Part shown: in pieces, positions 1 to 64,000 of the stretch
How the letters are laid out: every line of letters begins with the position of its first letter
Position numbering within the stretch: position 1 is the stretch's first letter
NCBI GenBank assembly: GCA_963402885.1
Contig: OY727100.1
Coordinates: 496,001-560,000, forward strand
Direction: 5' to 3'
Length of the DNA: 64,000 nucleotides
Source: Antedon bifida
Lineage: Eukaryota > Echinodermata > Crinoidea > Comatulida > Antedonidae
Made by a program: the position numbers and the translations under genes
The notes under the pieces: model-generated
What the model was told of the DNA's origin: nothing
The model's database searches: none
The model's input: the letters and a program-made list of their open reading frames with translations, nothing else

Positions 1-2527
1 TTACGTACTATACCGCGTTCTACTTATATTATTCTTATTTTGACCTTATAAGGATAATTAATTTGGCTGTAAAAATCAAAATAAACTGTGCGTTCGGTTT
101 TCTGATAAAATATTTTACTTTTAAAATCAAATCTATTGTATCGAACTTTCGGACGTAATTCCTTTGAGATAAGAAATTAAGTATTGCTGATTAAGTTTTG
201 ACTTAAGCATCTGGAACCAAAGTCTCAATAAACGCAACAAACGAAGCGTTTCGATGAAATCAACGCACCTTTGAAAACGAATACCACCTGATACCCATGA
301 GAAACTTAGTCCTCACTTAAGTTCCCATGTGAAAAATTAAGAACTTTCTTACATATAAGTACATCTTGTAAAAGTGGATAATATGTTTTTCTTGGTTATT
401 TATAAGTTTACTGTTCTTAAACACATTGAACTCACCGATCAATTTCCAGAATCTAATTGTATTCCTTTCCCCCTTCCCTATCAATTGTTTTACCAATTTG
501 GAAACATCTGTTTATCAAATATATGGAATGCAAAATTCATTCAATTATCTTCGCCATTTAAAATAAATTTACAAGAAGAAAGACATTCTATTTACTATTA
601 CTATTTTCTATTATATGTGTTTTTTTATATTTGTTTACCCTGAATGACTGGATGTGAATATCTAAATCTGAGAAATCTTACAATTTTATTTTTTTTTGTC
701 CCAAAGTCATTATTACTGGTGCATCGGAACTTGACCTTACCATCATTAAGATGATAATGTTTCCTATAATATTGTTTTCAACACCGTAGTAACCGCAGGT
801 GCTGTCTCAAATTCGCACCTCATTTTTAACAAGTCGTTGTTAGAACACAACTTTTAGCACGATACTCAGTCCCTGAGCACATTTACTCAACACCAGCGAG
901 CAGGCGTTAATTTAACCCGTGGGATATTGTCTTGGTCTGATAGCTTGAACAAAAAAAAGAATTTTACTAACTTCCAATTCTATGAGATAGTCCAATGGGT
1001 GATCTTATTTACCAATTTGCTTGTACCAAACCTGAATAAACAATGTTTAAATCTCCCTTGCGAAGATACAAATCGATTTATTATTACAATATATTACTCA
1101 TTTTAGTAGTATTTATTTTAAGAATCACATACTGCGAAAAAGGCTTCGAATAAAATGTTTCCACGAAACAGCCTTGAAATATAGCACTCGATCTGGTATT
1201 TTCACTAACAATAAGGTTTATAGCGTGCGCGACGCATGGTGGGAAGGAGTTGGGAGCAAACGTCACAACGCGTACGTACGTGATTTCTTGTTTGTAAGTG
1301 CGCGTTTTCTCCCTAACTTTTCCCATCATGTATTGTGCAATTGACGTTCGTCGCGAAATAAAGCTATTTGCGATAAACCTATGTATATCGGGTAAACATT
1401 TTATTTTTAAAATTCATGAAACAAAGAATTTATTTTAAATTTTTAATGGATGTAGCTTTACTCTGAGTTTGAAATAAATTAAATTTGCTAACACTGAATC
1501 CCTGCAGTTGTTACATATTCATTTAATCGTTGACCTGTTTATGTCGAAATCTGACAAAATGTTTTTGATAAGTAATAAATATCAACATTTGAAGAATTAA
1601 CAGCCTAACTAATGAATGAATACATTTTGAGAATTCATAATAAGTTTATTATCACACTGATTTTTCTTTGTTTCATTTTGTTTAATTTTGTAGGCCTGTC
1701 TGGTTTTTTAAGCTATACCGGTTGCACCCACAACCTCTCCGTGCACCGTGTATAGACGGACAAGGCAATTAATATTGGTACGAATAAATTTATATCGGCT
1801 AAAACGTGTGTCAACAATTGTTGTTTTTGCGCTATTTTGATTTTAAATCGGACCAAAATACTTGCTTGTTCTCGCGTGAACCATAACATCGTCGCCATTC
1901 ACTGTCACGCTCCATAAGAGGTTAATAGCTTAGGACCTGTTGCTTTCCATTTTGGCCTTCATATCAATTTCAATATACTCATTTTAAAAGCAAAAAATGG
2001 ATCATATCAAATTGAATTGCGTCGGCCGCCCGCGGAGTACCTAATTTAGAACACGGCGAAATTCAAATCTCACCAACAACACCATGAGGTGATAATTGAA
2101 AACACTTCGTACAAAGTCAAATTTCAAAATCATTAATAAAAAAAACCTCATTTTTAATGGAAAAAAGTGTATTTATATATCTTGGTTTAGACCTCTAGGC
2201 AAATGACTACTCTTTCTTTACTTTAGAATGAAGTTTGTTAAATGCGATTTTTTTTTTACCACCGGAAATTTGTTTTTAATTGCCATATTGATAACAATAC
2301 AAGATGAACGAATCGCAACATGGTTGCAAATTTTGTTACTGTATTGCATAATTTCCGGTAGAGATTTTTTTTTGTTTTAACGAGTTTAAAATTAAGTATA
2401 CATCCGGTGGGGACTGTATCCGTTATATCGTCGTCATTAAGAAAAAGTGATACATTAATGTTTGATTCTTCTCCTCGTCTGACGAGAACCACTGCTTCTT
2501 ACAACTTTGCTTTCTCCTAATGGTGGC

Positions 2528-2656
2528 TATGGGTGCAACACAAAACGTACGCGCAAAAAGCAAGGGACTTGACCAATCACAAGCCTTGGATTATTCGAAC
2601 CGTCTTGTCATTGCATTGGTCAATTGGTCTCGTCTTTGCGTTGCGTCCTAGAGTGC
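2528..2656. mobile_element. Family B palindromic element, diverged copy
   Basis: Contains ACTTGACCAATCACAAGC, then GGATTATTCGAACCGTC, then ATTGGTCAATTGGTCTCG and GCGTTGCGTCCTAGAG. This is the inverted core and right end of the family B element seen many times after 39 kb. The left terminus is degraded. Confidence 0.7.
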
Positions 2657-4719
2657 GCATCTTCTTATGAACTTTGTCAAAATGATATTCATGTTTGTTT
2701 CACAACTTATGCGGTTCCAATACAATTCGAATACTCTACAGGTGTCAGCCGGTCCCCTAGGTAGATTTAGCATTAAGAAACTAAACTCGCAGGGTCAATG
2801 TAAAGCTACAGTAAGCGGTACTTTTAGGTTCGACAGGTGTGACGATGGAGTCAGAATTCCGTTGTCATTATATCAATGTTTTAGTTTTTACCTTAAAAAT
2901 ATACGGCGAAAATGGTTACAATTAAATGATGATGTTCCTCGATGATCACCTTGTGTGTGGTGTGTATATGTTTTGGGTGTGACTTTAATAGGCCTACAAA
3001 AAAAACAGGCCGTTCATTAGGTAGCATGAGTTTGAGTAAATCCCTCCCTTGGATCTTTGGATATTAAGATTCCGATTTCAACGTCCTTGATCAAGAGCAC
3101 CCTTTGTGGGTTACAAATGAAAGTTTGAAGTCTTTCACCTGTTGAGCATTCCTTCCCATGTTATCACATTTTTTCCCCAATTTTTGTTGTAAAAATAAGT
3201 TTGTTAGGTGGCAACCTGAGAAAATGATCATTCTAATTCAATGGCTAGTTTCCAAGACTTTATGATTGCAAACTCAAAGTATAAGTCCTATAGCTTCGAT
3301 ATTAATTTAAGCGTTGTTGTCTGACAAGCCCAGATTTGTAAAATATGTAAAACCACTTGCCGATAGTTGAGTTTTAACTCATTAAATTGAAACACTTGCG
3401 TTGGGAGTGACAGATTCGGATTCAAGTTCATCCGTATGTTCAATCTGTAATGGGAATTGGGACAGATTACCAAATATGGTCATTATCAGTTTCAAGTAAT
3501 TTTCTTTTGTTACATTACTCCATCTAATTTTCCAACAAAGTTCATTAATTGTACTTAATTGGAAAACCTACACCCACTAGGGCACGGTAAGTAGCTCCAG
3601 GATCGACCCGTCTCAAATGGCAATATCCTTATTAAAGGCCAATTATTACGTCGGCTGAGTTGTCCAATTTGTTCGTATACCGGTAACAACTAATTAAACT
3701 GTATATACGTTTTAATAACGAAGTAATTTGTTTATTTCATTAGTAAAATGCAAACATTGCTATCATTCATAAAGGTATTTTAATTTAAAATTTAATTTAA
3801 ATTGCTAAAACGTAGTATAAATAGGCCTATATAAAGAAAAAGTTGCTAAACATAAATATGTTTCTCATGATACTATTAAATTCAGATTGATAAGTCAGTT
3901 ATTGTTACCAACATTTGTTTAATGAAAATACTCCCTGAATAGTTTTAGTTATAACTTTCAAAATATATTCTATATAGTCAAAACTGGATAAAATAATTAA
4001 TCTTTTTAACGTAAGGAAAATCATCAAATATTCAATTATTTTAAATGTTTGATTTTTGGAAATTCGTATAATTTTTGAGCACACTGGATATTTACCGTAA
4101 TATGGTAAATGGCCAAAGTATCTTATTAAGAATCCAACCATTAAGTTGCTTAAATGCTTTCTGAACTAAACATTTTAATTAATGTGCAGGCCATATCGAT
4201 AGTTTAAGTCGAGAACTAAACTTTAGTCGGTGGTCGACTGTGTGAGTACATCCACAGCTGATAAGAGGATGCTTTCATAGGTTGCTACATCTAATGTCCA
4301 TATATGGTAGTCACATGAACACAGGGCATTGACTCTGATATGTTGACATTATGTTTACGAGTAACGGGAGATGTGGGCATCATCTTTACAATTCTGAATA
4401 TGTATTTTTGTTTTAACCTTCGGGCTGTTGACGTTTAAAAAAGATTATTACGATTGCACTACATAGGCGTAATAATTTATTTGTAAGCTATATTTGTTAA
4501 ACTGTGGCACGCTTCGTGTGAAATTTAAAATATTTAACTCAAAATTATAAAGAAAATGAAAGGTGTTGTCTAGTATATAATACTTTTGTGCAGTTGACCT
4601 CGTCAGCGAATATGATAATTCCTAATTAACATCGCATAATATTAGATATTCCATTCGTATGTGACCTTGCCTTTGGATCGGACAGGTGACACTACCTCTC
4701 CTTAAAATTCAACATTCCA

Positions 4720-4830
4720 GAGTGTACATCCCAGTTGATATGTTGCCTAGTTCGCATAGCAGCAGGAGCCCCACTATAAAGATGCACAGCCAACTGCTCT
4801 ATCAACCACTAACATTGTGACCTTATTTGG
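4720..4830 (-). mobile_element. Possible tRNA-derived SINE fragment
   Basis: On the minus strand the sequence reads TAGAGCAGTTGG, close to a pol III A box, followed about 40 bases later by GCGAACTAGGC, a degraded B box. No second copy was noticed in the window, so this is a weak call. Confidence 0.3.
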
Positions 4831-5845
4831 AAGTGATTCGCACGCGAGTAGATTGCTTGGCACGAGAGTGAAGTGGTATGGATAGATAACTGCTAGGCTA
4901 ACAGGGTCGTACGTCGACGAATAATTAACAAACAATAGTTGGCCCATACCTTTACATTATATCATTTACGTTTACCTTTTTTTTATTTACGACTGTTTTA
5001 CTAATGATTTATTTTTAGGATTATAAACAACTCTCAAACAAGAATTGTATAAAACACCATTTTTGGAAATGGAAACAATTTTGTTGTGTTTTTGCAGCTT
5101 ATGATAACAAGTTTAGTTGATTGAAATGATGTTGTTGAAAAACATCATTGGTAATGACTTATTTAAAATGTTTCATTGAATTAAAAGGCTCTTTACTGTT
5201 ATTGTAATAAAATGTAGAGATTTATTTACCTATTTTTATTATTTATTATTCAGATGTAGCATGGAGTTAATAATAATTTACTCCATGGATGTAGACATAG
5301 TTATACTAATAACTAAGCATTAAACATTATTTCTGTCTGATAATCGTCTTGGGGGTATCCACAATGTGTCCTATTTACTATTCGTCCAACAAGAACAACG
5401 GATCCCTCAACAGGTGCAGCGCCGCTGGTTATTTTGGCTTCATCAGTTCTTTTCTATCTTCTTATTTAACTGTCATTATCATCGAATCCCTGCAAACTAA
5501 TTACCGCATCTGTTGTTAGTTCGGATCTCCCGTGAGCTTTCACTGTTGCAGATCAACATCTTTGGAGCGATCAGCCCTTAGTTTCCTCCATGGTTTCAGA
5601 TAGAATAATAATTTGCAACCAGTGTTTGAGTCTCAAATGAATCAATCGTTGTAATGTTTCATCATTATATATTTTCTTGTTATTTATTGCAAATTTTAGT
5701 AAAAGTTGTCTAAACTTCAGTAACATTAAACTTCTTGACTCTTCATTGTATTGTATGTAAATCAAAATGTACACCAGCCAACCAAATTTAATTTGTACCT
5801 AAAATGAATATAATTAATAATATCGTATCGTATCTTAAGTGTTGT

Positions 5846-5970
5846 TTTATCCTCTCCTTTTAAGGAGACATTTTTCCATGAAACGAATGAGAAGAATTAT
5901 ATGCTGTAACACAGCCAACCACTATTCAGGAGAATAGTCCCAACTAAGGGGACACATTGGGTCCCGAAGT
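5846..5970. repeat. Dispersed copy of the 18.1-18.6 kb repeat
   Basis: The order AAGGAGACATTTTTCCATGAAACGAATGAG, ATATGCTGTAACACAGCCAACCACTATTCA, then AAGGGGACACATTGGGTCC follows the same sequence as one unit of the tandem array at 18128-18592, with divergence. It shows that the array unit is a mobile or widely dispersed sequence. (The strings are quoted from three separate segments.). Confidence 0.6.
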
Positions 5971-6893
5971 TGTCTCCTCGACTTAAGTTATGGTGGTGAC
6001 AAACAATGTAGGAAGTCGATGTTTTAAATTGATTTGACAACCCAGAAAAAGTTGGCAACAGTGAATATAAATGTTTACATTATCTTCACCCTCCTCCTCC
6101 TATCACTGTGCTCAAAATGTGTTGTCCCAGTATATAGGAATTTCAGGTATTTTGAGTGTCGAAAGTTATGGTATACACACCGAAATATTTACAGAGAGTC
6201 GTGTGCGTGTGATTTATGAGAACTTGACAGGGGACACGCGCGCGTTCCTCATTCCCTCGACCTGTTTTATCGCCTGCCGACAAAAAACAGTGGTTATCGT
6301 TCAACTGTACACGCGAACACAGTCGGTAACGGGTTGGTGACGCGTTTCTAAACAGGAAGTATTTAAATTAAGTACGAACAACTAAATAAAACACTTCCGT
6401 TCGTTACGTTCCCCGTGGGGATAGAACCAAATGTTTAAGCACTATAACAAATCGTGTCCTTTAATTTGTCTGACTAGGTGATAATGATTCCGGAACTCTA
6501 AATACAACATGGCGCAAAGTACATAATTTGTTAATTTAAGTAATTATAAGTTTATTTTGTGTTTTCTATTGTGTTATCTTGCGTAGTTAAAAATTAAAAT
6601 TTTAGATATATTTGAACTGTATCCGTTCAAATGTAAGTTTAAAAACTCTAAAAAATAGGCTATCAAATTAAAAGCACTTTAATAAAATATTTTATTTTTA
6701 ACCAGACTGTTGCGGTCACACTTTATAGTTGTGATTCAATGTGAAAATAAGCAACATACTGAGTTCCCATGACAACAGATGACGAACATTTGTGGTTAAA
6801 CTCAGGTGTATATACTTAAGTTTCATCATTAAGTGCGCGTGTCATTTTAAAATGTCCTGTTTTGTAATCGCACTTATTATTTATATCTTACAG

Positions 6894-8609
6894 GCTATCC
6901 ATCTGAAGCTACGCAAACTGAGCCACCAGTGATTAACAAGAACATCGTCCAATCAACCATCCGGGTTCCTCATACCAAACAACGTCAACTTCAATTTCAT
7001 GTCGTTGATCCGAACGAACTTGTTGAATCGAAGAACCCTCGCGGTAGAGGGCGCCCTCGTAGAACACCAAAAAAGTTTTTACCAGACGAACCTGATTCAA
7101 CTTCTTCTCGCGCCAGAAAGAAACAAGTTGAAACGCAGAAAAACACACAACACTACCAACCGACATCAACATTTGAGATTCTTAACGGACAAAGTCTTAA
7201 TCATTTTACAAAACAAACTGGAAATCAATTTCGACAACCATCTTCACCCCCTGCTGGCAGCCAGGCAAATGATGTCCCACTTGTACAATTCGGGTTATAC
7301 GGTGCACGATTTGAAACAGCCGTTGTTTGTGATTTATCTCCAAACAAACCCACAGAAAATGCTGAAATACCGTTTATATTTCCAGATAATAGGACAGAAA
7401 CAGACGGTCAAACGTCCGAGAAAACATTGACACAGTTACAAAACGTGATCACAACTCACGTGAAAGAACATCCGATCACAGACATTGTATTCAATGATCA
7501 TCTAGGTCTTGAAACACTAAGTTCAGTAGCTTTAGCTACCAGTTTAACGGACTCCGCTCGAGATTCTAACCATCAAACGTCAGATTTGTACAAAAAGTCA
7601 ACTGGAAGTAGTTCACACGAATGTCCAGAATGTGGTAAAAGATACAGTACTTCTAGCAATCTTGCAAGGCATCGTCAGACTCACCGTAGCCTGTCAGACC
7701 AAAAAGCTAAGAAGTGTCCACATTGTGATAAGGTCTATGTTTCGATGCCTGCACTTAGTATGCACATAAGGTATGTCATTTTGAAATACCATTTCTTAAT
7801 TGTTTGAAGAAAAAGACAGATTACTATGATTTTTTACTATATAAAACAGAAATTCACTGTGTCTGTCTTCACTATATTTGACAAAAACAGTGATATGCCC
7901 AAATTATGGTAGTGATATGATGTCATCGTGTCCATATATGGACACATCACATAGTGTAGACATAGCTTTAGTTTGTTGACGATTTACAATTTCAGCAATA
8001 TTGTTTGATTTTTTTCTTTCAGAACTCATAAATTGGGTTGCAAGTGTCAAATATGTGGCAAGTGTTTCAGCAGGCCGTGGTTGCTACAGGGTCACATACG
8101 AACACATACCGGGGAAAAACCATTTCACTGTCCTGAATGCGGCAAAGCTTTTGCTGACAAATCCAACCTTAGAGCTCATAAACAGGTAAGACTATGAAGT
8201 GTAATTTATTCTTGTCAAAGGGGGATAAATTCAACAAGAAATGGAAACATAGTTTCTTTCGATTACAGTTTTATCTTCTGTCTTTCGTGGGGGCAAGCCA
8301 CTTTTATTTCATTTTGTACGATCTGTCAATTTTACACATAAAAACACAATTTAAGCAGGGAGGTATAAAAATAAGACCGTACAAATAAAGCAGATTCATA
8401 AATATAATATACTATTTTCTAGTTTTAATAATGTTTTTTTTTAAATCTTGTAGACGCATTCAAACGTGAAGCCGTATATCTGCAAAAAGTGCAATAAAGC
8501 ATTTGCCCTCAAGAGCTACCTTTACAAACATGTTGAAACGGCGTGTATTCGAGATGTCGACGCGCGCTTGTACGAGAATGTTGCGATGGCAACAACGCAA
8601 GTCAGCTGA
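6894..8609 (+). CDS. scrt: Scratch-family zinc-finger transcription factor (5' incomplete)
   Basis: Three exons: 6894-7770, 8023-8185 and 8454-8609 (TGA 8607-8609), with phases 1, 2 and 0. They give 398 residues counted from the split first codon. Five fingers begin at residues 244, 275, 301, 329 and 357; the last is C2HC, ending HVETAC. Finger 2 reads [16 protein letters not shown] and finger 5 [10 protein letters not shown], which are Scratch hallmarks, while SRPWLLQGH in finger 3 is shared by all Snail-superfamily proteins. Known members bind E-boxes and repress transcription in neural precursors through an N-terminal SNAG motif; that exon is missing here and probably lies upstream. Residues 50-57 (RGRGRPRR) resemble an AT-hook. 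One intron cuts finger 2, another precedes finger 5. The start coordinate is an acceptor, not an initiation codon. Snail/Slug proper is less likely because of fingers 2 and 5. Confidence 0.93.
7885..7969. mobile_element. Family A TIR element, partial copy in Scratch intron
   Basis: The segment ATGCCCAAATTATGGTAGTG, then ATGTCATCGTGTCCATATAT, then CATAGTGTAGACATAGCTTT matches the interior and right end of family A. The left terminus is missing or degraded. Confidence 0.65.
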
Positions 8610-8651
8610 TTGGATAAAAGTTTCAAGAACAAATTTGTAAAATTTCTACTG

Positions 8652-8657
8652 AATAAA
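8652..8657 (+). terminator. Poly(A) signal of the Scratch gene
   Basis: AATAAA lies 43 bases after the stop codon. This would give a very short 3' UTR; later AATAAA motifs in this AT-rich DNA are also possible. Confidence 0.45.
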
Positions 8658-9093
8658 ATGAAAGTATTTATAAAAATTGGAAAATTTAAATGTCTTTCAG
8701 TGTCACTTGAAAGCAGTTCTAGTTTTATTATTCTGTAATTATGTATGATAAAGTTTGATACAAAATAATATTTTAAAAAACTATTGTACTTGTATGTGCC
8801 TTTCATATTAGAATATACAACATGTTTTATGTTATTAATTTGTCTTAGGCCTTTTAGTATTTGGGTTTGCTGTGATTTTTGTTTCATTGAAGGCAATTGG
8901 AGTAAATTTTTTTTTTCAATGACAAATATTGTTATTATTCACATACATCTGTATGATTGTTGCATGGTTTTAACGTTTTTATTTTATTTTATGTCAACAA
9001 TTTTTAATCGAATTCAGCTTCGTTTTAATTTAAATATTTTAATATTTTTAAGATATGTGTGTATTATTACCTGTTGATTCGTTCATATCCGGT

Positions 9094-9156
9094 CGTCAGA
9101 CCATGGACCTATATATTAGTTATTATTAATACAATTTATAGGTCCAATGGTCAGAC
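9094..9156. repeat. Imperfect inverted repeat (hairpin)
   Basis: GTCAGACCATGGACCTATA and TATAGGTCCAATGGTCAGAC pair with one bulge around a loop of about 20 AT-rich bases. It could be a small foldback element or a stem-loop in the Scratch 3' UTR. Confidence 0.55.
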
Positions 9157-9998
9157 TATTTATTGAAAGAATTGTTTTGGTTGCCGACGAATTAGTAGAT
9201 CGGGTCAAGTATCTACAGGTGTATTAAATATAAAATCTTTAATTCATATTTTTAATTGATCGTACAATAACCACCGCTACCGCTTCAAAATAAATCTTAA
9301 TGACTAAGAATGTACTTCCATGTTACGAAAATGAAAAGTCATTTTTACAAGGAGCATAATTTATGATGCCAATTTTAATACATTTGTTTTATTTATGCAG
9401 TTTTTTTATTTAATAAATTGTAATAATGTAATTTTGTGTAAACTAAAATAGATTATACACAAAGTACATATGACCACTGAATTTTGTATTTTATAATGAT
9501 GATAATTATATTAAAAAGATAAATACTCTTATGTTTGATCAAAGTGTTTATATTATCTTTGGTGTTTTGTTAAACGTAGTAAATTAACTTTTACTAAAAA
9601 ATAATTGAATTTCGATATAATTATAATTTAAATATATTTACACATAATAAAATATAATTTATATAATTGCAGCCCTACCTGATATTAAATAGCAGTCTCA
9701 TCTATAGCAAATAATAAATAACATGTATGGGGGCCTACTCGTCTAAATCCCCCCCCCCCCCTCCCCAATTTATATTTCAGCTGCAATGAAAGCAAAACAT
9801 ACCACAGTACCGAAAATCTACAGTAACGAAAGCAACAAAGAAGTTTAAAATCCTCTCAGTTTACACACGGAGAAATAACTCATAACTTATTTCTCTATTA
9901 GTTTACTTAGGCCTAATGGTATTTCCTCTAAAACAAAAATTAAAAATGTCATCAAAGAAGTGAGTTGTAAAAAGCACAATAAGTTAAAATGTTTTCTT

Positions 9999-12286
9999 TC
10001 AAGGTAACTCGTTCGTTGTTTCTTTATCCATTCTAAAACCACGGTTTATAATTCCGCCATTTTGTTTATTCCCAGTTCTACTGAGCTCAGATACATTTGT
10101 ATTGGTTTGTAATGTATTTTCATTGTTTTCAGATATTTCACTACATTCGGTTTGCGTTTGTTCGTCTTCATCAAGGCTGACTTGCAATAAGTTAAAATAG
10201 TTTAAACTTTCAACATCTTGATCACTTCTGTCGCTTGCCTCTGACAATATAATACTCGGCTTTACTAGCCTGGGATCTGAAATAAATATAATAAAATGTG
10301 TTCTAATTATGGATGTTTGTTATTTACCTGAATAATACAGGTATTAAACGACGAATATTTAAGAGAAAAGATTGTTCTGATTACATCAGTAATAATAGAG
10401 ATATAGTTGAAAATGAAGTGTTTGTAACAACTTGGCCGAAGACGGTTAAGACAGGATCTTTAGACTAAGTATTTAGCCAAAAAAAGAAATAAATTGATCT
10501 AGTATACGAAATAGGAATCGTAATATTATACCGACAGAAAATCAATATCAACCGAAAAACCATCTTGGAATACTATTTGGTAAAAGTTTGACATCTTCAG
10601 TTTGACATCTTCATCATGTCTGCGCAACATCGAGTCGTTATCCATCAAATTTAGTAATTTATTTTTGTAGTATAGGCATATATTTGTTTGTTTGTTGTGT
10701 AAATACCTTTAAGGAAAGGGCTTCCTCCAGTATTGTAGCGTATCAACCTTGGTGGCGGATGCTTAGGTTCTCTTATTGTACTCCTCTTTTTCCATCTCTT
10801 TACTTGTTTAACTTCAGGTGTTTTTCGAGTTTCATTCCGAAGAGAAGAAATGAAGTACAGGAATGATGCGAAGAGAAGTGATAAACCTCCCATTACAACT
10901 GGTAGGCAGCACCCACATGGTAAGCTCATCCTGAAAGGAGGAAACAAAACGAAAAATGGTAAACAAAATCTTCAGAATGATTAAACACTTTTAACACGTT
11001 TTATGTAGCAAACTTTCCAGTCAACCGTGACAGTCAGTTTGGTTTTTTTTATAAATATTATTATCCTTGAAAAGATTTATTCGGTTGGTAATACAAATAA
11101 AATATAACAGTGAACAAAAATATATTTCTTTTTTATATATATTTGTTTTTTAAATTTTTTTACAACCTACGGTTCAGATATAATTAATTTTTATGTTATT
11201 ATTATTATATTATATTTTTTAATCAGATAAAATGGAACTGTATTTAAATTAAGGTATGTATCACTTTGAAACATACGATGGTGGAAAATATCAATAGGTC
11301 TAATAGACGAATTTATAGTGTAAAAATAAGCGTTATTAAGTTGAATATCAAGAAACAAACTTACATAAAATAAAAGGCAGCTCGTTTACCGTAACCATTG
11401 AAACAAAATGTTCTACACATGAATGATACAAATGGTTCAACAAAATCCTGACCTCTGAAAGATTCAAGAAATGTTATTGGTCCACTGTTTTTTTATTGTT
11501 TTAATTATGCCAAATAAAATGAATTTCCATTTTACTTGGCATAATTAAAACAATAAAAAAACAAAGAAAAATACATCAAATTGCAAAAGGCAATGTTAAA
11601 ATATTTATTTAAAAAAACAACATAATGTCTATGTGATTACATGCGTCACATTTCTATCACACTTATACTGTGATCAATTTTGGTAATAAACGATCACAAC
11701 ACAGATCGATTTGTGAACATCTAGGCCTAGGCCTCAAGTAATTTACCTTCTTCGCATACAAACACCGTCTTCTCGTTGTCCACGTGGGTACTCATAAGTA
11801 ATGATAAAAAAACCTATAAATCTACGAAAATCTTAGTTAAAGAAGAATCGAACAAACTGTTTGTATGATTGGTGAAATCATGGAGGTGAAAAATGTGTAC
11901 AGTAAAGGATACATTGCATAGCCAGCAAATGGCCATCCAGAAAAATTGAAAAGTCCAACAATTCCCCCAATCAGAATAACTGAAAAATAAAAGTTTTTGA
12001 ACATTGAGAAAATAAACGAAACGACCGGAACCGCACTACTGCCGAACAGACATGGACGTGTGCGTTCAAAATGTCGGACGGCTCGTTACAACGCGTCACA
12101 TTATGTGTGTGTTGACGGTTGATCAAACACATTCCACATTTTGTTTTATTTTTATTAGTTAAAGTATAGTAAAAAGTATAAGTAAAAATACGTACCTACG
12201 CCACTGATCAGCGCATGCTCATTTGCCCACATTGCAATCTCGGTTCTTCTGTACTCAGGCTTGTTCCCATCCTTTTTAAATGTCAT
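9999..12286 (-). CDS. cyba: Cytochrome b-245 light chain (p22-phox)
   Basis: Six exons on the minus strand: 12286-12196, 11979-11913, 11821-11747, 11454-11365, 10930-10707 and 10276-9999. All junctions keep frame, giving 274 aa (human 195). The start follows from IAMWANEHAL matching the conserved N-terminus of p22-phox. Further matches are ILIGGIV (residues 32-38), EYPRG (63-67), KRAAFYF (101-107) and a final membrane segment near 115-138. p22-phox stabilises NOX catalytic subunits in membranes and docks p47-phox through a proline-rich tail; PKHPPPR (163-169) keeps the spacing of the human docking motif, including the residue equivalent to Pro156. Human His94 is replaced by Tyr105. The last exon adds an acidic, Ser/Asn/Thr-rich tail of about 90 residues that differs from the short human C-terminus. 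The gene diverges from MEGF8, about 2.5 kb between start codons. Confidence 0.92.
11487..11562. repeat. Near-perfect 35-bp inverted repeat in CYBA intron 3
   Basis: Arms at 11487-11521 and 11528-11562 pair with a single mismatch around a six-base loop (AATTTC). The arms contain TTGTTTTAATTATGCCAA. It is probably a small foldback element. Confidence 0.85.
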
Positions 12287-14787
12287 TTTTTTGTCACATT
12301 AATTCCTAAAAATATTATAAGCGTCAATATCAATATGACAGGACTGACAAGCTGTTGCCGTATTAGCACTGACTATAATCGTGTCCACTTGTTAACCAGA
12401 ATAGTACATTGCATATCCTGCATAAATATTTTCCTCAATATATCTTTGTTTTTGTATTATTTAAATCCTGTATAATTATTAATAATACAATTGTTGAACG
12501 GATAGAGGTGCAGTGTCTACGTGACCAGTGCGTGTCCAAATATACTGGCGAAATACAACCCGTGTACAACTGTTCAGATAAAAAAAAATCCCTTTTTCCG
12601 GGTCATTGAGTCTATTGATGTTATTAAACTGTTTCTTTGAATATTGATAATAATTATTATCTACAAAACAATGCATCTTTACAATTTTTTTTTCATTTTA
12701 GGCCTAGTTAAGATCAAGGTTTTGGCAGACTGCTTGGACACAATTGAGTAATCTAGGTTTTGTGCAAGTATAGTATAGCTTACGTCATAGAGCAGAACTA
12801 AGAACTGAATTAGGAAGGGTATCGAAAATATTAAGCTGCTTTGAACTTTACAAAACACGTAACCTCATTTGTAAATGAAAGTTCGCGAAAAAAAAAGTTT
12901 AAATTTTTCGGTAAACATAATACCTGTATGACATATAAATATGGAAAAGTACCACCAACCACAACATTTTGCTTTTCAAATATTATTATAGTGCACAAAA
13001 AAAAAATGTTTGACCATCATCGTCCAGCGACGTTATTGTTTACATTTTATTTCATACGCATCCGACAACGAGCATCTCACCAATTACAGGATGGATAAAC
13101 TATTTTATACTTTATCCTGCTTTTAAACCAGGGAGATGTTATAAACTAAGTCTTCTTTGTGGCTTAGGGAGTGGAGTTGAGAGAGTCGTGAGTTACAACC
13201 CTGGCACCAGGTCAGGATAGAACCCTGGACTTTGGGATTGGAAGGCAAGCACATTAACCACCACCGCTACTCAGCTCTCTTTACTAGCGTGTGGTGGAAA
13301 GTGTAATTGTGTGGAAGCAGGGAAGGCTCCTCAGTGAGTAACCCCACTTCCCTGGTACACAAGAATGCAAGACCTGGTCTCTTTAGTTTCAGTACAAAGG
13401 CATTTATATATCACCATCATCAAGAATGCGAACATTAAATTAAGATTATCAATTATTATCGTCTCTGTAGCGCCTTTACAAACATCAAAATGGAGAATTT
13501 TGCAAAGATAACATGAATTTTGAAAACTTCTAAGCAATGGAAAATGATGGGGTAATACAACAAACCATCAGAATTAAAAAGTGTTTTAATAACCGATTTA
13601 GACAATAAAAGAAGAAAAAAAATGCAATATACTCACAATACATCTGCTTTTAAGCTCAGTTTTAACTTGAATCCTGCAGAGTTTGTATATGTTAATAGTT
13701 GATTGTGACCGATTAGTGTTTGATATAGTTTAATCCACATACAACACTGCATACCTAGCTGACGACGTATGATAATTCCGATCGATAAATCAACCCCGCA
13801 AAATGGATGGACAATAAACTCAATTCTATTACTATTGATCGTATTTTGCAAAATTGTCAAGAAATATTATTATAATGATTCAGTAATATTAACATGACTA
13901 AGCTGTTTTATTCTAGGGTGAGACTTTTGTTGTTTTATGCAGAGATGTGTACATTGTACACCTCATTGGGTTTGTGAGGTAATCGGATAGGAAGTTAAGT
14001 GTCTATATCGGACCACTATGACGTCAAATGTTACATCATATATTAATTTTAGTTTTATCATCTATTCAATCATATAGTACCCCAGTTTCAAATATGCCTA
14101 GTAATTATTTTACGTATCACCACTAGCGGGCATTTTCAGCTATAGGTTTAATTGTGGTAATTTCAGCCAAAAACACTTTTTGTCATGTCATAGTTTAATT
14201 AATACAGTGACTCTTTTGAGACACATTTCAATGTATTTATATTATTTAATTTCAAAGCATGTTAAATATTTTCATCCATTTTATTGTTCATAAAAAATGA
14301 ATGTAAAAGAATACAGTACTAAACTCGTGTCTTTTGGTTTGAGTGTGACAAGCGGAATACTTTGAGGGCGTCCTTTGAAGTTTTACAAAGTTGCTTGAGG
14401 TAACTAGACTACGATCGCTTCCGCAGACGGCTGTCAGCGAGCCAGGCAAAAAAGGACAATAACAACGTTATTTCATTGATCTTTATCTCGATTTACATCA
14501 ATATACTGGATTTAATGTGTTTTATGATGTCTTCTTCGTATACTTATTATATTTTGCATGTCAATAAACATCGATGAATTGTCAAAATGTTACTTCAAAT
14601 GAACAGGCTTCCTCCTTCTCAATTGTGGAACCATTTCTGCGGTGGTGGTACGTCTTTGTTTAGTTTGAGTGAACTTCGCCAGGGCAGAATATAGGAATTC
14701 TCGGCTTGAACTGAAGTATTCGACTTACTCATGTTTATGTAACAGGGCCTAGCATGAAGGCTAGCACAAACGAATAACTAAATCAAA
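12287..14787. other. Divergent intergenic region CYBA / MEGF8
   Basis: Holds the promoters and 5' UTRs of both genes and a minus-strand SINE at 13143-13285. No TATA box or initiator could be assigned. An in-frame TAA at 14779-14781 closes the MEGF8 frame upstream of its ATG. Nothing else recognised. Confidence 0.55.
13143..13285 (-). mobile_element. tRNA-derived SINE, copy 1 (SINE C)
   Basis: Read on the minus strand it has GGTGGTTAATGTGCTTGCC (A-box region) and CCAGGGTTCTATCCTGACC (B-box region), then a short unrelated body. Copies 2 and 3 at 16680-16803 and 34800-34925 share the same order. Confidence 0.75.
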
Positions 14788-16464
14788 ATGGTTGAGAAAA
14801 TTATTCCTTTAACTATGTCAACATATTCATTTCAAAGGCCATTCTTAACTGGTGGATGTTGTTGTCTCGAAATTCGGACAGAAATCTGGAAAAATCGAAG
14901 GTTACATTTTTCAAACTTTCAGAAACTAATTTCAATATGTTTTATATTTTTGATAATAAACAGTCATTTTTTTGTGGTTGAAGCCAAGTGCGGTGGGTTT
15001 GGTAGAAGTATTTTAACATCTTCTGAGGGAGATATTTCAGATGGATTTGGAAGTTATTCCAGTAACCATCAATGTGAATGGCTTATAAAAGGTAATTTAT
15101 TTGGTAAAATTTATTTTTAACCAATAAAACATAATAAAAACAATTTGAATTTAAGACGGCGCACACCAAAAAACATTTAAAACAATTTATATCGCATAGA
15201 CCTAACATCAAAATAGAACAAAATTGCATTTTACAATGTATACAACTAAACTGACTGACAAAAGTATTGTATTTAGAGTTCGTCCTAAGTTTTTGCAATC
15301 ATTTTACTGTGACATTAAATTTATTTGAGTAATAATAGATTACAATACATGAAAAATGTTACAGTAGCGTCGTGTGATGTGTAAGTACTGTAGGCCTATA
15401 AAGTGTAGATAATAATGACTTGCTTTCTTTCTACAGCTCCCAATAACAACAGCAAGATTGTTCTTGAATTTAGTAGTTTTGAAACAGAGTGCAGTTATGA
15501 TTTTCTGTTTGTTTTTGATGGCGATTCACATTCAAGTCCACTCATTGCAAGTTTGAGTGGCAACTATATTCCTGACGTTGTTGTGGCTCGCTCGGGCAAG
15601 GTACGCTACAATTTGACCAGTTGGCTATCAGTGGTCTTATATTATTTGCAATAAGTTAATTATCAATGTAGTATTACTAATACAATTTGTAGATAATTAT
15701 TATTAAAATAATAATTGTTTTTTGTTTATGCCATTTCATATTCAAAACTCTAGTACATTATATACATTCAAGTCTAGCTTAAAGACTCATTTATTCACCA
15801 TGTCTTATCCAGAAAACTTGTAGCGTATTTGTAATGTTTGTAGTCTTTAAGATTTGTAACTTTTTTTCATATTGTTTGTTGTCAGTAGCGCAGTGAGCGT
15901 CTTTTTAGACGGATGCTTGCGCTTTACAAATTTCCATTATTATTATTATTATTATGTTAAATAATAATGGAAATAAGTAAATTGAAACATACACATTTGC
16001 ATACTAAGCCATTCAGTGATATACTATACTATACTATTATTTTACAATGGGCATAAAGGAAGGTACAGTATTCCAAATGACGGACAAGATTTCTCAACGA
16101 TCCTGTTAATATCCAGTTTTTTTGTTTTTTTTCAATTAGCCTATATAGGTAGTACAATATTAATGATAACTGTACATTCAGTATGTAATCATTCCTTTCT
16201 TATTAAATATTTATTCTAATCATTATCTACATTGTAATTTAATTTTAGATGTTAGTGATACTGTACAGTGACACCAATTATATATTGCGAGGCTTCCAAG
16301 CTAATTATCGCATTCAAGATTGCGTAATGGATTGCTCGAATCACGGTACATGCGTGAATAACATGTGCGCATGTGACAATGGACACACGGGGGAGTGGTG
16401 CCAACAGGTAGAATGTCCTAATTCATGTAATGCTCCAAATGGACACTGTCATTTCACCAGTAAT
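14788..16464 (+). other. megf8: MEGF8 exons 1-3: signal segment, CUB1, first EGFs
   Basis: Exons 14788-15091, 15437-15600 and 16249-16464 encode residues 1-228. A hydrophobic segment at 47-64 (ISICFIFLII) acts as signal or anchor; mature protein probably begins near Lys67. CUB1 runs from Cys68 to about 178 and contains ECSYDFLFVFDGDS, the conserved CUB acidic strand. EGF-like cysteines follow (CVNNMCACDNGHTGEWC). Confidence 0.9.
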
Positions 16465-19400
16465 GTAAGTTTATATTTACGTAACATTTTGTGGTATTAC
16501 TAACACTCTTTCAACATTAATCAACATTAGTTGATTTTTGTGTTTTTTTTTAAAATTTCATACTCATCCAACATCGAGCACAAACTCGCCAACCCAGGAT
16601 AGAAAAACTATTTTATTATAATTTATCATGCTTTTTATAAACTATCTTATAATTATCTTATTATTAACGTTTTATAAGTCTAAGTAAGCTTAGGGAGTGG
16701 AGTTTGTTTGTCATGAGTTACAGCCCTGGCACTAGGTCAGGATTGAACCCTGGACCTTGGGATTGGAAGGCAAGCACGTTAACCACCAAGCTAAATGAGC
16801 TCCAATTTACTTTTGTGTTGAACCAAAATAACACACTTTTTAAATCTTTACTGTGAGACAACAAACTAAGCAAATTATTAGTTCAATGCTGAACTTGAAA
16901 AAATGTTGTGTAAAGTGAAAAATTAACATATATTTGGGACCAGAAACATTTTAATAGCATTATTTGATATTATTCAGAACTTTTATAGAGTTGGAGCGTT
17001 TCAGTAAGACATGTTCTTTTGTAGCATGTCTACTTATTATAATTTCTTTTCAAGCCTTTTTCTAATAGGATATCTGGTAACAATATGTTTTTTGTTGAAT
17101 CTGTTAGAAAGAAAATTATGATTCACAAACAACCACTTCAACAAACAGGTAAAGTGGCTGTAAAGGCAACAATAGAAAATGAACAATAACAAAAAGATTT
17201 CTTTTAAAACCACAGATTAATTAAATAAATGGCTCATATTATTGTATAAATAATCAGTGAGTTCAAGGTGCAAATAATATTTTCTTCTTAATTATTTAGA
17301 AAATTGTGTAAAAACTTGTTCACAAGTTGGACACCATTCCATAATGCTATTAATAATGTATTTATTTTATCACATGAGGTAGCCCTGTCATCCTGAGTTG
17401 ATTTTATGGGGGCCTTCAATAAGACAAAGTGGCTTACAGTACTAACTACAATACTAAGAAGCATCTAGGCCTACTGTACATACAATTTAAAACTCAATAA
17501 CAACTGTAGAAATTGCAAGAACAACACATCTTGTAAACAAACAAAAAATTTTCAAATAAAATGTATATTCCATTCAATTCTATAAAATCAAATGGCTCTA
17601 TTTTATTTATTACTGTAATAATCGCTACTACAGTAATTTAGGTAAAAAAACAAAGAAATATTATGAAAACAGCAGTTTTGAAAATTACACTAGGAGGTCT
17701 AAGTAACTGTAAATATTTTATTGTGTTTTATTCACTTCCGTTTTCATGCATTTTCCCTTCACTTAATCTATTGTTATTGTGCGTTTCTCTCTTCATACGA
17801 AAGTAATAAATTGTTACACTTGATTTGCTTCTAATTCTTTTGTTGTTCGTTGCTAAGTTATTGCTTAATTTATTTTAAGCTTTAAAATTGATTTGTTGGT
17901 TGTCATGACAAGCATTGATGTCCAAGGACAGTTGTGCAGTTTATTAAGAGAGCTGTTATTATTATGTTTTATTAATTAAAGATAGTCTACTGTACTTGAT
18001 ACAAAAACATGTATGTTTGTGCCTCATATGTAAACAAATATTGAAAGTGAAACCTCCTTAGACACCTATGTATGACGGGAATACTTTCCTGTGAAACGAA
18101 CAACGGGAAATATGTTTAGCATTACGACCCCTATTCAATGGACACCCCTATTAAGGGGACACTTTCCTGTGAAATGAACGAGGGATATATGTTTTATCAC
18201 TACTGCCAACAACCACTATTCAATGGACACCCCTATTCAATGGACACCCCTATTAAGGGGACACTTTCCTGTGAAATGAACGAGGGATATATGTTTTATC
18301 ACTACTGCCCACAACCCCTATTCAATGGACACCCCTATTCAATGGACACCCCTATTCAATGGACACCCCTATTAAGGGGACACTTTCCCATAAAATGAAC
18401 GAGGGATATATGTTTTATCACTACTGCCAACAACCACTATTCAATGGACACCCCTATTCAATGGACACCCCTATTAAGGGGACACTTTCCCATAAAATGA
18501 ATGAGGGATATATGTTTTATCACTACTGCCCACAACCCCTATTCAATGGACACCCCTATTCAATGGACACCCCTATTAAGGGGACACTTTGTTGGGTCCT
18601 AAAGTACAGTATGTGAATGTCAGACTTTAGTTAGGTAATGTTGGACCTAGGCTAGGCAATCTGCCTTTACATATTAAAAACGTGACATCCTTGAACAGTT
18701 TAAGTCACTTTGAAAAACTCATTTGTTCTGATTTTTCTTTTTGACTGCACCATGAGCAATGATCGTTGGAATGGCGCTTTACAATGCAACGATTGATTGA
18801 ATAATCCTGTCTATTTCAAACTGAAAAGTACTAGTAGCAATTGTTTACACAATTGATTTTAAATTCATATCTTGTGAGCACTAATAACATTGATCAATGT
18901 TTGAGTAGGGATGTTGGGTTTATTTTAATATTTTAGTTACACTAACATAACAGATCAATTATTGTGTGTGCTGACTCAATTTACATTGTCATTGATACTC
19001 ATAGGTAAAACAAATAATATTTTATAAGTATTAAACAAACAATATTTACAATCTTTGCTCTATTGGAGTAAAATACAGTTCTTTGGTTGGTTTAACTTGA
19101 TAGTGTTCAAATGTATGTGGTATCAATTACATTAGAGGTAACAAGATCAAAGTTATATCGGAACTAACGACACAGATGCATAATTTAGAGAGTTATGATT
19201 TGGATTAGGGGGATATTGTATACCTCCCTTTTCAGATCAGCTTAAAACCATTCTATGCTAGATTAACTCTAGTATTTGTGAGAACACAACCAAATTATTT
19301 GAATGTCATTGTAAGCCATGAGTTCATTGATAACATAAAGGACATTTGACATTAAAGTTACACATCATATTGAATTGAAGGCTCAGAGTATATATGCCAC

Positions 19401-22400
19401 TAAAAACACCCTGTGGGGTAGATATAGAAGTATTTATTGTCTTTTTCATGTTAGTTCATCAGTCAACGTTTCGATTTGTGTCTGAAAATACGAGCGTATG
19501 TATTATACGTATGAAATGCCAAAATATTTATCTTTTTACTAAATTCGATCTAGTACCTAGACTAGGGTAGATACAATGCATGCAGTTTAAAGCTCTGTCT
19601 ACACTATCAAACTTTAAATAGTGTGACAAAAAAAATGTGATGTGCCCATATGTGGATATAATGATGTCATATCATTATCATATTCAAGCATACTGTATCA
19701 CTACCATACAGTATTTGGGCACATCACACTTTTTTTTGTCACACTTATAGTTTGATAGTGTAGACAGAGCTTTATACAGTGAATTGAAGTTGTATACATC
19801 CACAGAAAGAATAATTAACTATTTCTTTTTATTATTAAGGTATGTGAATGTAGTGAGGGCTTTGTGGGAGAGGACTGTAGTCTAAATGTATCAAGTAATA
19901 ACAACTTGGCTGGTTACTACACACTCTATTCTTCTTTTCATAATGAGTTCAAAGGTCGAACTGGACATGCTGGACAGTTTCATGAAAACAGTAACTCTCT
20001 CTGGGTTTTTGGAGGTAAGAATTTATTTTTATTTATTTGTAAGCTGAAAGAAGTACTCTGAGTCTGAGTTGTGGCCCTACAGTTTCATTTATTTTCTTAT
20101 TCTGATTATTCAATTTATGTTAGAATTGTCTTAAACTGTTAATGAATAAATGTATATACATGAATGAATACTAGCAGCACAATCATTATTTCCTGTTTCA
20201 TTGTTAATTATTTTTTAAACACAATAGATCCCCAGACACAAATAAATGTCCTCCTTATGAATTTTGTTTACTTTTTCAGGTTTTAATTTGTATACAACTT
20301 TAGATAGTATGGATTATTATAACTTTACAAGCAATAAATGGCAAACGGTTACATTTCAAAGTGATTGCATTCAACCAGTAAGTAGCCATACATAATACAG
20401 TGGTATTACAGTCAACATAATACAGTGGTATTACAGTCAACTCTCCCAATACCAGACTTCTCTCAAGGTTCAAAAGGTCTCAAATTCATTTTTTAACATA
20501 GTCTGAGTACCACCAGACTTTCCGGAAAACCAGAAATATTTGGTCAGCGCAAAGGTGTATGATATTAGGAGAGTTGACTGTATAACCTTTTGTGCTATAT
20601 ACTATCATTTAATTTTTTTTTTTTTTTGCGAAATCTGAAATTGCCATACAGATCCCAAGTTCAAGTTAAACTGTATTTATTCCCTGAGGCACAAATCAGC
20701 ACAGAGTTGTTCTTCCCTAAGACTGCAAAATTTAGTATATATTCATTTTGAAATATGTTTTTTCTTTCAGGCTGCAAGATACGGTCATACAATGACTCTA
20801 TACCAAGACACGCTAATTGTTTTTGGAGGATCATTAGATAATGGTACCCTACTGAATGACCTGTGGCAATTTAGCATTACATCACAACAATGGACACTTC
20901 TAGATGATGCAACACAATCACCAGCTCCTTCACCAACCACAGACCACTCAGCAGTACTTGTCTATAACACTACTTTGTATATCTTTGGAGGTTAGTGTCA
21001 ACAGATTTTGAAATTTAAAAATAAATTTAACATAAAAAAATCAACAAACTGAAACATAACAATAAATTTTAAAAAAAATATGCATGGACTAGTTTTCAAT
21101 TGCTTGTATTGTTTTTTACAGGAGTCACTTCCACATTTTATTCAGTAAATAAAATGTTCACCTATGACCTTACGGGTCAATCTGGGTGGCAGGAGGTCAT
21201 TCCAAGAGGAGGACATGAAGTAGGGGTCACAGGTCACACTTGCGTGTTTGATGCTGAATCTAATTCTCTTATTGTATTTGGAGGGCTTCACAAAACTACA
21301 GCGAGGTAAATAGATTTAAACTTTTTTAAATAAAATAAACTATAAATTAAAAATAAAATAATAATTTATATTGAATTTTATTGTGATTTTTGTTTTTTAC
21401 TTTTCTAGGGCAAGCACAAAAAGCAATGATATTTATTTATTTCATGTGGACAAGTTGTACTGGTACAAGTTGGACATAGGTGATGGTGACAAACCAAGAG
21501 AAAGAGCCTTCCACACGGCTAATGTCATTGGAAATTATATGCTGGTTTATGGTGAGTTTTGATTATTCAACTGTTATCTTTAATTCAATTTACATTGTGG
21601 GTCCAATACAGTAGATTAAAAAAGTATTTATAAAACTACAATACAATGGGCAACAATACCAATATTTGTTAAAGAGACTAGATCTAGAGTTAAGGTACGG
21701 TAGTTCCATCTTTTTCCAGAATAGATATTTGCATATTTATTTACATATTTATTTGTATATATTTCAGGTGGCTATGTTCATGATCATGTTGCAGTAAATT
21801 CAAGCGTAACAGAGGCTGAGATTTGTTTTTCCAATGAGATATTATTGTTCCACCTTGGTTGCTATCAGTGGGTGGCATGGAATGACATTGTACAAGACTT
21901 TCCTCCAGGTAATTTTAAAATCAGAATTGTTGTCATGAACAGATATAACTGAAACTTGATTCTCAAAGTGCATTACTGTATCTACTTTAATAAACGCACC
22001 ACTATATTGTATTACAACACATTCCAATTTGTAGTAGATTTCATTTATTTTTTTTGATACAATTACTGTATCCAAAAAATAAATGCCTTCCTCGAATAAA
22101 TGCTCCCTCTAACCCTCCTGAACAATAAACGCCCGCGGTGTTTATTCGGATAAATACGTTATATGTTTTCTTTATAGAATTATTACCATTGCCATTTTTT
22201 TTTATTCATAGAGAATCCATTTCCGGTACAATCGGGTCGATTTGGCCACATCGCAGCGGTACGTGATAATGTGTTGCTAGTTACTGGTGGTTACAGAGGG
22301 ACAGTTCTCAAAGACTTGATTGCAATCAAAATGCCAGGCTCTGTTACCAGTAACATGTCACAGTGCTATAGACATGAAACGTAAGCAAATACTTCCTTAA

Positions 22401-25400
22401 TGATGTAGGATGTAAACTTTAAAGCTCTGTCTACACTATCAAACTTTATGTGACAACAAAAATGCCCATATATGGACATGATGATGTCATATCACTACCA
22501 TATTTGGGCATATCACACCTTTTTTGTCTAACTAGTTTGATAGTGTAGACAGAGCTTTATACAAATTGAGGCAAAGTGTATTTTCAAAAGCATGTTGAAA
22601 GGAAAGATATTAATGATCATACTTCTCATTTCAGACAAGAAACATGTTTAGTTGACCTTGAATGTGGTTGGTGTGCAACTGATCAATTGTGCATTGACAA
22701 AAGGGATAAAATGGTAAGTTTATGGGGTTTTCACATCATAACTTTAGTGATAACCTAAATAGACACTGTGGTAAAGGTTAACACTTTGAGTAAGTATTAT
22801 TATTTTTTCCTCTAGAATTGTATAAACTTTCAAGAAACATGTGCTGGCGTTTGCCCAAAGTTGACCTTATGCGAGAGTTGCATGATATGGGGTCAAAGTT
22901 CACACGGAAGGTCTTGTGGCTGGTGTGTCCTTGAAAGAGCTTGCCAATCTATCAATGGTTTGTCTTTTTTTTTTTTTAGAGTTCATTGTGGAAAACTTTT
23001 TTGCATTGCACTAAATTTAAATTAAAAAATTATTTACAGTTGCAAAAAGATTTGAATGTGTTATTTTTTTCTTTTTAAATGAAGCAATTTGAATATTTTT
23101 TTAGATCCCTCAGGGCAGTGTGATGAAAATTACAGTGAGACGCCACCACCATGGTGGGAGTCACCAGGGTCACTCCTGAATTCATTTGATCAGTGCAGAC
23201 ACCTGGATAAGCCACCCGGAATCACATGGAAAGAGTTCAGATATCCAGTTAATGAAAGTCATCCAGACAAGGTAATGTAAGATTCAATGTTTAAAGATGT
23301 ATTGTCCCTTGAAACACAAAAAAATGAAGGTCAGAATATTCTAAATTTAAATTGGCCATATCAAAGTAATGTTAAAGTTATTCACTCTAAGTCGAAAATT
23401 CGAGCCAAAAACAACAATTTTACGTAATTAACAGCTAAATTAACCTGATTACATTTCTTCTGGAAAATCATCGCGAGCGAAAGTAAACAAAGATTTCAAA
23501 CCATGATTATACATTATGCATGATGCTAATTAGGATTGTTTACAACTCGTCACGGTTGAGGAGGTGTTTTCACACAGATCGCGAGGAAGTTTTATGAATA
23601 TGCATACAGAGTAGCCAAATAAGCCCGTTGCATTATGAGATATGTTTTGATCGAAAACTTTGACTGGAAGTCAAAGTTATTTTTTGAACCAAAAAACGTC
23701 TGTATTTCAGTTAAATGATTTTTTTTTCGACTAATTTTTGGTGAAAGTTAATAACTATTATGATACTTCAAAATGACCCACTTTTTTTCAAAATCTTTTA
23801 TTTTTTATTTTTTTGGAATTTGACAAAGGGACAATACATCTTTAAATGATGCAGTTACTTTGTATCTATTCAATGTAAAATGTTCATACAGTAGTGTGAC
23901 AGCTCTACTGGGTGACATTTTGATTATGATGATGCTTATGATGTGATGGATTGTGGTTTGGTATCAAAGAATGGCTTGTAGCTTATTTTGATCTCCCTCC
24001 ACACTTCTTTGCATTCTATCCTTATTACTCTGTATTCAATATTTAAATTAAGTGTGGACAAAACCAAATAAACAAACAAACAAACAAATGGCAACTCCAT
24101 CGTTATAGTGTTGAGAAAGATCAGTCAATTATCAGTTGTTAGGGTAAGATAATTAAGATTTATTAAGAGAATTAATTGAAAAAAGGGTGGGCAGTATTTG
24201 AATAACTATTAATTATTCTTGTTGGTAGGTTTCTATCTTATCCAGTACTAGTGTAGGCTTCCAGTTAAATCAAGATGTACCCAATGCCATAACAACAGGG
24301 AAGGCTGTGTTTAGTGGATTTATCCATCCTTCTGGTGTGTCTGGTCTTCAGGGCGGTGATGTCAAAGTTTCTTTGAAATCATCATCTGCAACCTCTTCTC
24401 TTTCTATCAGCACTGATGCTTCAGAAGAAAATAAGGTAAGAAACTTCAGATCAAATTATTTTCTTTCTTGTATCTATTAATATCGTTCAAACATGTTCAC
24501 TTTAAAGCTTGTTTGCCACTTGTATGCATTAATAACGATGGATTGATTGGTCAACTCACTTGCAGTGCGCTTACATCCTTGTGTTGCATCCAAGTGGGGA
24601 CCAGCTTAAACATAAACACAATTTGATAAAATAAATCTTGTATTGATTTTCAGGAACTTGTGGCAAGTGTTAATAATGGACAGAATTCAGATTCTATAGC
24701 AACTCGACACAATGGTGATGCTGTGTTACCAACTCTACCTGTAGACGGTGTATACTATGTCTCTCTGGAAGTAGACCAAACAGTAGCATCAACACCTATC
24801 GTATCATGGGTGGCTATAAATTGGGATTGCACCAGTTGTATAGGATCTTTACCATATATATCCATTGAGATTCATGATGAATTCTTACAACCGTTTTATA
24901 GTAGTTCTTGTGATGGTTACGTTACTTGCCTCGCTTGCCTTAGCGATTCCAGTTGCGCTTGGTGCTCAGATCGTAACCTATGTTTACTAAGAAACGTTAC
25001 GAGTGATCAGTGTGGCTTAGACTCATCTTATCTAATCACAAACCCTGAATACTGCGAGGCGTGCAGCGTTTATGTAAATTGCTTTGACTGTCTATCAAGT
25101 ATGTTCTGCGAATGGCTACCAACCGAAGTACAATGTGTACGGCGAGGGAGATTTCAATACAGCCTGCTTGACCGTGGTCAATGTCCAAGTCCATGTCACT
25201 CTAGGACCAATTGCTCTTCGTGTGTGACCTCATCCAGAGAATGTGCCTGGTGTGACGATACTCAGCATTGCTTTGCATACGGTGCTTACACGTCCATCTA
25301 TAAGTATGGTCAATGTAAACATTGGCATGATGATGATAGAGGCCAGTGCCCTGATTGTAGCCTCTTAACAAGTTGTAGTGAGTGCTTAAAATCGTTTAGG

Positions 25401-28400
25401 TGTGGATGGTGTGGGAATGAGAATAACCCAACACTTGGAAAGTAAGTACATACTTAGTTAATATCGTATATGAATAAGTGTTATCCCGTGATCAAGTATA
25501 ATCCGACCTAATTCTTAGACTAAATTTGAACTATACACTCCTACAGTACCTCCTAATTTTCGCCAAATTTCAAACCCATGCCCCTAGATTTATACTCAGT
25601 AATATATTGTCATTGTTATAAGTATGTAGAAGTGTAGGTTTGTTATTGGTTAGAAATAAAATTAGGCTCAACCCAATGATTACACACAAATTGCAGTCTT
25701 TAATTTAGTGTTTTTCTCCTCCAGTTGTCATTCAGGGGATTTCGTTGGTCCATCATCCAAACTCTCTTGTGAATCTCTTGTTGCGATTGATTACAACATC
25801 ACCACTAACGAGACTGCTGATTGGTCGTACGCAGAATGTCCGCCAGTAGAAGAGTGTCGGTTAGGTTTGGATAATTGCCATGAGAATGCTTTGTGTATCG
25901 ACACGGATGAATCGTTTTATTGCGAGTGTCTTCAGGGGTTTATAGGCGATGGATCTTTTGAGTGTAACAGAACGTATGTAGGCCTAAACTATAGCTTTTT
26001 TATTGTATTATTTACATGTTAGGGTACAGGAATGAGGCGTGTGTTGAAGACAGCAATACCAGGCTCTATTGTCCATGGGTTAATATGTTTCATGGTTTTC
26101 ACAAGCGCCTTGAGCACTTTTGTAGATATATGTGCTGTATAAATATTATTATTATGGGAAGAGAAGGAATCTCTGCTTTTCACGTTCAGTAGATTTTTCT
26201 CTCTGAGATTGGGTATATGAAGTTTATTTATGAGGCAGAATATAAGGAACATTTCAAACTTACTTGTGTATTCACAATGTTTATCTCAACCTTATTTGCA
26301 TACAGGTGCTACTATGATTGTGAACATGGACATTGTAGTGGGTCACCTGTTTATGATTGCATCTGTGATGTTGGTTGGACTGATGTTAATTGCTCAGTTA
26401 GTTGTGGATGTAATTATCACAGTACATGCATCAATGGGACTGGGTCATGTGATAGTTGCCAAGGTAATACATTAATGTTTATTCAAGTTATGATTATTAA
26501 TATTAATATTATTAGTTTCTGTTTATTAACAGATTAACAAGATTAAAAATCTTTTTATATTCAAACAGATTTGACAATGGGAGAGTTTTGTGAACTCTGT
26601 GTACCTGGTAGCTATGGTGATGCTACCACACAATATGGCTGCCATGACTGTGCTTGCAATAACCATGGCGACCCAAACATGGATGATTGTAACAACATTA
26701 CAGGTGTTTGTTTCTGTATAGATAACACAGGCGGTGATTACTGTCAACTGTGTGAGGATGGATATTATGGTGATCCAAGGTAAGACTAGAAATCCTACAA
26801 CAGTGGATTCAACCATTATAATAATGAGTTTAAAACAATAAATAAAAAAATTAATTTAAAAAAAAATAAAAAAATAATAATTTACAAATAAAAAAAAAAA
26901 GTTTTAAAAAAAATGTATAAAAATAATTTTAAAATAAAAATAATATTAAAAATGTACATTTTTTTTTAAACAGTCATGGTGGTAAATGCTATCTCGAATG
27001 CAAAGAGAAACTTGTGATAACTGATGTAACATCATCAACATTGGGATCTCATGAGGGGGATGGTGCTACCAATCCAGAACAAACATTGTGTAATTGGATT
27101 CTTACTGTTTTTGATGACCTTAGTCACCCTTCACCTTTGACACCAGTTCCTACTATATCCCTCTCTATTGAGGAGATATCTTTGATGTGTGGAGTAAGTT
27201 GAATTATTACTTATCATTCTTGTCATCTGATCCAATAAGGTTTATTGCAAATAGCTTGATTTCACAAGGAACTTCATTGTAGGTACACGTCATGACATTT
27301 GCTTCCAAACTTTTCCAACCATGCGCCGCCCATGCTATTTGCGATAAATCTTATTGTCCTGTGATATTTCTTTATTTATTTTTCAGTTTTGTTTAACATG
27401 TTTAAGACATTCAAAAAGTTGCAATTTTAAAAGATATTCTTCTAACATAAATCTATTGATCAATATCATGTTTTTTCCTAACTAATAATTCTCACTGTTA
27501 TTGATGACAGCGTGACTATGTATATGTGTATGACGGACTACCAAGCGCTATTTCAAGTAACTCTACTTTTGGTTCTATTCATCTTGCAAGTTTCTGTGAA
27601 GCAAACTCACTTGAAAAACAGACTGTTGTACAGGCAACATCAGGTCAGTATATTGCAGTTGGCACATCCACCATGCTCTGTCTAATACACTTCCAAACTT
27701 TATGGGACAAAAAATGTGATGTGGCCATATATGGCCATGATGATGATGTATCACTACCATATTTGAGCATATCACCACCATATTTGGGCACATCACACTA
27801 GTTTGATAGTGAAGACAGAACGTTATAGTAAACAGTACCTCTTGTTCATATAGTGAACATAAATGATAGTTTAATTGAATGCTTACTATTATTTATTGAT
27901 TCATCTTTTCTAGGTGTCATGACCATCATATTTGAGGCTGACACAAGTAGCAGCTCACCTTCCAGTGGTTTTAAAGCAATGGTTACTGTGCATGAATGCC
28001 CATCAGGTTGTCATGGTAATAGAGAGTGTATTAATGGGAAATGTGTTTGTCAAACTGGATTTGGTGGTGTGACCTGTGAACTTGAGCTTTGCCCTTTGAA
28101 CTGCAGCTATAGCAGAAGTCAAGGGATTTGTAATGAGGTAGGTGGAAAGATCTCTTGATTGTGTAAAATACATTCCAGTGATATTTTTTCAAAATGTCTG
28201 TCAAGATCGCAAGTTAATCATACGTCCACTGCATTATCAGTAAGAACATTATGACATTAAAACAAATCATAATGAGTGTGTTTAGTTGAGTAACTAATTT
28301 ATTAAATTTTTTAAGTGTAATCAATGGGGTTAAGTATGAATGGTGTAAACATTTTTATTTTAGAACTTTGGTTTGTGTGTTTGTGTCAATGGATTTGGTG

Positions 28401-31400
28401 GGGAATCATGTTCAGAAGAACTGAGCACAAGCAATGCCGTCTGGACCATGCTGTTCAACCCAGATATACACAATCACTCTGTTGCTGATTCGTTTCCATT
28501 AGGGGTCATGGGTCACACTATGGTGCTGAGAGATGATTCAATGGTTGTTTTTGGAGGCTACTCATTTCAAACAAATTCTAATGTTAACTCACTGTGGCAG
28601 TAAGTTCTAATTTGTTTTTCCTTTTTAAATTTCATTATTTTGTTATTGGTATATAGATTTTGCTTGTTTCTGGTAAATATCTTCTCTAACCAGAGTTTCA
28701 TTCATACAGTAGTAATACCTGCATGGTGAGTGTGGTCCTTTTTCCAAACATAACAGCTCATTTTGTGGCCTGATTACATTGTTTGTTTTCATTTTGTTAA
28801 GGTACAACCCAACAACCTCAAGTTGGAGTAAGGTGGTTAGTAATCAGGCCAGTAAGCCTCCTGCTAGGCATTTCCATGCTGCAGCCTACACGTCTGATAT
28901 CCTCTACATCTCAGGAGGCATTTCTGACTCTGGTGTGTTAAACGATTTCTGGGCCTACGGTTTTAAACAAAACAGCTGGACAGAACTTGAGGTCAGTTCA
29001 TTCACTTCTTTAAATGTTATATATTCATCTGATTAATTTCAAACTTTGAAAATACTACACATTATAATATACATTATTTATATACTAAGTCATTTTATTA
29101 TCATTTTCCAATAGGCTGTCAAACCCCTGGCTGGCCATACTTTGACTGTTGTAGATGATGAGCTGTTTTTGATAGGAGGATATTCCCCTGAAAATGGCTT
29201 TCTTGAGAAGTTGTTTGTATTTGATATACCAACAGATGAATGGGAAGAAAGAACAATGCAAGGCTCACCACCCACAGGTAAGAAACCATAGCATTGGGTA
29301 GGGTTAAGAATTAAGATAATTTAGAAAAACAAAAACTATGATAGGATTACATTTTCCGAATTTGTTTTTCAATAATTATTTTTTAAACACATTATTGTTT
29401 ATATATTGTATACATTTTTAGTAAAGTTTTCTTTTAATATATAAATTGAAAATGTTTACATTTCGATTTAGGTTTATATGGCCACTCAGCTGTGTATCAT
29501 GAACAGACAGGCGCCCTCTATGTTTTTGGAGGATATGGATTTCACGTTGATCTAGTGTACGCTTCAAATCAGTTGTACACCCTCCGTCCTAGTGAAGGTG
29601 TCTGGAGCATTTTACCAATAGAGTCAAATAGAGCTGTAAGATTCTAAAGCTATTTTTATAAATAGTTTTTCTATTATTAACAGGTTGAATAGATCATGTA
29701 CTATTCCATCATGAAATTTTCGCACCATTCAACTCCTTAACATTCATTATTTGTATACTATTGCATCATGAGGGTTCTTAAAGAAGATCTATCATTAAGT
29801 ATATTCTTCTGGTGATAGCAGAGTTTAACCTCAAGTTCCATTTACTGACAATTTGCTTGACCTTACCTGTATAATACTAATCAAATTTACAATGTTTGTT
29901 TCAGCCATTCTCACATGTATTTCACTCAGCTGTTAGCACGAATGACTATATGCTGGTAATTGGAGGTGCCACTGAGGAACATAATGTTTCTAGTACATTA
30001 ATGGCTTACTCCTATCAATGCAATGTTTGGTATGATCTGGGAATTAACAGTAAGTTAGTTTCTTAGTTTCAAACTTAATATTTGAGCACAAACTTAAGTA
30101 CTTAAGTAAGAAATGTTTCTCAATAGTAGTATACTCCAAAAGACAAACAGCATCAAGTTTTCACCATCACACAACAAACATACAGGTTTTGTTGTTTTTT
30201 TCCCCTGATATTTTCATTATTCTCATACCTTAGATTTTACTACTGGTCGTTCACCTCTACCAGCATCATCAGTAGCCGCTGTGGCATTTAATGTAAATAC
30301 AACGTATGTCTACGGTGGTTATAATGGCGTGACAAGTGGCGCCCTCTATAGATTGCATATACCGGATGACCTGTGTGCTATTTATGATGGCAATACAGAT
30401 GAATGTGTTAAAGTCCCAGGATGTTCTGCCTGTGTTACTAATACAACATCTAAATGTGCTTCTACAGGCAGGATAAGGTATTTTATTTTGTATATTGATT
30501 GATCACTTTCAGAATAATAATTCCATATATGCAAAAAACAATAAAAAAAAACAGAAAATCACACTAAAATAGGATTTTCTCCCATTTAGTGAAGAGATCA
30601 TAACAAATAGTTTGTAGTAGATCTAACTTTATATAATAGTATATGTCCAATTGTAATGCATTTTATGGAGTAATTCCAAGGCCTACTTTAAATTTAAGAT
30701 CCACTATTATGAAATGCATAGCTTTGAGGACAACATATCTGTACTGTATAAGTTATTATAAACAATATTGTGTTTGTAGTTGTTCTGGGACCTTTGATGA
30801 ACTTGTACCGGGTGAGGTGACGTGTTACGACCGTATTGTTAATCGTGTTTGTGAGCACGCTCAGACGTGTAGTGAATGTCTAGCCGTCTTTCCTTCATTT
30901 CCCAATGGACAACAGGTTTGCATTTTCAAATTGTTATAAGTCATGCAACCTTGCTACTGAATGACTTCAATACTGTGCTTGTATCTTTTTAGTTTGTTGA
31001 TTTGTTGATGTAGTGTACAAAAACAAACTTTTCCAATGTAGTGTTTTATATTTGACAATAAATGCTGTAGAAGCAGTGCTTTCATTCAAGATAATAATAA
31101 ACACATACATCCTTTTTAGCCTTGTAGATGGTGCAGGAACTGCACAGAAACAACGTGTGTGAAAAGGGATAAGAAATGTCCTCTTGTACGGCACTGTGGT
31201 CTGAGCAAGCCTAGTGAAGAGATTGTAATATCAACGGCTAGATGTACAATATGTGAAGCATCTAAGTGTGAAACATGTTTGTCAAAGGGATGTATGTGGA
31301 CAAGACAGTATGAACAAACAGGTGAGAGTTACATACATACATTGCATTATGTAAAGCTATCAAACTAGTTTGACAAAAATAGTGTGATGTGCCCTAATAT

Positions 31401-34400
31401 GGTAGTGATATGACATCGTCATGTCAATATATGGTCACATCACAATTTTTTTGTCACTTTTAAAGTTTGATAGTGTAGACAGAGCTTAAGATAAATATGT
31501 ATATTTTCTTTGTATGAATATATATTCAATTTCATTCTGAATAATGAACAAATCCTTTTCTGCAGGAGTTTTAACATTCCAGTTGTATACAGAACCTACT
31601 GTAGAATGGAGCTGCTTTCTAGAATCTCTTAAGGACTATGTTCCTGCCAGCTATGTCTTCCAAAGTTCCCCACCTGATGCATGCCCCACTAGGTGTCATC
31701 AACACAGTGACTGTAACACATGCTTAGATAGTACTGGTGCAGACGGAGGCTGGAAGGAGTGTTACTGGAGTAGGTGGTTGAATGAGGTAAGTCAGACTTA
31801 TTTTAGACGGACTTTATTATCAAATAATTTCAAACCATGTACTATATTTTACTATGTTTGACCATGAATAAATGAAATGAATTATTTCATCCTTCACAGG
31901 AAATTTACATGGTCGTACTTCAAGTTAATGATATTGAAAACTTAACTAACAATCTAAGTAAATGCATCAAAGAAATTATCTCTAGAAATTGTCATGATAA
32001 CATCATCGTAAACATAAAAGTACTGTAATCTTTGTTTGAATGTTACTGTTCACTATAAAAGCCTTTAGGGCATAAAGCCTTTAGGAACAGACCATTACAG
32101 TATGACTACATCTTGTTTATTCAATTACAGTGTTTGTCTCCAAGTTATCTGCTGCTTCGTTGTGCAACAGGAGAGTGTGGTACCATCATATCTGACCAAT
32201 CAGCTTATTGCCCAACCCCTTGCTACATGCTAACCATCTGTACTGACTGCATCAGTACTCCAGGCTGTGGTTGGTGTTCTGTTGATAATGCTAATGGTAT
32301 TGGTGTTTGTATGGAAGGGGGACTGTCCAGCCCTACTGGTGGTGTATGCCAAGGGAACGTGGTCAGTTTGTCTTCTGGAGAAATGCCTGGTAACTAATTC
32401 TTTATTTATTGGGTTTCTTTCTGTGCTTGAATATAATGATGAGGGGCTGTATTCACCCATCATGAATATTTCACTCAAGCCAGTAAATAATTAAGGTGTT
32501 CTCTTCAGTGATATTTGACTTAAGTGTGAATGGTGAATACGTCCACAGCACCATACACAGAACCTTAAGTTGTTATTCCCAGATACTTAGTTTACACCAC
32601 TTAATATTCATTTGTTTGTACTGTATATCTTTGACTGTAACAGCATATTCTCTCTTCTTAGCATACATGGCAAACTACACAGACATCAGCAGTGTAAGCT
32701 GGTCTTTCCTGGCATGCCCTCCTGAAAATGAGTGTCTGAATGGTCATAACATTTGTACAGACACACAGCTATGTAATGACACACAAGAGGGTTACTTATG
32801 TACCTGTAGATATGGATATGAGGCTGAAAGGTATTACTATTAAACACAATTCATTACCGATTTTATTCACAAACACAGAAAGTGTTATCACACATGCTCA
32901 ACCCCGGGGACTCCCAACAGCAAACATAATCACTTTCCATGGGACTTTCCAGCTGGTAGTGACAGAATAATTACAAAAATAATTTGAAATATATAAGTAA
33001 AGTGAATTGCTGAAAACCAATGAAACACTTACTATTACAGACTGTAACCTTAATTAGAATTAGTACTTTATACACTGTGTACAGTACAAGAAATTAAATG
33101 TTGTCCTTCTTTCCTTGTATTTTAGCATTTTAAGACAACTATCTTCCTTTCTTGTGTACAGTGTAAGTAATGACATTTGCCTTTGAATCTAACTATGAAT
33201 ATCAATTTAAATATATGTGTTTTCTTTTAATCTTCTATTAGCCCTGATAGCTGTGTTCCAGTGTGTAGCCCAGAATGTGTCCATGGCACATGTATAAATC
33301 CTGACGTTTGTGACTGTTTATTTGGTTATGTTGGTGTGGACTGTAGCTTGGCTTGTAATTGCAATGGACACAGTCATTGCTCTGGTGATGACGAGGCTGG
33401 ATTGAATGACTGTATACACTGTTCTGATAACACAATGGTATGTCACCATTTCTATAGTTTTTTTATCCATACCATTAATCTAAATAATGATCTTAAAGTG
33501 AAGAAATCACTAAAGCTCTGTCTACACTATCAAACGAGTTTGACAAAAAAGTATGATGTGCCCAAATATGGTGGTATGACATCATCATGTCCATATACTA
33601 TATGTGCACATCACATATTTTTGTCACATAAAGTTTGATAGTGTAAACAAGGCGTAAGACTTGATTACTTTTTTTCATTTCAGGGAAACAATTGTGAATA
33701 TTGCCAAGCATTGTTTGTAGGAGATCCGCGTGATGGCGGGACATGCACAAACTGCACCGTGTATTGCCATGGCAACAGTGATATATGTTTAACATCACAA
33801 GAATATAATTCAACAGTTACTGCTGGATTGAGTCTAACTCCAGAATTGGTAAGTCAAAGGTCATACATATAACTGTCTGTCATTCTGTAAAACAATTAGT
33901 TAAAGCACTGATTTGATATATTTACTGGATGGAAAGCTTTAAAATAAGATTTCTACCTATCTACCTTGATCTACCTTGATATTAAGACTTCTTAAGCTTT
34001 AAGCTTGTTTGTCTCTCTGAATACCTCCATCAGTGCGATTATACGGCGAGAACTGCTGTGGATGACAGTGCCAATGTTTCTCCAATTGGTTTTTGAATTT
34101 GTTTAATGTCTCTTCCACTAGGACATGACTGGGTAGGGTGGGTGTGGTGTTTCTAAAGTTCGACCAGACTACCTCCTTCTAGCATATTCATGAATGTTGG
34201 ATATTATATTATTTTCACTGTTGGAATTGTTGCTTTTAACCTAGGTGCAGGAAACGTTCACAAATGGCCCTGTGGAGAATGCATTATGTGTCAATTGCTC
34301 AGGGTACAGCAGCGGACAAAGATGTGAAACATGTATTGATGAATACTTTAAACAAAATGGAATATGCAGGCAGTATGTTTTATTTATTTTAAAATCCATT

Positions 34401-36638
34401 TTGCCAGAGGGAAGTGATATGCATGAACATTAATCTTGTAATTGTTCAACCTATAATGTACATATAAAACACATTTCTAATGAATATTTATTGGACAATT
34501 AAATTCTTTGGAAACCACGCATTCATTCATGAACACTTTGCTTTTTCCTTCATCATCGACATTTTTTTTTAGATGTGAATGTAATGGTCATTGGTCAACT
34601 TGTAACAAGGAGACTGGTCTTGATTGTAACTGTGCTAACAATACCCGTACGCCTCAATGTCCTGACAGCCTATTACAGGAACCTTGTTATGAACATCAGG
34701 TATTTAAATTTAAATGTACTTGGCATCTTAAAGAATATTTTTATTCAAATCGAAAAGCAAAATACAAATATGTGCTTATAAACTAATAACTAATAAGTCT
34801 CATTTGAGACTCAGGGAGGGAATTGTTTGACAGGGATGTGAGTTACAACCGTGGCACTAGATAAGGATTGAACCCTGGACCTTGGGATTCTAAGGCAATC
34901 ACATTAACCACCATTCTCTCCACTACAAGAATTTGCACCTAAAAAGAATATATAATTATAATGCAACACTAATATTTCTTTGTAGTGTTCCAAGTGTACT
35001 GAGCGGTATGTGGGTGAACCAACCAATGGGCACCAGTGTTACTTAGAAATGAGAGTGGAACAAGACTACTGCTTCTGGTCCCAGACACGTAAGTTAACCA
35101 CAGTCTGTTGTCACTAATTGCTGCAGTACTTATTTCACATTACTGCAGTAAGTTATTACTTCACTTATAATTCATAATCTTTTGTTTCATTTTTTTCTCT
35201 TTTTTTGCACTTTTGTTTTTCACAATCATTTTATTTTTTTTTTAGTTAACTAACAAAAAACACATAAATAACACTTAAAATCGTTGTTTTTACTAACAGA
35301 ATGTCCTATTAATTCTGAGCCTCTTCCATATGGCCGATCATCTTTTTTTGCCGTTCAACCAAAGTTTAAAAACTTGGATATCCGAATGACAATTGACGTC
35401 ACATACGGTAAACTTGATGTTTACGTTGCCTTTAATCACAGTATATTCACCGTTGATGTCAATAAAACCACCGGAATACACACAGTAAATATTGATGGTA
35501 ACGTCGAGTATGAAAAACAGAGTTACAGACGCAGACGCGACACTGACTCGGATTCTTACAAATATTACGAGATAACTGCAAGTGGGTTGAACACGTTTTT
35601 AACGGTGGAAACATCCAAGTTCATAGTTGTCGTATTTGATGTCCAAAATCGCTTAGTGGTGACTTTTCCGTATCTGAACCATCCGTTGGAAACCGGGAAA
35701 TTTTTTGTTACGCTTCTCGGGAAAAGTCCGGAACGTGATAACACGACGCAAGGAATCATGTATTATTACCAGGATCAGTTGCACATCGATTTGTTTGTGT
35801 TTTTCTCGGTGTTTTTGGCGTGTTTTTTCTTGCTTCTTGCGTTGTGCGTCATTGTTTGGCAAGCTAAGACAAGATTTGAGACGCATCGTGATCACCAGGA
35901 GAGACTCATACAAATGGAGACGATGGCGAGCAGGCCGTTCGGGAATGTTATGATCTTAATCGATGAAGATGAAGAAATCGCAAAAATGGCTTTGCTTAAA
36001 AAACAAAATCAAAAGGACAGTTCTCCTCCGCCCCTAGTAAGACGAGAGGTAAACCAATATTTCTTTTCAATAGTAACTAATACAGTAGTTGATAATCTAT
36101 TTTTAAGTTAATCCAATTTTATATATATTTTCATCCCGTTATTTTTGTATAGTATGTAACAAAATAAATTCCAAATTGGAAAAGTTTCTAGTACCATGGT
36201 TCTATAAAGTCCCATTCTAATCGAGTACAAGTTATTAATAAACATTGAATACAACGGATAATGTAATAATAATAATGTTCAATTTAATATAGAGCAAAAT
36301 ATAGAGCAAAATTGAATAATCAACATAAAAAAGTATATATTATCTATTTCATCCCTTTACAGGAGTATAATTTCCGTCCCGGAGTGATGACATCTGAGAT
36401 GGTTGATGACGGTATGGCTAACATTGGTACGTTGATTATCACACTGCCTGGTGTTGACATCCCGTCTAGGGCATGTCTAGGATCAGCACTGTTAACTGTT
36501 AAGCAGTACACCTCATCATTCCATACAAAAGAGATGCCAGTACCTCAGATACAATCTGTTAATCAGAAAGTGATTGTGCCAGAAGATTCTAGGCGCTGCC
36601 ACACAAGGCAGATGCCTAGACAGGTTTGGCAGACATAA
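14788..36638 (+). CDS. megf8: Multiple EGF-like domains protein 8
   Basis: Thirty-nine exons with GT-AG introns and consistent phases sum to 8265 bases, 2754 aa plus stop (human about 2845). Domain order is CUB, EGF, Kelch, PSI cluster, calcium-type EGF, laminin-type EGF, second CUB, EGF, second Kelch, PSI cluster, EGF/laminin EGF, membrane segment and short cytoplasmic tail. This double architecture separates MEGF8 from attractin. In vertebrates MEGF8 acts with MOSMO and the ubiquitin ligase MGRN1 to lower Smoothened levels and restrain Hedgehog signalling, and it affects left-right patterning. The cytoplasmic MASRPF motif (residues 2622-2627) and the terminal ACLGSAL segment are conserved. 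The ATG was chosen because TAA precedes it in frame. Exon coordinates are given in the nine module entries below. The membrane-proximal RRRR (2490-2493) and the repeat-encoded C-terminus are unusual. Confidence 0.95.
15771..15955 (+). mobile_element. Retroelement 3' tail with (ATT)n in MEGF8 intron 2
   Basis: A segment with AAAGACTCATTTATTCACCA and GCGCTTTACAAATTTCC ends in an ATT microsatellite. GCGCTTTACAA plus ATT repeats resembles the 3' end of many invertebrate non-LTR elements. Related pieces lie at 18697-18803 and 26085-26155. The family is not identified. Confidence 0.45.
16680..16803 (-). mobile_element. tRNA-derived SINE, copy 2 (SINE C), MEGF8 intron 3
   Basis: The minus strand shows TAGCTTGGTGGTTAACGTG (good A box) and GGTTCAATCCTGACC (good B box). 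This is the clearest of the three copies. Confidence 0.8.
18128..18592. repeat. Complex tandem repeat in MEGF8 intron 3
   Basis: A nested array. The short unit CAATGGACACCCCTATT repeats two or three times, and longer units of about 100-120 bp carry GGGGACACTTTCC, ATGAACGAGGGATATATG and TTTTATCACTACTGCC. There are about four long units, with alternating CCAACAACC and CCACAACCC variants. The open frames it creates are a by-product of the repeat. Confidence 0.9.
18697..18803 (+). mobile_element. Possible retroelement 3' tail fragment
   Basis: AAAAACTCATTTGTTCTG followed by TGGCGCTTTACAATGC resembles the tail at 15771-15955. It is short and diverged. Confidence 0.3.
19589..19774. mobile_element. 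Family A TIR element, MEGF8 intron 3
   Basis: A complete copy. The left end AAAGCTCTGTCTACACTATC is mirrored by GATAGTGTAGACAGAGCTTT at the right, and both sides are flanked by TA. Inner arms contain GATGTGCCCATATGTGG and GTATTTGGGCACATCACAC. There is no coding capacity, as expected for a MITE. Confidence 0.9.
19840..22380 (+). other. megf8: MEGF8 exons 4-10: first Kelch propeller
   Basis: Exons 19840-20014, 20280-20377, 20771-20990, 21122-21305, 21409-21551, 21768-21908 and 22212-22380 encode residues 229-604, opening with the end of an EGF (CECSEGFVGEDC). Kelch blades show the hydrophobic-Gly-Gly turn: WVFGG, IVFGG, YIFGG, IVFGG, MLVYGG and LLVTGG. Many introns fall inside the GG turn in phase 1, a regular blade-per-exon layout. 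Confidence 0.9.
20434..20580. mobile_element. Pogo/Tigger-like MITE, MEGF8 intron 5
   Basis: The ends CAGTCAACTCTCCCAATA and ATATTAGGAGAGTTGACTG are inverted repeats starting with CAG, and TA flanks both sides (20432-20433, 20581-20582). This is typical of Tc1/mariner-pogo derived MITEs. Just upstream the piece ATTACAGTCAACATAATACA is a partial duplication of the left end. Confidence 0.8.
22421..22560. mobile_element. Family A TIR element, MEGF8 intron 10
   Basis: AAAGCTCTGTCTACACTATC at the left is matched by TAGTGTAGACAGAGCTTT at the right, with TA next to each end. It is shorter inside than the intron 3 copy. Confidence 0.88.
22635..25441 (+). other. megf8: MEGF8 exons 11-15: PSI cluster
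   Basis: Exons 22635-22713, 22816-22957, 23105-23271, 24229-24435 and 24654-25441 encode residues about 605-1066. Repeated Cys-Gly-Trp-Cys type turns (CGWCATDQLC, CGWCVLERAC, CAWCSDRNLC, CAWCDDTQHC, CGWCGNENNP) mark PSI modules. Exon 15, at 788 bases, is the longest and carries several of them unbroken. HPDKVSILSS and GFIHPSG align with the human linker. Confidence 0.88.
23290..23846. mobile_element. 557-bp element with 21-bp terminal inverted repeats (family D)
   Basis: TTAAAGATGTATTGTCCC at the left end and GGGACAATACATCTTTAA at the right are exact inverted repeats. The interior has no coding frame. It lies in MEGF8 intron 13. A shorter relative is at 59323-59558. Confidence 0.8.
25725..26779 (+). 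other. megf8: MEGF8 exons 16-18: calcium-type EGF and laminin-type EGF
   Basis: Exons 25725-25973, 26306-26463 and 26569-26779 encode residues 1066-1272. CRLGLDNCHENALC is a calcium-binding-type EGF start; CDCEH-like and CGCNYHSTC segments begin laminin-type EGFs, followed by CQLCEDGYYGDP, the conserved end of such a module. Confidence 0.88.
26085..26155 (+). mobile_element. Retroelement 3' tail fragment, MEGF8 intron 16
   Basis: CAAGCGCCTTGAGCACTTTT followed by GCTGTATAAATATTATTATT is a common non-LTR 3' end motif. Only the last 70 bases or so are present. Confidence 0.45.
26974..28137 (+). other. megf8: MEGF8 exons 19-21: second CUB domain and EGF
   Basis: Exons 26974-27193, 27511-27643 and 27914-28137 encode residues about 1272-1464. 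DYVYVYDGLP is the CUB acidic strand. CPSGCHGNRECINGKCVC and GFGGVTCELELC form the following EGF. The intron after exon 20 carries a family A element. Confidence 0.88.
27675..27825. mobile_element. Family A TIR element, diverged, MEGF8 intron 20
   Basis: GCTCTGTCTAATACACTTCC and TAGTTTGATAGTGAAGACAG are diverged ends around the typical interior ATATTTGGGCACATCACAC, with a repeated CACTACCATATTTG motif. Confidence 0.75.
28364..30477 (+). other. megf8: MEGF8 exons 22-27: EGF end and second Kelch propeller
   Basis: Exons 28364-28599, 28802-28991, 29115-29277, 29472-29635, 29905-30049 and 30234-30477 encode residues 1465-1845. The first residues finish an EGF (NFGLCVCVNGFGG). Blades then show VVFGG, YISGG, FLIGGYSPENGF (nearly the human motif), YVFGG, LVIGG and YVYGG. 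The last exon enters the next PSI cluster. Confidence 0.9.
30780..32389 (+). other. megf8: MEGF8 exons 28-31: second PSI cluster
   Basis: Exons 30780-30915, 31120-31321, 31566-31786 and 32131-32389 encode residues 1845-2118. CRWCRNC, CMWTRQYEQTGE, CLSPSYLLLRC and CGWCSVDN align in order with human MEGF8 (CKWCTNC, CMWTRQFKRTGE, CLSPSYLPLRC, CGWCAWG). Confidence 0.9.
31353..31488. mobile_element. Family A TIR element, MEGF8 intron 29
   Basis: The left end is shortened (TAAAGCTATCAAACTAGTTT); the right end TTTGATAGTGTAGACAGAGC is intact. The interior has TATATGGTCACATCACA. Confidence 0.78.
33511..33656. mobile_element. Family A TIR element, MEGF8 intron 33
   Basis: The left end TAAAGCTCTGTCTACACTAT is intact. 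The right end AGTTTGATAGTGTAAACAAG is diverged. The interior has the typical ATGATGTGCCCAAATATGG. Confidence 0.82.
34800..34925 (-). mobile_element. tRNA-derived SINE, copy 3 (SINE C), MEGF8 intron 36
   Basis: On the minus strand GGTGGTTAATGTGATTGCC, then CAAGGTCCAGGGTTCAATCC, match copies 1 and 2 with moderate divergence. Confidence 0.75.
35300..36638 (+). other. megf8: MEGF8 exons 38-39: juxtamembrane, membrane segment, cytoplasmic tail
   Basis: Exons 35300-36048 and 36363-36638 encode residues 2414-2754. FAVQPKFKNLDIRMTIDVTY is strongly conserved with human. RRRR at 2490-2493 is followed by Asp and acidic residues. The membrane segment is about 2576-2601 (LFVFFSVFLACFFLLLALCV). MASRPF at 2622-2627 is the conserved cytoplasmic motif of the MEGF8/attractin family. 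ACLGSALLTVK aligns with the human C-terminus. The final 16 or so residues come from the first unit of a minisatellite. Confidence 0.92.
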
Positions 36639-37120
36639 CTAGACACTGCCACACAAGGCAGATGCCTAGACAGGTTTGGCAGACATAGCTAGACACTGCC
36701 ACACAAGGCAGATGCCTAGACAGGTTTGGCAGACATAGCTAGACACTGCCACACAAGGCAGATGCCTAGACAGGTTTGGCAGACATAGCTAGACACTGCC
36801 ACACAAGGCAGATGCCTAGACAGGTTTGGCAGACATAGCTAGACACTGCCACACAAGGCAGATGCCTAGACAGGTTTGGCAGACATAGCTAGTCACTGCC
36901 ACACAAGGCAGATGCCTAGACAGGTTTGGCAGACATAGCTAGACAGCTTTGGCAGGTTTGGCAGACATAGCTAGACACTGCCACACAAGGCAGATGCCTG
37001 GACAGGTTTGGCAGGCATAGCTAGACAGGTTTGGCAGACATAGCTAGTCACTGCCACACAAGGCAGATGCCTGGACAGGTTTGGCAGACATAGCTAGACA
37101 GCTTTGGCAGACATAACTAC
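36589..37120. repeat. 50-bp minisatellite overlapping the MEGF8 stop codon
   Basis: The unit contains CACTGCCACACAAGGCAG, ATGCCTAGACAGGTTTGG and CAGACATAGCT. About seven regular 50-bp units are followed by rearranged shorter ones with extra CAGGTTTGGCAGACATAGC pieces. The first unit is translated; TAA at 36636-36638 falls where later units have TAG, so each unit carries a potential stop in this register. Confidence 0.95.
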
Positions 37121-37612
37121 ACAATTTATGCAAAACTTGCTATAAAGAGAATTAAGACGAGAAGTTCCGTTTCACACCACCTTGATGTAATATAATACAT
37201 TGTCTCAATTATTGATAGGCCCATTTATATAGACATTTCAAATTTAATAAATAGACCTATTTATATCAACATTTCCAATGTTGATTAATAGGCCTATTTA
37301 AGAGGTGGCGCCAAGAATGGACGGGATGTCATTAATTTATGTAATGACAAAACATATTGACATTAATTTATTTAATTTTATTGCCATCACATATTTCATT
37401 CCATCCAATTTTACATTGTAATTTATCCAATTAGCTTTTTTGTAAAATTTAAAACAAAAATGTTTGTTTATTTATTTATTCAGGTATTATAGTCAAAAAA
37501 CATGCAGCCTGAAATTGTTATATTATTTTTTCTTGTTAACAATTAAAATAATTTATTAAATTGGTGGGAAACATTTTGATCCAGCCAAAAGGAATGGTGT
37601 TAGTGTTGACTT

Positions 37613-37619
37613 CAATAAA
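37613..37619 (+). terminator. Candidate MEGF8 poly(A) signal
   Basis: CAATAAACCTTGTG followed by GT-rich sequence fits a signal with a downstream element, about 975 bases after the stop. AATAAA near 37246 is an alternative. Confidence 0.35.
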
Positions 37620-38519
37620 CCTTGTGTATTATATGTATATACGTTTGTGATAATAATAATTAATAACATTAATGTGATTTGTTATTGCGTTAACTAAATG
37701 CTTTTCTATTAGATTTCGGTAATTGATTCGTAAAATTGTTCAAATTTCGTTTTAAAGAAAAGACTAAAAACTGATATGTAAATATAAATATGCCATGCAA
37801 TGAATGCTATTTTTCTATAATGTAATAATCCATATTGCACGTACATTCCACCCAGTGTTGCCGTTTGATACCGCCGATGTCGTACATGTTTTTCATGTGT
37901 TATTTTTCGTTTTTGAATGTTTAAAAAAATATAATTCCATGCATTTGAGTTGTTGTTTATGAGTTTACGTTGAAATGTTTTACTTTTTTTTTCTCAAACC
38001 ATAAATGTTTTAACATTATTTTGATTGTGTGCTGTTTGCCCATTTGCCTTGATTCCTTAATTGCGCAATATATAGAAATCGGAGAACTAATTGATTTGTT
38101 TGGTTTTAAACTAAAGCATTATTTATTCCGAGAGCAGTATTCGTTTATTAATAGGCGTTTTTTGTGTACTGGTAGATTCAACCCGGCCTTTAGGTCGGAC
38201 TAACTAAATTGAAAGCCAATCAACGATAATGTAGTAATTTATTCATTCGTGATGTACAAATAACGGTATCCAAAAAATATATATTTACTCTATCCATATA
38301 AAAAACACCATAAATAAGGAACGTAAATTATAGTGTATTAATAATGCTAAATAATGCTAATTGTACATATTTGTACATTATCGACGTATTTGTATTTTTT
38401 ATCAAATAAATACTTTTCTATAAAACAAACATTTGCTGTTGGAGACTGCCTTCTTTACTTTGAGTGTTTCTAATTTTTAATACTAATAGTTTCAATTTGT
38501 AAACATCGTCATTATTGTT

Positions 38520-38775
38520 GACGAGTGGTGTTGTCTTTGCCGCCGCGCGGTGGTCGTAAATTATGCCGATTTTCCACTAGGCGAAGTTGTTCGCGTGAAT
38601 CGAAAGCGTCAGCTTGTACAGCAGGTACGCATGCGTCTATCTTCCAAATCCCTCTCGGAGAGCCATCGTAACCGACACGGTATTTATGACGATTTCGGGA
38701 TGAAGCGTGCTAACGGATACCCGCGCGGCTGTTCTATTCATAGTACGCACGTTTCTTTTGAGATACAATAAATGT
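38520..38775. other. GC-richer, CpG-containing patch of unknown function
   Basis: This stretch contains GCCGCCGCGCGG and many CpGs in otherwise AT-rich DNA, with an open + frame of about 73 codons lacking an ATG at its start and resembling no family I know. It could be an unrecognised exon, a promoter or a transposon remnant. Confidence 0.3.
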
Positions 38776-39520
38776 ATGAAATTGTTCTCACAGAAGGATT
38801 GGGTAATCGATCGTTCCTTGCTTCTGTATTAGTATAATATTACATCTAATATAAATAGATAAGCCTAACAATGTATGTATATTGGTTACATTTTAAACTT
38901 AATATCGATCATGCATATATCAGGTTTCGAGTTTACCTATAAGGCCTAGAGGTCTAATAATTACAAAACTGTTTTATTGACAAAATATGTGATATATCAA
39001 AAAGAAATGTGTGCCTGACAATTTAACCAACTCATATAATAATTAAGGATTAGTGATCACAAATTAGCCAAATTGTGCAATAATTGAAGATTAGTATATT
39101 TCCCCAGGCTAGACATATAAGACGTTATAACGTTTGTAGAGATTAATTTCTTGTTAGGGCTTTGGATAAAAGCTATTAATAATTAGTAATCGGCGCTTGA
39201 TATAATGTGCAACATGTAACAAAAGCTGTTTAAATTAGCCGCATGTTTAGAGTATTATGAGGAAAATAACGCCTCATAGCACGTGAGCACATTACTATGA
39301 TTAAAAAGTAAACTTGTATGTTAGTGGTTAGGAGGCAGATCTGGGTTAGGTCTATGAATATACCAGCCAGGATTCGTTGTAGGGCGATATAAAAAATAAT
39401 ATCCTGTTAAATCTGACCGTTAGCGCTGGCCACACCCCACCGGATAAGATGAGACGCGCGCGTGCATATTTGTCATGTGAACCGGCGTCACATTTTGGTG
39501 AGGCCTTCAGTTTGGCAATA

Positions 39521-39675
39521 AACCTTGTTCCCACGAGGACGCAACGCAAGGACGTAACGCAACGCAAATTGATATGACCAATCACAAACGATGGATTATT
39601 CGAACAGTCGCCTGTGATTGATCAACTCGCTTGCGTTGCGTCCTTGCATAGCGTCGATAGTGGGAACCACGCTTA
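39521..39675. mobile_element. Family B palindromic element
   Basis: AACCTTGTTCCCACGAGGAC and the mirrored TAGTGGGAACCACGCTTA bound the copy. The core has ATGACCAATCACAAACGATG and CGCCTGTGATTGATCAACTC. Confidence 0.85.
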
Positions 39676-40259
39676 AGCTATTTTTTAAATTTTTTTTTCA
39701 TGTTCTCTATTGTCTATTGTTATTTTGATTCGACGTTATGTAATAGGTTTTCAATATTAAATGGTCTACAAGAATGGTTTAGCCTCATTAAGTTTGATCT
39801 TAAGAAAATGTATCGACGTTTAATGGAGACTTAAGTTAATTTGTATTCACAACCTCTGTATTGTTAGCATTACAAGTTGATTCGAAAAATAAGCAAGAGA
39901 TTGAGATGACAATGAGGTAATATTAGCCATTAATGGCAGAGGTAATTGCCAAGAAAAATCGTTGTTATCATAACACACCTTGCCGATCCTTTTGTTTTGC
40001 TTTACAACGCGTCCGTGACGTGTTCTTGTTGCCAATTTGGAAAGCACTATGCCATTACGCTCAATTTATTATCTCAATATTGCTACTGTTCTTCACAACA
40101 CTAATATTAAGTTCATATAGATTTTAAGAACAATACGACGTATTGATTATTATGATATTAAAATTACATTTAGTAGTTTTGAACAAAGCGTATATATACA
40201 ATACCGTGTAAAACGTGCATATTATTATTATATGATCATTTTTAATATTAATATTTTTT

Positions 40260-40810
40260 TATCTTTTTGTGTAGATTATCACATTCAACAGAGCGCATCT
40301 TGGTTATGTGTGCTCGAATTTCGCACAACTTTCAGTATGTGCTTGCTTAATTAATTATCTTTATCATGAGTTGACACTATCTTCATTTTAATGACGTCAT
40401 CACGCGTAAAAACTTGAATAACGTAGGCCGTGTAATTTCACCTTCGCAGTAAATTTGAATATCGTACAGCTCTTCAGAATTGAAGGTTACCTTGATGATT
40501 ATAATTTATTATGAAAGCTGATGAAATGTAGATATTAATTCATATAAAAATTAAGCCTATCGGATGTTGTAACGTTAACATATGGCCAGTTGAAGTGAAA
40601 AAGTAGTTTTTTCATATTTTTCGTCAAAGTTATACACAATTCAAAGAGCGCGCACAGCGCTTCTACGTGCCAATTTTTTTTCCAAATCTTATATTTTTTT
40701 GCTCAATTAATTATCTTTCGAAATTGTCATCTTAAAGTTTAGTTTGATAACGTCATCATGCCAAAAAATTAGAACATGTGTGTCTCGTAATTTCACCTAT
40801 GCTACACTGT
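40260..40810. repeat. Two diverged copies of an unknown repeat
   Basis: About 350 bases apart, both copies run AGAGCGC, then AATTAATTATCTTT, then a TGACGTCATCA-like or AACGTCATCATG segment, then CGTGTAATTTCACC or CTCGTAATTTCACC. The shared order shows common origin. Confidence 0.6.
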
Positions 40811-41060
40811 ATATAGATATACAGTATATACTGTACATATTGTATATGGCATATAGGCACAACTCAGCACTATAAGCATATAATAGGATGGCATACATCA
40901 ACATTTTCCGATCGTATGTTAACGTACGTGCATGTTTAAAAAAAATTAATTTCAGTAAAATGATAAAAATGATCACCTATAATTCGTCAAAGTGACGAAT
41001 TAAATTCTAGTTAATATTAATATTTTATATTAACAGAAATAATTTAGTTGTTGACATTCA

Positions 41061-41230
41061 TAGTGGGAACCAATCTTAAGCATGTTTCCTATCACTATGG
41101 CAAAACGCAAGGATGTACGAGCAACGCTCATAATTTCACGACGCGCGATAAAATATCTGAACGTTTGCTCGTGATTGGACAAGTCACTAGCGTTGACGTA
41201 CGTTGCGTCCTAGTGTGTTATTCCTTGCTG
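41061..41230. mobile_element. Family B element, rearranged copy
   Basis: TAGTGGGAACCAATCTTAAG (right-end type) occurs at the left, followed by AAAACGCAAGGATGTACG, GCTCGTGATTGGACAAGTC and GTACGTTGCGTCCTAGTG. The termini are partly shuffled. Confidence 0.65.
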
Positions 41231-41851
41231 TTAATTGTGCAAAATGAGTTTATTGAATAATTTTGTAAACATGTTATGATGGTGAAAAGACCTTCAAATA
41301 TAATAATTTATATGTAAATTTTAACATTTGTTAATAGTGATTGATTAGCACTTTAAAACATTATCAGCAATTATAATTTATTGACAACAATTATATGAGT
41401 CAATTTGAGATAATTGGGGAAGGAATGAGTGCCGTCTTAGTCACGGTACAGAATCGACAATTATATTGGACCATTCACAAGCTATGGAATAGAAACTTAA
41501 AACATGGTTGTATTGATTTGTCTTTTAGAAATATATGTCCATTTCCGTTTATTAACATTCATCAAAATATATACGTTAAATATGTTCTTTGAAAAAATAT
41601 CGACGCTAATTTTTCAATTTGTTATTATTTTTTTCTTCGGGTATCAATTTAGAGACGAGTTATGGTACATCAAATGTCAAAAGTAACTGAGAAGCATTTC
41701 TTTTTAATCTATAAGCAACCCATATACTGTTACAGACATCTATAAATAGATTATTACATAAATTAAAAATCAAAAGAATTGACATCCATGCGCTTTATGG
41801 GGGAGAAATGGGGAAGGTTATTAAACAGTTGGCGGCGGTTCTTCTCACGTA

Positions 41852-42215
41852 GGTAACCAACTTTACACGCATTACGCGTAGCGCAAAGTGAGTTTACCAA
41901 TCACAAGCGACAGAGTGATAATGATCCATCGCGTCGTATGTAACCAACTTTACACGCATTACGCGTAGCGCAAAGTGAGTTTACCAATCACAAGCGACAG
42001 AGTGATGATGATCCATCGCGTCGTAGGTAACCAACTTTACACGCATTACGCGTAGCGCAAAGTGAGTTTACCAATCACAAGCGACAGAGTGATGATGATC
42101 CATCGCGTCGTAGGTAACCAACTTTCGCGTTACGCGTAGCGCAAAGTGAGTTTACCAATCACAAGCGACAGTAGTGATGGTGATCTATCGGGTCGTCGAG
42201 GTAACCAACTTTACA
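41852..42215. repeat. 87-bp tandem repeat built on a family B core
   Basis: GTAACCAACTTTACACGC recurs at 41853, 41940, 42027, 42114 (shortened) and 42201, spacing 87. Each unit holds GTTTACCAATCACAAGCGAC, which is the half-core of family B. The fourth unit has small changes. Confidence 0.92.
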
Positions 42216-42425
42216 ACCATTATGTTTTTAAATATAAATGTTTTAATATGTGATCATAAAATGTTCTTCTTCTTCTTCTTGAACATTTACTTTGTTTGAG
42301 ATCTTGTAAACATGTACACACATTTTATGTTGAACATTATGTTGTTTATTTCATTACACTGTCTACCCACGCATCAAATATTTTGTGGTTGTTTGTATTG
42401 AAAACAGGTTATCAAGTTACTGCAC

Positions 42426-42501
42426 CAACATATTTTATATTTCTGATTTCCTCTCCAGATAAAACGATCATATTTTATATTTCTGATTTCCTCTCCAGAT
42501 A
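42426..42501. repeat. Short direct duplication
   Basis: ATATTTTATATTTCTGATTT plus CCTCTCCAGATAA occurs twice in succession, with ACGATC between. It is a simple tandem duplication of about 40 bp. Confidence 0.85.
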
Positions 42502-43230
42502 ATGATAATGTGCATTCATTGGTTGGTAAAAAACAAAAATGTCTACGTCAATAATATGTATTAAAACCTGAAATCTGCTGAAAGTTCGATTCATTTTTTC
42601 AGTACTTTTTTAAATCATCAAGATTTAGAACGGTCGGCAAAGCTCAAAGACATGAGTTCGTCGCCATTTTGTGCCGTATCGTTTATAGCGAAGTTTATGA
42701 AGTGTAGACTCTATTACGTCATCAGTCAAATTTATTATTCAATTTGGAAAAAGGTAAGTTATTGATATTATTAAACTGTCTATATCGAGAAATGAACGCG
42801 CATATTCAATAGCATCCACATGTATCTCAAAATCATCGCAGAAAAATGATGCAATGATTTGACGTATTTACGTCGTTTTAAAATTATTTTTCCTGGTTCA
42901 TTCCGTGTCAACATTTATCAGCAATTTTAAAATGGCAGAATATTAATTAATTTTCTAGGAAACCGTGAGTGACTGTGTGTGAGCAATGACTGTGTACCAA
43001 AGTAAAGCTCACATATCCATTGTGACAATTTAACCATCATAAAAATGCAAATTTCAGCTGAAAAATAAAGATACGTTGTTGGTCAATGAAAGGATTTTGA
43101 GTTAGTCATCCACTTAGGTAAACATATAATATGCAATATAATAAAATACATAAATGACATTTGAAAGTAAATTTAATTAGAAATATTAATGTGTTTCGTG
43201 CTCTTAATACAAAACAAATCTAGGCACACT

Positions 43231-43382
43231 AACGCTTGGTTTCCACTTGAACACAATCATTATGGCGTATGCGCAGTGCAAATTAGTTGACCAATTACAA
43301 GCGATAGTTCAGACGTTCCATCAAGCCGGGATTGGTCAAATCAAGTTGCGCTTACGTTGCGTCCTAGGGGAAACCAAGTTTA
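43231..43382. mobile_element. Family B palindromic element
   Basis: AACGCTTGGTTTCCACTTGA at the left, GCGTCCTAGGGGAAACCAAG at the right, with AGTTGACCAATTACAAGCGA and CCGGGATTGGTCAAATCAAG inside. It lies about 400 bases upstream of the peptide-gene ATG. Confidence 0.87.
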
Positions 43383-43647
43383 CTAGGCGCAGGCCTACAT
43401 AAACATTTAAATAAGTTATCGAAGATGTATTGCTTAATTTCTCTCCAATAATTTGCACTTATCTTTATATTTTTACTTTCGCAAACCCATTGATGATTGA
43501 CTTGTGACATTACCATGGTTACTAAAACCAAGTAAACACACCCATTATGCAAGAAAGGGCGACACTGGTTGGTTCGTTGCATTTGAGCTGGAATCACGAA
43601 AGCACGCCCCCTGGGCTAAACTAATATTTGATGTAGAATAAAACATT

Positions 43648-43657
43648 TATATTTAAA
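43648..43657 (+). promoter_or_regulatory. Candidate TATA box of the peptide gene
   Basis: TATATTTAAA lies about 130 bases upstream of the ATG at 43790, in a locally GC-richer context (GGGATGCGTCGCCGGAG follows). In AT-rich DNA such a match can arise by chance. Confidence 0.35.
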
Positions 43658-43789
43658 GCAGGGATGCGTCGCCGGAGTTAGAGGGTGGAACTGCATTTGA
43701 TAGTTACTTGAGAAATAAAGCAGAGATAACATAGTTGTGATTAAGGTTCGCGGCGGCTCAGTGTAGTGTTGTTTAACAATACAACAATA

Positions 43790-46700
43790 ATGCTTGTAAT
43801 ATCACCAACCAAATTAGGACTTGTTTTAGTTCTTAGTTTGCTGCTAACACATATAGGTAAGTTTGTTCTTTGTTATTCTTTATCTTTTTTATTCTGAAAT
43901 TATTGTTGATGTTGTTTAAGTTTAACATCTCCTGGACGAAGTTCAATGACAATGTTTAATTTGATTAAGTACAATGTTGAAAATAGTTGTTTTTTTGCCG
44001 ATGGAACCAGTGTAGCTTTCATTTAAAAATTACCAGAACTTAGCATTATTAATTAACTTAAATGCTTTAAGTACTTGAGTACATCAACAACTTGTCTTTT
44101 TAATTTACAAAGACAGCTCGGTTAAATGTTTATCTATTAAAATGTAGCGCTAAGAAAACATTGCAAGAAGGTGTTGTTAGCGGGTGTCATTCAAAAGTGT
44201 CTGTCCCATGGCTTTATTAATTCGTTGATAGAAATGTCAACAACGCGAAATTAATATAACGAGATATTACTGTAGTATCTGAAAGGCACGCATAGTACAT
44301 AAATACAGCGTAAGAAGACAGTTACTAACAAACTGATCCGCCTAGTGTGGATCATCTAATGAGGAAATAATACAGCATTAGGACCTATCAATTAGAAATG
44401 GTTAAATCAGAGAATGTCACTTCAAAGAATGTCACTTCAGAAAATGTCACTTCCCTAAAGGTGACAATCTGCTCACATGACATTTAAATAAGACAAGATT
44501 CATGACTACTGTGAGAAAAAGTAAAAATAGAAAAAAATTCTAGCAGATAATAAAATCGCACCAACCGAGATTCGAACTGCTTAAAAATCGGTCGAACCTG
44601 CATTAACTCTGAACATTCTGCCAAGAGTGTGCAAACCGAGATTCGCTAAGATTAAACAATCGGTCGAACCTACATTAACTCGGAACATTCTGTCAAGAGT
44701 GTGCAAACTGAGATTCGCTAAGATTAAACAATCGGTCGAACCTACATTAACTCGGAACATTCTGTCAAGAGTGTGCAAACTGAGATTCGCTAAGATTAAA
44801 CAATCGGTCGAACCTACATTAACTCGGAACATTCTGTCAAGAGTGTGCAAACTGAGATTCGCTAAGATTAAACAATCGGTCGAACCTACATTAACTCGGA
44901 ACATTCTGCCAAGAGTGTGCAAACTGAGATTCGCTAAGATTAAACAATCGGTCGAACCTACATTAACTCGGAACATTCTGCCAAGAGTGTGCAAACTGAG
45001 ATTCGCTAAGATTAAACAATCGGTCGAACCTACATTAACTCGGAACATTCTGCCAAGAGTGTGCAAATTGAGATTGTTGAACTCGTTCGAAAAAAAGTTC
45101 TAGCGAGTGAAACAAATCGGTCCAACCATAAAGTTATATACAGGTAGTTATCTAAATATAGTCCAACCGAGATTCATACTCTTCAATCTTCTCAGAATGA
45201 AGAAAATGTCGACCCAACCAAGATTGAATTTCTAACTCGGAAAGGTCTGCTAAGATTGAAAAAGTAAACACGACTTAATCGAGATTCGAACAAGAAACGT
45301 TCTGCTTGATAAAACATGTAAAACGTCATTAACACATAATAAATGTAAACAAGACCGTCTTAAAACAGGTGTGGCAGTGTATTGATTAAGGAATGGAGGC
45401 AAGTCTCCATTACAAACCCACTTGGAGCCTACGTATTGATTGCGATCATAGTGTAATTTAATTATTACTATTATTGATTTCGTTAATAATGTAATGAAAT
45501 AATGACTAAATCATCTGTAAGTTGAACAGAACGATTTGACAGGGTTAACAAATGTAGGTTCATCAAACTAGCCGTTGATATTTCATTTCTTAAGCTCTGT
45601 CTATCAAACTCACAAAAAAGTGTGATGTGCCAAAATATGGTAGTGATATGCCCAAATATGGTATTGATATCACATCATCATGTCCATATATGGGCACATC
45701 ATATTTGTTTGTCACATAAAGTTTGATAGTGTAGACAGAACTTCATACTTCATATTTTTCACGTCGCCTAGCAAAACTCTGGAACTCCAGAGTTTTGCTA
45801 GGCGACGTGAAAGTGTAATATTATATTCTGTATTTATCAATTATTTCATGTTGTTGTATTTTTGTTTTTATTTGAGTGTCTAATACAAATATTTTATATC
45901 CAAAAAAGAATGGTTTAAAACGATTTTTGCAGACTTCAAAATATGTCATGAATATTTTACCTTGTCGTCACATACGTTTAGGAGGAAATGTCTATGCATC
46001 TAATCGAAAATCAATTTACTTTAGTGGTTTTAAGCTATTGTTTCTCTTCGTAGTTTTGTTACAATCTATTATCATTCTCCGTCGTCTACTTCATTTTATG
46101 TGATTTATGCCGCTTCATCTGGGAATGACAGACTCTATCAATCTGCTCAAATCTTAAGAGAATCATTACGTCATATACATTATGTGCTTGGTTCTCAGAT
46201 AGATATGAATTGCGCATATCATTTTAAACATGCAGCAAATGCAGATGTTTAAATGTGTTTAGTATAATAGGTCCCTAATTTATCCGGTTAAAACAAATAA
46301 AGTTTTCCTGTTAGTTGATATGAATAGATTATAATTTCGACTTGCATTATGTTTTTCATACCTATTTTGTCTTCGATCTCTTTTGTTTGTGATTTAATCA
46401 TTAATGAATTAGTTTAGTAATTTCTCCGTCCTTTAAATTTACAACAGCTTTCGTTGAATCTAAGTAAGTAAAAAGTATATATTTCTGAGCATGCGCAGAA
46501 TGATTATATACTCAGCAGCTGCGTAGACGAGTGGCGCGCCGTCTCCTTGACGCCTTTTAGACGCGTGTGTACCTTTAGCTTTGTTAAGGTTTTGAGTAGG
46601 AGAGGGGGACTAAGCAGCGTGGGGTTTAATCATCAACCATTACTTCACAACAGATAAAAAAAATCAACCATTACTTCATTATCCGTGCCACCACCGATAA

Positions 46701-49700
46701 CATAGCGGATTCTAATTACTGCAGTAAGTATTATAAATTACTTTTAGTAGACCAATTCAGTCATATTGAACATTTTAGTTTTATCACGTTTTAATTCAAA
46801 TTTCTATATTATTGAAATTATAACAGATTATTTGTTTTTATGTTTAATTAAATTTATAGAGTATATTAAATATTATTGTATAAAGCGGATTCATCAGGTA
46901 ATCGTATTTCAATCTCTCGTGCATACCAACACTATCAATTTGTCCCATTTAAAGATTAAACTATCAATTTGAAACTTAGCATCACATTGAAGCACCATTA
47001 AGTGTCTACTTTGGCAGAGAATAAATTATCCATAGTCCCGAAAAATAAGTTGAATAACCACTAGACAACAAATCCATCTTAACGAACATTGTCCAAATTA
47101 AAGAACATACTTAAAAATACGAACAGTTGTCTTAACTCCCACACGAAGGATAAGCAGGAACGGACATTTTAAATCCTTAGAAAGAGGAATCAAAATGACG
47201 GGGGACAGGTTGGGAGCGTTCTAAAACGTTATTTCCACGTAAATATGAGCCTAGGTATAATTCGGAATACATTAAATCCTATTCATATTCGTCGTCTTAA
47301 AGCTTGGTTTCCCACTAGAACGTAACGCAGGGACGTAAACGCATAGCGAGTTGACCAATGACAAAGTGACATATAATCCATTGCTTGTGATTGCTCAATT
47401 TACTTGCGTTGCGCTTACAGCGAAAATAATCGTAAATTTTTAATTTAAAATGGTTGAAAACGGGAATTTTGTTTGTCGTTTGACTTTTTCTAGGCATAAG
47501 CTTTTTTTAAACTGAATCTGTAATCTGGTAGTAAGTAAAGAGAAATATTCGTCAATTTCCAATTTAAAATAGTTCAATAACCAAACAAACCAAATTTTAC
47601 AAACAATGTCAAGAAGAGTAAATAAGCTAATTTTTAAATACATAAATACAATTATACGCGCGCGTAAACACCTCATTACAGCCAATTAAATGGTTTTTAT
47701 TTTGAACGCCATTCTAAAAATAAACATGATTTCCGACAATTTATTTAAAATTTTAGAATAGTCCTATTAGGTAATAATAAGAACACGACCATGAGCAAAA
47801 CAAGTCATTTCGACCAATGATGACGTCATCAATAAAATGCCTTAAAACACGTATTGAAAGTGGGCACGTTGAAGTGATTGATCGTTCCAGCAAAGTAAAG
47901 ACTCAGAGTTGAATAGATTGTAGCTTTCTTTCTACCTTAGTAAGTGAAATGTCCACTATGGAAATGATTGATGCAAAAATATGACTTTCATGTCACGTGA
48001 TGATGTTCAAGATTACGTTCAGAAGCGATCAATCGAATCTCCACTTTTGCGCTTGTTGTTGATTTAACCTTGTATTTTAATCCATGCGTGTAATGTTTTT
48101 ACCAAAAGTTCATTGTGGTGTCGTCGTCGGCAAATCTTGCGATGTGTAGACGCACAGCGTACTTGAGCTGAAACTCGGCAAGATATAGATAATTGGAAAG
48201 GTGTATTTAGCACTTACATACAATCCATCGCATTCATCTTTCAGCTCATCAATATTTCTATTTATCTAAAGATTCGTACAGAAATCCTGTTGCTTTATGT
48301 TCAGACTATGTAATGTTATTCAATTGTTATTCGATATACGCTATACACTATTATATACTTTACATAGTTATGATTCCAATCACACTAAAGACGAAAACGA
48401 TAAGTTATTAGATCAGTTTGTCTGTTATCCACGACCATGCTCTTTCTTTTTTTAGATACCACTAAGGGGTTCGACCAATCACAATCGATGGATTTATTCG
48501 ACTGTCGCTTGTCATTTGTTAACTCGCTTGCGTTGCGCGTACGTCCTTGCGTTGCATCTCTACTACGCGTAACTGTAGCTAACGTTTTCCCTCGGTGGCT
48601 TATGACTTTCTTTTGCGTAGGCCTACTGTACTTATGATAGAAGGGAACATTTTTCTAGGGCCATGATTTTTTTTATCTTGCTGGTATAGTTTTGTTCTTT
48701 GCATTTTTCTTGTATATTGTTTAGTTTGACCAAATAAATAAGTAAATGGAGTAGTTAGTCTAGTTGTTACATCATTACTTATTACAATTATAAATTATAC
48801 TTTTTTGTTTATCTGAATTTTCTGTATCTGATGAGCCTTTCTTGTGTTCTTGTACAAACATCTTGATTGAACGTCAATATTTTGGAATAAACAGATTATT
48901 TTTCGACAACTTATTTTTCTTAAGATATAATTAAGCCTATTTATCTCAATTACCCCATAAGCAATGTCTAACAAAGTTTTTGGAATTGGAAAATGTACAT
49001 TTTTTTAAATGATACGTTTTAATGTCAACATAATTGATAATATCGTTGATGCAGACGGTTACCTTAAGCATAGCTGTTAATAGCTGTTTTTAATATTTAA
49101 AATTAAATACGGTAAATTAATGCCATAAGGTGTTTCTTTGGATAAGCATTTCTATTTTTAGTATTTACACCAAAAAAGACTTGTAATCGTGATTACACTT
49201 TGATTGTCAGATTTGGAACAATAAAACTAAAATAGTTTGTGGGAGGATAGCCTACTGCGCTCAAACATGAAAGCGAATATTCAACACATTTCCCATCAAT
49301 GGTTAAGTAAATATAATTTGAACTTGAAAACAGAAATCTTACAAATGGATGACAAACAATTAGATATAGCTATTATACTTACTAGCCATTATCACGAGTA
49401 CTGCCATACCTCATTCCATCAGCATTAGCTGTTTCTGGTGAAACTCATAGCTATAGTGTCAATGGAATCAAAGCAACCGGTGATTAAAAAGAGAATCCGT
49501 AGTAAACAGAAATGCAATTAATTTGAACCTGTATGACCTAGACAAGTAACAGGATTAACCGGAACCAATTCTCATAAGACCGCCATCATCATTTTAATAA
49601 TACAAATAAAATGAGAAGTTAAAGAGACTATTTCGATATTTATTTGAAAACAGAGGTTACTGTCTTTCACGCATCACTTGATGATGAATAGTTGATAGAA

Positions 49701-52700
49701 AAAGTATAATGACACTTAAAAAATATTCCTTTTTAATTTCCACATTAATTATCAACGGTTATCTAAAAAAGATTTCGAACTCAGTTATTTTTTCATATAA
49801 AATTATATTAAAGCAGATGTAGACATAAACAGTTAGTAGAAATTATTTTCTTTTTAGAATGGAAAAGGGAAGACATTATAAAGTAGTTCTCTTGCAACTT
49901 AAGAGATGAAAGGTAATGTCTCGAATCTGTAATGTGGGATTGTGGTTACCTGAACAAGGCCATGAAAATATTAATAGGACTAGAAATTACCCATAATACC
50001 TTTCGTTAGGTATCTTGGCAAACCCCAATGCGGTAAACGTGACAACTATTTTAAGTTGCAATCTATTTGTTCATTCACGATTATAGATAGAACATCGAAT
50101 ACTAATTATACTTACGTGGATTTAATTGGCGGTACATCATTTTAATGTACATATTTGACCTAAATAAATCTTTGTCATCTTATGTTTTAAGTAACCTTAG
50201 TTACTTCTTTCTACGGATATTAACTCTCGACGACTCGAGTGGTCGACGCTAAAAAAAACCCACAGTATTTGAAAGAATAGTGGTTGCTAATATTAGGTAT
50301 GACGTAGTAATTAACCAATGGCATTGGATGTCTTCGGCATTGCAGAATTAAGATTTACCAAAATTAGCATCAACTTTTAAATTGTCTAAAGCAATTGCAA
50401 TATACGTCTTTTACCGTACATTCTGTCAGTAATATGCCATGGTGATATCACAGAAAGTCGACGCGACGCGCACCCTACAAAATGCATGTCATTTTCATCA
50501 GCTTTTGAACGCTTCATTTCTCAACATGGTTTCAGTTAGCCATTTGATAACTATATTCAAATTTGCATTAACGATATAACACATAAAGTGATAAATGTTT
50601 TTAAAATTAAATTTATGTATTATAAAACAGATAAAATATTGATTTTCTATACAGTATCTTCCACTTTTATTCATCTTTTCTTCTTTGGATTTTGTCTTGA
50701 TGATACGTGATGTGTGTAAGCTACAATGTAGAAGGATGCTTAGATCTAGGTCTAGTTCATTAACTTACTTAGAGTGTGAGCTCTTGTAATTAATTCTGTT
50801 TGCACATTTTGAATAGGTTAATTGGTGGCTTAATGTGCAGTTAGGTGTTCACTTTGTATTACACACACTTGTCTATTCCGTTAACTTAGCACCAGACAAG
50901 CATAAAAATACAAATGTGTATCAATTTATACACACTCCCCCTCAAAACCTGCCACATTGCCACAAATTACTGCTCTAAACTACTACTCATTATAAGTCCA
51001 GTTTCGGAAATATTCACTGTTTTTAGGATCCTATAGAATTTTGTTTGTCATGAGATATATAGCAATGGTGTTGCATGATTACTTTTATTTTTATAACTCA
51101 AGTTTCCACGACGCTTTTCCTTTTCAATTTATCAATATCTTAGAAAATCCTGTATATAAATAACTACGGTTAAAGTAAATGATAAATTAAGTAACAAATG
51201 TAAGTGTATGTAAGCAACCAACAATCTTGTATTTAAGCATACATTACTTTACTACACAATTAAATGTAATTGATTCGACTGCTAACCGACATCAAACCTA
51301 TTTGCTATTGCTGATGCCAAATATGTATGTGATACGACTTTAAATGATAAATGTATATTGAAATTGTTCTCCTTTCGCATTGAAAACTATTTATAACTTC
51401 TCATGTCTGTTTGACTGAGTTTCTTGAAAAAAATCGGTAGCATAATAAGAGGAACAAGCAATTCCATTTATCCTTATACGGTATAAATGTTAACATCTCG
51501 CACAACGTTGGCTCTCTGTACGCAAACTCAGCAGCGACGGCGCGCAACGCAAGCGAGTTGACCAATGACAAGCGACAATTCGACAAATCCATCGTGTGTG
51601 TCTGGAACAGCCCATGGGCTTAATCGAGACTATAAATAAAACAATTAGTAAAATAGTAATAATGAAGCATGATGAATAGTTCATAGATAGATTCATCACG
51701 TGATAGTGTCTGAATTAATCAAATCAGCAAACAGATATTTTAAAATATAATAATTTTGATTGTAGAAATCAAAACCTACAATCAGGATACTTCATATAAA
51801 CAAATCTTATCACGTTAACCTACTAACAATATTTAATTAAGTTTTGAAATACATAATAATATGCATAGATCAATGCCTATCTCATTATCTTATAAGTATG
51901 GCGTCACAGATGTAGCTTTTGTAGTAGATGTTCACCCTTTACGAGGACCATCGCGTGACAGTAATATATTACGTTTCACGTCATGAAGCGTTCGTTTTCA
52001 CGTACTTCTTGAAACACACTCGCCAAGACTAATCACAACTTACTGTCGATCCGTAAGGATCTACTCTTATTGTTTAAATTTGGAAAAAACAATATAATAT
52101 TTGATTTGTGGCGAACGCCTAACTTTGACCATTTCACTTCGGCAGTCGCTGTAGTACAGTTAAGCTGTCTACACTATCAAACTTTATGTGACAAAAACAA
52201 TATGATGTGACCATGGACACGATGATGTCATATCACTACCATATTTAAACATATTACTACCGTATTTGGACACATCACACTTTTGTCGCCAGACTAGTTT
52301 GATAGTGTAGACAGAACTTAGAAGTATACTTTTTCGAGATGTTTAAAAAAACTATTGAACGCATCACGGGTGACAGTAACAAAAAAAATGTTAGAATCTG
52401 CACCAATTGTACTACAAAGGTGTAAAAGTTCTGAAATGAAGAAGTTCAATGCATTGTGGTTATTGTATCCTTCAAAATGAACTTTGAACTTGTTAAATAC
52501 ACACAAATACATACTGATGAATACACAAACTGTTACTGAAGTGAAGTCCCAATACAGGCTGTATTTCAATTCTGTGATTTATGTATAATACATATTCGTA
52601 ATGGATTTAAAAATCAAAATTTTGTTTTAAAATGCATTGATAACATTTGTAGCGTTTTTTCTATTCAATTCTTATAATATTATGCAATATTATTTACGGC

Positions 52701-55700
52701 TGATGCATTTAGAAAATTAATGTGAATAATGTGGTACTATATAATAAATTAAAACAGACATTCGATTATTTATAAGGCATTGTTTCAAATGAATATTGGT
52801 CGTGATTTCTAAAATAATAAAAAACGTGTTCTAAATTAAGTAATAGTTAATGATGTCGGTAGTAAACCTGCTAAGGAAACAATCACAACTGATACATTTG
52901 TTGTTAAGTTTCGTCAATAATATAATAGTATGTGATTTTGTAAAAAAAAAGAAGAAAGAAACGCCAGCAGCATTTGTTCTATTTACCATTACTTGGTTGC
53001 CACCGTATGGACGTAAGCGCAACGCAAGTAATTTGACCAATCACGTTGGATTATCCGAACTGTCGCTTGTAATTGCGCGTATGTCCCTGCGTTTACACAC
53101 AGCGTCAATCGGTATTTATATTTTTTTTTAGCTGCTGCAAGGCACTAACAACGAGTTTAAAGTTTTCTTTTCTTGTCCAAGAATATGTTTGCTTTAATTT
53201 GCAATCAACCATTTTTCCCAAATGATGTGTGGGTATTTTATGGCAATTATTCATATTATATCATCTTTGTTATCTAATTTATAATATATTAATATTTTTG
53301 AATTAGAAATTAATAAATTTAATTGAATTGAAAAAGAAAAAGATAAAATGCCTTAAGATATTTGATATACGGTATTAAAAAGACAAACATCCGGGCTATC
53401 ATCGCTGACAACACAGATCACTGTAATCTAATTCGTAAATTTGATTCTAAATGATCAGACTATTATTTCGTATTGAAAAAAACTACTACGCTTCAAGCAA
53501 AACTAATATTGTATCAAATATTTACGTAATATGTTTTTCTAATACAAAATAATGAATGATTCCTTTTTGTTAAATAAACAAGTGTTTGAAACTAGATACT
53601 TGAGATTGTATTGCAAGTGACAATGTGTTCTTTCCTTTGTGTTGCTGCAATTTTATATTACTTCAGAAATGTAATTCCTTTGATACATTATAACATTTCC
53701 TATAGTAATTAGTTTTACTATCATTGCTTCTCAATAAATCATATAAAAGGGTCAGACAATATTATGAGTTTTTAAAGGAATTCGATACAAATGTATCGTT
53801 ATCATTAAAATAAAAATCATTCATACAATATTTTGAAAAGAATATTCATGTAATGCGCGTACATATCACACTAAATATGCGCGTACATATCACACTAAAT
53901 ATGCGCGTACATATCACACTAAATATGCGCGTACATATCACACTAAATATGCGCGTATGTATCACAACGATAAAATATGTGCGTGCATATCACAATGATA
54001 AAATATGCGCGTGCAACAAAATGTTAAAATATTCAACATTTAAAGTTGTTTTGTATCTTCATCCGGAAGTTATGACCATTTACCAGCGAACCCCAACGTC
54101 AAAAATTCATAATTAATCTTGTTTTTAATCCAAAAAGAACATTGCAACGAAAATTATTATGACTAAAATGTAGTGACTATCAGGCCCAATTACTTACTAG
54201 CTTTATGCTGACGTTTATGTGGCCCTAAATGCAATTTTGATGGCAAAACATCAACTTGATAAATACATTTTTAAACCATGTATTAAAAGATTTGTTTTCA
54301 TAAGATGATAGTGTGTTATTTGATAGTTATTATATAAGTGTGTTTAAGGCTAAGACCTTGTGAATACAATGTGCGTCAACTAGTGCTTCATCTCTTCATT
54401 CTCTTTCAAAGAAAAACCTCTACACATATTTGTATAATAATTTGTTTATTGGGAAATAAATTTATAATTTCACAATCTCTTCTTTTTTTGTCATCAAATT
54501 ATAATTATTTCATGGTAATTTTGTTTCAATTTTAACCGAATTTTCTAATCTGTGTTTAATATCATTTTATCTTGTTGTATGTATTCCACTTTTCATGATT
54601 TGTATTACTTTTGTATATTAGTATTTTTATAATCTTTAATCAACCTTTCTTCTTCAATTGTATTGACATTTTATACCATTTTATCTCTAAAATAACTCTA
54701 TCTTGTTATTGAGGATCATTTTTGTATTTATATTTCTCTCCTCGTTTCCTTGACTTATCCGTCGCGTTTCCCTTTCTCATTATCTTCAGTATGATGTATG
54801 AGCCATTCAAAAGAATAGAATATGTGCAATTGTTTGCTAACGATCGAATGAATTGTAGGTTTCATTAAGAAAGTCAGAGACTATACTATGTCGGAAATAT
54901 ACAGGATTGAGGGATGGTCAAAACCGTTTCAGATTTTCAACACTGTACATTGCATGCAATTTATTTAATCTAAACTTTAAAAGATACTAATTTGTATTAT
55001 CATTTATTTAAGATTTATCACTTTGTATTATTTAATGATTCTTCTAAGGTACAAAACAAAATTGTAAGATTTTGACAATAAAGTAGACTTGTATCTTGAT
55101 ACTCGAAATATAGTATACTATTTACAATTAAAGTATCAACATCATTAGAAAAATCATAAAAACACATCAGAAAAGAGAACGACTTATCCATTGTCCCGTA
55201 CCCGTGTGAACACAGAATATTCCTTCATCGAAATGTTTTCAATTATTGTTCATATCTATCTTCTTACAAATACTGGGTCCAATTAGGAGCATTTCATTGA
55301 AACTTGTTAATTGATTCGATACACATCTTATTCCTTTTTATACCGTCCACATCGGTCGACAAAACTTCAGTTCAATTATCTCTGTAATGGACACTACGGG
55401 GGTTTAATGGTAATGATTAAGATTGCTACGTGAATTCATAATTATGAATTATTCTAACCATTACCGTACCGTCCACCTTAACTTTTAATTTTATCCTTTG
55501 GCAATGTATTTATATTAATTACAACTTTGTGTTAAGTAAAACGTATGTTGTAGTTAATTTACTGTTAAAATCTTTAATTTACTTTATGTTTTTGTAAACT
55601 TTTAAACCATCGTGAGAGACGGGATAATGCCACAAAATAGCCCGTGGCTGAAATAGGGAATTATTGACATTTAAATTTATTTAATACATTTATTTGATGT

Positions 55701-58700
55701 TTCTCTGAAATGTAGATTAAAATATAAATTTCATTATTTTGTTTATGACGATATGATGTCTGGTGTTATTATCTCGCGCACGTGGAATAAATTCGTAAAA
55801 TGTTTCAGTATTGTTCGGAACGTGACTAGATAGCGGTTTTACTGACCAATCACCACACTCGTATGGCTACTCAAACTTATCCAAAGATATAGCATAAATT
55901 AACGACATTTATGGTTAGGCCTAAAGCTTGGTTTCCACTAGGACGTAACGCAAGGACGTAAGAAAGTTGACCAATGACAATCGATGGATTATTTTGAACT
56001 ATCAGTGTGATTGGTCAACTCGCTTGCGTTGCTTCCGTCCTTGCGTTGTGTCCTAATGGGAACCAAGCTTTATAGAACAGAACAAGGAAAGAAAGATTAA
56101 AACAACAGTATTTACTTAACTAAACTTGATTAACTTGATCGTATATTATTCTTTGCTTTAAGTTATGATATTAGACCTATGCATTAGCAATGTTTTCTTC
56201 CTTTTTTTAGAATCTGCACAACTGGCCTGTTCTCGTTGTAATTCGAGAGCTTGTGTTTGTAGGTGTTTGAACAGAATTGCGTCATTAGACCCAACAATGT
56301 TACGTAAGTTTATCTTTCAGTGACGTATCAAGAGGGTTATGGCCTCTTCAGGGAGACCGCTCTTGTTGATTGTCGCAACTTTATCACCCATGTATGTTTT
56401 GATTTCTGTAAAAATAAACCATTATGAATTGTAACGATTGCACTGCGCAATAAAGCGGAAAGACAGTGCGCATGTGGACAAACCAATCGACGCTAAATCG
56501 TTGAAGTTGAGTTAATCATGACGTCACAGATTAATGTGTGCGCGTGTCTGTCACGCTCTATTGCTTCGTGTCAATCGAAATGAGATTTAGTTTAAGTTTG
56601 GTTCCCAGTTGGATGCAACAACAACAAAACAACGTAGGTGTGAGGCAGGTGAGTTGACCAATTGAAAGCGACAGTTCGGATGATCCATCTCTCCGTGTTG
56701 ATCAAATGACTTGCTCTTATGTGTTGCGTCTGACCAAGTGGGAACCAAGCCTTAGAAAGGAATGCCGAAATTGCCAAATCTCAAAATCAAATTTACTATA
56801 AAGCTCTGTCTACACTATCAAACTTTATGTGACAACAAAATGTAATGTGTCCATATATGTCATATCACTACCATATTTGGACATATCAATACCATGTTTG
56901 GGCACATCACACTTTTTTGTCAAACTAGTTTGATGGTGTAAACAGAGCTTAAGAATAAAAGCTCTATGAATTTACTATTGGACAATGCGAGTGCAAACGT
57001 TAATGATCTTCGTAGTGTACCATCTTCTATGTATTGTTTATCATTTCCGCATTTCATTTACTTACTAATTTCGTTTTTCTTTCTTTTTTAGCAAATTTTT
57101 GTAGAAAACGATCGTTTCCTGAAAGTGTCCAGGTAAAGTTTCATCTTTAATTGTGGTTTTTAATTTCAAAGGAAAAACACAAACAATACAATGTTGTAAT
57201 TATACCATTCCAACGATCACTACAATACAATGTTGTAATTATACCATTGCAACGATCACTACAACAAAACATGATGAAGCACCACTCACATAATTATGAT
57301 AACATTGATATTAAATGATAATGATGATGATGACGATTGTAAATGATGATGACGATGATAAATGATGATAATGATGATGATGATAAATGATGACGATGAT
57401 GATAAATGATGATGACGATGATGATAAATGATGATGACGATGATGTATGATGATAATGAAGATGATGATGATGATTATGATGGTGCTGATGATGACGATG
57501 AAGATAAATATTTTACTCATACGCTCCTAGACACGCAACACTTTTCTAATAATTCTTGATAAAAACAATAATGGCCAAAGTAATGGCTATAGAAACTCGA
57601 CTTGTGGTTATTCACCGTCATCAAATGCTTTCTAATAATGTTCTTGAAACTATTTTGCTAATATAGGTATAATTAATTTCAACCTTATTTTTTAGGGTCA
57701 CCTCGAGCAAGAACCCACGCAAACTGAAAGTTCATCAGATCTATCAAGGTGTAAAAAGGCAAGTTTTTATGTTCAAAATGAATGTTAGAGTCGAGTTAAC
57801 AATGTTAGTATGACATGTTGTCAAATATCAATACTGCGTACCATATTTGATACTTCTTAACAATAATTGGATCCTATATAATTGTTTTGTTAGATGGGCT
57901 GTAAAGTCGATTTTCACGCGAGTTCATTGCTTTAGGGCCTGTTCACACTGGGGAAAATACGTCGTTCTGAGGTCACGAACAGTGCTTGAAATTTTCTAGC
58001 CAATCGGTGTTAATGTAACTTGTCTGACGCCTTATCATGTTTTTATTTTAAAACGTACGTAAGACATGTCAAAAAGTAGAATGATCCGTTTCATTTGGGA
58101 CATTAGCAAATTAAAATTTACAGAGAATGACAAAAATAATATTTTGATGGTTCAGTTATATTTCTACGTTTGTAAAATTGTTTTAAGTGTACATATACCA
58201 CAGAAAGGCACATAACTTTTACATAAGAATTAAAGTATTTGTACGCGCGCGTGAAAATAATGATACGAGTTTTGCACGCATGCGTATGAATTCAACCGCG
58301 TTAATAGTGTACGCGCGCGTTAACTTTGAGGCTCTTCTTTCTAGAAAGAAAAAGAAACTCACACAAATCGTAATAAAAATAATATACAGTGATAGATACC
58401 ATTATTTCATCATAAAATAAAAATTCAAAGAAATTTGATAGAAATTGAAATAAAATCAAAGATGTCCATATAAACGTCCGTTTTAGCATTATGAAATATA
58501 GCATGTAATCCATCGTTGACATCTGGAAATACGTTGTAGGAATAATATTTAGTTCAAACCAGAGTGGTTTTTGACAAGAACATCATCTTTCTGCTCGGAC
58601 ATTCATTTCTAGAGCAGTATCAATGTTTAAAGATAACATTGATGGTTATACAATCTGCCTTGTCTGACGTTTTCTATGAAAATAAAAATGCTGTATAATT

Positions 58701-60003
58701 TTACCAACTCCGTCAAAGTTGAACCCACAAATATATACATTGACGGAATAACAGGTAAAAATGTAATATTAATAATTAATTATTCTAAATCCAATATGAA
58801 AGTTTATATTATTGTTTAATATTGAATTAAAATGGACATGCTCTCCGTAAAGACGCAACTCAGGGACTTAAGCGCAACGTAAGTGATTTGACCAATCACA
58901 AGCGATGGATTATTCTAACAGTCGTTTGTGATTGGTCAACTCGCTTCCGTTGTGTCTACGTCCTTGCATTGCGTCACTAGTGGGAACCAAGCTTAATAGA
59001 CAAAAACATATATATTTCTTAATGGCTTTTTATAGCTTATTGATTTCTATTTTTCCTGATATATCATATTTCTGTTAAGCCGCTTTTAAAATCTACAGTG
59101 TTAGTGTACCGTGTCATTTATTTTCATAATATGTCATATTTGTATATCATTCCTGATACTTACTGTGATATATTGTTTTTATTGCTGGCTAATGTCAAAT
59201 TGAAACTTAAGATAACCAATATAATTCCGTATAACTGAATTGAAAACATACATGTAGTTTTTAATTTTTTTCAAAGAACTCTTAAAATGATGGCGATAAT
59301 ATGTCTCGCAAATCACATGTTTTTTAAGATGTATTGTCGCTCTAAAAGTATTTACCTGAAAAATGTAATTTAAAGCAAAGATACTTCAATTATCTGTCAG
59401 ACAATGGTTTTTGGTTCAAATTAAACGTTTCTTTTGTCTTTTTATAGGCCTAAGTGAAATAATTTTTTTAACTTTATTAAAACTGAAAAATTGCCTAATT
59501 AAAGTCTGATTTTATTAATCTTCATTTTTCATGTTTTTGTGAGACAATACATCTTTAAGCTTTGTTTTCCTTTTAATCCACCTTTGTCTCTGAAAACAAG
59601 AGATAACGATGTTCATCCTTTCCAACCATCATTCCATACAAACACACTTGTTTTTGGTTATGATGTTTGAATGTTGGTGTCACATACAGTATTATGTGAC
59701 GCCTTTACCTAAACACTAACATAATACAGACGTTACATGTGATACGGTATTGAGACTTGTTGATTGTGTGTTTTGTTTATGAGGTGTTACGATTAATTAC
59801 ACGTGATGATCGTGTTTTGTGCGCGCGCGTCATCACGTGGTGTATAGTTGAACTTGTGGTATCGATTTGGTTGTATTCTTCAGCGATTAATAAAATTAAT
59901 TTTGTTTTAATTATCTTTTCAGCTTATGAGCCTGATGCAAATTCTGTTAACGTCGAGCGCCAAGGAAAGGAGAATTCTTCTGAACACATGCACGGACTAT
60001 TAA
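43790..60003 (+). CDS. Secreted cysteine-rich peptide precursor, family unknown
   Basis: Five exons: 43790-43856, 56211-56303, 57092-57132, 57696-57758 and 59923-60003. Donors are GTAAGT, GTAAGT, GTAAAG and GCAAGT (a GC-AG intron); all acceptors have strong pyrimidine tracts. The product is 114 aa. Residues 1-22 are a signal peptide (hydrophobic LGLVLVLSLLL), with cleavage likely near Ala25 leaving an N-terminal Gln. A basic site RKR (58-60) follows a 32-residue segment with six cysteines: ACSRCNSRACVCRC at 28-41 and Cys57. The spacing is C-x2-C-x4-C-x-C-x-C-x15-C. An acidic linker (68-83) then leads to a basic tail with Cys86 and Cys111, KK and RR. I recognise no family; the spacing CVxxC recalls endothelin but the rest does not fit. 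Using GTGTAA at 57749 as donor instead ends the protein at about 85 aa, keeping the six-Cys core. AATAAA follows 56 bases after the stop. Confidence 0.72.
44575..45075. repeat. 72-bp satellite, about seven units
   Basis: The unit includes ACTGAGATTCGCTAAGATTA, AACAATCGGTCGAACCTACA and TTAACTCGGAACATTCTG. The period of 72 is divisible by three, so both strands stay open across the array (24-residue repeats), but no codon logic suggests a gene. On the minus strand each unit has TAGGTTCGACC, a pol III B-box-like motif, and TTAGCGAATCTC. Confidence 0.95.
45592..45743. mobile_element. Family A TIR element
   Basis: TAAGCTCTGTCTATCAAACT at the left (shortened) and GATAGTGTAGACAGAACTT at the right. 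The interior repeats GCCAAAATATGGTAGTGATA and GCCCAAATATGGTATTGATA. Confidence 0.82.
45757..45812. repeat. Perfect 27-bp palindrome
   Basis: Arms at 45757-45783 and 45786-45812 are exact inverted repeats (containing TCACGTCGCCTAGCAAAACT) separated by two bases. It sits 13 bases from the end of a family A element. Confidence 0.95.
46490..46723 (+). promoter_or_regulatory. Possible alternative promoter and untranslated first exon
   Basis: GAGCATGCGCAGAATG (NRF1-like GCATGCGC) and a GC-rich GTGGCGCGCCGTCTCC patch precede a stretch ending in TTACTGCA|GTAAGTAT, an excellent donor. No long frame is present. It could feed the exon at 56211, but no acceptor pairing can be shown. Confidence 0.25.
47300..47420. 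mobile_element. Family B element, right end lost
   Basis: AAGCTTGGTTTCCCACTAGA, GAGTTGACCAATGACAAAGT, TTGCTTGTGATTGCTCAATT and CTTGCGTTGCGCTTAC are present; the right terminal repeat is missing. Confidence 0.75.
48458..48570. mobile_element. Family B element, partial
   Basis: TTCGACCAATCACAATCGAT, CGACTGTCGCTTGTCATTTG and CTCGCTTGCGTTGCGC mark the core; the ends are degraded. Confidence 0.7.
51503..51622. mobile_element. Family B element, partial
   Basis: GCGCAACGCAAGCGAGTTGA, CCAATGACAAGCGACAATTC and AATCCATCG are family B core pieces; the distal half is lost. Confidence 0.65.
52161..52320. mobile_element. Family A TIR element
   Basis: TAAGCTGTCTACACTATCAA and TTTGATAGTGTAGACAGAAC bound the copy. 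The interior has CACTACCATATTTAAACATA. Confidence 0.85.
52991..53108. mobile_element. Family B element, diverged
   Basis: ACTTGGTTGCCACCGTATGG, TAATTTGACCAATCACG and GAACTGTCGCTTGTAATTGC. The right terminus is altered. Confidence 0.7.
53853..54013. repeat. 24-bp tandem repeat
   Basis: ATGCGCGTACATATCACACT followed by AAAT occurs four times exactly, then in diverged units (GCGCGTATGTATCACAACG, GTGCGTGCATATCACAATG). The period is a multiple of three, so the apparent MRVHITLN protein repeat is an artefact. Confidence 0.93.
55923..56072. mobile_element. Family B element, complete
   Basis: AAAGCTTGGTTTCCACTAGG at the left is mirrored by CCTAATGGGAACCAAGCTTT at the right. The core has AGTTGACCAATGACAATCGA and GTGTGATTGGTCAACTCGC. 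It lies about 140 bases before exon 2 of the peptide gene. Confidence 0.9.
56592..56754. mobile_element. Family B element, complete but diverged; peptide gene intron 2
   Basis: TAAGTTTGGTTCCCAGTTGG and CAAGTGGGAACCAAGCCTTA bound it. The core GTGAGTTGACCAATTGAAAG is recognisable. Confidence 0.85.
56801..56950. mobile_element. Family A TIR element, peptide gene intron 2
   Basis: AAGCTCTGTCTACACTATCA at the left is mirrored by TGATGGTGTAAACAGAGCTT at the right. It sits 47 bases after the family B copy, so two unrelated elements are side by side. Confidence 0.88.
57308..57512. repeat. GAT/GAC microsatellite, peptide gene intron 3
   Basis: Imperfect ATGATGATGACGATGATAA repeats extend over about 200 bases. 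Preceding it, ACAATACAATGTTGTAATTA is directly duplicated at about 57184 and 57221. Confidence 0.92.
58840..58996. mobile_element. Family B element, peptide gene intron 4
   Basis: GTGATTTGACCAATCACAAG, TCGTTTGTGATTGGTCAACT and CACTAGTGGGAACCAAGCTT. The left terminal repeat is degraded; the right one is intact. Confidence 0.85.
59323..59558. mobile_element. Family D TIR element, short copy
   Basis: TTAAGATGTATTGTCGC and GAGACAATACATCTTTAA form inverted ends like those of 23290-23846, with a shorter interior. It is in intron 4 of the peptide gene. Confidence 0.7.
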
Positions 60004-60058
60004 ACTTTTTCTTTTGCGTATTTAATAACAAAATATTTAAAAAAAACATTTAAAATGT

Positions 60059-60064
60059 AATAAA
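60059..60064 (+). terminator. Poly(A) signal of the peptide gene
   Basis: AATAAA begins 56 bases after the TAA at 60001-60003, which supports exon 5 as the last exon. Confidence 0.5.
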
Positions 60065-60572
60065 AAAGATACCTTTAAAAGGAGAGAAAGCTGTGGATTG
60101 CATACTGATGTTAAATTGAGCAGAGTGTTTTCCTCCTCGTCTTAATTATCGCTTCAGTATCCGTTCCATTCTGACAATCGAGGTCATAATATTTTGAAAC
60201 GTGGAGAAAACTATACTGTCAAACTTGTAATGATTGGAGATTGTTTCACCGTAGGAAACAGCACACTAATAAGAATGAAATAGCTAGTATACCTACTTAT
60301 TTTCTAAGTGAAATTGATGTATAGTCTTGAAGAATAATTAAATGACTACAGGCTTTGCGTCGGTAATCTCATAACAATACGACGGAATACATACAGCATC
60401 TAAATTGAAAGAAATGTATCTGACGTTTTTAGAACGGTAGAAACGAACATTTAATGTAAACACATATTTTGACAAATAAATGTCAAAAAGATTAATAATA
60501 CTTAATATAACATATCTTGAAATGTCTGGAAATCGCGAGGTTTATTGATTTATTTTTAAATGGTATGTAATC

Positions 60573-60672
60573 ACTGATGTGACGTCATTTATTCGACAAC
60601 TGATGTGACGTCATTTATTCGACCACTGATGTGACGTCATTTATTCGACCACTGATGTGACGTCATTTATAC
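60573..60672. repeat. 26-bp tandem repeat with four CRE palindromes
   Basis: ACTGATGTGACGTCATTTAT plus TCGACC repeats with period 26. The perfect CRE TGACGTCA occurs at 60580, 60606, 60632 and 60658. CREB/ATF proteins bind this octamer in all animals, so the array could act as an enhancer, or it may be a neutral minisatellite. Confidence 0.93.
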
Positions 60673-61011
60673 CGGAATATAATCAAATAGTCCATTATGT
60701 ACAAATACATTCAATAAAAGGTTATTTTTCTATTAAAGTATGGATTTATTTGTTTTAAGTATTAAATTACTTTGTACTGATAATTCATCATTATGAATAA
60801 TATTTATTTGAAAAGTGTGTGTGAGTTATTTTGTTTATTTATAGTTTCAATAAGTTTAGAATCGAAATGAACAATAAATGGTTTTCAAGCTCTTGTTGTA
60901 AGTGTACACGTTGTCTGAATGTAAAATAAACCTTTTTATTCGTTATGTCGACAGAAAGGAGGTCAAAATGAATTTGTATTTTACCTCCACAACACACTTG
61001 GTCAAGTGTAT

Positions 61012-61156
61012 CTAAAGCTTGGTTCCCACTGGAGACAAAACGTAAGGATGTAACGCAAAGCAAGCGTGTTGACTAGTAACACGCGAAAGTTCGAATAATC
61101 CGAAGCTTGTGATTGGTCAACTCGCTTACGTTGCGTTCTAGAGGGAACCAAGCTTA
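61012..61156. mobile_element. Family B element, complete
   Basis: TAAAGCTTGGTTCCCACTGG at the left is mirrored by TAGAGGGAACCAAGCTTA at the right. The core has AGCTTGTGATTGGTCAACTC. Confidence 0.9.
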
Positions 61157-61215
61157 AATGTCCGTATAATATCATAGTACAGCATCATATGTGTTTCATA
61201 ATGTAAGCCTACACT

Positions 61216-61525
61216 TAGTGAGTGGCCGAGCGGTTAAGACAGTGGAACCGTAATTACGTAGTCATAACATCGGCACGGGTTCGAGGCTCACTCACTCCAT
61301 GGTTCTGGTGGTAGAATGAGTCTTCTCGGATAAGGACTATAAACCGTAGGTCCAGTGTACACATCTAGCTCATGTGCACTTTAAAGAACCTAGTACATCT
61401 TTCGAGACGAGTCGGGGGTTACCCCGGTGTATTAGTACATCACAGCCACTGATCACCAACTGGGCCCTCTGGGAGACCAGTCTTTGACTGAAGAGGTTAC
61501 CCAGTATAAATATTTATTTCAATCT
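61216..61525 (+). mobile_element. Leu/Ser-type tRNA-derived SINE
   Basis: The head looks like a class II tRNA: TGGCCGAGCGGTTAAG (A box, 61223) and GGGTTCGAGGCTCACTCAC (B box, 61278), with TAGTGAG and CTCACTC able to form the acceptor stem. A body of about 220 bases follows (CTCGGATAAGGACTATAAAC, GTCGGGGGTTACCCCGG), ending in ATTTATTTCAATC-type A/T tail sequence. Confidence 0.8.
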
Positions 61526-62035
61526 ATTTCAATTTCATATTTCACCACTTAGTATCATAGACCATAATCTAGCCCTTAACCTACATAATGCAGCGCCACA
61601 TTGTGATACACATGTGATTCTGTATTACGGAATTAAACTATGATACTGGTGGAGATGTGGAGATACAGCACTGTATTCAAAACATCTTGTGCCAGTGCCC
61701 ATGTGTTGCTACTATCTTGCTAACACAGAGAATTTTACATTTTACCCAAATGTCCTCATAGGCTATTCATTTGCCTCTTTCTCTCATTAATAAGAGATAC
61801 ATCAACAGTAGTAATTTAAGTACATGTTACTATTTAAGTTCCTTCACACAAACATCGCCACAATGTATTGCTTGCTTTTAAAAGTGTCGCCGAACGTTCG
61901 TTCATTTTGCTTACTATCATTAACAAAAGTTATTGTATTGCCAGATAGTTATTGTTTTTTTAATAATACAATTAACATAGTTTACTAATTGCTAAAGAAT
62001 CCCTTGTGTGTGAATCTTCAATAGAGAAAGTATTG

Positions 62036-62151
62036 ACTATGACGCAACAAGGACGTACGCGCAACGCAAGTAATTTAACCAATCACGACGAACATCCGAA
62101 TTGTCGTTTGTGATTGGTCAACTCGTCTGCGTTCGTCCTATTGGGAACCAA
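62036..62151. mobile_element. Family B element, left end lost
   Basis: AACGCAAGTAATTTAACCAA, TCGTTTGTGATTGGTCAACT and CCTATTGGGAACCAAAG are family B pieces; the left terminal repeat is absent. Confidence 0.75.
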
Positions 62152-62762
62152 AGATGACGGACGTAAAACTTCCGCATAATCCAGAAAATGTATAAATACA
62201 TAATGTATAGCTATCTCTGAGTGGGTTAATATATACTTTATTCAGGTTGAATATTAAAGTGGAATGTTACAAAATGCACACGGCGGCCGTATGCATAGCC
62301 GACCACGCGCTTAATAAGATCACACCTAACGATTCAGTTGATAAAACGTTAAATTTAGCTTATTCATTTCAAAAGGACATTTTCGGGTTATTAGTTATAA
62401 TTTAAATTATACAACGAATAATGGATATTAATTTGAAATCAATTCCCCACTCATTTTCACATAATTAAGCTTCATGATTCCTTAAATTTCGAGGGAAATG
62501 TATTCGAGTTCGTCGTTAAAAGCAGAAAAGAATACATTGTCTATGTCTATTCATATTATATATAAATCAAGGCGGTTAAAATGAATTATAATTATTTTGA
62601 AATGAGCTTGCAGACACGGTACTTGTTTAAAAGTGTTATTGTACATAAACTGTGTAATCGGTTGCATCCATCATTCCGTACCTGCAGGCAGCATTCACTG
62701 TGTTTACAAGTCTAGAAATAAATAGATTATAAACGTAATACTGTTCTATGTGTGCATGTTCA

Positions 62763-63101
62763 AAGCTTGGTTCCCACTAGCGACGCAACGCAAGGACGTA
62801 ACGCAATAACGACTTACGCAACGCAACACAATAACGACGTACGCAAGGACATGCCGCAACGCAATAACGACGTACGCAACGCAATAACGACGTACGCAAC
62901 GCAATAACGACGTACGCAATGACATGCCGCAACGCAATAACGACGTACGCATTGCAACGACGTACGCAACGCAACGACGTACGCAACGCAACGCAACGCA
63001 AAGGACGTACGCAACGCAAGGACGTATTTTGACCAAAACATGACAGGCGACTAGAATTCGAATAATCCATCGCTTGGGATTGAGTGAGAACCCCCAGCTT
63101 T
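62763..63101. mobile_element. Family B element with internal tandem expansion
   Basis: Opens with AAGCTTGGTTCCCACTAGCG and continues GACGCAACGCAAGGACGTAA, then carries many copies of ACGCAACGCAATAACGACGT and shorter ACGCAACGACGT units before TTTTGACC and AATAATCCATCGCTTGGGAT. The CpG-rich array makes open frames in several minus-strand registers, which are not genes. Confidence 0.9.
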
Positions 63102-63211
63102 AGTAAAAATAAAAGTATTAGGCCTATAGAAACTATGAAAAAAAAATGAACCCGAGAAATGTTGTAAACCTTAGAATGATGCTGCTGTCTGTCGTACGTC
63201 TCTCTCTTCTT

Positions 63212-63241
63212 CCCCTCCCAAATGTTTGGGAGGGGTTTTTT
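63212..63241 (+). other. Perfect hairpin followed by a T run
   Basis: CCCCTCCCAAA and TTTGGGAGGGG pair over 11 bases around a TG loop and are followed directly by seven or more T. In RNA this would be a stem with a U tail, resembling a pol III termination region. No A/B box was found just upstream. Confidence 0.6.
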
Positions 63242-64000
63242 TAATCATAAACCAGATGAAATTAAATGTCATTTATAGTAATCAAACCATTTGAAAAATT
63301 CGGTCGAGGACAAATAGAAGAAGATGAACCGAACTATTTTCATGATTCTAGTAGGCCTAATGTCTTTCTTTATTTCCATTCATAAACATTACAAAGCATA
63401 ATAGGTACAAAGAGAAAAAAAGGAAAAAAATGGAAATTAATTTATTAACAAAATCATATAAGATAAGATATAAGATAAATCATGCAAGCAAATTGAATGC
63501 TGAATATCTATCCTGAGGCCTATATGCGCGCCTATATTAATTGATGATGATGACTTGGTGATGAAAAATGAATTGTCATTAATATAAAATGACGAAGATG
63601 GAAATAACGACACGGATGGTGCTATGTTAATGAGGGGCATGGTAGCGGTGCGTGATAAATTAAAAACTCTGATTTATGATGTGGGCCTATAGTAATGCAT
63701 TTCATTGACATTCATATACAATTAATTTGTATACAATCAAATCAGTAGGCGAAATTCTGGAGATTACAGTAATTATACAGTAGTTCTCATACATCGAAAA
63801 AAACTCTATGTAGAGGGCGCTAGTACAAAATAAATTGTCTAATTCTTATTTGACGCATGCGCTTTGTAGTATTTTGTCCGTAGCAACGATCAAGAGCGAA
63901 AAAAAACATGGTAAATTTTCTGCTTTTTCTTATTAAATTTTAAATTGAATATACACTATTTTACGTCAGATAGATATTATAAAATCTAGAGTTGCAAACA

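Follow-up and report, generated by a model that had tools for sequence, protein, structure and literature searches.

Structure of the window gene

The window analysed here, a 64,000-nucleotide stretch of the Antedon bifida genome, corresponds to positions 496001-560000 of contig C13 within a 315.6-Mb assembly of 27 contigs. Five exons on its forward strand join into a single open frame of 345 nt, encoding 114 residues and a stop. Exon 1 (43790-43856) provides the start codon, encodes the greater part of the signal peptide and finishes in phase 1 at a GT donor; it recurs in two paralogous genes, A and B. Exon 2 (56211-56303), in phase 1 at both ends, contributes the end of the signal peptide and Cys1 to Cys5 of the mature peptide, while exon 3 (57092-57132) supplies Cys6, an Arg-Lys-Arg cleavage site and the start of the propeptide. 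The Arg-Lys-Arg codons were read from the sequence at 57103-57111, and the same position holds RKKR in both paralogues. Exon 4 (57696-57758) encodes an acidic linker, with a GC donor sequence directly behind it, while exon 5 (59923-60003) encodes a basic tail and the stop codon, in a reading frame that is not conserved. The resulting precursor is MLVISPTKLGLVLVLSLLLTHIESAQLACSRCNSRACVCRCLNRIASLDPTMLPNFC-RKR-SFPESVQGHLEQEPTQTESSSDLSRCKKLMSLMQILLTSSAKERRILLNTCTDY, and its peptide has the spacing C-x2-C-x4-C-x-C-x-C-x15-C. The initial annotation of this locus had proposed both the in-frame joining of five exons and this cysteine spacing; the first is borne out by the joined frame and by the presence of exons 1-4 in two paralogues, and the joined frame reproduces the second exactly.

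An in-frame stop at 43742 lies upstream of the ATG, and the signal region contains a hydrophobic stretch with a Kyte-Doolittle mean of up to 3.0 over 10 residues. Introns fall within the signal-peptide region and between Cys5 and Cys6. Introns 1-3 all have GT-AG ends. Intron 4, with its donor at 57759, would be of the GC-AG type, and the GC donor sequence after exon 4 is common to all three genes. We take the window gene to be real; its five exons appear to encode a small secreted six-cysteine precursor.

The weakest part of the gene model is intron 1, which spans 12.4 kb. Two observations support it: in A, no more than 533 bases separate the matching exon 1 from exon 2, and the promoter block before 43790 is common to all three genes. 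With so short a first intron in A, the length of intron 1 in the window gene seems to result from expansion at this locus.

Repeats are present in this part of the window. Intron 1 contains a tandem array at 44581-45075, with a 72-base unit in 6.9 copies and 98% matches. Among the inverted-repeat pairs listed (25 of 49), two families of short MITE-like elements have several copies in and around the window gene, the first at 45612-45747, 52165-52331 and 56797-56920, and the second at 47373, 48464, 55922, 58852, 61053, 62048 and other positions. On contig C15, a sequence around L008:6290-6430 resembles, by eye, a copy of the first family.

Two paralogues and a shared promoter block

A protein search of the A. 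bifida genome located the peptide exon at two further sites, both on contig C15 (E values of 1.4e-9 and 2.0e-4). The 18.9 kb read from this contig contains two genes in tandem, A and B, with exons 1-4 in the order of the window gene. Introns 1-3 agree in phase with those of the window gene, but the phase following exon 4 does not. These further copies, with their matching exon order and phases, make the window gene more than a chance assembly of open frames. Exon 1 was matched at L008:9005-9062 in A and at L009:4208-4265 in B, and the peptide of B is encoded at L009:5167-5265 and 5711-5754. The initial annotation had also considered that exons 2-4 might belong to a different, larger protein; this fails, as A has the promoter, exon 1 and exons 2-4 within about 1.8 kb.

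Alignment of the upstream regions reveals a block of promoter sequence common to the window gene, A and B. Within it, a 23-mer (AAGTAAACACACCCATTATGCAA, 43530-43552, forward strand) is identical upstream of all three family genes. When up to 3 mismatches were allowed, this 23-mer was found at 3 places in the 315.6 Mb, all of them exact and one before each gene, while the reversed pattern gave 7 places at the same looseness. A putative TATA-like box (TTTATATTTAAAGCA, 43646-43660, forward strand) is likewise invariant in the three genes. Beside A, on the minus strand of L008:1-2400, lies what looks by eye like a long C2H2 zinc-finger array.

Conservation is lost towards the 3' end of the genes. 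In A, the frame is closed by a stop in exon 4, and another stop lies within its exon-5-matching sequence; a pairwise search of B found no match to exon 5. The two-cysteine tail described in the initial annotation is thus open in the window gene, but in only this one of the three genes, and the early stop in A together with the missing exon 5 match in B suggests that the tail is probably dispensable. The poly(A) signal reported immediately after the stop is also weak: the ATTAAA at 59999-60004 runs across the stop codon, and the aligned stretch of A reads ATTAAT, with an ATTAAA 30 bases further on. The AATAAA at 60059-60064 (forward strand) is the likelier candidate.

Anatomy of the predicted peptide

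Positions that do not vary among the three genes are the six cysteines, the Arg and Lys-Arg at which the precursor would be cleaved, the core C-NSRACVCRC-x-NR, and some stretches of the signal peptide. Two gaps vary, Cys1-Cys2 with 2, 2 and 3 residues and Cys5-Cys6 with 15, 15 and 17 residues in the window gene, A and B, respectively, so both loops are longer in B. In each gene the peptide ends in Cys directly before the basic site, RKR in the window gene and RKKR in A and B, and lacks a C-terminal Gly. The peptides of the window gene and of A each have a net charge of +3, and that of B has +6. With an Ala-Gln start and three disulfides, the predicted mass of the window peptide is about 3.6 kDa (3622.63 Da); a pyroglutamate start would give 3534.57 Da.

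Signal-peptide cleavage sites are judged by the (-3,-1) rule, which places the best site of A and B after Ala-Tyr-Ala. The aligned site in the window gene lies after Ile-Glu-Ser and leaves Ala-Gln. A cut after Glu-Ser-Ala would leave the N-terminal Gln that had been suggested to form pyroglutamate, but it places Glu at -3; with the aligned paralogues favouring Ala-Gln, a pyroglutamate start is doubtful, and the window peptide most likely begins with Ala-Gln-Leu-Ala-Cys.

Substitution pattern among the three copies

We then compared silent and amino-acid changes between the copies, over small numbers (15 to 32 codons per segment) and with p values uncorrected for the several segments and pairs. 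Between the window gene and A, the peptide and cleavage region are constrained: of 33 silent sites about 10 have changed, compared with 8 of 111 amino-acid sites (Fisher p = 0.0013). Taken by itself, the mature segment, which as counted stops just before Cys6, gives p = 0.034, and the core has 0 amino-acid changes in 37 sites. Constraint was not seen in the signal peptide of this pair (p = 0.76).

Copy B shows a different pattern. Relative to A, its peptide has 13 changes in 69 amino-acid sites and 4 in 21 silent sites, a dN/dS of 1.01 and thus close to the silent rate, while the segment from Cys6 onward is constrained (p = 0.015). Against the window gene, the dN/dS of the B peptide is 0.73. 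The fast change in B is not statistically distinct from silent change, either in the Cys5-Cys6 loop (p = 0.70) or in the mature segment (p = 1.0).

Comparison with orexins

The window peptide contains a C-x4-C-x-C-R element, which is known from vertebrate orexin. One reading of the family is a strongly diverged orexin-type neuropeptide, as ambulacrarian orexins are also described with six cysteines (PMC4772807) and with a C-x-C element. The only Pfam listing for the family points in the same direction, with Orexin (PF02072) listed for A (E 1.1, 9.6 bits) and for an approximate sequence of the window protein (E 2.7, 8.4 bits), but these scores lie far below the 22.6-bit cut-off, and Pfam lists nothing for the window protein itself or for B. 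One of the three family proteins is listed, below cut-off, and the orexin of the same genome is unlisted too, indicating that the Pfam model does not reach crinoids.

This own-genome orexin-type precursor gene (L012:502-810, minus strand, contig C1) was located with two orexin cDNA primers given for Antedon mediterranea (PMC9793003), which face each other across 462 bases of C1. The first primer matches C1 exactly and nowhere else at up to 2 mismatches. The second matches C1 with 1 mismatch, as well as C10 (1 mismatch) and C12 (2 mismatches), against 4 matches for its reversed control, and was counted only jointly with the first. The frame is uninterrupted from Met through KR, and the peptide has the spacing C-x-C-x7-C-x5-C-x-C-x6-C and a Gly-KR end. 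From Lys to Gly it comprises 37 residues, and a single Lys separates Cys1 from Cys2; AmOX of A. mediterranea is described in the same terms, as a 37-residue peptide with a Lys at this place (PMC9793003). The first two orexin cysteines are reported as adjacent in Eleutherozoa and one residue apart in Antedon (PMC9793003), whereas those of the window family are separated by two residues (window gene and A) or three (B).

AmOX, ArOX1/2 and AjOX1 resemble the window family in being secreted, in their six cysteines, in the basic site behind the peptide and in the C-x-C element. They differ in cysteine spacing and in their C-terminal Gly for amidation, whereas the window family has no Gly before the basic site. 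The own-genome orexin differs likewise in its spacing, and has no intron between the start codon and the cleavage site, where the window family has one between Cys5 and Cys6. Profile comparison with the own-genome orexin covered 9 columns with a probability of 3.6% (E 0.012, for a single pair). A genome search with AjOX1 found 0 matches and is uninformative, as it also missed the own-genome orexin. Identity with orexin is largely rejected on the spacing, amidation and introns of the own-genome orexin; judged by sequence, the window family is not a typical orexin, and descent from one by strong divergence is very unlikely.

Comparison with other families and structures

The initial annotation stated that the cysteine spacing fits no known family, and this is borne out among the families tested, as no informative match came from Pfam, the PDB or the fold search. 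A PDB sequence search with the window protein returned only a chance-level match to a zinc finger HIT protein (E 1.1), and the approximate window-protein sequence matched two exodeoxyribonuclease III chains, also at chance level (E 0.22 and 0.81). AlphaFold2 modelling of exon 2 alone (31 residues, the last from the intron, without an alignment) gave helices with a mean pLDDT of 84.1; as the values for the five models spread from 84.1 down to 54.7 and exon 2 lacks Cys6, we give them no weight. Foldseek found 0 matches to the exon-2 model in the PDB. A tachyplesin-like hairpin may also be considered, with C-x3-C-x4-C-x3-C readable in copy B, though the exon-2 model shows helices.

Strongylocins, antimicrobial peptides of sea urchins, are described as cationic six-cysteine peptides of 5.6-5.8 kDa, and EeStrongylocin 2 as having a prosegment between the signal and the mature peptide. 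The window family is alike in its six cysteines, its positive charge and its echinoderm origin. However, the window peptide directly follows the predicted signal without a prosegment and is smaller, at about 3.6 kDa. The six cysteines for strongylocin-type disulfides are present, with the bonds themselves predicted; identity with strongylocins is rejected on layout and size.

Ajnp14LP of the sea cucumber Apostichopus japonicus is described as a 51-residue precursor with a 31-residue six-cysteine peptide after the signal peptide (PMC6586643). Compared by description rather than by sequence, the two share a short precursor and a six-cysteine peptide right after the signal, but Ajnp14LP has no C-terminal propeptide. 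Predicted feather-star neuropeptide precursors resemble the window precursor in combining a signal peptide with a peptide bounded by basic sites. Of the 20 predicted crinoid precursors described, most have peptides with a C-terminal Gly for amidation, and none is presented in the text descriptions as a six-cysteine peptide with a free Cys end (PMC9793003). Literature searches on crinoid antimicrobial peptides and on Antedon cysteine-rich precursors returned no title on the window family among the matches listed.

Interpretation of the family

With middling confidence, we interpret the three genes found as a family encoding a convertase-processed, three-disulfide secreted peptide, most likely regulatory and of the hormone or neuropeptide type. 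In the proposed pathway, the signal peptide would be cleaved off in the ER, with the cut in the window copy most likely falling ahead of Ala-Gln-Leu-Ala-Cys, and the six cysteines would form three disulfides around the core C-NSRA-C-V-C-R-C-x-NR. Furin or a prohormone convertase would cleave after RK(K)R, and a carboxypeptidase would trim the basic residues to yield a cationic peptide of about 33 residues with a Cys end and no amide, leaving the remaining precursor part as a spare. The released peptide would then most likely act extracellularly as a regulatory peptide, and copy B may be evolving to recognise another target. The secreted, convertase-cut six-cysteine peptide proposed initially is supported by the paralogues and by the negative family searches, within the families tested. 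We regard such a three-disulfide family as the best reading; we did not find it described in the literature searched, and the genome search covered the A. bifida assembly.

Many neuropeptide precursors have a peptide straight after the signal, a basic site and a spare C-terminal part. In the window gene, a hydrophobic stretch and RKR likewise bound the peptide. Three points make a regulatory role somewhat likelier than an antimicrobial one: the small number of copies found, the unvarying core and a layout shared with neuropeptide precursors. Against a regulatory role stand the near-silent rate of the B peptide relative to A, its dN/dS against the window gene and its charge; the fast change and the charge of B would suit a defence peptide or relaxed constraint. 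The family also lacks the C-terminal Gly of most predicted crinoid neuropeptides described (PMC9793003). Because of how B behaves, and because an amide is lacking, the antimicrobial reading is not far behind.

In that antimicrobial reading, which we consider possible but on the unlikely side, the same processing would free a cationic disulfide-rich peptide acting on microbial membranes. The positive charge of all three peptides suits it, as do the tandem duplication of A and B, the broken or lost tail in both, and the rate and longer loops of the B peptide (C-x3-C, and two more residues between Cys5 and Cys6). Charge is not discriminating, however, since the own-genome orexin is also strongly basic, and the excess of amino-acid change in the Cys5-Cys6 loop of B is not significant. 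The core does not vary among the three genes, and the peptide is kept as well as its signal peptide, while many antimicrobial families show the reverse pattern, with a signal peptide better kept than the peptide. The size and prosegment of the strongylocins also speak against it. Insulin-type precursors have a comparable layout, with a basic site between chain-forming parts, and the open tail of the window gene, split from the first part by RKR, might accordingly be functional, its cysteines bonded to the first part in a two-chain or eight-cysteine product. We consider this improbable, as A stops in exon 4 before the tail and B is without an exon 5 match. Least probable is that the duplicate in the window is decaying or unexpressed, with A or B as the working gene: its intron 1 has grown and holds repeats, but its five exons are open, its splice sites and promoter block are intact, and its core is unchanged at the amino-acid level against A.

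Within the preferred regulatory reading, we tentatively suggest an echinoderm peptide-hormone family that has not been described before, with its own three-disulfide framework and a non-amidated Cys end, in which B changes its loops while the NSRACVCRC core is kept. If so, it would constitute a new ligand family. Among living echinoderms, crinoids form the sister group to all the rest, and to our knowledge few of their peptides have been investigated. Because the gene family is compact and its predicted mass is clear, it could be targeted directly by mass spectrometry and in situ studies. It also suggests that non-amidated, Cys-ending peptides could escape searches that favour Gly-Lys-Arg sites.

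Neighbourhood of the window gene

Upstream on the same strand, at 15409-33638, exon-like frames contain CUB, Kelch/attractin-type propeller and four PSI repeat matches, with an EGF-like match just below cut-off (Pfam scan of 10 of the 76 listed frames). By domain order, we take these frames to be probably MEGF8. An open frame at 6851-7807 has a C2H2 zinc-finger match in Pfam and presumably resembles Scratch/Snail-type factors. Elsewhere in the assembly, contig C27 carries a COX1 gene in which, at conserved positions, AAA stands for Asn and AGA/AGG for Ser, as in the echinoderm mitochondrial code. Together with the orexin primer sites on C1, this points to a feather star, either Antedon or a close relative. 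On the minus strand of the window, a frame at 10651-10971 matches the Pfam cytochrome b558 alpha subunit (PF05038) with an E value of 9e-7 and 29.1 bits, above the cut-off of 25.
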